Below, piece after piece: positions 1-64,000 of a DNA stretch of 64,000 nucleotides (the first letter of the stretch is position 1; the number at the start of each line of letters is the position of its first letter). The notes below the pieces were generated by a model, which saw only the letters and a program-made list of their open reading frames with translations, had not been told where the DNA came from and did no database searches. Made by a program: the position numbers and the translations under genes. The stretch is from Thuidium tamariscinum (lineage: Eukaryota; Streptophyta; Bryopsida; Hypnales; Thuidiaceae): assembly GCA_947034885.2 (NCBI GenBank), contig OX344751.2:47298260-47362259 (forward strand). Reading direction: 5' to 3'.

Positions 1-676
1 AGTATGGTCTTATTGAGGTTAAAAGACACAATGGTGTAATTACTTTCTTACTCTTTTTTACACTAATCTCTTTGAATACAAATAGATATGTTCTAACAAT
101 AAGGTTTTGGGTGTAGAATTTTGAATAATGAATGTTTATGCAACATAATTCAATTTAAATAGGTGGACAAGAAAAGGGATAGTAGTTTTTTATTTGGTTT
201 AACTTGTGCAGTGCCTAAATTCAATATTTTAAAAAAAAATACTTGAGATTAATGAATGAACTCATAAGTCTAGAGCCTAAAACTTCACAATGAATATGGA
301 ACAAGTACTTTAGGAAATGAACTGCTTAGAGCCCAAAACATCGAATCAATATGGAAGCGCCATCTTGTAAAGCTGTTAGGGACAAATGTAAGGTATGTCA
401 AGGCCTAGTCTAAAGAAAATTTCAAATTGGAATGAAGTAGTAATAAATGAAATAATGTGCCTATACCTCAAAACATTTTCTAACAATCATGATGGTAATG
501 GGTCAAGAGAGAGTGAAACGCTAGGTAAAGTAAGTCTTTTAATTCATTATCTCATTCTTAATCTTTCCTTTATTTAAGTTGTGTGTTGTAAGAGTTTTAG
601 GAGATGTTTAGAAGCTCTTATGTCTAGAATATTCATACTAAAACTTTAGTAGTGTTACATTCAGTAATCTAAGACA
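1..676. other. AT-rich intergenic DNA
   Basis: I see no gene or recognisable repeat here. The only reading frame, 60 codons at 395-577, has no features of a real protein. Confidence 0.5.
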
Positions 677-1776
677 TTAAGGGTGATTGCAAGAAACAAA
701 ATTTGTCCTATTTTTTGTCCCCTTGACCTCCAACAGGTAGTTTTTTGCTCATAACTTTTGCATAGTTTTTCCTATCAACTTGAAATTTGGAATGAAGGTG
801 CATACAAAAGTCTTATATATTGTGTAATTTTTTCAATTTTTTTAAAATTATTTTACTATTTTAAAACTGCCCCCAATTGGCTGTCTACCTAGGCCATTTT
901 GGGGGGTTTTAGTCCTATTTTTGACCGAAAATGCAAAGTTTGATCTGAAAATTGGCATGCTTAGATATATAGTATAGTCACACAATCCCTAAAAAGGATT
1001 TTTGAAAATATTAAACTGTCCAACTTCCACATGTCGTCAAAGTGGCTGACTTTGTACAAGTGTAGAGAATAGAATTAATTTTTTCCAAAGATGAAATTTG
1101 TTGGAAAAGAAAGACCTTTACTTGAAGAAAAAAAAAAAATTTATTTGAATTTTTTGAATTTTTTACTATTTTTACCAAATTAGTGAAAAAAGAGCTATTT
1201 TCATTGTATTTTCCATTCTCTATAACACATAAGAGGATATCTGGGCCCCAAAGAGACCGTTTTAGGGGTGTTCCCCGAAATTGTTCCCACTGCTGCAGAC
1301 CAGCACCCTGTTGGTCTGAATTTTTTAATTTAAAAAAAAAAAAATTAAATTTTTTTTTTTTCAAAAAACTTCAGAATGTATTAAATAGAAAAAAAATGAT
1401 TTAAAAAAATATTTTTTTTTCCAAAAAATTATTTTAAAAATATTTAATATTTAATTTAAATTAATAAAAAATTATTATTTTCTGACGTGGCAGTCGCTCG
1501 ACCACATCAGCATTGCGTTCCCAGCGTTCCCAATGCGTTCCCAGCGTTTGGGAACTCGCAGTCTCTTACAGGAGCTGAAAATCCTCTTATGTTTAGAGAA
1601 AAAATTTCTTAGGTCTGAATTTCAAGAGACATAATATTCACATTGCTCTTCAAATTATCCATATTTTTTTCAATTTAAAAAAAAATTATTTCAAAGGGTC
1701 ACAGGACTCACAGGACTCATTGGTTTTGAGCCATTTTGAGCCAAAACCAGTAAGTGTTCCTTGCAACGACCCTTAA
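677..1776. mobile_element. Non-autonomous TIR element, family A
   Basis: The left end at 677-698 reads TTAAGGGTGATTGCAAGAAA and continues CA. The reverse complement of the right end at 1755-1776 reads TTAAGGGTCGTTGCAAGGAA and continues CA, so 19 of 22 positions match. The interior has no coding capacity; it contains poly-A/T runs and a small GC-rich patch near 1480-1560 in which the word GCGTTCCCA recurs. Both ends carry TTAA, which could be a target duplication or part of the terminal repeat. A related terminus (GGTCGTTGCAAGAAACACCT) bounds the element at 25486-26201. The superfamily is unassigned; Mutator-like or TTAA-targeting are both possible. Confidence 0.6.
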
Positions 1777-1861
1777 TAGCCGAGATTAGACTTTTGAGGA
1801 GGAAGTAAAAAGTGATTGTTCTTTACTAGTTCTTGAAGTTGTAGCTTATTATTCCTTTGAA

Positions 1862-2266
1862 ATGAGAGAAGGAATGTCAAATTGTGGTAGTTGCCTTACC
1901 AATGACACTAAATGCAAGGTGACTACAGATGCACAGAGTAGGAAGAAAAGAAAGCTTGACATTGCTTTCAATTCTCCCTCCCTATACAAGTGTAACTTTA
2001 ATTTTTGTGAAGGTAATGATGAGGAGGCGGACGATGAGGCGGGCGTTGAGGCGGGCGCTGTGGCGAGCGTTGAGGCGGGCGTTGAGGCGGACGAAGAGGA
2101 GGAGATTGAAGGGAAGAGTTTAGAGGATGAGGTGAATTTGGGTGATGAGGAGAACTCTATGGGCGAGGAAGATGAAGGTGTGCTAAAGCCTTTCGACTGG
2201 AATCTTGATTCCGAATCGGATTATGACTCTGATAGCTACAAATTTTCTTGGCTAGATGACTTCTGA
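1862..2266 (+). CDS. Hypothetical acidic protein, 134 aa
   Basis: The frame begins with ATG and is open for 134 codons. The N-terminus is Cys-containing (CGSC, CKV). A basic stretch RKKRKLD around residues 27-33 looks like a nuclear localisation signal. From residue 54 the chain becomes very acidic: E-A-D/E-A-G repeats encoded by a 12-bp minisatellite, then EEEEIEG, then a Ser/Asp-rich tail ending KFSWLDDF. This composition suits a nuclear acidic protein, or the last exon of one. I recognise no domain and there is no sign of expression. It may be a chance frame opened by the GC-rich minisatellite. Confidence 0.3.
   Translation: MREGMSNCGSCLTNDTKCKVTTDAQSRKKRKLDIAFNSPSLYKCNFNFCEGNDEEADDEAGVEAGAVASVEAGVEADEEEEIEGKSLEDEVNLGDEENSMGEEDEGVLKPFDWNLDSESDYDSDSYKFSWLDDF
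2021..2092 (+). repeat. 12-bp GC-rich minisatellite, six units
   Basis: Six consecutive 12-bp units follow the form GTTGAGGCGGGC with substitutions. Because 12 is a multiple of 3, the unit stays in frame with the 134-codon frame and encodes V-E-A-G-type tetrapeptides. Its high GC content contrasts with the surrounding AT-rich DNA. Confidence 0.85.
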
Positions 2267-3317
2267 TCACTATTGTAGTATATTGTTTTGTCATTTTGTG
2301 GTGATCAAATGGGTTGTGTAATAACTATCGTTGAAGGAATATATAGGTGGTAGTCCACATTTTGTCATCTTTAGTATATATGTTGTTTTGCAATATCCGG
2401 TAATCTTTGTTCCGTAAAATAGTTTTCAATATTTTCAGCACAGGATAAGAACACTGGCATTTTCTTTTTACTTATAACACCAACACCTTTTCCTAGTATT
2501 TTCAGGCCGTCATTCCCTTAATACTATTTGTAGTCCAGTGTTAAGGGCTAGTAGCCTTTTCCCGTTTTAGAGGCTTTAATATTCTTGTGATGCATATAGT
2601 GGCCACTGATAAAAGACACACTTTACAAATAATAGCGCGTCTTTTTCAATGAAGGAGAATTTTGTGCATACACACCCGCTTCCGCAAGGAATAGCCGTTG
2701 ATGCAATTTGTATACACCTTACTGCTTGCATTCTCTTTCCCTCTCTCTCAATTTCATTGTCTTTGTTGCCATTATATTGTTGTCTTTGTGTTGTATGCCC
2801 TCTTGTGGATTAAGGTATGTTGTAATGCATTTGTTGTTTGATTTGACATGAATCATATTGTCATACACTGCTTGTTTTTTGCCAAGTAAGTAGAATAGAT
2901 TTGGTAGATATTTGTGCAAACAGTTGCAAAGTATATTTCCGTTGTTTGGTAGCGTATGAAGTTGCATTAGAGGGTATTGCAAAGAGATAGTGTTGCTCGG
3001 TCATAGTCTATAACCTCGCTCCAGTTCACTCATAAGTAATTAGTATTGTTGATGCCTAAGGAAATTGAATTCAGGTGAATGTTGACTTGTACTTAATTTT
3101 TGAAATTGTCGATAGTTTTTGGACAGGGCTTCTAGTTCCCTTATATGATTTGCATTTGCCTTTGTATTATAGAATGAATTCTTGTAATTGTCATAAACAC
3201 TGAATTTCAATTTTAGAGTGTTGATCATTGTTGCATTACAGTATTATATGATTCAAAGTGTAGCTAGTACAATGATGCCGGATTTATCAGAACATGTCAT
3301 GTTTATGATGTACGAAG
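2267..3317. other. Intergenic DNA
   Basis: No convincing gene, RNA gene or repeat is visible. The short frames on the minus strand have no recognisable composition. Confidence 0.45.
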
Positions 3318-4220
3318 TATCCTTGATTCAAGGATAATATCACCTAAGATGCCAAGTCCTTGTTGTCCCTAATTTAAAAGAGCATACAAAATAACATGAA
3401 AGCATCCAATTAATCACTTTGTATTTTATCCTCAACTCAAGGATACAATCCACTAATCCAAATTGTGATAGGCCTAGTCCAATTAAATTATCCTCAAGTC
3501 AAGGATAATATGACTTTTCAAATCTAATCTAAAAGAAGACCTTCAAAGAAATTTTTATAATACCTCATACCTTTTGGGTTATCCTGGACTTGAGGATATT
3601 ATTAACTTTTGTATTGACAATTACTATTACGAAATTAGTAGCAATACATTTTAATATGCCAGTAAGATTATCCTTGACTCGAGGATAATATTTGATTCAC
3701 CAAGAGATCTATAATGACTGAATTCAAGTAGGGATGTTCAGTAGTCTATCAGTCAGAGTATCCTTGTTTCGAGGATATTCTAAAAATCAAAAAAAGATTT
3801 CTATGTTTGAATTTAGACAGGCACCTGTCAATGAAGGTATCCACGACCCAAGTATACCATATAAAAATAGAAGTGGTCTTCCAATATGCCATGATGAGAA
3901 TACTTGTATAATTCTTCATTAGTCAGTTCATCCTCAACTTGAGGATATTTATGTGACATAGGAATGGCCTTTCAAAGTGTATAGGTAGCAGTATTTTCAT
4001 GTCGGTTTGTCGACCAGATTATCCTTGACTTGAGGATACTACATGGAAAATGAAACGGTCTTAAGGAATGCCATGGTGAGAGTACTTGTAGATTTCTTCA
4101 CCAATGAGATCATCATCGACTCGGGGATATTTTGTGTAGCTGGGAACAACCTTTCATTACAGAAGGATAACAGGTTTTCCACATCAGTGTATTGAGTAGA
4201 TTATCCTAGACTCGAGGATA
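3318..4220. repeat. Array of eleven 19-bp near-palindromes at ~91-bp spacing
   Basis: A 19-bp near-palindrome, consensus TATCCTTGACTCGAGGATA, starts at 3318, 3427, 3489, 3580, 3669, 3759, 3838 (degenerate), 3929, 4020, 4111 and 4202. Spacings are 109, 62, 91, 89, 90, 79, 91, 91, 91 and 91. The spacers are not random. The spacer after 3838 resembles the one after 4020 (shared words GTGGTCTT/CGGTCTTA, ATGCCATG, AGAGTACTTGTA). The spacer after 3929 resembles the one after 4111. The true unit is therefore probably a ~182-bp dimer carrying two palindromes. The arms are conserved more strongly than the spacers, which suggests they are the functional or structure-forming part. The array lies just upstream of a decayed transposon-like gene and could be its subterminal region, or a small satellite. 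Confidence 0.85.
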
Positions 4221-4590
4221 CTCTACACTTAGAAAATTAAAGTCCTTGCAACTATTACTTGATTCGGTCGTCGTGTAGAGGGCTATAAAACCTGAATGTT
4301 ATAGATTCTTCAAATGTTTCTATTTGACGACTTATTCTAAGCTTCTTGACAATATCCTATTCATTGTAGGATCATTTTTGGTATATGAAGTCTTACAAGT
4401 GGTCTAATGGGTATAATAGCTTTCTTATTTCATAGGTTGTGAGAAGCTTTGTTCTATTTCTACTTCTTCAGTTTTAGCTCACTATGATTTCCTAATGTTT
4501 TGGTTAGATGTAAAGAGAATATGTCTAACAAAAGTACTGTTTTTGATATAGTATAAAGACTCTTTACTCTGATGAATTTGCCTTTATAGT

Positions 4591-5960
4591 GCCAACGTTA
4601 CCACCTGGTGTTGCACCCTATGAGGATATTGTACTTCTTGGTTAACAAAGGCTGTAACGTTCACAAATGAGGCTGGGATAGACATTGCAAAGGCGATCTA
4701 CCATAGAGTTGATGTTAGTCTGTTAATTGATGTAAATGGAAAGGCCCTTGGTGACGATTGTGTAGCGGTTCAAATTGTAGAGTCCTTATTTGAGGACAAA
4801 GTTCCGCCGGCGTGGATGTGGTCCTTGCACTTTTGAAGTAACAAGCATGTCTTTCTTAACAAAGCCAGCTTGTACAACCATGAACAAACCCACATCTACA
4901 ATGCGGCCATGAATGCTTCAAGGAGATGGCCCCAAGTGGGTGTGAGGGCTTATAAAATTCCACAAGATAAGAGGGATCCAATAAATCCACCAAAAAAAGA
5001 GAGACTGCTCATCGCTCAAGCCATTAACGCAGTGTCCATCAAGACATGCTATAAGAATAATTGCTTGCATCCATTTCCTCATGGGCAGATTCAAGCCATT
5101 CGGTCCCAAGTGCACATTCATGAATGTGTATACAGCTATAATTCCCGTGTACTTGATGTGCACAAATAGGTCCACTTTAACACAAACGAAAATGATATGA
5201 TCATGTTAGCAGGATTTGAAGTGTGTCTAATGGCCTGGTGTACCATTCAAGAAGTGTATAAGTCGACCTATTACACGTACCATTAGAGAAAATATAGACT
5301 TTTTGCAGGGCCGCCAAACTTGGCCAGTCTATTACTACACCTATACTGCACCTCTACTAAGCTATAGAAAGGACGGAATTGCTGACAAAGATGCCATTTA
5401 GCTTGTGTGAATATCTTAAGCATCTTTCTTTTTTAATTCTAGATCTATCAGGGAGAGATGACAGGTTCCTTCTTTTACAATCCACCTAGAAGCTGAAAGC
5501 TAAAACTTGAATATTTTTTGCATTTCCTTTACGATTAAATGCTTTGACAATAGCAAACCTAACACAAACGTCAATAGGGGAAAAAACCTGTCAAAGTGAA
5601 AATAAACATTTTTGATGGGTCTCTCCGGCACCTCTTAGCGGCCCTTCACAAAGTCCATGTTTTCTCTAATGCAAGCGGAGGCAAAGACAAATAAGCAACC
5701 AAAACAGCATAGTAATCTTAGCTTGAAGAAGCCCTGGACGCATACTTTACAAGCCATAGTTACGCATCGATTGCTTATGGAAAAGGATGCTAAACCTATG
5801 CCACACAAGTCAAGGATGCTTGAATCAGGGGAACGAGTTCCATCTATGGTCCTCTTGTCTGTGTTTCGTTGGGGGGAGAAATTGCCTAGAATAAACAATG
5901 TTAATTCACTACTACAAGTGCAACCTATTTCTACAAGTGGTTTGAGCAGAATCCTGAGAA
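4591..5960 (+). pseudogene. Decayed transposon-like protein gene
   Basis: Frame 1 reads as protein-like sequence from 4591 to about 5284, interrupted by TGA at 4627, TGA at 4834 and TAG at 5167. It includes the segments TKAVTFTNEAGIDIAKAIYH, then KKERLLIAQAINAVSIKTCY followed by KNNC, then LDVHK and FEVCLMAW. After a non-coding gap, frame 2 at 5657-5960 continues with MPHKSRMLESGERVPSM, VFRWGEKLPRINNVN and STSGLSRI. The Cys/His motifs (CYKNNC, HIHEC) suggest a metal-binding module. I have the impression of a repetitive family in non-flowering plants but cannot name it. The stops, the frame change and the ~370-bp insertion show it is not functional here. Confidence 0.5.
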
Positions 5961-6001
5961 TAGCAGATTATGTAGAGCATTATAAATATATTCATATATA
6001 A

Positions 6002-7129
6002 AAATAAAAATAAAATTTAAATTTAAAATTTAAAACAAGTGTTTTGGTTAGGAGTAGAAATAGTGAGCAATTTTTTCATAATGTCTTCATAGCATCTATT
6101 TTGAGATGCATGTGTGTTATATGTTGCTCATTATGAATAAAAAATGATTGGGTTGTAACACTGTAAGCCTAAATGATGTATTATTAATGTATCTTTTTTT
6201 GTCTTTATGATGTTCTAATGTTGAATTTAGCATTCGATTATAGTGAAGTATTTGTTTATGACATGTATTGTCAAAAATATTTGCATTCACTTTTTTTTTA
6301 ATCTCTAATCTCTATGATTGGTTATTTCATTCCAAAAATAGCATTCATAATCTTCAGCTTTGTGTTTCCTATGTATACATATATTTCTATTGCAAATTTT
6401 CAATTCCTTAAGGTGGTCGTTCATGATTAATTTATTGTAAACATTAAAGAGTACAAAATAATAAATAGAAAGATTCTTTGAAGAAGTTAAAGCTTGTATC
6501 ATATTGGGTGTTTATGTCCATTTTGAATATGTACAATTGTTGTAATTTTGTTTAGAACAATCATAAGAATGTTACATTCTCCTAATATATGGCCGTCTCA
6601 ATTTATTGAATTGTCTCAATTTAACAGATGTTTCAATTTAATGAGCTTTTTTGTTTACTAAATTTAGGAGAGATTTAAAATGAGACTTCCCTTTGTCTCA
6701 TTTCAATGAATATGGCAATCTATTGCATTGGCATATGTATGACACATGTTGATTTTACAAACTATTAAGGGACCAAAAAAAATTCCTAAGCATCAAAGGA
6801 TATTTATCCAAATATTGCGGTCAAAAGTAGGAGTTTTCCCTCAAGCCATTGCTAAATCTTTTTTAAATGTACATAAAGACAAGCGTAATAAATAGTGAGA
6901 GCAATTCAAATTCAAATTATTTTTAAGACAAAGTATGAATTTGTTATGAATTTTTGAAGTAATCAATCCAAAAGAGTATATAGGCTATGCCATATCCAAT
7001 AGAAATTGTATCCAATATTTTCATCTTAATCACCTAAAGTAGTCACAATAATTTCTAATGTTGATGGCCTTAAACTTTCTTTCCTAGAACCATCTATAGT
7101 TGGGTGTTCCTAGCTCCCTATTAAGATTA
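6002..7129. other. AT-rich intergenic DNA
   Basis: Nothing recognisable. It separates the broken transposon-like gene from the Gypsy LTR. Confidence 0.45.
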
Positions 7130-8809
7130 CTGATCATTCCTTTGGTCTTAGTGTAGTTTGGTTTTCTAAAATGGATGAACAATTGAGGAATTCCTATACT
7201 TTAAGTTCATTCTTAGGGAGGAGTAGAAACCTAAGGTAATTTCTATGGAGGTATAAGTATTAATCTAACCTAGGTCATGCACAATTGAGGGAATTATCAA
7301 GCGATCCACACTAACCAAAACAATAGATAAACTTATTTATTATAATTAAATTGATGACCAAGTCACTTATCAAATCTAATTATGGATCTTCTTTTATTCT
7401 AGCTTTGCTCCTATTGTTCCTTTTCCTCACCAACCAGTCTGGTACAGTCTTCTATTGACCTTCTCGCTCATCCAGTTGTTTAGTATCCTCAATTGAATCT
7501 TTCACATCATCCTACTATTGCTTATTGCAAAATATACTTTGTATATTTTTATGCCTTCCTTATTCTCTCAGTTCTATTGATTTCAAATTCCAGGATTATT
7601 CTCCACAAACTTTTCATCTCATTGACTCTATAGATTAACATTCAGTTCAAACATAAATTATTCAATAGCATTACACTCATCCCCATTGACACATACCATG
7701 CAACCAGTTTATATACTATTGATGAAACAATTAAAACCCATATGCAAACGTGCATTCACATCCAGTTATGACAATAGAAATTCCTTACGGGATTGAATCT
7801 ATAGACTCTCAACACACAGCACCATCACATACTATTGACATACACCATTCAACATGTACAAACATTCAAATCACAATAGCAAGAATCACAATCTTGTAAT
7901 ACATCCACAAATCCTTAAACACAAAATCACCACACAATAATTCAAAGATCAATTCTGCATTATTTTCCACATGAGTTTTACAATAGTTCCTCTCTTGTAC
8001 AATTCCACTCCACTCCAAACAATATCTATTGATTCAGCATAAACAAAGCACTAACGCACAACATGACAATTGAACTCCCACCAAATACTACAACACCAAA
8101 CAGACAAAACTATTGAACTCAACTGCAAACTCCCACTCACAATCAAACACTTCCAGCCTTCACCATTGCAGGAGCCCTGGATTCTACTTCCAGACTAGGG
8201 CTTCAATCAAACTCTCCATTGGGCTTCCACTGATTTAGCCAACAACCAACTCAACCATAACTATAGATCACGCCTCATTCATCCATCGACCCGCATCCAT
8301 AGATGAAACCCAAGTAAAAACCAAAATTGACCAGCAACTATAGAAAGTTAACTCCAAAACGTTGTAGTACTATAGAAAATTGGGAAAGTTACCCAAGAAA
8401 ACCAAAAATTCAAAATGGCTACAATAGTTCCTGTACTACATAGTCCTCTCCACAGCCTGTTGCGTCCTAACAACACAAAAACTAATCTATAGCACCCGCA
8501 ATATCCACAACTAACCAAACAACATCCATAGCTTCTAGCTCCACACTAACAACTCAAAATCTCAATACCAATTGACGCAAGCTGCACCCTGGAAATCACA
8601 GCTCCCACACAAACTACTTGGTGGCTATTGTCGTTGAGGTGGACATCTCTCCCAAGAAACAATCCACCTGGCAAATGTGTTGGACAGTGTTGGTTTAGGG
8701 TTCAACACATTTAGCACCTGCAAGACAACATAGCATCTATAGATTCATATACAAAGATTTTGCAATAAACCCCATGAAACAAGTAGGTGTCTAGTATATC
8801 TATTATTCA
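7130..8809 (-). repeat. 3' LTR of a minus-strand Ty3/Gypsy element (~1.7 kb)
   Basis: The upper boundary is set by the polypurine tract at 8810-8821. On the minus strand the LTR starts TGAATAATAG directly after it. The lower boundary is placed at 7130, where the minus strand ends ...TGATCA, giving the usual TG...CA form; this end is less certain. About 300 bp at 7150-7450 align by eye with 14059-14377 next to the primer-binding site. Both read GGA(T/C)GAAC(A/T)ATTGA, then AGTTCATTC, then AGGAGG, then GCACAATT, in the same order. The LTR is full of CTATAG and CTATTG words. Confidence 0.55.
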
Positions 8810-8821
8810 CTCCTTTTCTTC
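8810..8821 (-). other. Polypurine tract of the Gypsy element
   Basis: On the minus strand this reads GAAGAAAAGGAG, followed at once by TG of the LTR and lying immediately after the last codon of the internal frames. It fits the expected plus-strand primer of reverse transcription. Confidence 0.55.
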
Positions 8822-8823
8822 AA

Positions 8824-9825
8824 CTAAGCAATTGCTTTGATCTTTGCTTTGGAGGTCGATGGTGTCCCAAGCACCCACTCCACCTGGCAAGATGTATGAT
8901 TATTGTGCCATTCTAGTGGCATCCTCCATAGCTCTCCTTGACCTTTGGAAAGAACTGCAGCATTGTGAAGATCCATTTGATGGTGCAGTTTCTGGTAACC
9001 TACTCGCCTTCGATCGAAATCTCCATTCCCTTGCAATCGATGGAAGGTGTCCATAATTGCATAACGATTGCCCTTGTATTCATCCATGATAACTTTGTGA
9101 GCCCCTTGTAGAAAATGCATCGTACACATCAACTCAAACAATCGTAATCTCTGTGAAGAAAGATACTTAATCTTCGTATAGATTTGCCCATCTTGTCCTT
9201 GTTGGCCTCCAATCCGAGGATCCATGATCAATTGATATTCATGGCACCAATAGGCCAGGGCATTACAAAACACCGCTTGCCTATAGCACACAGGATCCAC
9301 ATGATCTCGGTGATCTCTATAGAAACGCTGAAATCCCGCCACACAATTGTCCACTGTATCCCAGGTACCCTCCATCATGCACCAATTATACCACGGGGTG
9401 TCAAGCCTATCGGTAACTCTCCAATTGTAACGCCGTGAAGTACTACACAATCGAGGATCTTGGGCTATCAATGGTGGAAGGCCCGGCTGTCGCATCCCCC
9501 TCTCCTGATGAATCATGACTTCAATTGGATGCAATAGTATCCCTGCCTGGCTCCCAAAGTCCTTGCCAATCCACAATAGCGCCTCGCCCAATAGTAAATC
9601 AGGCTGGTGATCAATCTTGACAAACAAATTGTTGTATTTGCCCAGGAATTTGTTGTCTTCTACCGTTGTTTCATACCTGGGGCTCCAATTGTCTAGGTCC
9701 GGTCCCACACCGTACAGTAGAGGTGGCCTCACCGCCCATTGGTGTGCAGCCTTCATCTTACTATCGTTATCCATGTTGAAGGGCAACAAAGCTGCTGGTC
9801 CCGTTGCCAAGGCAATCTGCATCAA
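8824..9825 (-). CDS. Gypsy envelope-position frame, downstream part (333 codons)
   Basis: This is the second part of a frame split by one UAG at 9880-9882. The frame continues without another stop through 18 codons (9826-9879) into this segment; the codon at 9825 is TTG, so it need not begin here, and the first ATG follows immediately. The protein is rich in Trp, His and Tyr (YNWRVTDRLDTPWYNWC, CNALAYWCHEYQL) and ends with a Lys/Ala tail. There is no convincing membrane segment, so a fusogenic envelope protein is not supported. It sits between integrase and the 3' LTR, where plant Gypsy elements often carry accessory or env-like genes. It is intact although the neighbouring integrase is badly decayed. 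Function unknown. Confidence 0.55.
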   Translation of the reverse strand: MMQIALATGPAALLPFNMDNDSKMKAAHQWAVRPPLLYGVGPDLDNWSPRYETTVEDNKFLGKYNNLFVKIDHQPDLLLGEALLWIGKDFGSQAGILLHPIEVMIHQERGMRQPGLPPLIAQDPRLCSTSRRYNWRVTDRLDTPWYNWCMMEGTWDTVDNCVAGFQRFYRDHRDHVDPVCYRQAVFCNALAYWCHEYQLIMDPRIGGQQGQDGQIYTKIKYLSSQRLRLFELMCTMHFLQGAHKVIMDEYKGNRYAIMDTFHRLQGNGDFDRRRVGYQKLHHQMDLHNAAVLSKGQGELWRMPLEWHNNHTSCQVEWVLGTPSTSKAKIKAIA

Positions 9826-9855
9826 TCGGCTCTCATGGAATCTATAGGTATAAAA

Positions 9856-9882
9856 GTAGATGGATGGGTGAACATCTACCTA
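9856..9882 (-). promoter_or_regulatory. In-frame UAG with overlapping stem-loop
   Basis: The only stop between the two frames is TAG at 9880-9882 in the context AAC-TAG-GTA. GTAGATG directly after it can pair with CATCTAC ten bases further on, and the stem can extend through the AG of the stop. The spacing (none) differs from classical readthrough stimulators, which start about 8 nt downstream. It could be a readthrough site or simply a nonsense mutation. Confidence 0.3.
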
Positions 9883-11181
9883 GTTTGCTCTCACCATGCG
9901 CTCTTTACACAATCGGATCATCCCTGTAGCCCACTCCTCAGTCTTAAAATGTTGCATCAATTGTCCAACTCTGCCCTTCCAAGCAACTATAGTCTCCGAG
10001 TCCCACTGTCCCTCATATCCATCGAAGCCCTGGAGAATTGGTACAGTCCAACTGCCACAAAAAGTCCTTCTACTCTCAACACCCATAGATTGCTCCCGTG
10101 CTCTTCTCTCACCTTGTTGTCGCTCCACTTGTGCACTATAGAGAAAAGCTTGTGCGGCTATGTCTCCCATCAATAGATAGGCCTGAAACTCATCTTCTAC
10201 CATTAACACCCTCCTCAGCAACATTTCAGCAAATAAATTCTCCATGCCATAGCCCTGGCTCTCTTTCCATAGTTTCTCAAACTTGGCCACATCTAAGGAA
10301 TCTCCATACTGCACATTCAACAATAGAAGAAGAACCTCACAATCCCATTCATAGGCTTGCTCTACTCGCTGCACTGGAGGTAGATGCTCCATTAGGCTCA
10401 ATAGATCTTCAGCCCGTAAGATTCTCCCCCTTCTATTGGCGGGGACAATGGCATCTATAGATACCAGTTCCAAGGGATCCTGCTCTGGGCTACTATCGCC
10501 TTGAATTTGCTCACGCAATTGTTTCACTTCTCCCATCAATTGGAGTTTTTCGCTCTCTAAGAGAGCTATCTTTCCCCGCTCTTTACAAAGCTCCTTCTCC
10601 ACTTGAAACATCAAGTTACGCATTTCTTGCCATGATTGACCTGCCTCCTGCAATTGCTTTTCCAATGCACGATTGACAACCTTCCCCTCCTCTTGCGTTT
10701 GGTTCCATTGCTCCTTCTCCTTCTGGTGACTTGCGTTGACTTCCTTCAATTCTTGCAGGAACCATTCTTCTCTCTTCGTTGCAGCAGTTGCTGTTTGCTT
10801 CAATTGGTCTTCTAGATCGGCAATTCGGCACTCCTCTTCCCGTTGTTGCGCCATCTCCTCCTCCACTTGCTTGAGCTCCTCTTGCATCTTCAATTTCTTT
10901 GCCACTAGCTCTGCCTTGGTCGATTTTCGTCGAGGTACTGGCGCCAAATCAAGTTTCTCTTTCACCTTCACTCCCTCCACAACTATAGAACTGTGTGCAC
11001 TGTCTCCCATGGTCGCGCGCGATTGATCCCCCAGGTTCACCATAGATGATGGAGAAACTATAGTTGGTATCACCGGGTCTTCAGTTTTGATCTTTTTTAG
11101 CTGGTTCCATTCGATCGTGCCCTCTTGCTCTCCAATCATGAAATAATAATCATCGTCGCTCCCCTCCACTGGCACATTCAC
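9880..11181 (-). CDS. Gypsy envelope-position frame, upstream coiled-coil part (433 codons)
   Basis: The open frame starts right after a TAG; its first codon is GTG, and the first ATG is codon 15 (near 11139), which I take as the likely start. Residues ~1-85 are acidic to mixed. Residues ~89-227 form a long, highly charged coiled coil (EELKQVEEEMAQQREEE, KLQLMGEVKQLREQIQ). Residues ~235-433 look globular and helical (EDLLSLMEHLPPVQRVEQAY, WKGRVGQLMQHF). The frame ends at a single UAG and continues in phase into the 333-codon segment, so readthrough would give about 785 residues. A coiled coil followed by a globular domain recalls Gag-like or structural proteins, but no zinc knuckle is visible. 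GC content is higher than in the LTR. Family not recognised. Confidence 0.6.
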   Translation of the reverse strand: MNVPVEGSDDDYYFMIGEQEGTIEWNQLKKIKTEDPVIPTIVSPSSMVNLGDQSRATMGDSAHSSIVVEGVKVKEKLDLAPVPRRKSTKAELVAKKLKMQEELKQVEEEMAQQREEECRIADLEDQLKQTATAATKREEWFLQELKEVNASHQKEKEQWNQTQEEGKVVNRALEKQLQEAGQSWQEMRNLMFQVEKELCKERGKIALLESEKLQLMGEVKQLREQIQGDSSPEQDPLELVSIDAIVPANRRGRILRAEDLLSLMEHLPPVQRVEQAYEWDCEVLLLLLNVQYGDSLDVAKFEKLWKESQGYGMENLFAEMLLRRVLMVEDEFQAYLLMGDIAAQAFLYSAQVERQQGERRAREQSMGVESRRTFCGSWTVPILQGFDGYEGQWDSETIVAWKGRVGQLMQHFKTEEWATGMIRLCKERMVRAN

Positions 11182-12769
11182 CTACAGCACCACATTTAGG
11201 AATTGTTCCGCCTTGCCTGCCTCCTGCTCAACCGGCTCCATTGCAACCCTATCCTGCCTCCCTTACACAATTGCTAAAACCCTCTCACAATTTCATTCAT
11301 AATCTCCCCAAGTGCTCTCAATTGTTGCTTCAATTACTTAAATACGCACAAAACTATAGATTTCTAGCACTCGCATTTGTGCACCAAGATCACAATGTTG
11401 CAATCAATATTGTTTCCCTCGCACTGCCTCAATCCCCCTCAAAATTCCATTGTGATAGTACTATAGTGCGCCGCCATTCCTAAGTGGTTGCAGCCACTCA
11501 ACTATTGTTCCCCTTGCAACGGCGCTCCTTATGATACTATAGATTTCAAATTCCCCAGGCACTGTGCTTGTAAAGGAAAGGCACCCAATGGCACATCTAT
11601 ACCCAATGCCATCCATTTCTATAATACACCATCATTTTAGGCTATAAATGTAGGTAGGCAGTACATGGTGTATTACCCAAAACCCTAAAACAATAAGCAG
11701 TCTACAATCCCGCTACATTTCTGTTCTAGAATGAACAACTATCTTAGAAATGGACAGCATTGGGTGCAAGTGCACCATTGGGTACCTCTCCTGTAATGAC
11801 AATGCACCTCTACAACTATAGATTTAAAAAGAATTCATACTTGCATTTAATTCCACTACTATAGATTCTCCTCATAAATTGCCTTAAATGAACATTTTCC
11901 CCAATCCTATAATACCTTATTCAAAAATTATCTTCTATTGTTGTTGTTTTTATCATGTTCTTTATATATTTCTTTCTTTTTCTTATCTCCATTTTTTCAT
12001 ATTTTAATTTCCCTCTTATCTTATTTTTATCATCTTTATTTTATTTTTTAATCATTTTTCTCTCTTAAATCTTATTATTAATATTTTTATTTTTTTCAAT
12101 TTTTTCATACTTAATTTTAAATCTAATGACTATTATTATTATTATTAATATTATTTTTTGGCATTAATTTTTTAAATTTTACATTTTATTATATTTTCCA
12201 TTTTAATATTTTCCATTTTTTATTTTTTATTTAAGAATTAATATTTTAATTTTAATTTATTATTATGTTTTTTTAAATTTATTTATTTATTTATTTCATT
12301 TTGGCCAACCTGCTTGATATCTATAGTGTCTCTAACTGTAGTGTTGATCTATCATGACCCCAACCCCAACTATAGCTACTTTGTACTATCAATATGATCT
12401 ATAGTTGTTGTTTCTTAGTTGCTAGCTATTGATATAATCATTTTTTGAAATTTTACTTCTTTTCTTTTCAAAGTTTTTTATTTTGAATTGTAATAACATA
12501 AGCTAAATACTAAAAATGTTTAACATTATTTTTATTTTGTTTTTATTTTATATCTATGTTTAATGCTATATTCCTTACCACATACATCATTTTCTCTCTT
12601 ATTAGTCCATTCCATTCTTTCTTTTCTTGCTACTCTTAAGTACTAGTATTCATTGCACTATAGAACTTATTACTATAATTATTTAAATATAACTTCATTA
12701 ACATTCTTCTACCACCAAAAGAACTAAAAATACCCAATTAATTCAAAATTTCAAAGAAACACACCTTCC
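11182..12769 (-). other. Non-coding part of the Gypsy element
   Basis: This lies between the integrase remnant and the accessory frame. About 11930-12300 is low-complexity AT-rich sequence. CTATAG recurs throughout (for example near 11355, 11461, 11536, 11817, 12321 and 12399). A local inverted arrangement lies near 11580-11790: words around CACCCAATGGCACAT and TGGGTGCAAGTGCACC recur on opposite strands. No gene is visible. Confidence 0.5.
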
Positions 12770-13860
12770 CCTTCCCTAGGATAAGCCAACCCCAGCTTAA
12801 ATATAATAAGTTTGAGATATCCATTGATTCGGGTAGGAAGGAATCTTCCCTCAAAATCCTTCAATTGTATAGAGCCATTGGGATTAATATCCATTCCTCT
12901 ATAAGGTCCCAACCATTGCATTTGTAATTTTCCAAGAAACTTAAAAAATCTACTATCATACTATAAGACTAAGTCTCCAACCTTAAAAGTTTTAACACCT
13001 AACTTACTATTATAAAAATATTTACAACATTTATTCATAGCATATGTATATAAATAGGCATCTCTTTATTTTTCATCTAATTCTTCCAATTAAGCCAACC
13101 TAATTTTTAAACTATTGTCCTAATCCAATCTATTTTCTATAGCTATTCTCAAAGAGGGAATTTCATATTCTATAGGTAAAATAGCCTTTTGTCCATACAC
13201 CACTTGAAAGGGGGTAAATTTAGTGGTCACCTTATATGCAATTCTATAGGCCTATAATGCTCCCTACAATTTATCATCCCAATCTATCGCTAATTCAACA
13301 ATGTTTTTTGTTAAAACTTTACAAAGGATACCATTGATCTTTTTAATTTGCCCATTAGCCCTAGGATGATAGGACGAGGTTTTTCTATGTTTTATAAGAA
13401 ATATATTAGTTAAATGTTCTATTGTTCATTTAAAAAGTGGGTGCCACAATTGCTAATAAGCTCTTGTGGACAACCGAAGCAAGAAACAATATTCTTGTAT
13501 GAAAATCGAGAAACCATATAAGCATCATCATTCTTGGTAGCCATTGCCCCAGCCCATTTAGTGGCATAGTCAGTGGCCACTAAAATGTATCGTTTATGAC
13601 CCGTGTAGTAGGAGGTGCTATAGAACCTACAAAATCAATCCCCCACTTTTCAAAGGGGGCCAAAGCTAAAGTGGATACCAATGACATTGCGGTAGTTAGG
13701 GTTGATTGTCCCACCCATTGATATGAATCACATTTATAAGCATATTAGAGAGCATCATGAAACATTTTTGGCCACCAATAGCCGCATGTTAAAGCCTTCA
13801 TTGTGGTGACATCACCTACAAAGTGGCCACCACAAGCATCTACATGACAACCCTTAATTT
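12770..13860 (-). pseudogene. Ty3/Gypsy integrase remnant
   Basis: Read on the minus strand from high to low coordinates, the order is that of plant Gypsy integrase. First comes a zinc-binding region (HVDACGGHF, then GYWWPKMFHDAL, then KCDSYQW, where the second Cys of the usual CxxC is lost). The core follows: FEKWGIDFVGS with the first Asp, a shifted remnant of the ATDYATKWA motif, FGCPQELISNCGTHFLN where the catalytic Asp is now Asn, and HPRANGQIKKING where the catalytic Glu is now Lys. Then come AYRIAYKVTTKFTPFQVVYG, KVGDLVL and a GPY/F module (WLGPYRGMDINPNGSIQLK). Several in-frame stops and frameshifts are present. It is clearly inactive. Confidence 0.9.
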
Positions 13861-14035
13861 TCTCACAACTTTCACTCTCATTTGCATAGCCCACGCAGCT
13901 TTTTATCTTTCTACTTTTACAATATTCTTAGGACTTAATGGCCACTTATAGCCCATTTAGCAGCCATTTATAGCAACCATTTCCCTTTTCTATTGATACA
14001 CAAAAATGAAATAATTTATTGCCATTGATCCATTG
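13861..14035 (-). other. Deletion junction between primer-binding site and integrase
   Basis: Only about 175 bp separate the primer-binding site from the integrase zinc-finger region. Gag, protease, reverse transcriptase and RNase H are therefore missing, so a large internal deletion lies in or near this stretch. Confidence 0.6.
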
Positions 14036-14055
14036 CCTCCCCAACAATGGCACCA
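14036..14055 (-). other. Primer-binding site for tRNA-Asp
   Basis: The minus strand reads TGGTGCCATTGTTGGGG. The complement of the plant tRNA-Asp 3' end is TGGCGCCGTTGCCGGGG. The differences are all C-to-T or G-to-A changes, as expected from decay of methylated DNA. It is 3 bp inside the end of the LTR, at the usual place. tRNA-Asp priming is common in plant Tat/Athila-type Gypsy elements. Confidence 0.75.
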
Positions 14056-14058
14056 TTA

Positions 14059-14377
14059 TGAAGATTGTTTTTTTTATCAGTGGACGAACTATTGAAAAAA
14101 ACCTATAGTTTTGAGTTCATTCACAAGGAGGTATGGGGCTATGGGTAATTTAATCAAGTAATGGATTTAATTCATTATCCAAAGCCTGTGCACAATTAAT
14201 AGAAAGGAAAAACTATGTAGTCCTATAGTTACAATAGTTATAACTTAAATTTATTACAATAAAGCATGTGGAAAAACTTAGCCCATCCTGTTCCCTTCCT
14301 TCTATAATCTCACTTTAGCTCCCAGCCAGTGACCACATCCTCAATTGTCCTTCTTCCCAAAATTCTTCCTAATGACC
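14059..14377 (-). repeat. 5' LTR remnant of the Gypsy element
   Basis: It ends ...CA on the minus strand, 3 bp before the primer-binding site, and shares ordered blocks with the 3' LTR at 7150-7450. It is cut at about 14378, where an unrelated repeat begins with TTAACCCTTAAACG, so most of this LTR is missing or displaced. Divergence between the two LTRs is large, implying an old insertion. Confidence 0.55.
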
Positions 14378-15293
14378 TTAACCCTTAAACGCTGGGCCTA
14401 TAGCCACTGGTTTCAAGACTCACTGTCTGTCACCCAGTTTGTTGCCATTTTCTAACCAGATGTGTATGAAAAAATTTGATTTGATTTTTCAGAGATGAAA
14501 CTATATGTCATCTGTACTTCACAAAAATTTCAGATTCTTTTTGAGGAAAATTGTATTTTCCAGGAATTTTTTTAAGAAAAATTGAAGAAAAATTCATTTC
14601 AAATAGAAAATAATCTCAAAAAATCTGCAAATTTCACCATGTGTAAACATTATAGTAACAAACATGATGGTGTAAATTGATTTGCCATGTACATCTATAA
14701 TTAAATGCAGTGGACATTAAGAATCTAGTCCAAGTTCAAACTACAATAAAATATTCAATTTTACAAATTTTGCCAAAATTCAAATTGGAGAAGAAACTAG
14801 ACTAGAGGACCTCTATTTCATTAGTTGGCTTTAAACTCAGAAAATGCTGTTTTCAAGGAGAAATTTCAAATTTACTCAATTTGTCAAAATACATTAAAAT
14901 GGCGAATTTTGCCATCCGTTTTCTCTAATTACTTCTCAACTACATAAAAACAGACATTATTTAGACTAAAAACTCGGTTGGATATGCTTTGTAACTGAAC
15001 ATGAAAGGTCATTTGAAAAAAGTGGATGAAAAAACTATTGTTTACCTGTTCTTTTGACCCCGGACTATCATCCAAACGCCACAAAATGGCGCTGGTGGTA
15101 GTCCAAGGTTAAGAATCTTGCTCTACTACAAAGTTTCACAAAAAATCGATCCTTGTTCTTGGAGATCTCCTGGAACATATCTATACATTTCTTCACCAAC
15201 TGGTTGCAACAGCTATAAGGGCAAAATTCCCATTCCCATGTATGTTCTTTGGGATGGACCATAGATTCATCCAATTGTGTTAGTAGACTTTCC
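14378..15293. repeat. Dispersed repeat beginning TTAACCCTTAA
   Basis: This repeat starts with a terminus like those of the TTAA family. Its interior (14480-14980) matches, in reverse complement, 30830-31340: shared words cover the blocks around TCTGTACTTC, TTTTTGAGGAAAA and GATGGTGTAAATTG. It directly abuts a TTAA element at 15294 that is probably inserted into it. Confidence 0.55.
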
Positions 15294-16221
15294 TTAACCC
15301 CTAAGTTTCCAAGGCATTTTCTGGCTTTGAAACCATTGAAAACTGCCATTTTTGCCGCAATCACTTAAGAAAACTAAGAAAACTTTTTTCTTAGAATGTA
15401 ACCGTAGGATCTTGTACTTCACTTGTCTCAAATCATGTGGTAAGAATTTCATGAAGTTTGACCGTACGGATTGGAAGATATTAGCATTTGAAGTTGAAAA
15501 AAAAAAAAATTTCAACTGCGGCCTACAATTTTAGATGACTTTGATGGCCATTTGTGGATTTTTTTTTGCACTACACACCATAAGATTAAAAAAATTTATC
15601 TTGAACATTTGAGTTGAGAATTTGGGAAAAAAATTTCAGAATGTCAAAACTTGATTTTCACATATAAAAAAATGGTTAAGTAGAAGTAGGTCCAAAGTTG
15701 AACAAAATACTAAATTGTTAATAGCCCTTAAATGGAATTAAAAAATCATAATTCCAACGGTGGGGTTGTTCTTGAAAACAAACTTAACCTTGTCAAAAAA
15801 AGAAAAATGAAAAAATTTGAAAATTGCATTCAAAAGTGAATTCTATAAGTTTTTTTTGAAGAAGATGCTTAGATTGCCTAAAAAACAAGATTGTCCATAA
15901 CTTTTTCATTATTAGTCCAAATAGGATGAATCAAAGCTTCAAATGTAGACAAAAACATAATCTTTTAGAAAAAAAATTGAAATTTTTTTTTTTCATTTTT
16001 TTGTGTTTTTTTTTCTGCCTGCCAAACTGCTTTTTTGACTTCGGATGGCAAAACTTCTGCTCCCAAGCACTAATTGAAAAAAAAATTATATTTCTACAAA
16101 GCTGATGTGATTCTCTATCTTCAAAAAAAGCTTCCAAAAATCAGGTCAAAATTTCAAGTCACACAAGCCTGCCCGAAATCCCAAGTGTCCCCCGAGGGGA
16201 CTTTAGGACCTTAGGGGTTAA
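15294..16221 (-). mobile_element. TTAA element, subfamily I (928 bp incl. both TTAA)
   Basis: It begins TTAA-CCCCTAAG and ends CTTAGGGG-TTAA. The whole interior is the reverse complement of the copy at 18365-19294. Matching blocks include the GTCCCC(T)CGAGGGGAC region next to one end and the block around CCGTACGGATTGGAAGATAT. It has no coding capacity. The target and termini resemble piggyBac-type elements (TTAA duplication, CCC...GGG ends). Confidence 0.75.
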
Positions 16222-17878
16222 TGTGTTTGCCACATGTGTAATTATAATTAGCTGATATAGTTGAAGGAGACATAGGAGAATCTAGTTGGTTGAATGATGA
16301 TTTTCGTTTTGGGGGCACCTATTGGACGGTTTCATAGGTCTAGGGAGCCAACACTTTGAAAATTTGTAGAAATTACATACTATATCAGAAATTTTTTTTT
16401 GAATATTCATGATTTTCACTTTTTAATACTAGAAAAATGTCATTTTTAGAAAACACTGCCTCCAACTATGTTGAATTCCTTATTTGCACGGTTTTGGATG
16501 TTTTCACTATAGATCTTCTCTCCATTGTTCTTCCATCTACAACCGTACCTCCAATAACAGAATCTTTATATTTTCTCAAGGGTTTTAGTCAATATAGAAA
16601 TTCTTTTCCTCACGTATTCACTGAAAATTGCTTGAAATCTTTTAGACTAGTGTACTATTCATATGATTGAAAAATCTTTTAGTGTTTGCTAACTAGGCTT
16701 ATAAGTTATGAAGTGCTCTTGAATTGTTAGTAGGAGGTGTTGGTTGGGGTAGAATGTAGTATTAGAAACCTCATCCATAGTGTCCATTGAATTTCTAGGC
16801 AACCTTATGAATATCCTAAACCCTACGGAGTGAAACGAGTAGGGTTTAGGCCTGTAGCGAAGCGCCGTCAGGCGCGTAGCTACAGAAGTCCTTAGGGTTG
16901 ATCAAAAGGGGCTAAGGGTTGGTCAACCAATTCTTTTGGTTTTATTAAAAATATTAAAAATTTTGGTACCCAAGTGAACCATTCTTCTAGTGATGGTCGA
17001 TGAGGTCTTTGGTACTACACATGTCCCATTGGTTGAATTGATGCAAACTATATATTACATATAGTATTCTTTTAGTGATGGACAATTTTTGTCAACCAAC
17101 TCTATAGTGGTAAGCATTAGAGGAAGGCATTATTTAGGTCCATTCAAGGGCTTGTTAGAAGAGAAAAATGGTGGATTCAAGGTAAAATCTTCAAGTTAAA
17201 TTTGATTGAGTTAGAATTGTCTTTTTTGACTTTTGAATAGTATAAATGTTAATAAAGTTATATGTTGAAGTACCTAATGTTGACATTGAATTCAACTCAA
17301 ATATTGTTTGTCTATGAATCCAGTAGCCTGAGACAACACCATGGTCATAAGACACCTATAACCATGGTTATAGGTCAAGTGTGAAAAATGTACGTTAAGA
17401 CTAAACTCTAAACTACATACATTTAAAATTTACAAGTTGGCATGTACAGGTGATAATGGGAGCATGTGGTTTTGGGATTATAAGAGCGGGCATAACTTTT
17501 AGCAAGCCCAAACAATTGTACAACCTAGTATTCTACTTTTGCAAATTTTTCATATCTTTATCTTAAAGTATAAGCATTTGTTGACATTTGCATCATAGAG
17601 TGCTAAAACCACACTTGCAACTACAATAGTCCTATCTAATTTCAAATCACAATTCAAAACAATACAAAATTTTGAAGATGAAATTACTTTAAAATTATGT
17701 TCTATCTTTCAAACTTTTAATTGGTAATAATAAAAATCTGCAATATTTTCATTAATAGTAAAAGTATCTGGTTCAAAGTGTTGGAGAGATTGTTTCTCAA
17801 AGGATTAAGAATTGAAAATTCATAGTTATTTTGACACAAAGTAAGAAAAAGGGGATTTATAATGGAGATAAGCCAAAT
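16222..17878. other. Intergenic DNA between two inverted TTAA elements
   Basis: This holds the double-hairpin repeat at 16816-16885. A short frame at 16437-16670 shows no recognisable motif. The two flanking subfamily I copies make a ~0.93-kb inverted repeat around this segment. Confidence 0.5.
16816..16885 (+). repeat. Dispersed repeat with two adjacent hairpins
   Basis: The first hairpin is a perfect 12-bp stem, CCTAAACCCTAC with GTAGGGTTTAGG, around a 12-nt loop; its arms contain telomere-like sequence. It is followed at once by CTGTAGC-GAA-GCGCC, loop GTCA, and GGCGC-GTA-GCTACAG. Degenerate relatives lie at about 31877-31935 and 32078-32150 and keep the order 'TAGGGTTTAGGCCTATAGC...TGTAG'. 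The GC-rich second stem stands out from its AT-rich surroundings. Function unknown; it could be a structured end of a transposon. Confidence 0.7.
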
Positions 17879-19759
17879 TTAACCCCTAAAGCCTTGAACA
17901 ACATTTTTTGAGATTATAAATTTTGGGGTCAGCCTACTATGGATGGAGTTTTTATTTTTTTTCTTTGAAATTTCAATGCAATATGTGCCCAAGGAGTAGC
18001 TTTAAGGCCCAACAATTTTCATAACTTTTGACTTCGTGGTTAAAAAGTTATGGCAGGATATGTTGTTTTCTTTACTTGGTGGGCAACCTAGGTAGCTGAA
18101 AAAACTTCTTCAAAAAAACTTTCTTTTAAAAAGTGAAATTTCAAATTGGTTCCTTAGGTTTATATAGACATGTGGAGCTTTGAATCAATCCATTCCAATC
18201 AATGAGTCAAAAGTTATGAAGATTTTGAGTTTGGGGTAGTTTGCGGCCAATTACAAAATCCCAATAATACAAAAAAAGTTTGAAATTCTTCATTTAATTC
18301 AATTTTTCATATTTTTGATAAAAATAAATAAAAACAAGAGGTGTAGATTTCTTATTACAACATTTTAACCCCTAAAGGACCATTGTCCCCTCGGGGGACA
18401 ATTTGGAGTTCGGGCAGGTACCGTAGGCTTCAATTTTTGGTGAAACCTTTTGAAACTTTCTCACAAGATAGAAAAACTGATTAGCTTGGTGGGAATGTAA
18501 TTTTTATTTCAATTGGTGACCGGGAGCAAAAGTTATACCACAAAAAGCCCAAATTTTCATTCGGAGGGCAGAATTCTTTTTTTCCAAAAATTCAATTTTT
18601 AATTTTTTAATTTTTTTTCTGAAACAATATATTTTTGCCTACGTGTGAAGCTTTGATTCATTCTATTTGGACTTATAATGAGAAAGTTATGAACAATCTT
18701 ATTTCTCGGGCAATCTAAACAATTTCTCAAAAAAATAACCTATAGGATTCATTTCTGAATGCAATTTTCACATTTTTTCAAAAAAAATTGTTGGACAAGG
18801 TTATGTTCACTTTCTAGAACAATCTCACCATTGGGATTATTGTATTTTAATCCCACCTTAGAGTTATTAACCATTTAGTTTTTCTTTAAATCTTGGACCT
18901 ACATCTACTTAACAATTTTTTAAAGAATGAAAATCAAGTGTTTTTTGTATAATTTTTTTTTCTTAGACTGTCAACTCAATTCTTAAACACAAAAATTTTT
19001 TAATTCAAAGTCTATAGTGCAAAAAAGTTCAACAAATGGCAATCAAAGTCATCTGAAATTGCAATTCACAGTTCAAAAAAAATTGTATTTCCAACTTTGA
19101 ATGCTCATATCTTCTAATCTGTACGGTCAAACTTCATGAAATTTTTACCACATGATCTTAATCAAGTTAAGTACGAGATCCTACGGTTAGATTCTTAAAA
19201 AATTATTTTTTTTGTTTTCTTGGGTGAATGCAGCAGAAATGGCAGTTTTGAGAGGTTTTTGGCAGAAAAAAGGCCTTGGTCCTCTAGGGGTTAACCATTG
19301 GGATTGAAATTTTTCAATTCTATGAATAAAATGTTCACAATTTAGTATTTTGGCTCATTTTTTAATTCTTTCTACTTATTTATTTTTTCCCATATGTTGT
19401 ACAATTCCAAATGGTTTGAAAGGTTTGAGAATGTAGCCAACTTGCATTGAAGTATGAATTCAAAGAGTAACCACCATTTTGAATTTTTTTTCACACAAAT
19501 GTGACCTTGTGGAGTGCAACTGTCTAGATTTTCACTAAGATAAAAACACAATTTTTGTCAATTCAAATGCTCATATCTTGCAATCTACGTGGTGGAAATT
19601 TCAGACATTTTATCCACATGTTTGCAAACCACCTTACTACAAGATCCTAAAGTTACATGACTCAAAAATGTGTTTTAAAAGAAAATTGCACTTGTATTAG
19701 AAATGGCAGTTTTGGAGCATTTTTGGGGAAAACATAGTTAAAAACCTTTAGGAGTTAAC
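17879..19759 (+). mobile_element. TTAA element, subfamily H, split by a subfamily I insertion
   Basis: It begins TTAA-CCCCTAAAGCC and ends CCTTTAGGAG-TTAA. Removing the inserted subfamily I copy and one TTAA leaves ~955 bp, close to the other subfamily H copies. It aligns along its length with 25033-26695 and, inverted, with 23829-24752; a shared block includes CCCAACAATTTTCATAACTT. No gene. Confidence 0.8.
18365..19294 (+). mobile_element. TTAA element, subfamily I, with a preserved empty-site relative
   Basis: The element is TTAA-CCCCTAAAGGACC...GGTCCTCTAGGGG-TTAA, with 12 of 13 terminal positions matching in inverted order. The flanks read TTATTACAACATT before and CCATTGGGATTGAAATTTT after. 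The homologous place in the other subfamily H copy, at 26228-26231, reads TTATTACAATATT-TTAA-CCATTGAGATTGG with only one TTAA and no element. This shows directly that the unit inserted at TTAA and duplicated it. A second hairpin-like inverted run (GTCCCCTCGGGGGAC) lies just inside the left end. Confidence 0.9.
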
Positions 19760-21147
19760 CTCCAAGTGCTCCAACATCCAATTTTGGGACAATTAATAGA
19801 TGAAGAAATCACTTTTTTTCTAATTATTGCTTGGTTGAAAGTTGTTCTAATTTGACAAGAGAGTTTATTAAGTCATTTTCCTATTTAATGGTTGAATTTG
19901 ATGTTATTATAGTTCAAATATAAAAGTGTGTTAAGTTGTTGACTATGCCAAAATTGCATTCACTTTAGTTTGAAACTAGATTTGCAAAAATGGCATCATA
20001 GATATAAAGAATTTTTTTTCGAATCACTATATCAAGAAAAACTCATTTAGAATCTATTCCAACAAATTTTACTAAATAAATGACAATACTTTGCTTGTAA
20101 TTGAATTTAGAAGGAATTTTAAAATTTTGCTTTTGAAATTCAAAGAAAAATATTGGTGCCAACATTGGTGAATTTAACCATGTATATGCAATCTAAAACT
20201 CAAAATCTACAACCTTTATTTGTTTATCAATTCCAAAATATTCTTCCAAATAGAACTTTAAGATGATTTTTCTCAAATTACCTATACTTAAGAATCCTCC
20301 AATGTTTACATGTTAAAAGGCATTAGTTTAAAAACAATGCTTTAGAGGTTGAATTGTTTTTCAAATTGTGCAATGAATTGTACCAAAAACTCTTTTATAA
20401 TAATACTCTTAGGTTGATTCACATAATCATTTTACAACTATCTAGATGAAGATGATCTAAACACTATTTACAGCTTAAATGCCGGTAGACAGTAGCTTCT
20501 CCACTTTCATTGCTAATTGAAGTTACAAATGAGCTAAGAAGCAAACATATGCACCATTTGTACTCAAACTAGCTTCTAGTACCACCCTAATTCAATCAAA
20601 CAACTATCCCAACAAGAATTAGAAGATTCACTGTCCACACTATCCAAAATAATTTCCTTCATCCATCTCATCTCCTTTAATTATGTTAATTCTTAATATT
20701 TGTACTATACAAACACCACTATATGTATTTTTATTTTATTTTATTGCAATTTATAGAGTAAGAAATAAAAATTTCAAAATTTTAGGGTCGAATTTTAGTC
20801 AATAAGATCTTAATGAATAAAAATCCCAAATTCATAGAACTTGTAACATGTTATTCAAGTCAAGATGTACATTCTTCCTATTAAAAAATGAGACATTTTG
20901 ACTTTCCACATAAAAGTTTTTATCTATATACTAAAATCATAACTCCCTCTCTAATATCATAAATGCTACCATTAATACTAGGGTTTAGGGGTGCTTGGTA
21001 TACTATGCATTCAGTGTATCACATATTGGTAAAACTTTGATATATTTGAATAGAATGTAAGATATTGATTTCAATAAGTCCTTAAAATAATTTTTATAAA
21101 TATTTTATAAGAATGTTTTCAATCATGACTACATGAAAATCTTATTG
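19760..21147. other. AT-rich intergenic DNA
   Basis: No gene or clear element. Old repeat fragments are likely but I cannot delimit them. Confidence 0.4.
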
Positions 21148-21340
21148 CACTACAAGTAATCCCTGTTATTTTTAGCGCAGCACGCCAGGTAGATTGTGTA
21201 GAGGCCGCGTTGCTGAAAACGTTGAAAAAACACAAGAAAACACAAAAAACGCGTTTTCTGTGTTTTTCAACGTTTTTAGCAACGTAGTTTCAACACAATC
21301 TACCTGATGTACTGCGTTGAAATTTACAGTGTTTTTAGTG
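21148..21340. mobile_element. CACTA-like foldback MITE (193 bp)
   Basis: It starts CACTACAAGTAATCCCTGTT and ends ...ACAGTGTTTTTAGTG, so both termini read CACTA inward. The two halves pair almost throughout: GCGCAGCACGCCAGGTAGAT and the following TGTGT pair with the region around ACACAATCTACCTG, and GCTGAAAACGTTGAA with CAACGTTTTTAGC. The centre is an A-rich loop near 21243. The flanks TTG/TTT are compatible with a 3-bp target duplication but are not identical. The terminus CACTACAAG is typical of CACTA elements. No coding capacity. Confidence 0.8.
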
Positions 21341-22459
21341 TTTTTCTTCTCGGTTTGTCATAGAATGTGATATTAAAGAAAAAGAGTAGTAATTTGCAAT
21401 CACTTTTGTAATATCACTTTTTACAAAGAGTGATATTATAAAAATAATGTAGTTGTTGCAATGAAGGTGATATTAAAGAGGATGCACAAGAAGATATAAT
21501 AGAGGTAGCAAATTCATTGGTTTGCTTGGCTTAACGTTTCTTTGCGCTTCTATGATTTGGTGCTTTTGTGAATTTTGAGCTTTTATGATATCAATTTTCT
21601 ATTGCTACTACCAAATGATTTTGAGAAATTTAATCAATTGAAGCAATTTCGGATTCCACAACAATTATATTGTTTACAAAGTTTTTGAGATTTATAAGTT
21701 TTTCTTTTCAATTCTTCAATGTAGGTTGCCATTTTTTGTAACAATAGAGTCAAATTTCTAATGCATTCTAATGTATGTATATCTTTTATAGTATTCACCA
21801 TTGTATATGTTTCATGCATCATTCATGCATCATTCAATAAATTTCTATTGTACATTAATTTTCAATATATGCTTAGTTATAAAAATAATAATACAAAGAT
21901 GTTAGTCATTTTTATTTTGAAAATTTATTAAAATTTTCGTTCTCCATTCTATCTAATACATAAAAATTCTTATAAAAATCTAATGATGAATGTGTAGCAT
22001 AGCAAGCACAAACTGCTAGTTTCCATAGAAATTTCATTCAAATAAAAATGTGTCTTAAAATAGTCTGTTTAAAGTGAAATTCTTTATGAAAGTAGATTCC
22101 CTTATGTATTATAACATGTCCAAATTTCACTTTATAATTTTAATTTTTCACTTGATAAGTTTGTTGTAACAAGTGTTTGTTTTACAATGACTTAGAAAAT
22201 TTGTTGGTAGCCCTAAAAATAGATCTTATCAAACTTTTTGAATATATCATATTGCTTGAACTAATTTAAACTTATGTTTGTATGCATATGCATAAACATT
22301 GGTCAAAACTTCATTCTAAATCTCTTCCTCATTGACTTATACTACTAATTAACAATAATCAAGTGATTTTATAGGTGATTCTTAAGGGCTAATATGTCTT
22401 GTTTTTATACCAATGTTACCATGTAAAGTTTAGCTGTTCATTTATTGGTAGGACCAATA
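21341..22459. other. AT-rich intergenic DNA
   Basis: Nothing recognisable. Confidence 0.4.
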
Positions 22460-22675
22460 AAATGAATTTTGGAAATTCCAACCTTATATCTTACAATCTA
22501 TATAGTAGAAATTTTTTACCTTTTTTTTACACGTATCCAAAGTACTATACTACAAGATCCTATGGTTATATGTATCAAAAGCTATTAATTTTTCTAAGGT
22601 TTGGTAGTTATACTAAAAATGGTAATTTTGAAGTTTTTACGGAAAAAAACATAGTCAAAAAACTTTTGGAGTTAA
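22460..22675 (+). repeat. Right-end fragment of a subfamily H TTAA element
   Basis: The order of blocks is that of 19550-19759: a TATCTTACAATCTATATAG-like block, then CTACAAGATCCTATGGTTA, then AACATAGTCAAAAAACTTTT, ending GGAG-TTAA. The left half of the element is missing or unrecognisable. Confidence 0.65.
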
Positions 22676-23828
22676 AATAGCAAAATCAAGTATAAAAACA
22701 AATTTAAAATTGGCCATTTGTAACAATTATATAGAAATAGTCATTTACCAAAGAACCACCAAAATAATGTTTTATTATATAGTCAAATTGAAGCTTACTT
22801 TATAGACTAATAAACTTTACTAAATTATTTATTCTTAGAATTCCTTTGGTTATTATCTACAAATCTATTAGAAGACCTCTTAATCTACATTTTAATTCAA
22901 ATTTTGTTTTGAGGGTAGTAAATAGTACAAAGAACCTTCAAATTAGCAAATGTTGTATAAAAACGGGGTTTATTTCTCAAAATTATCCACAAATTAGATA
23001 AGGTGTATAACAAACATGAATATTTTATTTTAAAAATCTCAAGTCATTTTGAGCCAAAATATAGAAGGTATGGCCCCAAAATAGTTTAGTACATGTTATG
23101 TGACACAACTTTGGGACAATTATTTTTTGTATTCTTTGTAGGGATAACATTTTCTTTTAAATCACAAACAAATGTTAATATTAAATTTTGAATCATGGGT
23201 TTATTTTTAAAAAATAGAGACTTAACATCAACATTATCAAACGTCCCTTGTACCTTCAACAAAATCATCAAAATACTTTTATTGAAAATAAATGATTGAA
23301 GAAAATGATTCACGTTACCACTAGTATATAGTCCTACAAGATGAAACTAAGTACTTTACTAAAGGATTAAACCAATATAATGTGTAGTGCATATAAAGAT
23401 GAATGCCAGTATTTCCTAGGATTACAAAAGTATTCAACTAATGTAAAATAAATATGCTTATACATACATGTCTTTATGGTTATATCATTTTGAACATATA
23501 TTTGAATAAAGTAAATGTTATTTCAAAACTAAAGTTTAAAATGAAAAATAAAAGTTTCTATTTTAAATTCAAAATAGAATTTCAAAATGAATATATATTT
23601 TTAAAACCAAACAATATGATGGTATAATATATATTTTGACTCTTAGAAATTACAATTGTAGTTATTCATCATTTTTTTAAAAGAAAGTTCAAAATGGGAT
23701 TTAAAATACAACTTGATTAGCCTTTTTATTATTTAGTTTAAAATACAAAATAATTATAGATATTTCAAAACTTATAATCAAAGATAAGCAAGGTACATCC
23801 TCTTTTTTGATGCATGGGTATAAAAGGA
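22676..23828. other. AT-rich intergenic DNA
   Basis: No gene recognised; a 75-codon minus-strand frame at 23086-23313 has no identifiable features. Confidence 0.4.
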
Positions 23829-24752
23829 TTAACCCTTAAAGTTTTATGATTATGTTTTAACCAAAATTGCTCCTAAATTGTCATTTCTAGGATAACTACC
23901 CAAATTTTTTTTTTTAAATTGGAATAATTTAACCATAGGATCGTTTAGGGAACTAATTTTTAAAAATGTAGAAAGAATTTCAGAAAATTTCACCATATAG
24001 ATTGTAAGATATTAGTGTTTGGAGTTGTAAAAATCCTTTTTTTATCATTGTAAAAATCTAGACAACTATGATTCATAAGGCCTCATTTGTATGAATGTTT
24101 TTCAATATGGTTGTTATTCTCTGGATTAATTCTTCAATTTAAGTTGGCTGTATGCTTGAAAATTTTCAAATCATTTGAAATTGTACAACATGTAAAAAAA
24201 AGTAAGTAGAAAAAAGTAGTGAACGATTCAAAATACTAAAATGTTAAGAATTTATTTGTTGAATTGAAAAATGCTAATTCCAATGGTACAAATGTTTCAA
24301 TAAACTATATATACCCTATTTTATTTTATTTTTTCAAATATATTGAAAATTGAGTAAAATAAAGGACTTCGAAGTTTTTGATAGAGAAAATAATCTATAA
24401 CTACCTAGAAACTAAAATTCTTTATAACTTTTGACTCATTGATCCAAATGGAGTGATTAAAAGCTTTCTACATATATATATAAACCTATAAAAATAATTT
24501 GAAATTTTTATTTCCAAAAAAGTGATTTCTTTAATCTACCCAAACTATCCAAGTTGAGAAACAAACAACATATTATGCAATAACTTTTCAACCATGTAGT
24601 CAGAAGTCATGAAAATTGTTGGGTTTTGAAGATACTCCTCATTTATACCTTCTATTAAAGTTTGGTTATAAACTAGGGAAATCCCTAGTCACACATACCT
24701 ACCCTAAATCACTATGTTGCTAGAAAAGGCCCTTTGGTCCTTTGGGGGTTAA
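23829..24752 (-). mobile_element. TTAA element, subfamily H, inverted (924 bp incl. both TTAA)
   Basis: It is bounded by TTAA-CCCTTAAAG and CTTTGGGGG-TTAA. Its contents match 17879-18360 plus 19295-19759 in reverse complement: the block with GTCATGAAAATTGTTGGG near 24610 corresponds to CCCAACAATTTTCATAAC near 18010. Confidence 0.75.
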
Positions 24753-25032
24753 GTTATTCAAAGAAATACAATAGTACTCCAAATTGTATATTGAACATCC
24801 CTATAAGCTATAAGTTGAATGCATGTAAACTTGAAGATATAAGTTTTATGGCCCTTTGAATTAGAAAAAGACATTAAATTTGGTCTTGAAACATTTTGGG
24901 AAATGAACAAGCAATTATTTCGAAAAACTAATAAATCTTAGTCAATATGTTTTAAAATGGTGTACCTTCAAATACAAAAAACCAAAAATAGTTTCATATT
25001 CATTTGAAAAGAATATAAAGTGGAAGATTCTA
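24753..25032. other. AT-rich spacer between TTAA elements
   Basis: No feature seen. Confidence 0.4.
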
Positions 25033-26695
25033 TTAACCCCTAAGTCCCTAAACTTTGTTTTTTGGCAATATAGCAATTTGGAACAACTCACTATAAATGG
25101 ACTCTTTATTTTTATTTTTAAAAATTTTCACAAAACATATGACCAAAGAGTTTCTTTAAGTCCCAACAATTTTCATAATTTTTGACTACATAGTTAAAAA
25201 GTTATGGCATGATATGTTGTTCTCTTTGAACAATGGGCAATGTAGACCAAAAAAAAGATTCTTTAAAAATTTCTTTTTGAATAAATAAAAATTCAAAATT
25301 GATTTAATAGATTTAAATCTATATGAAAAGATTTGAATCATTCCATTTCAATAAATGGGTCAAAAGTTATAAAGAATCTTAGTTTGGAGTAATTTGTAGA
25401 TAATTATAGAATCTCTACCTTATAATAAATATTTATTTAAATAATTTTTGTATATTTTTAAAGAATAAACCAAATTATAGGGTGGGGTCGTTGCAAGAAA
25501 CACCTACCAAAAAGCATAGCGTTTTACAACATAGTCTTTTTTTTTTCGGGAGTACTTTAAAATTAGAAAAATAAGTGAAAAATATGATTCATGTATAAAC
25601 CTTTAAGAAGAATATACCCTAGAAAGGAAAAGCATAGGAAAAATCTCTAAGTAGGAAATCCAGATAAGTGCAAAATCTCATGAAAATTAGTACTTCGACA
25701 TTTTAATTTGTAAAAAATAGTAAAATCAATTTTAAGAAAAACTAAAAATTGGCCATTTGAGGAAAGTTGATTTTGATGAGATTTGACCAAAAGTTCGATC
25801 TTAGAACCATTACCATTGTTCAAAAATTGCATGCCAAAAAAAAAAATTGTATTCATGTGGAGGATATAAAAAAACATATTTTTTAATTTTTTTTTTGAAT
25901 TTATAGGTTTTACACCTATGAAATAGACCATGAAAGTTTCGTCATCAAATCATTAAATTTAGACACTACAAACGTAATGATAAACATAAACGTAATTTTG
26001 TGATGCTCAACAAAAATGTTCTTTAAATATAAAATGATTTTTTTTAATTTCTGAAAAATAAGGGATCTAATAAACTTCAAGTTAGGTATGTTCAATAAAA
26101 ATTTCATTTTCATTGGACTTAATCTCCAAAAGTTATTGTAGACAACAAAAAAGTGGTTCAAATTGTGACATGAAATAGGACAGGTGTTTCTTGCAATGAC
26201 CAACTGGTGTTTATTTATTACAATATTTTAACCATTGAGATTGGTATTTTTCATTTTTATAAATAAATTTTTTATAATTAGTATTTTAAAGCATTTTTTA
26301 GTTATTTTTACTTACTATTTTTTGTTTCTATATGTTGATTAGTTCCAAATGATTTGAAATTTTTTCAACATATAGCCAACTTACATTGTAAAATGAATTC
26401 AAAGAGTAATCATCATTTTGAGTATTTTTTCATACAAATGTCACCTTGTAAAGTGTAGGTGACCATGTATTTGTAGGGAAAAAAATGATTTTTTCTATTT
26501 CAAATGTTAATATTTTACAATCTATATGGTGAGAATTTCTGAAATTTTTTCCACATCTTTTCAAACCATGGAAATACAAGATCCTCTGGTTAAATATGTC
26601 AACAAATGTTTTAAAAAAAAAATTGCACTTGTATTAAAAATCACACTTTTTGAGTTTTTTTGGTGGAAACATAGTTAAGAACCTTTAGGGGTTAA
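25033..26695 (+). mobile_element. TTAA element, subfamily H, interrupted by another TIR element
   Basis: It begins TTAA-CCCCTAAGTCC and ends CCTTTAGGGG-TTAA. Subtracting the 716-bp element at 25486-26201 leaves 947 bp, the same size as the other subfamily H copies (924 and ~955). It keeps the single TTAA at 26228-26231 that serves as the empty site for the subfamily I insertion at 18365. Confidence 0.8.
25486..26201. mobile_element. Non-autonomous TIR element, family A relative, nested
   Basis: The left end reads GGTCGTTGCAAGAAACACCT. The right end reads, in reverse complement, GGTCATTGCAAGAAACACCT, one mismatch in 20. The core GTCGTTGCAAG is shared with the ends of 677-1776. No clean target duplication is visible. 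The interior is AT-rich with no convincing gene. Confidence 0.75.
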
Positions 26696-27379
26696 ATTAA
26701 AAATAAAACTTATACATTAATAATATTTGGGAGAATTTTAAATTAATTGATTCCAATGATAAGAATGATATAATAAATAATTAGTATCCTTTATTTAATT
26801 TTTGGATATTTTAAAATTCAAAAGAAAACTTCATATGTTTAGGATACATTTATGGTTGTTGGCAAAATGAAACACCTTATAACTTTAGTCCTACTATTTG
26901 TAATTGAATGATCTAAGAATCTGTTGACCACTAAAGGACCCTAGATAGTTTTCGGGTCAAGAAACATTCAAAACAGTCATTTCTATTCAATGGATCAAAG
27001 AACTTAAATTTGTTTTCCATATCTAACCTTAGAGGCTTATACTACACTTGAATTTAAATTGATAGAAGAAATTTCAAAAACTTTGACTAGATAGATTTTT
27101 GGATATTTATAGTCAAGGTTGAGGAAGAAGCACTAGAAGAGGTTTTCTTTGTAGCTTAATTGACAAGGTTTTTTGGATTCAAATATTTGTACTATTTATT
27201 TCATTATTTTCCTGATTGTTTATGTTGAAGGCACAAGTTAATAATATATAAAGGAAACATTCACAAACCAATCCTTCATTTCCACTCATTAAAAAATCAT
27301 TAGGTATAGCTTAGTTTAGGGTTTAGGTGCAAGATTTTAGCATTAGAATGAAGAAAAATGTTTTGTTTTTCATAGGTAT
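26696..27379. other. AT-rich intergenic DNA
   Basis: No gene or defined repeat seen. Confidence 0.4.
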
Positions 27380-27910
27380 ATATTATATTTGTCTATGGTA
27401 TATGAAAGAATTTAATTCATTACATTGTTTAGATATATGATGTAAAAGTTATAGAGCTTTTTGTTTTGAAGATAATAAAACATACTTCTTCTAAAAACAT
27501 GTACTAAATTTGTTTCTAAATTCATTTTTTCAATTTTTTTTAAAATAACAAGTTCTACAAAGTTTTTCTTGCTTACTAAAACAATGCCACTATTTGAATT
27601 AGTATATTTAAATTCCACCTTAGTGCTATTGATGATTTAATTTTTCCTTCATTGTTGAATTTATTCTTACTTAAAATCTTCTTAGAGAATGAAAATCAAA
27701 TCTGTATATTAATTTGTTTTTTCAAAATTCTAATTTCAATTATTTGTTGCAGAAAGACTCTAAATTTCAAAGAAGATTTCAACTCTTACAATTAAAAAAA
27801 AAATTAAAAAAATCTTATTTTCATTATTTTAAACACAATTTTCATGCAAACTATGCTTTTAAATGTTTGAAATTTCTTCCATGCATTGACATGTTAGTTG
27901 GGTGTAAGAT
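27380..27910 (+). repeat. Partial copy of a subfamily I TTAA element
   Basis: The blocks around 27600-27720 (ACCTTAGTGCTATTGATGA, then AGAGAATGAAAATCAA) follow the order of 18845-18935 in the intact copy. The ends with TTAA/CCCC are not visible. A 12-base G run follows at 27929. Confidence 0.5.
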
Positions 27911-30060
27911 TGTATCAATAAATAAAAGGGGGGGGGGGGAAGTAAATTTTAAGGTGTTTTTATTTTTGCAATGGAAATGGTACTGTTGAAATTTTTTTTT
28001 TAACTTAGCAAGGTTTTAGTTTTTCTAAAGATATTAAACACCAAAATTTTCTTGGAGAAATAATCAAATACAAAATGAACAACTGCAAAATAAAGGATAG
28101 TTTTCTACATATCCCCCTAAGTGATTAAATAGTATGATGATTATCTTCTTATACAAAGACTATTGCCTAAATTTAAATAGATTCATTAAATTGGACTTAT
28201 ATACAAGTTAGATAAATGAACTTATTAAAGATAGTTAATCTTACAAGTTATTTGATCTTCTTCAAAGTGATAATACTTTTTTTCAATTATTAGTTATTCC
28301 ATCTTAAATTGAATAAATTTTCATGAAAAATTAGGTTATGGAATAGAGAACAAAGTGAAAGTGTTGCAACATTGTGTATTTCCTTGAATTTACAAAGAAA
28401 AATATATATTATTTGTTCTTTAATGGAAATGTACTTAAGAAGAAGTTAATACTAAGAAAATACTCCCCGTATCCAAAACAATCTTTTAGGTGGACAAAAA
28501 TGTTTAAGATTCTAAATTCTAAATTTTTTTTTTCACTAATTCAATCCATTTAGGAATTTTAGGTAGAGATTCATTGGATTCTTTTCATATTGAAGCTTAG
28601 AGTTTTAGAACCCACTTAGAACTATAGCATTAACTATATTACAAAAAAATTAAAGGATAGTAGGCAATCATTTTGAGAGGAAGGAATAAATTTGTATCAA
28701 AATTTCTAATCAGAGTTATTTAGATAATGTATAGTTATGTATCTTAAAACAAAAAGCCTATATATTTTCCATTTAAAGTCTAAACCTAAAATTTTGGAAG
28801 GTTTAACTTCTTAAATTGTTTTTCAATATATCTACTTTGAATGGTAAGTAAAATTGACATTTAATTCAAATCATTTTATATTTTATTCTTAGAATTGACA
28901 TTTAATTCAAATCATTTTATATATATTTTTGGAAGTTTACAAAATTAGATATGAAATTTTAAAGTTGAATTTGTATAAGACTACAACTTTAAAGAATGGA
29001 TTAGATGATTATGAAAACCATTTATTTTTATACCATGGTAATTAATAGTTTATACTAATCCAAAAGCACTCATTAGGAGTCAAACTATTGTAGAAGATCT
29101 CCACTTTTGACTCAAAATTCAAAGGATGATTAGTTGTACTATTGTCCCACTTAGAAAGATATTGTATCTTCCATTGGATACTAAATATTTGTGTTGGTGT
29201 TTATATAATAAATTGATTGTCCACTTCTTTAAATTTATATTATTTGTACATTATCAAAAGCTATGAAAAAGCAACGTATACAAATAGTGTACAATTAAAT
29301 GGAGATGATTTTAGAGCCTAAACACTTTTAAAACCTCCTACCTTTATTGGTCATTTTTGAACTAAATCTAAGAAAAACTACTAAAGTAGAAACTTAAGAA
29401 ACCCTTGAACCAAAAAGTATATTTTCTTTTTAGGCCAATTGAAGTTTATTAGTTTAGATTGAATTCACCAAAGTACATTTGATGACTTTAATCATTGAAG
29501 AGATTTGAAGGCAATTGAAGACTACATGTTTTTCTAAAATGCCACATCACTAGTATAACGTGGTTGAGAGATTGCCACATTAAAATTTTTTAATTTAATT
29601 TAATTTAAATTAATTTTTAATTATTTATCAAATATTTGTTAGATAAAATATAATTTATTTTTTTCATTTTTTTAACTCTTTTTAGAATTTTTGGGAGAAG
29701 ATTTTCTTAATTATTTATTTCAAAATTTTTAAAAAATTTAGCTAATAAGATTGATTCAAAGTATTCTAACAATACAAGGAATGAGTTGCAACCTAATCCT
29801 AAAACAAGTTTCTTTTGTGGGCTTGTATGTCATTTATCTAAAGTTTGATTTTAGTCAAATTTAATGAATTTTTTTTCCTTGAATTCTACTTATTATTATA
29901 AATTTTTCATTTCAATCCAAATAATTTTTAATGTTTGGTTGCAATTCAAAGTTCAAATTCAACAATTTTGGATTACAATCAACTTTTCCATCTTGTTTGT
30001 AAATAATAACCTAATTTTGAGGCTTTGTGAATGTCAACAGATTGAGAGTCTAATAGCTTG
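27911..30060. other. AT-rich intergenic DNA
   Basis: I see no gene. A short direct duplication near 28855-28925 repeats the words AATTGACATTTAATTCAAAT. A G homopolymer of 12 lies near 27929-27940. Confidence 0.4.
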
Positions 30061-30760
30061 TAGCACATCTTAATACAATGATTTGACATCCATCTTCCAA
30101 CAAGAAATTGCAACCATTGATGTTTGCCTATGCTAATCGAGCAGATTTGGTGTTTGTGGGGGTAGGCTCTTACACAACACCAAACATTAGGGGCAAGTAA
30201 ATTTCAAAGGCATGTCATAGCTTGGCCTGGTTGCAACCGGTCAAGAAGCAAGAAGCACAAATATCACAGTGTGTGCTCAACCTTGAGCTATTCCCTTTGT
30301 TGAGACCTCTTGGAAGAATACTGATGTTTACGATGTTGAGAGCTATTGCATCCTCTAGAGGGACCCTTAATAAATAGGGGGTCAAAAAATGACTTGTTCA
30401 TACATTATATAGAAAATCTTCACAAAGTAAGTTTCAGGAATATTTACCCTACCTATTTGATTGTAAGGAGAAATAATTTATTACACAATGACTTTTTATA
30501 CATCCAATCTAAAAGTCTTAACATTACATTCTGTAGTAGTTTGTCACACTGCCTCCCACCGGTTGAAATGGTGTGGAATATTCCACACCATTCCATCCAG
30601 TACCAATGGTATTCCACACCATTTAGTAACTAAAGTTGCAACTCCAAGAAATTAGGTGATGGGGACTTCACCAAGGGGAAGGTAGTCCATGGGCTACTAA
30701 ATGTTATGAACCTAGGAACGCTATTGGCACCATTTTTTGCATCTAGCAAACTTTCCTAGG
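30061..30760. other. GC-richer island, unidentified
   Basis: Base composition rises relative to the flanks and several short frames open on the plus strand, but I recognise no protein. The stretch contains the perfect palindrome at 30567-30592. Confidence 0.35.
30567..30592. repeat. Perfect 26-bp palindrome with a third half-copy
   Basis: The arm AATGGTGTGGAAT is followed directly by its reverse complement with no spacer. A near copy of the same module, AATGGTATTCCACACCATT, follows at 30605-30623. Confidence 0.85.
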
Positions 30761-30829
30761 TTGATAGATAGGCTTGGTAGTAGTTTTTTTACCTATAATT
30801 TTTTGAAAGACCTTTTATGTTGAATTACA

Positions 30830-31430
30830 AAGAGTTTCCAATTGAGTGTGTAGTCTAACTAATGTTTGTATTCATGTAATTTTGAAAAAATTATAGAAAA
30901 CAAATGGCAAAATTTACCATTGTAGTGTGTTTTGAAAAATTTAGAAAATTTGAAAATATCTCCTTGAAATTGACATTTTGTGAGTTGAAGCCTACTAATG
31001 AAATGAAGGTCTTTTCTTCTAGTTTCTGCTCTAATTGGAATTTTAGAAAAATTTATAATATTGAATATTTTATTGCAATTTGAATTCTGGATACATTTTT
31101 AATGTTTACTATAACCAATAAATAGGTGGACATAGAAGTTGAGTTTTCACCATGGTGTTTATTAGTACAATTTACACACATTGTGAAATTTTCAGATTTT
31201 TTGAGGTAGTTTTCTATTTTCTATGATTTTTTCTTCATTTTTTCTTCAAAAAATTTCCTAAAAATCTATTTTCCTCAAAAAAATCTGAAAATTCTATGGA
31301 GTGCAGGAGACATGTACTTCCATCTTTGGAAAAAAATCATACTTGATTGGTTCCTAAATGGTATGAAATTGAGTGACTAGTAAGGGGCTTCTAACCATTG
31401 GTCCTAGGACATTAAACCCTATAATCAAAA
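30830..31430. repeat. Inverted copy of the dispersed repeat at 14480-14980
   Basis: Block order matches the reverse complement of 14480-14980, including the GAAATTTTCAGATTTTTTGA block and the segment ending near GGACATTAAACCC, which resembles the TTAA/CCC terminus. Confidence 0.55.
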
Positions 31431-31876
31431 CCAATGTGGTGTAGGTAAATTGAGCTCCCAATGGATAAAACTTGTTTTATCAAGGGTTGAAGAGGTTTTT
31501 GGGGTTTATTTTTTGTTGAATTTTTTGGTTGTGATAAGGTCCTTCCTTGCTAATTTGGGATCTTCAAATCCACATATGAATTTCGAATTTGAAGAAAATA
31601 GATTTGGAAAAATATAAAAAAAATATAGTGTTTACCTTGGAGTAAGTCCAACTATGCCCCGTAAATTTTGTTTATAGGATTTAACGTAGCGCGTAGTTGT
31701 CATAGGCCCATCCTTTTAAGGACTAAACAAAAGAACTATCAAAGGATTATATATAGTAATGTTCACTACAACAATGATGCTAATTCAGGACTGTTGGCCC
31801 TCCTGTATCTGTAAGATGTATTTCATTCAAAGTATCAAATAGGGCAATAGAAAAAGTTTTCTAAACACTATTAAGT

Positions 31877-32150
31877 GGAGTGTATAGGGTTTGGGCCTAT
31901 AGCAAAGTACTTGTAGGTGTACAATTACAATACTTTATAAGATAAATATAAATATGTTTAAAATTTTATTGTTTAAGTTTTTTATTTATTTTTATTAAAT
32001 GTTCAAATATTCCCCCCTACTATAAAATATGTAATTCATCTAGGATATTGAATAATGCAAGTGAATAGATAAAGCTTCCTAAATCCTATAGAGTGGATCA
32101 TGTAGAGTTTAGGCCTATAGCGGTGCAATGTTAGGTGAGTAGCTGTAGTC
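31877..32150 (+). repeat. Two degenerate copies of the double-hairpin repeat
   Basis: At ~31877-31935 and ~32078-32150 the order TAGGGTTTGGGCCTATAGC or TAGAGTTTAGGCCTATAGC, then a GTAGGTG/TTAGGTG block, then a TACAATTACAA or GTAGCTGTAG block follows the copy at 16816. Stem pairing is partly lost. Copy 3 is followed, like copy 1, by TTAGGGTTGAT. Confidence 0.6.
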
Positions 32151-34916
32151 CTCTATAGGATAAGTAAAGAGGACTTTAGGGTTGATTGTCCAATTTTTTT
32201 TGAATTTATTTATTTTTTAAATGTTTAGATATCGGTTGGGTGGACAAGACAAGTGTTATTGATTTGTTGGATAATGAAGTAGGGTAGGAAAGCACTCGCC
32301 TAGATATTCTTTTATTAATTGCAACTAAGGTCAATGTTGCTAGAGGTATCCAACTATCCTAAGACTCTTAAGACTTTTAGGGATTAAAGCATTTTTTAAA
32401 TGTAGGATTTTTATTTGTGGAGAATATATTAATTGGTGTATGATTTTTTATATTTGGATTTGACAATTACACCCTCAAAGTTTGATTTGATATCAAATAT
32501 TTCACTTTCTACAAACTTCTAAGGTTAGAAAAACAAATTAGAATTAATAAATTCAATGATGAATTCCTAAATGTTTTAAGCTTATAAATAAAATATTTTA
32601 TATATATATATATATTACATCCATAACAAAAATTGAAACTCCTCTAATGTTTATTCACATTAAACATTATTTTTTATCATTGATATATAGTATATTCTTT
32701 GGGAAATTTATATTAATGAATCTTGAATAGTTATAAGCTATAAGGAAGGATGTCTTCTAAAGTGTAAACCAATGACTCAATTGCATAAATTTAAAAATGT
32801 CTTCATCTCTATATGAATTGATTTTTTATATAAGTTCTATAGTGCATTGAAAAGAGATAACCCCACTATTCTAATTTCAAGTATATTATAAAGGCTACTC
32901 CATATCTTTCAAGAACTATAAAGGCATGCTTCAATTGTGATTCTACCTCTTCCTTTAGTATCAAACAATTCCAGTAACTAAATTAAAATGATGACCCCTC
33001 TTATAATGCACTTTTATAATTATGCATAGATTAAAACATTTATATTTATTGTACAGAATTATAGGAGCCTTAGAATAAACTAACTAAAGTTGAGGAGATT
33101 GATGACCCATAAATGGTATTAAAACCAAGGTTATAATATAATTTCAAATGTAAAGTCAAATGGATTGTTCACTTAAAAACCTTAGTATTTTAAACTATTA
33201 AACATTTTTTAACAAAACAAATAGTAATACAATGTCATGTAATATAAAATATAATAAAGGTTATATGACATAATTTCAAATGTAAAGGTATAGAAGTGCT
33301 AGATTGTAAAATTGAGTACTTTTAGTTAAAATTAAAACTAAACATTTTAAAACACTTCTAATAGGAATTCTAAATCAAATGTATTACCATGCCTTTAAAA
33401 TCACATAGTGTGCAAAATGTTAATACACATCAAATGAATGTAAATTAGGTTTTATTTTTGAACCACCAAAGTAGTATATTATAATATACAATTTTTTCCA
33501 TTCTTATTATATATAAAAGTATAAAATTTAGAAGTTTCTTTTTTGACTTGAAAAACAATTTTCAATATCCAAGCATTCAATGATTGTTAATTAAAGTAAT
33601 ATATTAATTCTTTATTATTTAACCATTCATTTATTAGTATGATTATTTTATACATTGACATCAATAGTAACTTAAAGTATAAAATCAATGTTTGTATAGA
33701 ATCATTTTGCTTTATAACCAGAGAATTCTCTTTTATAAGAATTGAGGTATAAGTGTACAATATAAGATTTTTGAAATGGATGTAGCAATCAATGATAACG
33801 TTTGAGTTTGAACAATATACTATAGTGTTTTTATATTAAGGCTACTTAGGGTTTTACAATTTTGTTACCTCTAAATATTATTATAAAATATTGGCTTTAT
33901 AGAATGTTTATTTTAAAGAGTTTTTCTATGTGGGTAGGCATTTATTATATCCTAATTTCTTTTATATTGTAAATTTAGGTTCAAAGTCATATCTATTTAT
34001 ATGTAAATTTGATTTAATAGAGAATTTTCTAAAAAGATTTTCATAATAATTTATAAAACTACCAAGGAATGACAAATGTACTTTGAAATCAAAATTGATT
34101 TCAAAATAAGATATTTTGAATTCATTCAACAATTGTTTAATTAGAGGATTTAAAAAAATCAAATGTATTAATTTCTATTCAAAGTTCTAAATATTATTAA
34201 GGTGCACATTTATTTTAACAATATTTTTTCATTCTCTGTCTACAATTACATTTTAAAACATTGAATGATACAAAATTTTTACAATGTATTGGCCCAATAT
34301 AATAAAATCCACCATATGTACATTTTTGGTATTTAGTTGTTATTTAATTGATACAAGTATATTAACTAATGAATATGGATCTTATAATCAAAGTATTTAA
34401 ATGTCTTTATTCCTAAAGCCCTAAGGCTTTTTCTCCATCTTAAGTCATTGAAATCTACTACCTCTATAGTAAGGACTGGAACAAAATTTCAATGTTATTT
34501 TGCATATCTAATTCTAGGATCTTCTACTAAGTAATAAAAGTCCAAGAATGTGTGGAGGAAATTCAAATCACTCTAATCATGTATATAACAAGATTTTTAC
34601 ATATAAAGCAAAAGAAATAAGCTTTTTAGCAAGCTATTCAATTACATTTTCTAGCTTTCAACTTATTCAATTTAAACAAATTTGTTGTAATGATTTGTAA
34701 TTCTAATAATCAACAATAAACAATTGAATTGAGGATTTATAATTAAAAAAATCCTAAATAGAACATTGAATTTTAGCCATTAAAAATTTATTAAATAGTA
34801 GGGAGTTCAAGATTAAAGGTAAAACAAAATCATTAATGAATCTAAAATGATTTTGAACACATTAATATCAATGTTGAGATTGTTTAAGCTATAAATGTTA
34901 ACCTTCTAAAATCCTT
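32151..34916. other. AT-rich intergenic DNA
   Basis: No gene is seen. A short TA microsatellite lies near 32598-32615. Confidence 0.4.
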
Positions 34917-35706
34917 TTAACCCTTTAGGACCTACCATGCTAATTTTAGTCCTTTTGAATTGAATTTTGGGAATTAGAACACACTTTTGGCTTTAGTTGT
35001 TCTTGAGGTATAAATAAGATGTAAGGGCATGGGTATTCCGCTTTCAATGAGACATTGACCATCAAATTTGGAGCAATGATGATTTGTCTATGGCAATTTG
35101 AAGTTGGGAATTTTAGAGTTTCAAAATGCACTATGGAACATGTTTCCCTATTGAATATAATAAATTCGCAATATTTAGTTCAAAAAAAAATCCAACAAGT
35201 TATTTTTTCAAGAAGATGCTATGATTGTCCAAAAAATGATATTGTTCATAACTTTGGTATAACAAATCCAAATGAAATGAATCAAAGCTTTCAATGCTTA
35301 GATAAAATATAATATATAAGAAATGAAAATTTAAAAAATTTTCATCATAGTTTATTTTAAATTTCTTTCTCTATATTTTTGGAAAGTTAATGTATTTTCC
35401 TCTCTGTTCAAAGAATTTCAAAAATTCTACACAAATATTAAGTGGAAGCTTCTTCAAAATTCATTTTGGACCTATAAGAGACAATAGCAATTTTATCAAA
35501 GATTAAGGGGAACTTTTTGGCCAATGAAAGAAGATTTGTATACATATTTTTTGGCATTGTATAAATAAGTTAAATTAATCTATATATGTATAATGAATCA
35601 TACAATTAGAGTATCTTGTAAAATTCTTGACTACTACTACTATTGTAACATTATTTTTTGGTATCAATAAATAAAACTAATGCTCTATTTTGTATCTATT
35701 TGTACA
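34917..35706. repeat. Fragment of a TTAA-family element
   Basis: It starts TTAA-CCCTTTAGGACC, a typical left end, but no matching right end precedes the next element at 35707. Words such as TCATAACTTTGGTATAAC occur as in other copies. Confidence 0.45.
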
Positions 35707-36670
35707 TTAATCCCTATAGGACAATTTGTGTCTTTGGTGGACAACTTGGATCTAGATAGGTTTCTATTGTCTCAATTTTTTTGTAAATGTTTTTGAAACT
35801 TTGTTAGAATGTATGGTTTTAAAAAAGATTCATGAATACATAATTTTTCATTTTAGTCTACCCCAAAGAGCAAAGTTTTGGTACAATAAGCAAAAATGAA
35901 ATTTTATAGCCAACACAAAAAAACACATCAAAAGTCCTAATAATTATTTTGAATTTTTTCTTTTAAGGTTTGTATTTTTTTTGTAAATATAAATCTTTCA
36001 TTCATTCTATTTGGACTAATAATAAGAAAATCATACACAATCTCAATTTATTTTAACAAAATAAGAATTTTGAAAAAATAACTTATAAAATTAATTGTTA
36101 AATGCAATTTTTGGAAATTTTTTGAAGGCAATTGTCAGACAAAATTAGATTTGTTTGTTATTACAATGTCATCTTTGGGAATATTTAAGGTCATCTTGAA
36201 ACTATTAATAATTTAGTTTTGTATTCAACTTTGAACCAATCTCTTCTTAATAACCTTTTTGATAAGGAAAAATTAAACAATTTTGTTTATACTTTTTTCT
36301 TGTAGATTTTGAACTCAACTACATCATATGAATAAGTAGAAAATCAAAATCAAAAGTGTAAAATTTTTAAAATAAAAGACTTAAAGCCAAGCAATTCAGT
36401 CAAGGAAAGTAGAGGAAAAATTGTTTTCTTTACTTTAAATGCAAATATCTTACAACCTATGTCTTCAAAGTTTTGAAATTCCTTTATGTATTTATATACC
36501 AATCAAGTATGATATTCTATGATTGGGTATAATAAATAAATAATTCCTTTTTTTAAAATTTAAAAAAATAAATATATATAAGCTTTTTCTTTTTTGCAAT
36601 AGAGGAGACAAATTTTAGTGGATTTAGGGTGTAGTCCTTTAGGTTTAGGCCTTGGTCCTTTAGAGATTAA
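35707..36670 (+). mobile_element. TTAA element, subfamily I (964 bp incl. both TTAA)
   Basis: It begins TTAA-TCCCTATAGGACAATTTG and ends CTTGGTCCTTTAGAGA-TTAA, parallel to 18365-19294. The terminal C/G runs are eroded, so this copy is older than the one at 18365. Confidence 0.7.
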
Positions 36671-36760
36671 GTGACTTAGTAATATCTCAACAAATTATCT
36701 CAATCCCCATATACCAAATGTTTTATTTAAAATAATTTTCCACTAAACCTACCCTTTACT

Positions 36761-36887
36761 TTTGAAAGTCACAGAGGATTTTTTTAAGTCCTTTGAAAGT
36801 CACAAAGGATTTTTTTAAGTCCTTTGAAAGTCACAGAGGATTTTTTAAGTCCTTTTGAAAGTCACAGAGGATTTTTTTAAGTCCTTT
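36761..36887 (+). repeat. 31-bp minisatellite, four units
   Basis: TTTGAAAGTCACAGAGGATT recurs at 36761, 36792, 36823 and 36854, with a T run and AAGTCC between. Units differ at one or two positions. Confidence 0.9.
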
Positions 36888-37144
36888 TCGCAGGACAGGT
36901 GGCTGGCCACCTAGGATTGGCATTTACAGCACATCACAGGTGAGAACAAGGGATGCTTTTGTAATTCCAAAAATGCTCACTTATGTTACTCCTAACGCCA
37001 TGTCTAAATGTACCTTTACAAAGTAAGAGTTTGCAATTGCCGTTTATAAAAAATGAAGTAGGTGGGTAGGGTTGAGTTGCAGGTAGGTAGGTTCGGGATT
37101 GAGTTGCAAGTAGGCCCGAACCTACTTTCTGTACCGTTTTTGGA

Positions 37145-37341
37145 GTGAGCTTGGTGAGGGCATCGAGTCATGCGGAGGAAATCTCGTTGGTCGGAGCGCA
37201 TCAGTCGCAAGTGAGCTTGGCGCGGGCATCGAGCCGTTCGGAGGAAGTCTCGGTGCTTGGTGTGCATCAGTCGCGAGTGAGCTTGGCGAGGGCATCCAAT
37301 TTGTGCGGACAGCGGAGGAAGTCTCGGGTGCTTAGTCGCGA
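37145..37341 (+). repeat. 66-bp tandem repeat, three units
   Basis: GTGAGCTTGG(T/C)G(A/C)GGGCATC starts at 37145, 37211 and 37277, each followed by a GGAGGAA(A/G)TCTCG block. Since 66 is a multiple of 3, an open frame crosses the repeat, but I see no recognisable protein. It is GC-rich and marks the start of a compositionally distinct 8-kb stretch. Confidence 0.8.
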
Positions 37342-38263
37342 GTGCTCAGCAGGGTTTAGGGTTCTGTGACGATGGAACGGGAGTGACAAATGGAATGTCG
37401 CAGTAGTGTTACTTTGCTAGGGTTTGGCGGCGCACTTTGAAAACTTCGGGTGATGACTTTCATGGTTTTATCGTTCCAAAGTGGAGTTGCGATTTGAACG
37501 GAGCAGGTCCGAAGCTCGGGAGGAAGACAAGCTCACTGCGACTGAACGGAGCAGGCCCGAAGTCGTAGTGAGGGCCCCTTCTCTGTTTCCCTTTGAGTTC
37601 AGTGCTTGTGGATCAATTGTTTGTAGAATTTCGCCGGAGTATTGTTACTGCTGTTGTTTTGCTTACTGAAAAAATTTCAAACTTTTTTGGGAGGATTGGG
37701 TCGTTGCTTGAACACCCAGAAAAATTGACCCGGATTATCGTATCTTGGGTGTTAGTTTCGAGTTCCGTGGGCTTTGGTTGCGTGTGTGGTACTTCTTGTT
37801 GAATCATCTTTTGCTGAAGACGGTGAATGAACCATTTGGTGGTCTTGAATCTAGACTAGAAGTAGAGGTGTAGACAGGTCTCTTGCAATTTGAGCCGAGA
37901 GAGTCTCTCTGTTTTTTACAAGAATCAGTTTCTCCGATTTTGATAGTTCGTTACTTTGGTGACACTTGTTTGTAATACCCTGCTTGAGCTGAATATTTCA
38001 GTCAAGGGCTTGTCCTCAAATCGTATTTAGCTGTGCTGGGTGTTACTTGCTATAAAGGACTATGCAGATGTTTGATTTTCTAATGAGTTTGCAGTACTGG
38101 AATAGCGGCGGTTTTTATGACTAGTTGAGACTTCGATGGTTTTCTTGAAATTCATTGTCCTTACTGTATCGATTGGCAACCCGAAGTCACCGGATTTGTA
38201 TTCGTCAGGGGGGACTGCCGGACTGGCAAAAACTCCCTTTTTGCAGCGGGAGCTGTTTCGTCA
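37342..38263. other. GC-richer region without identified gene
   Basis: It contains AGGGTTTAGGGTT at 37351-37363, a telo-box-like word that in plants occurs in promoters of ribosome-biogenesis genes. Several short frames are open, none recognised. It may be the 5' part of a decayed gene. Confidence 0.35.
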
Positions 38264-38545
38264 TCACAAATCCGAAGCAGCAGCGATGTGATTAGGCCAC
38301 CGTCGTGTTAATTCTTCAAGCTGCATGGTTACTGGTTCGGAAGTATTACCTCGCCACATGAAGTCGCCGCACCCATCGACACAATGAGAGGCACTATCGA
38401 GGGCTTGGTTCTTTTGGCATTCCTTGTAGATGATGCACCAGTTTGAAATTGGAGTTTCTGGAGGACTAAATAGAGATGTTGCAATTGGCAGGGAAGGATC
38501 CGAGTACTGAGGACACGCTTCCATTTGCGCTTCTGGCGCAAGCAT
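38264..38545 (-). pseudogene. ZF-HD-type zinc finger fragment
   Basis: The frame contains YKECQKNQALDSASHCVDGC followed by GDFM. This resembles the N-terminal half of the plant ZF-HD/MIF dimerisation domain, whose usual form is YxECxKNHA...DGCxEF. The invariant His after KN is Gln here, and the second half (CxxCxCHRxFH) is absent or scrambled, so zinc binding would be lost. ZF-HD proteins are plant transcription factors. The lower-coordinate part of the frame shows no homeodomain. I take it as a captured or decayed fragment rather than a working gene. Confidence 0.55.
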
Positions 38546-38865
38546 ACAGGAGAAAGAAGGTCAAACAACCCTCGTCAAATTTATGTGTTGAATGTTTTTG
38601 GGCTGGTAATGCATCATAACTACCTAGTAGAGAATCCACGCTCAGTGGTGTTCTAGAAAATCTCAATTGGCAAGGTCTATGTTAGAAACTGCCTAAATGG
38701 CCTCACAATTTGTAGAATATAACAGGATAGTTATTTAGAATATCAGTTTCAGTTTAGGGGTTTTATACTTGCGTGCTGCTTTTAAGAACTGTGACTGATA
38801 GGTGCTCTAGTAGCAGTCCTTCATGATTGTCAGTTTCTTAAGTTATTGTGGGATGTTGACTGATA

Positions 38866-39117
38866 GGGTGCAAGGGCTAATTATTTTGTGGCTGTGGTTT
38901 GGTTGTCCAGATCGCCGATCTACGGAGAATCCGAAGAGCTCATCGTCATCCAGCTGGTCCCTCAGCCGAGTGTTGGGAGTCATGTTAATTTTGTGATTCC
39001 ATTTGGCTGCTGCTTGCTTCTGGTCGACATCTCTGATCTGGTTACCGGAGGCTTGATTCTCGCCCATGGTCTGCCCCCCGGATCGAGGCCCCACCTACAC
39101 GCGCATGTAATTATGCA
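38866..39117. repeat. Direct duplication, copy 1 (252 bp)
   Basis: This nearly matches 40230-40453 over its full length, from GGGTGCAAGGGCTAATTATT to GCGCATGTAATTATGCA. Copy 1 holds 28 bp more, just after GATCGCCGATCTACG. The sequence is GC-rich and open in more than one frame, but I cannot identify a protein. Confidence 0.85.
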
Positions 39118-40229
39118 TGAACGGGAGTACTAAAAGCGGAACGGGAGTACTACAAGCTAGCCCTAACGTGCGAAGTCTCAAAGTGATTTATACGAGGTCT
39201 GTTTGGAGTCACCATAAGACACTGATGAAAGAGCTTTTTCGGGTGTTTTGTAGAGTGAGAGAGCTGCCATTCGCGATCAACATCGTCATCATCACAGGGT
39301 ACATCCCCGTCTACCATTTGAAACTTTTTGTCTCATATCTTTTGAAGAAAACCCAGTGTTCGTTCGGGAACGAGACCTAATCATAATGTTGTGCATGTTG
39401 ACAGTTTCATAAGACATGGGGGCAGCTGATGAAGACAGGTTATCAAAACTCTTGGTTTGCACACCAGGTTTGTCCAAATATGTTTTTTTTCTCTCCCGTG
39501 CCTCTTTGTTGACCTGTTGTCACTGTTTTCTCAAAGACACGTCCACCTACTCGCTTTGGAAGCATTCGCTCAGTTTTTGATTATTGTATTGATTAAAAAC
39601 AAATTTGAACGATTAGAATGTAAACTCCACTTTCAAGTACCATAGATAGGCAAATGGTGCTAAGTGTTGTGGTGTTTGGGTGGCTGTAGGTGGAGAGGTT
39701 TGCGTGCTTGTACACTAGTGACGTGACTAACTTGTGCTATTACTCTCCAAACAAGAGCTACCGTACCACAGAGGACTTCATGCCGCATGAATTGGAAGTC
39801 GGCTGGCGATGAAGGGCCTGCAATGTATGAAGTTAGTATCCTTTTCCTGCATTCCTCTACTTTTCCGAAGAATAAAGGGACTGTGTTTTGAAGTTTAGTC
39901 TGGAGCACTATCAATCAAGTTGCTACAATTCACAATTCACTTTAGTTTGGTTGTCAACTGATCAACTAGTTAGGGTATTACTGCTTTCTGAGGAAGAATT
40001 TTTGTGCCCCCTTTTTTGCTTACGTGTCTGTGACTAAGTTCTCACAAGCACGCTGAGCTTGTAACGAATGAGGCATAGCAGGTGTTTGGGGTGTATTTCA
40101 TGGCATGCTCATTTATAAGTGTGGCCAATCTCAATATACTTCTACCTGGTTTAGTACGCATAGAGCATTTAACAATTAGTTTTTTAGACTTTAGATTTTT
40201 TTTCTCTCCCAAGAACGCTGCTTGAATTT
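39118..40229. other. Spacer between the 250-bp direct duplications
   Basis: Short open frames only. No recognised gene. Confidence 0.35.
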
Positions 40230-40453
40230 GGGTGCAAGGGCTAATTATTTTGTGGCCGTGGTTTGGTTGTCCAAATCGCCGATCTACGAAGAGTCCCTCA
40301 GCCGAGTGTTGGGAGTCATGTTAATGTTGTGATTCCATTTGGCTGCTGCTTGCTCCTGGTCGACATCTTTGATCTGGTTACCGGAGGCTTGATTCTCGCC
40401 CATGGTCTGCCCCCCGGATCGAGGCCCCACCTGCACGCGCATGTAATTATGCA
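40230..40453. repeat. Direct duplication, copy 2 (224 bp)
   Basis: Copy of 38866-39117 with a 28-bp deletion and a few substitutions. The deletion is not a multiple of 3, so any shared reading frame is broken between copies. Confidence 0.85.
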
Positions 40454-40659
40454 ATGACTGAATTAATTACACGGACTCTTAATCAGCTGTTTACAAAATC
40501 TGTCTTGATACTCGGCAGAGCATACATGTTGGGCTACCCTCAGATTTTACAAATTTCAGGTGCTTCCCAATGAGAATCAGGAAGTTACATTGAGGTTTCA
40601 AACAACAAAGGGTTTACAGAATTGGACGTGAAGGCAAGCGCACCGAATTTGTGTCAGGC

Positions 40660-41108
40660 AACTCTTGAAAAATTCTGCACTCTGATGGTGGAGGTGGTGG
40701 TAGCGAAGGGTCTCATGTCGAAAGATGGTCAGGGCACCGCGGATGCATATTAGGTGGTTAGTATGTGTAGATTCAATTGTTTTCAGGTTGTCATCTTGAA
40801 TTGGTCGTAGTTGGGTGTTGAAGTGGTTGAAAAAGCTCTTGGTGCATTTGTTTAGCTAGATCAGTATCATGATGCTTGACTTCACTTCTGTTTCTGAGTG
40901 GTTCTCTAGTTGCCCTGATTTTGATTTAGTTTTCAGAAGTGGTTAGAAGTAGTTTGGACTGGCGACTTTTGGGGGCGTTGGAATTCAAGCTTCTGTCGAT
41001 TGAACTTGAAGGTTGTGATTGAGTGATTGTGTGCAGCTGGATTACGTTAGACAGCGGAAGAGGACGCAAGTTTAGCCGAAGGACCTTAACCCTGCTTGGA
41101 ATGAGAAG
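40660..41108 (+). pseudogene. C2-domain protein fragment (MCTP/QUIRKY-like), two exons
   Basis: The first exon, ending near 40756, reads LMVEVVVAKGLMSKDGQGTA and continues DAY, then a TAG, then VV. After an intron ending TGTGCAG at 41036, the exon 41037-41108 reads LDYVRQRKRTQV, a TAG, then PKDLNPAWNEK, ending at a GTAAAG donor. This is the order of the first C2 domain in plant multiple-C2 proteins, normally ...LMPKDGQGS...YVVVDFDGQRKRTK...KDLNPVWNEK. These proteins bind Ca2+/lipid and act at ER-plasma membrane contacts and plasmodesmata. Two in-frame stops make this copy dead. The intron shows it came from genomic DNA, not mRNA. Confidence 0.7.
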
Positions 41109-41683
41109 GTAAAGTCATTACTCCCGTCACTTTGAGTCTCTCTAGGAATTGAAAGAAATGCCCAGAGTTTATTTTCTCTGTATCAAGTTCATGTCTGTAG
41201 TATTTGCGAACGGAAGTGTAAGATCGGTGCATAACGAAGTTGCATAACGATGCTGTTTGGTTTTTTCATGGATGATTGCCTTTTGATTATTTCAAAGGGA
41301 TGGCCTTGTTATAGGGTAGTTTCTGATGTCCTAGTACGCAAGAGTTCAACCAGTATGGAACTACAACTATTAGACACCTAATGCTGTCTCCTTTGGGTAT
41401 TGATTGACCCACGTACCCCCCAACTTCAACTCATCTCTTCCAAATTTTCAATAAACACTGGCTTGATTTTGCTTATAATGTCTAGGACCATAGCTATTTG
41501 AATGAAAATGAGGACGTCCGTTTGTCCCTCCAACATGAATTAGTTTATGACTTCATTCCCAATAAAAATTACATAAGAAATCATCCAACAAATTGAGTGA
41601 CCAAAAAATCGATCTTGAGAGATTTTGACAGCAATAGTACCCAAAGTGATCTTAAATTATAGTCTAACGCCGTCCTACCAGCA

Positions 41684-41760
41684 TAGGCTATCAGGGTATC
41701 TAATCCTGTTTGCTCCCTATGCTTTCGCACCTTAGCGTCAGTAGAGACCCAGAAAATTGC
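41684..41760 (-). rRNA. Fragment of mitochondrial-type small-subunit rRNA
   Basis: The plus strand contains CTATCAGGGTATCTAATCCT and continues GTTTGCTCCC, then GCTTTCGCACCTTAGCGTCAG. This is the antisense of the conserved 16S-like region targeted by the universal 785R primer. The continuation AGAGACCCAGAAAATTGC looks to me more like plant mitochondrial 18S than plastid 16S. Only ~75 bp are recognisable, so it is a nuclear insertion of organelle DNA, not a working rRNA gene. Confidence 0.75.
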
Positions 41761-42619
41761 ATGTTAAATTGACCCTAGCAGTATCATCTACCTTGATAAT
41801 CATTCTTCTTAGAAAGCTACTATTTTTGTGATCCCTATGGCTATGACTAGGAAGTTTAGCTTCTGTCCAACAACCTTTAGCTAACGTAACCAGCAATGAA
41901 GTGAGATTTCTTAAGATCACGGTGTCCCTCATGCTTCAAGCGACCTTTGGTGATTTTGACTCATGAGCTATGAAGTGAGATTCCATGGTTTTTCAAGAAG
42001 TCTGCCAGGATTGTAGAGATTTTCGATCGATTCACCAGCCTTGCGTTTGCTCTCTCGGCATTCTTTGACAATCAATGACGCACAGGCTCCACAAGCTCAC
42101 TGCCGTCCAGTTGCACTCCAATGAAGTATTGCAACACACCCTGAACTCATCAAAGAAACCTGTGTGATCAATCGTTGTTTTCACTTATTTCCAAAATTTT
42201 GGAGCTTTGACTTCTGAAAATGGCCTTTCATTTTTTGTGTTCTAACTATTGTAACCATGCTAACTCAAAATAGGTGGGAACAGCCCTTTGGTGAGCTTTC
42301 GGCTGGTCCTGAAGTTCACTAAGGATTTGGCCTTTGACGCGCTGCCGGTGGTTCTCTGGTGCGGTTTCAAAGGCCGTCCTTGCTACGCCATTCAAAACTG
42401 CATTGTGCCCTTTTTGTAAGTTATCTATTGATGTTTCTCATTCTCGTTTGTTGCATGTTGTGTACTTGCCCAAAGCCCGTGGGACTAGCAGATGACAAAT
42501 TGATGGAGGAGTGTTACTTTTGTGATGAACGAGGAATTAGGGTTTTCTTGACCCAATGTGAAATTGTGGACCGGATTGGAATGTTTGTGTTTTCGTAGCT
42601 GACCAATGCATGCAAGTGA
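41761..42619. other. Unidentified region
   Basis: Short frames on both strands, none recognised. More organelle sequence may flank the rRNA fragment, but I could not confirm it. Confidence 0.3.
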
Positions 42620-42925
42620 GGTTGAAGGTTTGATGCTTTTGCATGAATATTCTTCGATGGAAACGGAAGGGAATTTCTAGGGTCCAATGTCGAGTATTAT
42701 TGAAGGAAGCTTCTTTCTTGTGCTTAGGCCACGGGTTTGCAGATCTCTTGCATGGATAGAGGTGTTGTAATTTTGCTATGAAGGAAGACTTTAGAAGTCC
42801 TCGAGATAGTTTGGATGCATGTGGGGCTGAATGCTTTGTGCTTTTGTATGAATCATCTTCGATGGAAACGCAAGAAAATTTTTAAGGTCTAGTACCGAGT
42901 ATTTGAAAGGGAGGCTTCTTCCTGG
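42620..42925 (+). repeat. Diverged ~200-bp local duplication
   Basis: The block CTTCGATGGAAACG, then GTCGAGTATT, then GGAAGCTTCTT at ~42650-42715 recurs as CTTCGATGGAAACG, ACCGAGTATT, GGAGGCTTCTT at ~42851-42920, with the same order and spacing. Confidence 0.65.
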
Positions 42926-44366
42926 AAGGTGGATTCAGTCAGTGACCTGCGGCATCTCACCATCGCCACTTCAGTGTGCATTACTATCCTACATCCTTTT
43001 AGGTTTGGATTCTTTGCTGATTTACTTTGTCCGTTCGCATATTTGTTTTCGTTTAGTATTTCAATTGTGTTTTTCTTACGTTTGAGTGCCATTTGTATAC
43101 CGATATGCTGTTGCTCTATATTTGTCTCTGGATTTAGCTTGAACTTTGTTTCTGTGAAGTTTTGAATAGGCACCACTTGGCATTAGTTCTTACAAGGATG
43201 ATATTGAATGTTTTACAGGATCGTGGTGGAAGTAGCTTGGTGCGCGGTTGCTATGGCTGTGAAGGCGCTCTATCTTAAAAGCTAGTGGATAGAGTTTCTT
43301 GTTTTTGGATGGAATGGCGGTTTCTATGGAAGTTGCGTTGCTGTCGTTGGCCAATGAGAAATTGTAGCAGTCTCCACTGCCGCTGCAATCGTTGGATTTG
43401 ATTCGGGTCGGCATGCTTTGCTAAACAAGTATTATTCGTAAGCATTCTATATTGTGTCGAATTCAATCAACGCTTTGTAGCCATGACAATGCAATTTGAG
43501 GGATCCAACATTGATTACGGTAGCTTTGTTGGATACGTAAAAATCCCAGGAAATTTTTGGATGGCCTTATCAGGTATTTGTGTTCAACCTTTGCTGTAGT
43601 GTGTCAAAATGTTGCACCATTCTAATTAAGAATTTAAATTGAAAATGAAGTGCTTAAGTAGAGCATTAACGTAAGGATGTTTTGGTGCGCCACCAAATGA
43701 CTTTGTTGAGGCATTGAATTGGAAATATCTGGCTTGACTGACTGCATTTATCAGGGTCTGTGTATATTGTCTTTGGAGTATGCAAAATCGTAGAGGAAGG
43801 TTGATTTGCACAGTTATCTGAGGGTCTTGGTGTAGTCTTACGTATTGATGTAAAATAGTCATTTGTTAGCAATCAGCCTTGTGGTAGATGTTGATGTTTT
43901 ATCATTTTTGTGTGCTGATGATTCAGGTAAGAAGGTTATGAGAAGCCCTTTAGTGATTTTTCCACTCTTAGTCCCTAAAGACTTTGGCAATCATGCATTT
44001 TAAAACTTGGAGGTGGAAATAACAAAAGTGGGATATTTTTATGGGTAAGTTGTTCAAGATCAAGTGGTTGTTGTTGCATTTGGTGTGTTTTTGTTTATTG
44101 CTTTATTTTGATTGGGGCAGGTTCTTTGGGTTTAGGGCTTCATGGTGAACAAATTAGGGTCCTTAGGTACATTCTCACTTGGCTCTATATACAAGCGGTT
44201 TTAAAACATAATAATGATGTCTTGATGTGGTCTTAGATGTGGTCTTAGTAAGTAATCTCAATCACACAAGTACACTAATTGCCACGGTTTTCTAGGAGAT
44301 TTTTTTTATGTCTTTATCAATCTAGTGTGTTACTTAAAGCCATGATTTCTAGGGTAAATATAGGCC
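42926..44366. other. Unidentified region before the WD-repeat pseudogene
   Basis: Several frames of 60-95 codons are open on both strands; none has recognisable motifs. The earlier WD repeats expected for an Rrp9-like gene were not found here. Confidence 0.3.
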
Positions 44367-45455
44367 TTCAATGGTCACAGAGGTGCTGTTACAAGCTTAG
44401 CATTTAGGTAAGGTACACAATAGCTTATATCAAATTCTTTAGATCAAATTGTTAAATTATGGAGTGTGGAGGATTGTTCATACATTGACACTCTATATGG
44501 ACACCCTAGTGATGTTATAGCAATTGATTGTCTCTAGTAGCAGCGCATTCTTACACCAAGGCGTGACCACACATTTGGACTCTTCAAAGTGTTATTGGAA
44601 GTTATATATATGAGTTCTTTCTTTAATAAATTACTATAAAAAAACTTTGAGATATTTTGTTTGTGGTGAAAAGCATGTGGTGTACAAATTCTAGACTATT
44701 AGGGTCTTATTTATTATTGCAAGGAGTTCCACAAGCTTGGAAATTTGTTTTTTTGTAATATCTTATCTCTTGTAATAGTGACACTAGTGCCATGTGTATG
44801 ACAGGTTCCAAAGGAGTCATCACTTATGTTTAGGGGGCACCAGGTTCACATTGAGGGCTATTGTTTTGTTACAAATGAAGAGCTTATTTCTAGTTCAGGT
44901 GATGGTTGTATAGCTTTGTGGAGTACGATGCAGAAGAAACCAATGCTTTTAGCACATGGTTGTCCCAAAAGACATCAATTGATCTTAGACATGGTGAACG
45001 GGGAAAAATCAACAAAGCAATTCAAAGCATTAGCAGCATCAAATGGAAATGGGAATGGTAGTCTCCATGTTTATGAACCTATATTTTGTTGTGGTGCTTT
45101 AGTCATGGTTCCTTACTCTTTGTTGGTCTATTGTTGATGTTATTTTCTAGATGAAAGAGATCTTAATCCATGATTAATTATTAGCATTCAATTACATCTA
45201 TATTGTAGGCTACAAATTAATTATTTTATCACTTTCTTGTCACTTGTGCATTTGTAACTTGTGTGAGTATGTCAACAAGCAGGTCACATCGAGAAGAATT
45301 TTGCCTCTGGAGTTGATGCAAAGTCTTGGTAGGAGCTGTAGCAGTGTATAGGGGTAGTGACTTAGCAACTTGTAGAGCAAGAGATGGTAGCGTTCAACTT
45401 TGGGCTGTTGAGGACGCAAATCAATCTCTCAAACATCTTCACAAGTTGCTAGTGG
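44367..45455 (+). pseudogene. Rrp9/YAO-like WD40 (U3 snoRNP) pseudogene
   Basis: Three exon-like blocks keep WD-repeat order. Block 1 (44367-44588) has GHRGAVTSLAFR, a stop, LDQIVKLWSVEDCSYIDTLY, GHPSDVIAIDCL, two stops, then the equivalent of the RDRT motif and FK. A GT...AG intron (44589-44804) follows. Block 2 (44805 to ~45085) has VPKESSLMFRGHQVHIEGYC, then ELISSSGDGCIALWSTMQKK. Block 3 (~45320-45455) has SW, a 1-bp deletion, then GAVAVYRGSDLA and DGSVQLWAVEDA. The order matches plant YAO/U3-55K proteins, which act in pre-rRNA processing in the nucleolus. In-frame stops and the frameshift make it a pseudogene; conserved introns mean it arose by DNA duplication. Confidence 0.8.
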
Positions 45456-45989
45456 TAATGATTTCTTGGCTTTTTATTTAAAATTATGACTATAGATTCC
45501 CTTCTTTTAATAGCATGTGATGTTTCTCTCTGTTGTGTATCCATAGCTTGTTGGAATCGTAACCTTGTTGTATTTCTACTCGTGGGCACTAGCTAGGTAT
45601 GGTTACTTTCCTAAATGGAACAATTGTCTTAGGTTCTTCTAACTTTTACAATTGGAGCTTAAACTCTTGCCCCAACTTTTCAATTTGTTCCGTTTTGAAT
45701 AACTTTATTCTAAGCTTCTCATTTTCTTTTGGCCATGGTTAGCACTAGGGTTTGGAAGTTTCTAATGAGGCTAAATAGATGTTTGAGCATAATGTGATAT
45801 TACTTTTTAATAGTTAAGTGCATGTATAATGTGGTTTATTTAATTTTGAAATGAATTACTAATTCATTTGTGCATTGTTGCAGGTACCTTGAATGAGCAA
45901 TAGCGTTTGAGTGTTTTTGTCATGGGCGTCACTCAAAAATGATTAGCTACGCTTAACACACTTGTAAGTTTCTTTTGCTTTCAAATGCT

Positions 45990-46025
45990 GTTAATCTAGT
46001 TGCTTTATCAATATAAAACTATTTT
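45990..46025 (+). repeat. 36-bp direct repeat, left copy
   Basis: The sequence starting GTTAATCTAGTTGCTTTATC is identical to 47622-47657, which overlaps the end of the oxygenase-like gene. The two copies bracket that gene and the MITE at 46121. Confidence 0.9.
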
Positions 46026-46120
46026 CACTACGCTTATTAATGTAATCATTTGCATTTAGCTAGGTAATTTAGCATTTATTTTGGCTAAAGAATTATTAAT
46101 AATGAAAAAAAGATTTGAAT

Positions 46121-46275
46121 ATAAAATTATAACATCACTTTGATTATCGGAAAGGGCTCCTCCACGGTGTGGGATCACTCAAGTACTTTAATTCTTTTTT
46201 AGTCATTTTGGAAACGCCCGTCCCTGATTGTGATGTGGTGAAGTACTTATATGAAAGGTGATGTTATAATTTTAT
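46121..46275. mobile_element. Small MITE-like element (155 bp)
   Basis: Terminal inverted repeats ATAAAATTATAACATCAC at 46121 and its reverse complement ending at 46275 match over 18 bp. AAGTACTT words occur inside near both ends. It has no coding capacity, and the target duplication is unclear because the flanks are AT-rich. Confidence 0.55.
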
Positions 46276-46407
46276 ATTTTAAAATTAATTGGTATTTTAA
46301 TTATATTCATTTAAATTTAGCAATAGAATTGTTTTTTTAAATAGTTTAAATTATATACATTTTATATAGAAGGTCTTATTGTTTATTTGTTTTTCAGGAA
46401 TCATTCT

Positions 46408-47631
46408 ATGGGGAATAAAGAAAGGAATCCTGATGGTTCCAAAAAAAAGAAAAAGCCAAGAGAAGATGGTGCACGGGATTCTACAGGAATGTTTAGTGTG
46501 TTAGATCTACATATTATCAACAATTTACATTATTGTGTTTATTGTGATTGCCTAGTGCCTGTGCACCATGAGCATATTTTAACACATTTGAGTTCTAGTA
46601 AACACCAGAACAACATTACTGTGTATAATCTTTTGCCAGGATTGGCTAGGTACGGTGTCGATTGGCTAGAGGATGAAAGGAAACTTTATTGCGAGGAGTG
46701 TTGCAAAGTATTTCCAGGGAGGGTTATAGACGTTGTTCATCACATTGAGAAACATGGGGCTTTACAACAAGCTATCACTTTTGGGGGGGAAGGTGATTTT
46801 CACCAAGAGAATTTGTCAAAACGTTTTATTAGGACCAAAGTTTGGCTTGTAGACTTTATGACTACAAATGAAGGGTTGAATATACAGCTACAAGGTTTGC
46901 CAAAGGTTGTTGGTCCTTTAACTTTCCGGGAAGATTCTCCAGCCAATACTTTTTTGGCTAGCCTTAGGAATGACGTTTTTTCAAAGAATGAACTTTCTTT
47001 CCTTGCTAGAGTTGCTTCTTTTTTAGAAGCAAAGGGGAATAGAGTTACACGTGCGGAAGACAAGCAGAGTTCTAATATGAAAGCATTCGGTATGCGATAT
47101 GCAAGAGGAGATCTTGGTTGGTAAGTCCCTATTTTTTTATTTTTTTACATTATTTTTTTATTTATTTTTATTTTTTTAAGGTTCTAATATCATTGTATGT
47201 TACAAATATAGGTACAAACATCAATTTACCGATATTTACAAACTCTCCGAAGAGTTTGTAACGTTTGTTGCAGAGCGTTTGCAACAACAATATCCTGTGG
47301 TCTATCAACATCTAGAGAAGATTATTGAAGTTGAGGGGTTGCCAATTGGTACTTCTACCATTGGCAACTCACCTTTTACTTCATTTGCTTTAACCAAGGA
47401 TTATAATTGCCGCCCACATCAAGACAAAGATGATTACAATCTTGGTTTTATTTTGTGGTTAAATGAAGGTAAGTTTCTATATTTTTATATTTTTATATTT
47501 GAAAATTTTCATATTTGGTATTATGTTTTTACATGTTTCTATAAGTTTACTGATTATAACTTTGTGTTATTTTAGATGCTGAAGATTTGGAGAACGAGGA
47601 TGTACTTTTTGCAATACCTGAGTTAATCTAG
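46408..47631 (+). CDS. Zinc-finger plus TET/JBP-like 2OG-Fe(II) oxygenase, C-terminally cut
   Basis: Three exons are predicted: 46408-47120, 47212-47468 and 47576-47631, with GTAAGT donors and TATAG/TTTAG acceptors, giving 341 codons. The ATG at 46408 follows a TTTTTCAG acceptor, so an upstream leader exon is likely. Residues ~8-22 are Lys-rich and may be a nuclear signal. Two C2H2-type fingers follow: YCVYCDCLVPVHHEHILTHL and YCEECCKVFPGRVIDVVHHI. The C-terminal part has FTSFALTKDYNCRPHQDKDD then LGFILWL, which fits the iron-binding HxD turn and following strand of TET/JBP-type dioxygenases; these oxidise 5-methylcytosine or thymine. The last residues LFAIPELI resemble the next strand, but the frame stops there, so the distal His and the 2OG-binding Arg are missing. 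The stop lies inside a 36-bp repeat copied from upstream. Probably inactive as an enzyme. Confidence 0.55.
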
Positions 47632-47657
47632 TTGCTTTATCAATATAAAACTATTTT
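47622..47657 (+). repeat. 36-bp direct repeat, right copy, supplying the stop of the oxygenase-like gene
   Basis: Identical to 45990-46025. The stop codon TAG at 47629-47631 lies within this repeat, so the gene is truncated exactly where the copied sequence begins. Confidence 0.9.
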
Positions 47658-48433
47658 TATCTATTTTTTAACATTTGCAAGCCATTTTACAAACACATTG
47701 AGTTAATTGAATGATATATATATGTATATTTTTGAACAAATGGGTGGGCCCACTGCATTAAGAAACAAAACCAAGAACAAGAAGCCAAGCCACCAGGGCT
47801 GGCCAAAGAAATACAATATCAAAACCCCTAGGAGCCAACATACTTATTATAAGATTGTACAATTAAGATGTACACATTAAAAGCTATAATTTTTTTAAAT
47901 CCAAATGATCATAGGCCTTTAAAGGTTAAGGCTTAAGACAATACTACATAAAATCAAAGGTAAAAGCCTTAGCAACAAACTAAAAGAATGTTTTTCTTTT
48001 CTATCTACCTTGTAAATCAAATCAAAATGGATAAACTAAAAAATATCAATAAGCTGGGTTACTCAACTCATTCCAGCAACATAGTTGGACAACATTAAGG
48101 CAAGCCAACAAACAAAGACTACAAAGAAAGAACAACACTAATACAAAACTTTAAACACATAAGAATAAAGAAGGTCAATGGGCTAAACAAAGACAATTAA
48201 ACAAAAACAAAAAACACCCAAGCTAAAATAAAAAAAGTCTTAGGTAAAAGGAACAGAGGTTAAGGATTGTTTATAATTCCACAATCCTATAACTAACTTA
48301 CTTGTTAAATATAATGAAATATATCCATCCTTAGCAATAAAATCACCATAAGTATTAGCATCACTAACAAAAGTAAACAAAAATACTATCTAAATCTCTT
48401 AAATTGAACTCAGGTATTGCAAAAATTGAACTC
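47658..48433. other. AT-rich spacer before the tandem array
   Basis: No gene seen. A patch near 47740-47830 is slightly more GC-rich (ATGGGTGGGCCCACTGCATT, CACCAGGGCTGGCCAA) and may be the edge of an unidentified transposon. Confidence 0.35.
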
Positions 48434-48497
48434 AGGGTTTAGGGTTACAAGGGCATCCCCGAAGGGTTTAGGGTTTAGGGTTTAGGGTTTTAGGGTT
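48434..48497 (+). repeat. Telomere-repeat tract 0 (array left edge)
   Basis: Two short runs of TTTAGGG (48434-48447 and 48463-48497) are separated by ACAAGGGCATCCCCGAA. One TTTTAGGG variant is present. The break suggests a rearranged edge of the array. Confidence 0.9.
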
Positions 48498-48550
48498 ACA
48501 AGGGCATCCCCGAATTTTTGACATGTTTTTTTTGAGCTAGGATTTTGGCT

Positions 48551-48990
48551 ACCCCCCCATTTAGGGGTAGGGCCTATCCAATGGTGCAAAAAACCACCAT
48601 TACACTATCACGGATTGGGAGATATAGCAACTTGGACTTTTAGAGGGTGAGTTGACTTTCTTTAGGGTAATGTATTTTGAAGTTTTGAGAAGACCTACCC
48701 CCCTATTTGTGGGTATTGTGAATCCAATGGTGGTGTTGGTTTCCCCAAAAGAGTTTAGGGTTGAAAGTTATAAGAGTTTCAAAAGTAGCAAATAGGGTTG
48801 GTATCTTTTTAGGGTTTAGGTATTTTTAGGGTTTCAAGGTACCTACCCCCCCATTTTCAAGGGTTGTGAACACAATGGAGTAAAGAAAATCCATTAGAGT
48901 GGGCTTAGTTTGGGAGATATGGCCTATTTGACCTCAAAGTTGACTTTTTGAAGATGGATGATTTCGAAAGTTTGACCTAAAGCAATGTTG
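48551..48990 (+). repeat. Degenerate ~147-bp repeat, three copies, inside the array unit
   Basis: ACCCCCCCATTT, ACCCCCCTATTT and ACCCCCCCATTT start at 48551, 48697 and 48845. Each is followed by a GGG-rich word, then a (G)AA(T/C)(C/A)CAATGG-like word. The line GGGAGATAT(A/G)GC...TTGAC recurs near 48615 and 48910. The same pattern recurs in all later units. No frame is open. Confidence 0.6.
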
Positions 48991-49325
48991 TAAGTTTAGG
49001 AGTGGGTGTTTAGAATTTGTATCCCACTTGGTGATTGGACCTTGTATGCATGAGTTATGGATGGATGAAGGTAGGTTGTTATTTGGAAACTTCATCCGTC
49101 CATAAGTTCTTCATACAATGTCCAATTGAAGAGTTTTTTATCATTTTAGAGAGCCCTTGAGTATATTTAGAATAAGGTATTTAGAGTATAAATTATGAAT
49201 GTTTTTTTAGGTGTGGCAAATTAAGAGGACTTGTTGGAAACTAGAAAAGTATAGAAAAATGTATATATATAATAGAAAAAAATATCCGAATATGTAATCA
49301 AAAAAATATAGAGAGTGGTATGTAT

Positions 49326-49344
49326 CGATCTATGCAATAGATCG
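49326..49344. repeat. Hairpin across the stop codon of the 217-codon frame
   Basis: CGATCTAT-GCA-ATAGATCG forms an 8-bp stem with a 3-nt loop; the minus-strand stop TAG falls in it. The same sequence is present in every unit. It could influence termination or mRNA 3' structure, or be fortuitous. Confidence 0.6.
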
Positions 49345-49983
49345 AATGTGTACTCTCCACTCTGCCCCATACAAGCCTAGATAGTGACGAGCTGCGCCTA
49401 CACGATCAGTGTAGATGCCCCTCTTCGGGAGGTAATGACCACCCGTGGTACTCCTTAGCAGGAGCCCTGAAACAGTACGATCTCGAACTCTACCCTGAAG
49501 GGCCCAATCCGCATGATGGAGGAAATCATGGATCAGAGGTCGGAGCTCAGGACTATCCAATTCTACGCCCTCGTATGAAAACCCTAAGTCCATAGTAACC
49601 TCAAGTCTAGATGCATCTGCAGCAGCTGCCGCTACAGCCCAATCACGTGCCTGCTGTAGCTGACGTCTCATGTATCTGCCACTCCACCCAAAAGCCTGAC
49701 GAGCAAACGTCAAAGTACTCTGAATCTCCAACGATGGATCACGCTCGTTCCTGCCATGGACCATCTCTGCCAGTGCTGCCATAAAGCCCTGACAACCCTG
49801 CAAAATGAACTCAGCAGTAGCCACCTTCGTGTCGAAGGATCCACCTAGCGCTCTCTCGAGGCCTGCAATGCTGAACAAGTCGTGCTCGCTGCAGAGTCGC
49901 CGTCCGTCGATCACCATCTCTGTCTGCACTGTGAGCTTGATCCGAATGCCTGACAGATGACTAAGGCGCACCTCATCCGTCAT
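49330..49983 (-). CDS. Array unit 1, downstream frame (217 aa), unknown protein
   Basis: It begins with ATG, two codons after the UGA that ends the upstream frame and in the same phase, so it can also be the C-terminal extension of a 697-codon product. Residues ~95-140 are predicted helical and Ala/Arg/Gln-rich (YMRRQLQQARDWAVAAAAAD). Later parts include VELDSPELRPLIHDFLHHAD and a C-terminal block with GGHYLPKRGIYTDRVGAARH. There is no signal peptide, membrane segment, zinc motif or polymerase motif. I recognise no family. GC content (~50%) is well above the AT-rich surroundings and the frame is uninterrupted in all five copies. Residue 16 is Lys here (IRIKL) but Gln in units 3-5. Confidence 0.75.
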   Translation of the reverse strand: MTDEVRLSHLSGIRIKLTVQTEMVIDGRRLCSEHDLFSIAGLERALGGSFDTKVATAEFILQGCQGFMAALAEMVHGRNERDPSLEIQSTLTFARQAFGWSGRYMRRQLQQARDWAVAAAAADASRLEVTMDLGFSYEGVELDSPELRPLIHDFLHHADWALQGRVRDRTVSGLLLRSTTGGHYLPKRGIYTDRVGAARHYLGLYGAEWRVHIRSIA

Positions 49984-49992
49984 ATCTGCTCA
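49951..49992 (-). promoter_or_regulatory. Candidate UGA readthrough site with 3' stem-loop (unit 1)
   Basis: On the minus strand the stop TGA (49990-49992) is followed by 7 nt, then TGACGGATGA (49982-49973), a 12-nt loop, and TCATCTGTCA (49960-49951). The arms pair over 10 bp with one G-U. Stem-loops beginning about 8 nt after a leaky stop are the known stimulators in several plant and animal RNA viruses and some cellular genes. The frame stays open for 219 codons after the UGA. The stop context is CGT-TGA-GCA, which is not one of the strongest known. Identical in units 2-5 at 53268-53309, 56600-56641, 59932-59973 and 63264-63305. Confidence 0.6.
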
Positions 49993-51423
49993 ACGCTGTA
50001 ACAGATCTTGTAACTGTCGCACTCGAGTGCGGATGGTGAACGTCGTGGTAGGTATGTCATCAAGGAACCGACGGGGTATCGTGGCTAAGATATCGTGACA
50101 GAGCTCCTGATAGACCTTGACCTTCGCTAAACGAAGGTCATGGAGTGGTCTGCACTCTACTGATCCAAAGCCCTGCTGGACGCACATCTCGTGTACTAAG
50201 CCCTCTCTGAATCTAGACGCACGATACTGCTCATCGCTGAATCTAAAGAACAGTAGTCCATCTGTAGGAATCCGAACCCCGTAATCGAAGACGTTCCGCC
50301 CGATCGGAACGTATGAGCCCATCTGCTCACGATATCGCTGTATGAAGCGATCTATCATGGGCTCAACGGTCGGAATAGACCACTTCATGCCAAAGAAGGA
50401 AACTCGGCACAATCTGGCTCCCAAAGAGTGGAGAGCCTCGGACATGGCCGAGACGGGGACATTGACTTGGCTCCTAGCCAGTGTCAAACTGTCAGGAGCA
50501 CAAGTCAATGTCATGGCAAAGTGAACACGGAGGATATCCACCAAAGAGGCCTTAAAGGCCTCTCTATCCTCGTCAAGGTTCCCTGCATAAACCTTGACCA
50601 CTATCGGATCGGAAATGACATGGAGCCAATCCACAAACTCTGGAAGATCCCTAACAGGAATCTTCCGACTCGCTGGACGAGCCATGATGCCAAACAACGC
50701 TGGCAAATCCAATGTCAACATCGTGAAGCAAGCTGCGTCTAAATCTAGACTATGTGGGTCGTTCACCCCTAGATCCTCCGTGGACGGTCCAGAAAGTGGA
50801 GGGAAACGAGTGCATCCTGTAGATCTATCCCTAGCTAGCGCTATACGAGGATATAAACGACGTACAGTAGAGCCTGGCAGACTCTGAGGAGCTGGTGCCT
50901 GAGCTCGACGAGGTCGTACAGCTCGAGCAGGTGGCACATCCTCGTCATCACTACTATCACCGATAATCAACATCCTAGCCCTTCGAACTACTCGGCGATG
51001 CACTGGAGCAGCTAACGGTGACAAAATAGGGGCAGAAAGGATTGGTGACTGGACTGGAGAAACAGGTGACTGGACTAGAGAAACTAGTGGCTGGACTGGA
51101 GAAACCGGTAACTGGACTACAGAAACTAGTACATCCGAAACCATAGAAGGCACTAGCTGGATGACAAGACCAGAACGTCGACTACGTACAACATCCATAA
51201 CAGTACGTGGTATAACTGGACCACGTACTGGTAACTGGACTGGAGAAACAGGAACATCCTCCTCTACAGAAGGCACTGGCTGGATGACAAGACCGGAACG
51301 TCGACTGCGTACAACATCCATAACAGTACGTGGTATAACTGGACCACGTACGGATGACTCCAATCCACTAATAAACGCCTCATCATCCGAACTACTAAGG
51401 TCGATGATATCTGTCATCTCCAT
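49990..51423 (-). CDS. Array unit 1, upstream frame (477 aa), unknown protein
   Basis: It begins with ATG at 51423 in a favourable context (G at -3, G at +4). Residues 5-15 (DIIDLSSSDDE) and 152-162 (LIIGDSSDDED) look like SUMO-interaction motifs: a hydrophobic core followed by Ser/Asp. Residues 26-52 and 67-93 are a duplicated module, RGPVIPRTVMDVVRSRRSGL and then VIQ(P/L)VPS. Residues ~104-128 are SPVQxPV-type proline repeats. A basic patch (HRRVVRRAR) precedes the second SIM-like motif. Residues ~225-477 look globular and are probably the core domain (KIPVRDLPEFVDWLHVI; VSFFGMKWSIPTVEPMIDRF). The frame ends with a single TGA and stays open beyond it. No family recognised; no reverse transcriptase, helicase or transposase motif is seen. 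It is intact in four full copies. Confidence 0.8.
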   Translation of the reverse strand: MEMTDIIDLSSSDDEAFISGLESSVRGPVIPRTVMDVVRSRRSGLVIQPVPSVEEDVPVSPVQLPVRGPVIPRTVMDVVRSRRSGLVIQLVPSMVSDVLVSVVQLPVSPVQPLVSLVQSPVSPVQSPILSAPILSPLAAPVHRRVVRRARMLIIGDSSDDEDVPPARAVRPRRAQAPAPQSLPGSTVRRLYPRIALARDRSTGCTRFPPLSGPSTEDLGVNDPHSLDLDAACFTMLTLDLPALFGIMARPASRKIPVRDLPEFVDWLHVISDPIVVKVYAGNLDEDREAFKASLVDILRVHFAMTLTCAPDSLTLARSQVNVPVSAMSEALHSLGARLCRVSFFGMKWSIPTVEPMIDRFIQRYREQMGSYVPIGRNVFDYGVRIPTDGLLFFRFSDEQYRASRFREGLVHEMCVQQGFGSVECRPLHDLRLAKVKVYQELCHDILATIPRRFLDDIPTTTFTIRTRVRQLQDLLQR

Positions 51424-51467
51424 AGCGCCTAAATACTATATACGATCGAAATCTCCTCGAAAAATCA
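51424..51467 (-). other. Leader exon segment before the 477-codon frame (unit 1)
   Basis: The minus strand runs from a TTTTTCAG acceptor (ending at 51468) to the ATG. It contains GTATATAGTA about 20 nt before the ATG, too close to serve as an ordinary TATA box for this frame. Confidence 0.4.
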
Positions 51468-51758
51468 CTGAAAAAGCACTCCCTAAACCCCTAAATCGGA
51501 AGAAAAATGACCAAAAATCCACCCAACACCCCACAACACCCTAAAATCAGCAAGGCAAAATGAAATAATTCTAAACCCAAAAACGCATCCCCAAACTCCT
51601 AAACCTTGGAAATGTAAACCTTAATCAAGAACCCTAAATATAGACCCATAAAATTCTTAAATTGGCCATCATATGCCTTCCAAAACAATTAACCCAAACA
51701 CCCAAAATACCCAACAATGAAAAGCAAATACCCCCCAAAAATAACTAACACCCCTTAC
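51468..51758 (-). other. Predicted 5' leader intron (unit 1), 291 nt
   Basis: On the minus strand a good donor GAG|GTAAGG at 51758 lies directly next to the telomeric tract. A good plant acceptor GCTTTTTCAG ends at 51468. The stretch between is T- and G-rich on the minus strand, as expected of a plant intron, and has no open frame. The equivalents in later units are 54785-55075, 58117-58407 and 61449-61739. Confidence 0.45.
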
Positions 51759-51763
51759 CTCAA

Positions 51764-51814
51764 GTTTAGGGTTTAGGGTTTAGGGTTTAGGGTTAGGGTT
51801 TAGGGTTTAGGGTT
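51764..51814 (+). repeat. Interstitial telomere-repeat tract 1 (51 bp)
   Basis: TTTAGGG repeats with one TTAGGG variant. It lies immediately upstream of the unit 1 minus-strand gene, where the complementary AAACCCTAA words would act as telo-boxes. It is 15 bp (two repeats) shorter than tracts 2-4. Confidence 0.95.
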
Positions 51815-52646
51815 ACAAGGGCATCCCCGAATTTTTGACATGTTTTTTTTGAGCTAGGATTTTGGCTACCCCCCCATTTAGGGGTAGGGCCTATCCAATG
51901 GTGCAAAAAACCACCATTACACTATCACGGATTGGGAGATATAGCAACTTGGACTTTTAGAGGGTGAGTTGACTTTCTTTAGGGTAATGTATTTTGAAGT
52001 TTTGAGAAGACCTACCCCCCTATTTGTGGGTATTGTGAATCCAATGGTGGTGTTGGTTTCCCCAAAAGAGTTTAGGGTTGAAAGTTATAAGAGTTTCAAA
52101 AGTAGCAAATAGGGTTGGTATCTTTTTAGGGTTTAGGTATTTTTAGGGTTTCAAGGTACCTACCCCCCCATTTTCAAGGGTTGTGAACACAATGGAGTAA
52201 AGAAAATCCATTAGAGTGGGCTTAGTTTGGGAGATATGGCCTATTTGACCTCAAAGTTGACTTTTTGAAGATGGATGATTTCGAAAGTTTGACCTAAAGC
52301 AATGTTGTAAGTTTAGGAGTGGGTGTTTAGAATTTGTATCCCACTTGGTGATTGGACCTTGTATGCATGAGTTATGGATGGATGAAGGTAGGTTGTTATT
52401 TGGAAACTTCATCCGTCCATAAGTTCTTCATACAATGTCCAATTGAAGAGTTTTTTATCATTTTAGAGAGCCCTTGAGTATATTTAGAATAAGGTATTTA
52501 GAGTATAAATTATGAATGTTTTTTTAGGTGTGGCAAATTAAGAGGACTTGTTGGAAACTAGAAAAGTATAGAAAAATGTATATATATAATAGAAAAAAAT
52601 ATCCGAATATGTAATCAAAAAAATATAGAGAGTGGTATGTATCGAT

Positions 52647-53300
52647 CTATGCAATAGATCGAATGTGTACTCTCCACTCTGCCCCATACAAGCCTAGATA
52701 GTGACGAGCTGCGCCTACACGATCAGTGTAGATGCCCCTCTTCGGGAGGTAATGACCACCCGTGGTACTCCTTAGCAGGAGCCCTGAAACAGTACGATCT
52801 CGAACTCTACCCTGAAGGGCCCAATCCGCATGATGGAGGAAATCATGGATCAGAGGTCGGAGCTCAGGACTATCCAATTCTACGCCCTCGTATGAAAACC
52901 CTAAGTCCATAGTAACCTCAAGTCTAGATGCATCTGCAGCAGCTGCCGCTACAGCCCAATCACGTGCCTGCTGTAGCTGACGTCTCATGTATCTGCCACT
53001 CCACCCAAAAGCCTGACGAGCAAACGTCAAAGTACTCTGAATCTCCAACGATGGATCACGCTCGTTCCTGCCATGGACCATCTCTGCCAGTGCTGCCATA
53101 AAGCCCTGACAACCCTGCAAAATGAACTCAGCAGTAGCCACCTTCGTGTCGAAGGATCCACCTAGCGCTCTCTCGAGGCCTGCAATGCTGAACAAGTCGT
53201 GCTCGCTGCAGAGTCGCCGTCCGTCGATCACCATCTCTGTCTGCACTGTGAGCTTGATCCGAATGCCTGACAGATGACTAAGGCGCACCTCATCCGTCAT
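52647..53300 (-). CDS. Array unit 2, downstream frame (217 aa)
   Basis: Same protein as 49330-49983, including Lys at residue 16. It lies in phase after the UGA at 53307-53309. Confidence 0.75.
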   Translation of the reverse strand: MTDEVRLSHLSGIRIKLTVQTEMVIDGRRLCSEHDLFSIAGLERALGGSFDTKVATAEFILQGCQGFMAALAEMVHGRNERDPSLEIQSTLTFARQAFGWSGRYMRRQLQQARDWAVAAAAADASRLEVTMDLGFSYEGVELDSPELRPLIHDFLHHADWALQGRVRDRTVSGLLLRSTTGGHYLPKRGIYTDRVGAARHYLGLYGAEWRVHIRSIA

Positions 53301-53306
53301 ATCTGC

Positions 53307-54740
53307 TCAACGCTGTAACAGATCTTGTAACTGTCGCACTCGAGTGCGGATGGTGAACGTCGTGGTAGGTATGTCATCAAGGAACCGACGGGGTATCGTG
53401 GCTAAGATATCGTGACAGAGCTCCTGATAGACCTTGACCTTCGCTAAACGAAGGTCATGGAGTGGTCTGCACTCTACTGATCCAAAGCCCTGCTGGACGC
53501 ACATCTCGTGTACTAAGCCCTCTCTGAATCTAGACGCACGATACTGCTCATCGCTGAATCTAAAGAACAGTAGTCCATCTGTAGGAATCCGAACCCCGTA
53601 ATCGAAGACGTTCCGCCCGATCGGAACGTATGAGCCCATCTGCTCACGATATCGCTGTATGAAGCGATCTATCATGGGCTCAACGGTCGGAATAGACCAC
53701 TTCATGCCAAAGAAGGAAACTCGGCACAATCTGGCTCCCAAAGAGTGGAGAGCCTCGGACATGGCCGAGACGGGGACATTGACTTGGCTCCTAGCCAGTG
53801 TCAAACTGTCAGGAGCACAAGTCAATGTCATGGCAAAGTGAACACGGAGGATATCCACCAAAGAGGCCTTAAAGGCCTCTCTATCCTCGTCAAGGTTCCC
53901 TGCATAAACCTTGACCACTATCGGATCGGAAATGACATGGAGCCAATCCACAAACTCTGGAAGATCCCTAACAGGAATCTTCCGACTCGCTGGACGAGCC
54001 ATGATGCCAAACAACGCTGGCAAATCCAATGTCAACATCGTGAAGCAAGCTGCGTCTAAATCTAGACTATGTGGGTCGTTCACCCCTAGATCCTCCGTGG
54101 ACGGTCCAGAAAGTGGAGGGAAACGAGTGCATCCTGTAGATCTATCCCTAGCTAGCGCTATACGAGGATATAAACGACGTACAGTAGAGCCTGGCAGACT
54201 CTGAGGAGCTGGTGCCTGAGCTCGACGAGGTCGTACAGCTCGAGCAGGTGGCACATCCTCGTCATCACTACTATCACCGATAATCAACATCCTAGCCCTT
54301 CGAACTACTCGGCGATGCACTGGAGCAGCTAACGGTGACAAAATAGGGGCAGAAAGGATTGGTGACTGGACTGGAGAAACAGGTGACTGGACTAGAGAAA
54401 CTAGTGGCTGGACTGGAGAAACCGGTAACTGGACTACAGAAACTAGTACATCCGAAACCATAGAAGGCACTAGCTGGATGACAAGACCAGAACGTCGACT
54501 ACGTACAACATCCATAACAGTACGTGGTATAACTGGACCACGTACTGGTAACTGGACTGGAGAAACAGGAACATCCTCCTCTACAGAAGGCACTGGCTGG
54601 ATGACAAGACCGGAACGTCGACTGCGTACAACATCCATAACAGTACGTGGTATAACTGGACCACGTACGGATGACTCCAATCCACTAATAAACGCCTCAT
54701 CATCCGAACTACTAAGGTCGATGATATCTGTCATCTCCAT
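53307..54740 (-). CDS. Array unit 2, upstream frame (477 aa)
   Basis: Translates identically to 49990-51423, with the same duplicated module, SIM-like motifs and terminal UGA. Confidence 0.8.
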   Translation of the reverse strand: MEMTDIIDLSSSDDEAFISGLESSVRGPVIPRTVMDVVRSRRSGLVIQPVPSVEEDVPVSPVQLPVRGPVIPRTVMDVVRSRRSGLVIQLVPSMVSDVLVSVVQLPVSPVQPLVSLVQSPVSPVQSPILSAPILSPLAAPVHRRVVRRARMLIIGDSSDDEDVPPARAVRPRRAQAPAPQSLPGSTVRRLYPRIALARDRSTGCTRFPPLSGPSTEDLGVNDPHSLDLDAACFTMLTLDLPALFGIMARPASRKIPVRDLPEFVDWLHVISDPIVVKVYAGNLDEDREAFKASLVDILRVHFAMTLTCAPDSLTLARSQVNVPVSAMSEALHSLGARLCRVSFFGMKWSIPTVEPMIDRFIQRYREQMGSYVPIGRNVFDYGVRIPTDGLLFFRFSDEQYRASRFREGLVHEMCVQQGFGSVECRPLHDLRLAKVKVYQELCHDILATIPRRFLDDIPTTTFTIRTRVRQLQDLLQR

Positions 54741-55080
54741 AGCGCCTAAATACTATATACGATCGAAATCTCCTCGAAAAATCACTGAAAAAGCACTCCC
54801 TAAACCCCTAAATCGGAAGAAAAATGACCAAAAATCCACCCAACACCCCACAACACCCTAAAATCAGCAAGGCAAAATGAAATAATTCTAAACCCAAAAA
54901 CGCATCCCCAAACTCCTAAACCTTGGAAATGTAAACCTTAATCAAGAACCCTAAATATAGACCCATAAAATTCTTAAATTGGCCATCATATGCCTTCCAA
55001 AACAATTAACCCAAACACCCAAAATACCCAACAATGAAAAGCAAATACCCCCCAAAAATAACTAACACCCCTTACCTCAA

Positions 55081-55146
55081 GTTTAGGGTTTAGGGTTTAG
55101 GGTTTAGGGTTAGGGTTTAGGGTTTAGGGTTTAGGGTTTTAGGGTT
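55081..55146 (+). repeat. Interstitial telomere-repeat tract 2 (66 bp)
   Basis: TTTAGGG repeats with one TTAGGG and one TTTTAGGG variant at the same positions as in tracts 3 and 4, so the tract was copied as part of the unit and not added anew by telomerase. Confidence 0.95.
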
Positions 55147-55978
55147 ACAAGGGCATCCCCGAATTTTTGACATGTTTTTTTTGAGCTAGGATTTTGGCTA
55201 CCCCCCCATTTAGGGGTAGGGCCTATCCAATGGTGCAAAAAACCACCATTACACTATCACGGATTGGGAGATATAGCAACTTGGACTTTTAGAGGGTGAG
55301 TTGACTTTCTTTAGGGTAATGTATTTTGAAGTTTTGAGAAGACCTACCCCCCTATTTGTGGGTATTGTGAATCCAATGGTGGTGTTGGTTTCCCCAAAAG
55401 AGTTTAGGGTTGAAAGTTATAAGAGTTTCAAAAGTAGCAAATAGGGTTGGTATCTTTTTAGGGTTTAGGTATTTTTAGGGTTTCAAGGTACCTACCCCCC
55501 CATTTTCAAGGGTTGTGAACACAATGGAGTAAAGAAAATCCATTAGAGTGGGCTTAGTTTGGGAGATATGGCCTATTTGACCTCAAAGTTGACTTTTTGA
55601 AGATGGATGATTTCGAAAGTTTGACCTAAAGCAATGTTGTAAGTTTAGGAGTGGGTGTTTAGAATTTGTATCCCACTTGGTGATTGGACCTTGTATGCAT
55701 GAGTTATGGATGGATGAAGGTAGGTTGTTATTTGGAAACTTCATCCGTCCATAAGTTCTTCATACAATGTCCAATTGAAGAGTTTTTTATCATTTTAGAG
55801 AGCCCTTGAGTATATTTAGAATAAGGTATTTAGAGTATAAATTATGAATGTTTTTTTAGGTGTGGCAAATTAAGAGGACTTGTTGGAAACTAGAAAAGTA
55901 TAGAAAAATGTATATATATAATAGAAAAAAATATCCGAATATGTAATCAAAAAAATATAGAGAGTGGTATGTATCGAT

Positions 55979-56632
55979 CTATGCAATAGATCGAATGTGT
56001 ACTCTCCACTCTGCCCCATACAAGCCTAGATAGTGACGAGCTGCGCCTACACGATCAGTGTAGATGCCCCTCTTCGGGAGGTAATGACCACCCGTGGTAC
56101 TCCTTAGCAGGAGCCCTGAAACAGTACGATCTCGAACTCTACCCTGAAGGGCCCAATCCGCATGATGGAGGAAATCATGGATCAGAGGTCGGAGCTCAGG
56201 ACTATCCAATTCTACGCCCTCGTATGAAAACCCTAAGTCCATAGTAACCTCAAGTCTAGATGCATCTGCAGCAGCTGCCGCTACAGCCCAATCACGTGCC
56301 TGCTGTAGCTGACGTCTCATGTATCTGCCACTCCACCCAAAAGCCTGACGAGCAAACGTCAAAGTACTCTGAATCTCCAACGATGGATCACGCTCGTTCC
56401 TGCCATGGACCATCTCTGCCAGTGCTGCCATAAAGCCCTGACAACCCTGCAAAATGAACTCAGCAGTAGCCACCTTCGTGTCGAAGGATCCACCTAGCGC
56501 TCTCTCGAGGCCTGCAATGCTGAACAAGTCGTGCTCGCTGCAGAGTCGCCGTCCGTCGATCACCATCTCTGTCTGCACTGTGAGCTGGATCCGAATGCCT
56601 GACAGATGACTAAGGCGCACCTCATCCGTCAT
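55979..56632 (-). CDS. Array unit 3, downstream frame (217 aa)
   Basis: Same protein with Gln at residue 16 (codon CAG, G at plus-strand 56587). This variant is shared by units 4 and 5. Confidence 0.75.
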   Translation of the reverse strand: MTDEVRLSHLSGIRIQLTVQTEMVIDGRRLCSEHDLFSIAGLERALGGSFDTKVATAEFILQGCQGFMAALAEMVHGRNERDPSLEIQSTLTFARQAFGWSGRYMRRQLQQARDWAVAAAAADASRLEVTMDLGFSYEGVELDSPELRPLIHDFLHHADWALQGRVRDRTVSGLLLRSTTGGHYLPKRGIYTDRVGAARHYLGLYGAEWRVHIRSIA

Positions 56633-56638
56633 ATCTGC

Positions 56639-58072
56639 TCAACGCTGTAACAGATCTTGTAACTGTCGCACTCGAGTGCGGATGGTGAACGTCGTGGTAG
56701 GTATGTCATCAAGGAACCGACGGGGTATCGTGGCTAAGATATCGTGACAGAGCTCCTGATAGACCTTGACCTTCGCTAAACGAAGGTCATGGAGTGGTCT
56801 GCACTCTACTGATCCAAAGCCCTGCTGGACGCACATCTCGTGTACTAAGCCCTCTCTGAATCTAGACGCACGATACTGCTCATCGCTGAATCTAAAGAAC
56901 AGTAGTCCATCTGTAGGAATCCGAACCCCGTAATCGAAGACGTTCCGCCCGATCGGAACGTATGAGCCCATCTGCTCACGATATCGCTGTATGAAGCGAT
57001 CTATCATGGGCTCAACGGTCGGAATAGACCACTTCATGCCAAAGAAGGAAACTCGGCACAATCTGGCTCCCAAAGAGTGGAGAGCCTCGGACATGGCCGA
57101 GACGGGGACATTGACTTGGCTCCTAGCCAGTGTCAAACTGTCAGGAGCACAAGTCAATGTCATGGCAAAGTGAACACGGAGGATATCCACCAAAGAGGCC
57201 TTAAAGGCCTCTCTATCCTCGTCAAGGTTCCCTGCATAAACCTTGACCACTATCGGATCGGAAATGACATGGAGCCAATCCACAAACTCTGGAAGATCCC
57301 TAACAGGAATCTTCCGACTCGCTGGACGAGCCATGATGCCAAACAACGCTGGCAAATCCAATGTCAACATCGTGAAGCAAGCTGCGTCTAAATCTAGACT
57401 ATGTGGGTCGTTCACCCCTAGATCCTCCGTGGACGGTCCAGAAAGTGGAGGGAAACGAGTGCATCCTGTAGATCTATCCCTAGCTAGCGCTATACGAGGA
57501 TATAAACGACGTACAGTAGAGCCTGGCAGACTCTGAGGAGCTGGTGCCTGAGCTCGACGAGGTCGTACAGCTCGAGCAGGTGGCACATCCTCGTCATCAC
57601 TACTATCACCGATAATCAACATCCTAGCCCTTCGAACTACTCGGCGATGCACTGGAGCAGCTAACGGTGACAAAATAGGGGCAGAAAGGATTGGTGACTG
57701 GACTGGAGAAACAGGTGACTGGACTAGAGAAACTAGTGGCTGGACTGGAGAAACCGGTAACTGGACTACAGAAACTAGTACATCCGAAACCATAGAAGGC
57801 ACTAGCTGGATGACAAGACCAGAACGTCGACTACGTACAACATCCATAACAGTACGTGGTATAACTGGACCACGTACTGGTAACTGGACTGGAGAAACAG
57901 GAACATCCTCCTCTACAGAAGGCACTGGCTGGATGACAAGACCGGAACGTCGACTGCGTACAACATCCATAACAGTACGTGGTATAACTGGACCACGTAC
58001 GGATGACTCCAATCCACTAATAAACGCCTCATCATCCGAACTACTAAGGTCGATGATATCTGTCATCTCCAT
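56639..58072 (-). CDS. Array unit 3, upstream frame (477 aa)
   Basis: Identical translation to units 1 and 2; ends with UGA at 56639-56641. Confidence 0.8.
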   Translation of the reverse strand: MEMTDIIDLSSSDDEAFISGLESSVRGPVIPRTVMDVVRSRRSGLVIQPVPSVEEDVPVSPVQLPVRGPVIPRTVMDVVRSRRSGLVIQLVPSMVSDVLVSVVQLPVSPVQPLVSLVQSPVSPVQSPILSAPILSPLAAPVHRRVVRRARMLIIGDSSDDEDVPPARAVRPRRAQAPAPQSLPGSTVRRLYPRIALARDRSTGCTRFPPLSGPSTEDLGVNDPHSLDLDAACFTMLTLDLPALFGIMARPASRKIPVRDLPEFVDWLHVISDPIVVKVYAGNLDEDREAFKASLVDILRVHFAMTLTCAPDSLTLARSQVNVPVSAMSEALHSLGARLCRVSFFGMKWSIPTVEPMIDRFIQRYREQMGSYVPIGRNVFDYGVRIPTDGLLFFRFSDEQYRASRFREGLVHEMCVQQGFGSVECRPLHDLRLAKVKVYQELCHDILATIPRRFLDDIPTTTFTIRTRVRQLQDLLQR

Positions 58073-58412
58073 AGCGCCTAAATACTATATACGATCGAAA
58101 TCTCCTCGAAAAATCACTGAAAAAGCACTCCCTAAACCCCTAAATCGGAAGAAAAATGACCAAAAATCCACCCAACACCCCACAACACCCTAAAATCAGC
58201 AAGGCAAAATGAAATAATTCTAAACCCAAAAACGCATCCCCAAACTCCTAAACCTTGGAAATGTAAACCTTAATCAAGAACCCTAAATATAGACCCATAA
58301 AATTCTTAAATTGGCCATCATATGCCTTCCAAAACAATTAACCCAAACACCCAAAATACCCAACAATGAAAAGCAAATACCCCCCAAAAATAACTAACAC
58401 CCCTTACCTCAA

Positions 58413-58478
58413 GTTTAGGGTTTAGGGTTTAGGGTTTAGGGTTAGGGTTTAGGGTTTAGGGTTTAGGGTTTTAGGGTT
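58413..58478 (+). repeat. Interstitial telomere-repeat tract 3 (66 bp)
   Basis: Same length and variant pattern as tract 2. Confidence 0.95.
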
Positions 58479-59310
58479 ACAAGGGCATCCCCGAATTTTT
58501 GACATGTTTTTTTTGAGCTAGGATTTTGGCTACCCCCCCATTTAGGGGTAGGGCCTATCCAATGGTGCAAAAAACCACCATTACACTATCACGGATTGGG
58601 AGATATAGCAACTTGGACTTTTAGAGGGTGAGTTGACTTTCTTTAGGGTAATGTATTTTGAAGTTTTGAGAAGACCTACCCCCCTATTTGTGGGTATTGT
58701 GAATCCAATGGTGGTGTTGGTTTCCCCAAAAGAGTTTAGGGTTGAAAGTTATAAGAGTTTCAAAAGTAGCAAATAGGGTTGGTATCTTTTTAGGGTTTAG
58801 GTATTTTTAGGGTTTCAAGGTACCTACCCCCCCATTTTCAAGGGTTGTGAACACAATGGAGTAAAGAAAATCCATTAGAGTGGGCTTAGTTTGGGAGATA
58901 TGGCCTATTTGACCTCAAAGTTGACTTTTTGAAGATGGATGATTTCGAAAGTTTGACCTAAAGCAATGTTGTAAGTTTAGGAGTGGGTGTTTAGAATTTG
59001 TATCCCACTTGGTGATTGGACCTTGTATGCATGAGTTATGGATGGATGAAGGTAGGTTGTTATTTGGAAACTTCATCCGTCCATAAGTTCTTCATACAAT
59101 GTCCAATTGAAGAGTTTTTTATCATTTTAGAGAGCCCTTGAGTATATTTAGAATAAGGTATTTAGAGTATAAATTATGAATGTTTTTTTAGGTGTGGCAA
59201 ATTAAGAGGACTTGTTGGAAACTAGAAAAGTATAGAAAAATGTATATATATAATAGAAAAAAATATCCGAATATGTAATCAAAAAAATATAGAGAGTGGT
59301 ATGTATCGAT

Positions 59311-59964
59311 CTATGCAATAGATCGAATGTGTACTCTCCACTCTGCCCCATACAAGCCTAGATAGTGACGAGCTGCGCCTACACGATCAGTGTAGATGCC
59401 CCTCTTCGGGAGGTAATGACCACCCGTGGTACTCCTTAGCAGGAGCCCTGAAACAGTACGATCTCGAACTCTACCCTGAAGGGCCCAATCCGCATGATGG
59501 AGGAAATCATGGATCAGAGGTCGGAGCTCAGGACTATCCAATTCTACGCCCTCGTATGAAAACCCTAAGTCCATAGTAACCTCAAGTCTAGATGCATCTG
59601 CAGCAGCTGCCGCTACAGCCCAATCACGTGCCTGCTGTAGCTGACGTCTCATGTATCTGCCACTCCACCCAAAAGCCTGACGAGCAAACGTCAAAGTACT
59701 CTGAATCTCCAACGATGGATCACGCTCGTTCCTGCCATGGACCATCTCTGCCAGTGCTGCCATAAAGCCCTGACAACCCTGCAAAATGAACTCAGCAGTA
59801 GCCACCTTCGTGTCGAAGGATCCACCTAGCGCTCTCTCGAGGCCTGCAATGCTGAACAAGTCGTGCTCGCTGCAGAGTCGCCGTCCGTCGATCACCATCT
59901 CTGTCTGCACTGTGAGCTGGATCCGAATGCCTGACAGATGACTAAGGCGCACCTCATCCGTCAT
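59311..59964 (-). CDS. Array unit 4, downstream frame (217 aa)
   Basis: Same protein, Gln variant at residue 16. Confidence 0.75.
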   Translation of the reverse strand: MTDEVRLSHLSGIRIQLTVQTEMVIDGRRLCSEHDLFSIAGLERALGGSFDTKVATAEFILQGCQGFMAALAEMVHGRNERDPSLEIQSTLTFARQAFGWSGRYMRRQLQQARDWAVAAAAADASRLEVTMDLGFSYEGVELDSPELRPLIHDFLHHADWALQGRVRDRTVSGLLLRSTTGGHYLPKRGIYTDRVGAARHYLGLYGAEWRVHIRSIA

Positions 59965-59970
59965 ATCTGC

Positions 59971-61404
59971 TCAACGCTGTAACAGATCTTGTAACTGTCG
60001 CACTCGAGTGCGGATGGTGAACGTCGTGGTAGGTATGTCATCAAGGAACCGACGGGGTATCGTGGCTAAGATATCGTGACAGAGCTCCTGATAGACCTTG
60101 ACCTTCGCTAAACGAAGGTCATGGAGTGGTCTGCACTCTACTGATCCAAAGCCCTGCTGGACGCACATCTCGTGTACTAAGCCCTCTCTGAATCTAGACG
60201 CACGATACTGCTCATCGCTGAATCTAAAGAACAGTAGTCCATCTGTAGGAATCCGAACCCCGTAATCGAAGACGTTCCGCCCGATCGGAACGTATGAGCC
60301 CATCTGCTCACGATATCGCTGTATGAAGCGATCTATCATGGGCTCAACGGTCGGAATAGACCACTTCATGCCAAAGAAGGAAACTCGGCACAATCTGGCT
60401 CCCAAAGAGTGGAGAGCCTCGGACATGGCCGAGACGGGGACATTGACTTGGCTCCTAGCCAGTGTCAAACTGTCAGGAGCACAAGTCAATGTCATGGCAA
60501 AGTGAACACGGAGGATATCCACCAAAGAGGCCTTAAAGGCCTCTCTATCCTCGTCAAGGTTCCCTGCATAAACCTTGACCACTATCGGATCGGAAATGAC
60601 ATGGAGCCAATCCACAAACTCTGGAAGATCCCTAACAGGAATCTTCCGACTCGCTGGACGAGCCATGATGCCAAACAACGCTGGCAAATCCAATGTCAAC
60701 ATCGTGAAGCAAGCTGCGTCTAAATCTAGACTATGTGGGTCGTTCACCCCTAGATCCTCCGTGGACGGTCCAGAAAGTGGAGGGAAACGAGTGCATCCTG
60801 TAGATCTATCCCTAGCTAGCGCTATACGAGGATATAAACGACGTACAGTAGAGCCTGGCAGACTCTGAGGAGCTGGTGCCTGAGCTCGACGAGGTCGTAC
60901 AGCTCGAGCAGGTGGCACATCCTCGTCATCACTACTATCACCGATAATCAACATCCTAGCCCTTCGAACTACTCGGCGATGCACTGGAGCAGCTAACGGT
61001 GACAAAATAGGGGCAGAAAGGATTGGTGACTGGACTGGAGAAACAGGTGACTGGACTAGAGAAACTAGTGGCTGGACTGGAGAAACCGGTAACTGGACTA
61101 CAGAAACTAGTACATCCGAAACCATAGAAGGCACTAGCTGGATGACAAGACCAGAACGTCGACTACGTACAACATCCATAACAGTACGTGGTATAACTGG
61201 ACCACGTACTGGTAACTGGACTGGAGAAACAGGAACATCCTCCTCTACAGAAGGCACTGGCTGGATGACAAGACCGGAACGTCGACTGCGTACAACATCC
61301 ATAACAGTACGTGGTATAACTGGACCACGTACGGATGACTCCAATCCACTAATAAACGCCTCATCATCCGAACTACTAAGGTCGATGATATCTGTCATCT
61401 CCAT
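59971..61404 (-). CDS. Array unit 4, upstream frame (477 aa)
   Basis: Identical translation to the other full copies; ends with UGA at 59971-59973. Confidence 0.8.
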   Translation of the reverse strand: MEMTDIIDLSSSDDEAFISGLESSVRGPVIPRTVMDVVRSRRSGLVIQPVPSVEEDVPVSPVQLPVRGPVIPRTVMDVVRSRRSGLVIQLVPSMVSDVLVSVVQLPVSPVQPLVSLVQSPVSPVQSPILSAPILSPLAAPVHRRVVRRARMLIIGDSSDDEDVPPARAVRPRRAQAPAPQSLPGSTVRRLYPRIALARDRSTGCTRFPPLSGPSTEDLGVNDPHSLDLDAACFTMLTLDLPALFGIMARPASRKIPVRDLPEFVDWLHVISDPIVVKVYAGNLDEDREAFKASLVDILRVHFAMTLTCAPDSLTLARSQVNVPVSAMSEALHSLGARLCRVSFFGMKWSIPTVEPMIDRFIQRYREQMGSYVPIGRNVFDYGVRIPTDGLLFFRFSDEQYRASRFREGLVHEMCVQQGFGSVECRPLHDLRLAKVKVYQELCHDILATIPRRFLDDIPTTTFTIRTRVRQLQDLLQR

Positions 61405-61744
61405 AGCGCCTAAATACTATATACGATCGAAATCTCCTCGAAAAATCACTGAAAAAGCACTCCCTAAACCCCTAAATCGGAAGAAAAATGACCAAAAATC
61501 CACCCAACACCCCACAACACCCTAAAATCAGCAAGGCAAAATGAAATAATTCTAAACCCAAAAACGCATCCCCAAACTCCTAAACCTTGGAAATGTAAAC
61601 CTTAATCAAGAACCCTAAATATAGACCCATAAAATTCTTAAATTGGCCATCATATGCCTTCCAAAACAATTAACCCAAACACCCAAAATACCCAACAATG
61701 AAAAGCAAATACCCCCCAAAAATAACTAACACCCCTTACCTCAA

Positions 61745-61810
61745 GTTTAGGGTTTAGGGTTTAGGGTTTAGGGTTAGGGTTTAGGGTTTAGGGTTTAGGG
61801 TTTTAGGGTT
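61745..61810 (+). repeat. Interstitial telomere-repeat tract 4 (66 bp)
   Basis: Same length and variant pattern as tracts 2 and 3. Confidence 0.95.
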
Positions 61811-62642
61811 ACAAGGGCATCCCCGAATTTTTGACATGTTTTTTTTGAGCTAGGATTTTGGCTACCCCCCCATTTAGGGGTAGGGCCTATCCAATGGTGC
61901 AAAAAACCACCATTACACTATCACGGATTGGGAGATATAGCAACTTGGACTTTTAGAGGGTGAGTTGACTTTCTTTAGGGTAATGTATTTTGAAGTTTTG
62001 AGAAGACCTACCCCCCTATTTGTGGGTATTGTGAATCCAATGGTGGTGTTGGTTTCCCCAAAAGAGTTTAGGGTTGAAAGTTATAAGAGTTTCAAAAGTA
62101 GCAAATAGGGTTGGTATCTTTTTAGGGTTTAGGTATTTTTAGGGTTTCAAGGTACCTACCCCCCCATTTTCAAGGGTTGTGAACACAATGGAGTAAAGAA
62201 AATCCATTAGAGTGGGCTTAGTTTGGGAGATATGGCCTATTTGACCTCAAAGTTGACTTTTTGAAGATGGATGATTTCGAAAGTTTGACCTAAAGCAATG
62301 TTGTAAGTTTAGGAGTGGGTGTTTAGAATTTGTATCCCACTTGGTGATTGGACCTTGTATGCATGAGTTATGGATGGATGAAGGTAGGTTGTTATTTGGA
62401 AACTTCATCCGTCCATAAGTTCTTCATACAATGTCCAATTGAAGAGTTTTTTATCATTTTAGAGAGCCCTTGAGTATATTTAGAATAAGGTATTTAGAGT
62501 ATAAATTATGAATGTTTTTTTAGGTGTGGCAAATTAAGAGGACTTGTTGGAAACTAGAAAAGTATAGAAAAATGTATATATATAATAGAAAAAAATATCC
62601 GAATATGTAATCAAAAAAATATAGAGAGTGGTATGTATCGAT

Positions 62643-63296
62643 CTATGCAATAGATCGAATGTGTACTCTCCACTCTGCCCCATACAAGCCTAGATAGTGA
62701 CGAGCTGCGCCTACACGATCAGTGTAGATGCCCCTCTTCGGGAGGTAATGACCACCCGTGGTACTCCTTAGCAGGAGCCCTGAAACAGTACGATCTCGAA
62801 CTCTACCCTGAAGGGCCCAATCCGCATGATGGAGGAAATCATGGATCAGAGGTCGGAGCTCAGGACTATCCAATTCTACGCCCTCGTATGAAAACCCTAA
62901 GTCCATAGTAACCTCAAGTCTAGATGCATCTGCAGCAGCTGCCGCTACAGCCCAATCACGTGCCTGCTGTAGCTGACGTCTCATGTATCTGCCACTCCAC
63001 CCAAAAGCCTGACGAGCAAACGTCAAAGTACTCTGAATCTCCAACGATGGATCACGCTCGTTCCTGCCATGGACCATCTCTGCCAGTGCTGCCATAAAGC
63101 CCTGACAACCCTGCAAAATGAACTCAGCAGTAGCCACCTTCGTGTCGAAGGATCCACCTAGCGCTCTCTCGAGGCCTGCAATGCTGAACAAGTCGTGCTC
63201 GCTGCAGAGTCGCCGTCCGTCGATCACCATCTCTGTCTGCACTGTGAGCTGGATCCGAATGCCTGACAGATGACTAAGGCGCACCTCATCCGTCAT
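62643..63296 (-). CDS. Array unit 5, downstream frame (217 aa)
   Basis: Same protein, Gln variant at residue 16. Confidence 0.75.
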   Translation of the reverse strand: MTDEVRLSHLSGIRIQLTVQTEMVIDGRRLCSEHDLFSIAGLERALGGSFDTKVATAEFILQGCQGFMAALAEMVHGRNERDPSLEIQSTLTFARQAFGWSGRYMRRQLQQARDWAVAAAAADASRLEVTMDLGFSYEGVELDSPELRPLIHDFLHHADWALQGRVRDRTVSGLLLRSTTGGHYLPKRGIYTDRVGAARHYLGLYGAEWRVHIRSIA

Positions 63297-63302
63297 ATCT
63301 GC

Positions 63303-64000
63303 TCAACGCTGTAACAGATCTTGTAACTGTCGCACTCGAGTGCGGATGGTGAACGTCGTGGTAGGTATGTCATCAAGGAACCGACGGGGTATCGTGGCTA
63401 AGATATCGTGACAGAGCTCCTGATAGACCTTGACCTTCGCTAAACGAAGGTCATGGAGTGGTCTGCACTCTACTGATCCAAAGCCCTGCTGGACGCACAT
63501 CTCGTGTACTAAGCCCTCTCTGAATCTAGACGCACGATACTGCTCATCGCTGAATCTAAAGAACAGTAGTCCATCTGTAGGAATCCGAACCCCGTAATCG
63601 AAGACGTTCCGCCCGATCGGAACGTATGAGCCCATCTGCTCACGATATCGCTGTATGAAGCGATCTATCATGGGCTCAACGGTCGGAATAGACCACTTCA
63701 TGCCAAAGAAGGAAACTCGGCACAATCTGGCTCCCAAAGAGTGGAGAGCCTCGGACATGGCCGAGACGGGGACATTGACTTGGCTCCTAGCCAGTGTCAA
63801 ACTGTCAGGAGCACAAGTCAATGTCATGGCAAAGTGAACACGGAGGATATCCACCAAAGAGGCCTTAAAGGCCTCTCTATCCTCGTCAAGGTTCCCTGCA
63901 TAAACCTTGACCACTATCGGATCGGAAATGACATGGAGCCAATCCACAAACTCTGGAAGATCCCTAACAGGAATCTTCCGACTCGCTGGACGAGCCATGA
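63303..64000 (-). CDS. Array unit 5, upstream frame, partial
   Basis: The C-terminal ~231 residues of the 477-codon frame. The 5' part lies beyond the window, so the array continues to the right. Confidence 0.8.
   Translation of the reverse strand, partial: MARPASRKIPVRDLPEFVDWLHVISDPIVVKVYAGNLDEDREAFKASLVDILRVHFAMTLTCAPDSLTLARSQVNVPVSAMSEALHSLGARLCRVSFFGMKWSIPTVEPMIDRFIQRYREQMGSYVPIGRNVFDYGVRIPTDGLLFFRFSDEQYRASRFREGLVHEMCVQQGFGSVECRPLHDLRLAKVKVYQELCHDILATIPRRFLDDIPTTTFTIRTRVRQLQDLLQR

What the first reader, a model, noticed from the sequence alone, without database searches (positions are those of the whole stretch)
48434..64000. Tandem coding element with telomere repeats in every unit: a plant analogue of yeast Y' elements?
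At least 4.6 copies of a 3.32-3.33-kb unit run head to tail. Each has an intact gene pair of unknown family and a TTTAGGG tract. The G-rich strand points to the right in every unit, as it would toward a right-hand chromosome end. Yeast Y' elements show the same design: a subtelomeric coding unit, tandem, separated by short telomere tracts. I know of no described plant protein-coding satellite of this form. A subtelomeric position is inference.
Basis: partly seen in the sequence, partly recalled or inferred. Interest (0 to 1): 0.88.

Follow-up and report, generated by a model that had tools for sequence, protein, structure and literature searches.

The report
Moss telomere-end coding mobile element
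At most chromosome ends of this plant genome, probably a moss, lies a 3.3-kb protein-coding element that always faces inward and meets the telomere repeats at one fixed point, which looks like a telomere-dwelling mobile element without reverse transcriptase.

Summary
The array is real: four full units of 3,317-3,332 bp and part of a fifth, nearly identical, each with a TTTAGGG tract. I found unit copies at 15 of 22 large-contig ends, always with the coding strand reading inward. One end of the unit is fixed at a telomere junction; the other is complete or cut, at 23 start points, usually next to CCCTAAA repeats. HeT-A-, MoTeR- and Terminon-type telomeric elements share this geometry.

The "intact gene pair" is wrong: it is one 698-codon frame with an in-frame stop; open copies lie at two other ends. 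The protein belongs to a family whose organism-named hits are all mosses; no reverse transcriptase, helicase or other Pfam domain was found. Its confident predicted fold weakly resembles Rep_trans rolling-circle initiators, with conserved residues on the expected strands, but profile comparison is negative. Telomere-specific element: near certain. How it spreads (Rep-like joining, reverse transcription in trans, or recombination alone) is open.

The parts
48407..48442 (+). Inner edge of the array: repaired break. 48407-48425 is a 19-bp inverted copy of 47606-47624, then CAGGG runs into TTTAGGG
   Evidence: longest inverted match 19 bp; longest match in 200 shuffles 16 bp
48443..48463 (+). 21-bp fragment of the fixed unit end (GGTTACAAGGGCATCCCCGAA) between telomere repeats
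48463..48497 (+). Telomere tract before unit 1
48494..51810 (-). Unit 1 (3317 bp, with the tract at its outer side)
51811..55142 (-). Unit 2 (3332 bp)
55143..58474 (-). Unit 3 (3332 bp)
58475..61806 (-). Unit 4 (3332 bp)
61807..64000 (-). Unit 5, cut by the end of contig C3
49330..51423 (-).
49936..49938 (-). Codon of the conserved RxE position (Glu in 44 of 46 relatives): AAG in units 1-2, CAG in units 3-5; 49938 is the only base that varies between units
51424..51763 (-). Leader of unit 1 (5' untranslated side; 340 bp). The same leader in unit 2 has four CCCTAAA heptamers on + and no TTTAGGG
   Evidence: counted in unit 2, 54741-55080
51764..51814 (+). Telomere tract between units 1 and 2
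51866..52306 (+). Three degenerate repeats of about 147 bp in the tail of unit 2, beginning CTACCCCCC
   Evidence: 0, 0 and 1 of 300 shuffles reach the pair scores
51811..52646 (-). Tail (3' untranslated side; 836 bp) of unit 2, ending at the fixed junction ...GGGGATGCCCTTGTAA / CCCTAAA on the sense strand
55081..55146 (+). Telomere tract between units 2 and 3 (66 bp; the same sequence between units 3/4 and 4/5)
58413..58478 (+). Telomere tract between units 3 and 4
61745..61810 (+). Telomere tract between units 4 and 5

Best explanation
The array is the outermost assembled part of a chromosome and consists of a telomere-resident mobile element. Shown: the unit was found at 15 of 22 large-contig ends; its coding strand reads from the telomere inward in every copy aligned there; its inner end (sense ...GGGGATGCCCTTGTAA, followed by CCCTAAA) is constant; its outer end is complete or truncated and mostly joined to telomere repeats; open-frame copies coexist with interrupted ones. 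Inferred: new copies arise when an element strand is joined to the 3' end of the telomeric G strand (...TTTAGGG | TTACAAGGG...), which fixes the inner end; the outer end erodes and telomerase re-caps it, giving truncated copies; exchange between telomere tracts (break-induced or rolling-circle copying) makes the near-identical arrays and spreads them between ends. Most likely, but unproven, the element's only protein does the joining: its predicted core resembles the TBP-like fold of Rep_trans rolling-circle initiators and has conserved Asp, Asp, Tyr and Glu on the strands where Rep_trans has its metal ligands and nucleophile. The window copies lack the Glu and carry a stop, so they would be passengers. 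My odds: telomere-specific element 0.95; protein-driven spread of any kind 0.6; Rep_trans-like chemistry 0.35. The confidence given is for the whole statement.
Against: Profile comparison with seven Rep_trans proteins gives nothing, and no aligned member matches PF02486. Foldseek finds nothing significant in PDB. VIA-align Z stays below 8, and in the second model an unrelated helical match scores 6.6 against 6.5 for 4cij. The Lys of the Rep_trans RxYxK motif is absent. All steps of joining are inferred. One founding junction copied by recombination would also give a constant inner end. The age gradient expected from outward addition is seen at C2 left, C4 left, C4 right and C10 right, but is absent or reversed at C3 left, C5 right, C7 right, C11 right and in the internal array.
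Confidence: 0.4

Rival explanations
1. Passive subtelomeric element of the Y' type: one founding unit at a chromosome end was copied to other ends only by recombination through telomere tracts, with erosion and telomerase re-capping. The protein plays no part in spreading.
For: Window units 3-5 are preceded by identical 66-bp tracts with the same variant repeats, which in the fungal MoTeR arrays was read as D-loop or rolling-circle copying rather than repeated transposition (PMC7367193, passages). The C2-left and C3-right arrays share the stop and the spacing series 3317, 3332, 3332, 3332 from the inner side. The inner junction has nearly one register (65 of 67), as if inherited from one founder.
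Against: A protein about half-identical between distant mosses, with long open frames in relatives and two open copies here, suggests selection for a working protein. Diverged subfamilies lie inside chromosomes too.
Confidence: 0.3
2. Non-autonomous telomeric retroelement (HeT-A-like): the RNA, ending in CCCTAAA, anneals to the telomeric G overhang and a reverse transcriptase supplied in trans (telomerase or a Penelope-like element) copies it onto the end. The protein is a Gag-like or accessory factor.
For: Polarity, fixed 3' end, 5' truncation and C-rich repeats after the 3' end match what is described for Terminons and MoTeRs (PMC12477314 and PMC7367193, passages). HeT-A as a Gag-only precedent is recalled.
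Against: No reverse transcriptase was found in the unit's ORFs. No Gag-like feature was found, though no dedicated Gag search was made. Whether a reverse-transcriptase element sits at other ends was not learnt: the genome search did not complete.
Confidence: 0.22
3. Telomere-integrated circular replicon or virus: a Rep-only circle carrying TTTAGGG repeats integrates into telomeres by homology, as recalled for herpesviruses with telomeric repeats.
For: One replication-type protein at most, tandem units, telomere repeats in each unit; weak matches to an Inoviridae protein in the viral structure library (E 0.02).
Against: No relatives in viral contigs, phages, plasmids or genome contigs at the sensitivity used; no capsid-type gene noticed in the unit; the fixed end and truncation series need a further explanation.
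Confidence: 0.06
4. Assembly artefact: copies multiplied or misplaced at contig ends.
For: Near-identical units lie at contig ends; raw reads were not available.
Against: Truncation points, divergence and tract lengths differ among 15 ends, 10 of them capped by 0.75-1.34 kb of telomere repeats.
Confidence: 0.02

Closest known systems
Magnaporthe oryzae telomeric retrotransposons (MoTeR1, MoTeR2)
   Same: In telomeres, head-to-tail tandems separated by short telomere tracts, truncated copies re-capped, arrays with identical tracts ascribed to D-loop or rolling-circle copying (PMC7367193, passages)
   Different: MoTeR1 encodes a reverse transcriptase; here none was found and the protein family is unrelated to any Pfam family at cut-off
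HeT-A/TART/TAHRE and Terminon/Athena elements
   Same: Coding strand reads inward, 3' end on the inner side, C-rich repeats after the 3' end for Terminons (PMC12477314, passages; HeT-A details recalled)
   Different: No reverse transcriptase found; normal TTTAGGG telomeres are kept
Yeast Y' elements
   Same: Subtelomeric coding unit, tandem, short telomere tracts between units (Y' facts recalled)
   Different: No helicase found; smaller unit; fixed inner end with many truncated copies
Rep_trans (PF02486) rolling-circle initiators and archaeal Rep-Arvir
   Same: TBP-like core suggested by fold comparison, conserved Asp, Asp, Tyr, Glu on matching strands
   Different: No sequence or profile similarity; Lys of RxYxK absent; longer helical segment between the Tyr and Glu strands; activity untested
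Replitrons
   Same: Elements of 0.9-4 kb reported in mosses and encoding a replication-type endonuclease (PMC10741241, passages; founding paper not held)
   Different: Replitrons encode HUH endonuclease; no conserved HUH motif here
Telomere-associated Penelope-like elements of Selaginella and subtelomeric Retand of Silene
   Same: The plant examples of telomere-associated or subtelomeric transposable elements named in a 2025 review (PMC12477314, passages)
   Different: Both are retroelements by that review; the present unit shows no reverse transcriptase

Membership tests
Telomere-specific mobile element (HeT-A/MoTeR/Terminon type) | Recent copies sit at chromosome ends | tested here: met
   15 of 22 large-contig ends; all 78 listed tail hits lie at contig ends; the 96-100% identical protein hits do too, except one place 435 kb inside C3
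Telomere-specific mobile element (HeT-A/MoTeR/Terminon type) | One polarity, fixed inner end at telomere repeats, variable outer end | tested here: met
   63 of 63 segments in one polarity; 55 end at the fixed end, 8 within 5 nt of the end of the fetched stretch; 23 start points
Telomeric retrotransposon | Own reverse transcriptase | tested here: not met
   No RT family in the unit's ORFs or in 23 aligned relatives at E up to 1
Telomeric retrotransposon | RNA intermediate or partner RT element | not tested
   Genome search for PF00078 did not complete; no RNA data
Yeast Y' element | Subtelomeric tandem units separated by short telomere tracts | tested here: met
Yeast Y' element | Helicase-coding gene | tested here: not met
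   No helicase family
Yeast Y' element | Replication origin (ARS) in the unit | not testable with these tools
   Needs an experiment
Rep_trans-like endonuclease | TBP-like Rep_trans fold | tested here: inconclusive
Rep_trans-like endonuclease | Catalytic Tyr and three acidic metal ligands | tested here: inconclusive
   Conserved candidates on matching strands, but no residue-level superposition was available
Rep_trans-like endonuclease | Sequence or profile similarity to PF02486 | tested here: not met
   hhalign probability below 1%; no PF02486 match among 23 members
Replitron/Helitron (HUH) | Conserved HUH motif | tested here: not met
   The only His conserved at 95% or more is H443; no conserved H-x-H
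Plant coding satellite only | Tandem array without element-like ends | tested here: not met
   Single and truncated copies with one fixed end at many chromosome ends

The most novel reading that the evidence does not exclude
A eukaryotic rolling-circle-type endonuclease of the TBP-fold (Rep_trans-like) class drives a DNA element that uses the exposed 3' overhang of chromosomes as its acceptor: the enzyme, covalently on the 5' end TTACAAGGG..., hands that end to ...TTTAGGG-3'-OH and telomerase caps the far end. This would be a telomere-addition transposon without reverse transcriptase and the first Rep_trans-like enzyme in eukaryotes.
Probability: 0.3. Interest if true: 0.95.

Novelty: new variant of a known kind. 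Interest (0 to 1): 0.85.

Why it matters
A 2025 review calls telomere-associated transposable elements rare in plants and says no telomeric retrotransposons like HeT-A have been found there (PMC12477314, passages). Here a coding element in which no reverse transcriptase was found occupies most chromosome ends of a plant, probably a moss, that keeps TTTAGGG telomeres; relatives exist in Sphagnum and Ceratodon. It would let one ask, in haploid and easily grown plants, whether selfish elements extend, protect or destabilise chromosome ends. It may also bear on the discrete TTTAGGG band of about 2.1 kb, sensitive to BAL31, reported in Sphagnum fallax (PMC10856949, sections 7 and 11); the window array predicts bands of 0.82-0.86 kb with the same enzyme in its own species. 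If the protein proves Rep_trans-like, an enzyme class described as bacterial and, lately, archaeal (PMC13107129, passages) extends to plants.

Tried and rejected
Two adjacent genes: rejected, one frame. Known family: no Pfam, NCBIfam or PHROG match at a cut-off for the proteins scanned; no PDB sequence match. Viral or prokaryotic relatives: none found. RNA gene: none. Strongly folding unit end: not better than shuffles (z -0.99 and -0.41). Rep_trans by profile: negative. Viral structure library: weak only, best E 0.004, to an uncharacterized protein. PDB match for the OTU-like relative P0052: none. Literature: no title or abstract start in the listings describes such an element in a moss; the library lacks most subscription papers.

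Species: not identified. Genome-wide telomere pattern: 1165 forward and 1117 reverse matches to (TTTAGGG)4, but only the first places were listed, all on C1.
Full report
The observation. Units begin at 48494, 51811, 55143, 58475 and 61807, with spacings 3317, 3332, 3332 and 3332 bp and a cut last unit. BLAST of the array against the window gives 99.69-99.96% identity between shifted copies. Aligned units differ at one base, 49938, and in the telomere tract. Tracts of 35-66 bp by tandem-repeat scan lie before each unit with TTTAGGG on the plus strand.

One gene, not two. The 477- and 217-aa ORFs on the minus strand share a frame and are two codons apart; relatives run through the position, 40 of 43 with Trp. 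All five window units have the stop. Of the columns conserved at 95% or more, two differ in unit 1: a Ser is Ala, and a Glu (44 of 46 relatives) is Lys in units 1-2 and Gln in units 3-5. This Glu codon holds the only base that varies in the array. The coincidence (3 positions of 3332) was noticed after the fact and is unexplained; two relatives, P0058 and P0014, also have Lys and Gln there.

Where it is. The window's genome has 363 Mb in 19 contigs, 11 of them 17.5-54 Mb; the window is the last 64,000 bp of C3. The 217-aa protein gave 88 matches and P0022, a relative, 90 (lower bounds). The near-identical matches lie at contig ends, on plus at left ends and on minus at right ends, except one 98% match 435 kb inside C3. 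I fetched 10 kb of 11 left ends, 2-5.5 kb of nine right ends and 1.5 kb of C6 right; C3 right is the window. Copies lie at left ends C1, C2, C3, C4, C6, C7 and C9 and right ends C3, C4, C5, C6, C7, C8, C10 and C11: 15 of 22. Not found: C5 left, C8 left and C1 right (telomere present); C10 left and C11 left (first 2500 bases read N); C2 right and C9 right (no telomere in the 2 kb fetched). At ten ends a telomere of about 0.75-1.34 kb is followed by a truncated copy: C3, C4, C6, C9 left; C4, C5, C6, C7, C10, C11 right. At C2 left, C3 right and C8 right the contig ends in or beside a unit; at C1 and C7 left the end is masked.

Geometry. Without its tract the sense unit is 3270 bp: leader 1-340, frame 341-2434, tail 2435-3270. 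In 20 end stretches, 63 aligned segments of at least 80 nt were kept (shorter ones and an internal 133-nt repeat were dropped). None is antisense; 55 end at 3266-3270 and the other eight end within 5 nt of the end of the fetched stretch. There are 23 start points from 1 to 3178; of these, one is cut by a contig end, one follows masked bases, and one (2209) is joined to the previous copy by a 5-nt telomeric stub; the others follow telomere-like repeats, and some starts are blurred because the unit itself holds telomere-like bases there. Of 67 inner-end motifs, 65 read TTGTAACCCTA. A DNA search with the 836-bp tail listed 78 hits, all beginning at its first base, with 40 of 112 candidates scored; they lie at ends of C2, C3, C4, C5, C6 and C9.

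Age. At C2 left the array tails are 100% identical to the query and the four innermost copies 97, 98, 75 and 81%, as outward addition predicts; C4 left, C4 right and C10 right agree weakly. C3 left, C5 right, C7 right and C11 right do not. An internal array 435 kb inside C3 has three truncated copies (76, 84 and 98% from the side facing the chromosome end inward), each ending at the fixed end, with CCCTAAA after the innermost; it looks like a former chromosome end, but the innermost copy is the least diverged.

The inner edge of the window array is a repaired break: a 19-bp inverted copy of DNA about 800 bp away, then CAGGG running into TTTAGGG.

Dead and open copies. Eight C2-left and five C3-right copies carry the TGA, some C2 copies with further frame breaks. 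Copies at C5 right (full length) and C7 right (from unit base 20) have an open frame and keep Trp and Glu. The C2-left and C3-right arrays share the spacing series 3317, 3332, 3332, 3332 from the inner side, which suggests copying between ends. Window copies differ from the open ones by 7-8 amino-acid-changing codons, the stop included, and 2 silent ones, so there is no sign of constraint on that branch.

How it works. A fixed inner end beside CCCTAAA, an inward-reading sense strand and truncated, re-capped outer ends are what telomere-added elements show (MoTeR: PMC7367193, passages; Terminons: PMC12477314, passages). Three routes fit: Rep-like joining of the strand beginning TTACAAGGG to the telomeric 3' end; reverse transcription in trans; or recombination alone from one founder. 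The conserved protein, the absence of a detected reverse transcriptase and the fold lead make me favour the first for new copies, with recombination for the near-identical arrays. The enzyme step is inferred, not shown.

Comparison. It works like a telomeric transposable element and is laid out like Y', but by coding content it is not shown to be a member of either. That the plant is a moss is inferred from the telomere repeat and the named relatives.

Noticed in passing
window 8824-11139 (-): A second GC-rich stretch with two ORFs (419 and 332 aa) in one frame, 19 codons apart, interrupted by TAG; weak sub-threshold Pfam hit (CPV_RdRP, E 0.0007, 18.8 of 27 bits) in the first ORF.
   Followed up: partly
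G000:C3:46925501-46929500 (L046): Internal array of three truncated copies of the unit, each ending at the fixed end, 435 kb from the chromosome end: a likely fossil chromosome end.
   Followed up: partly
G000:C7:10223942-10225412 and other internal places: Diverged internal members of the protein family (27-63% identity), most with stops, some with open frames of 400 or more codons.
   Followed up: no
P0052: A family member with an N-terminal OTU-protease-like stretch below the Pfam cut-off.
   Followed up: partly
window 36761-36887 and 37144-37296: Tandem repeats of 31 bp (4.1 copies) and 66 bp (2.3 copies).
   Followed up: no
window 49938 and the same codon in other copies: The only base that varies in the window array falls in the codon of the predicted metal-binding Glu (Lys or Gln, not Glu, in the window); two relatives also have Lys or Gln there.
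   Followed up: partly
C6 left end, about 1-37.5 kb: About 30 head-to-tail copies of one truncated form of the element (start 2172, spacing mostly about 1.2 kb): a satellite built from a truncated element.
   Followed up: partly
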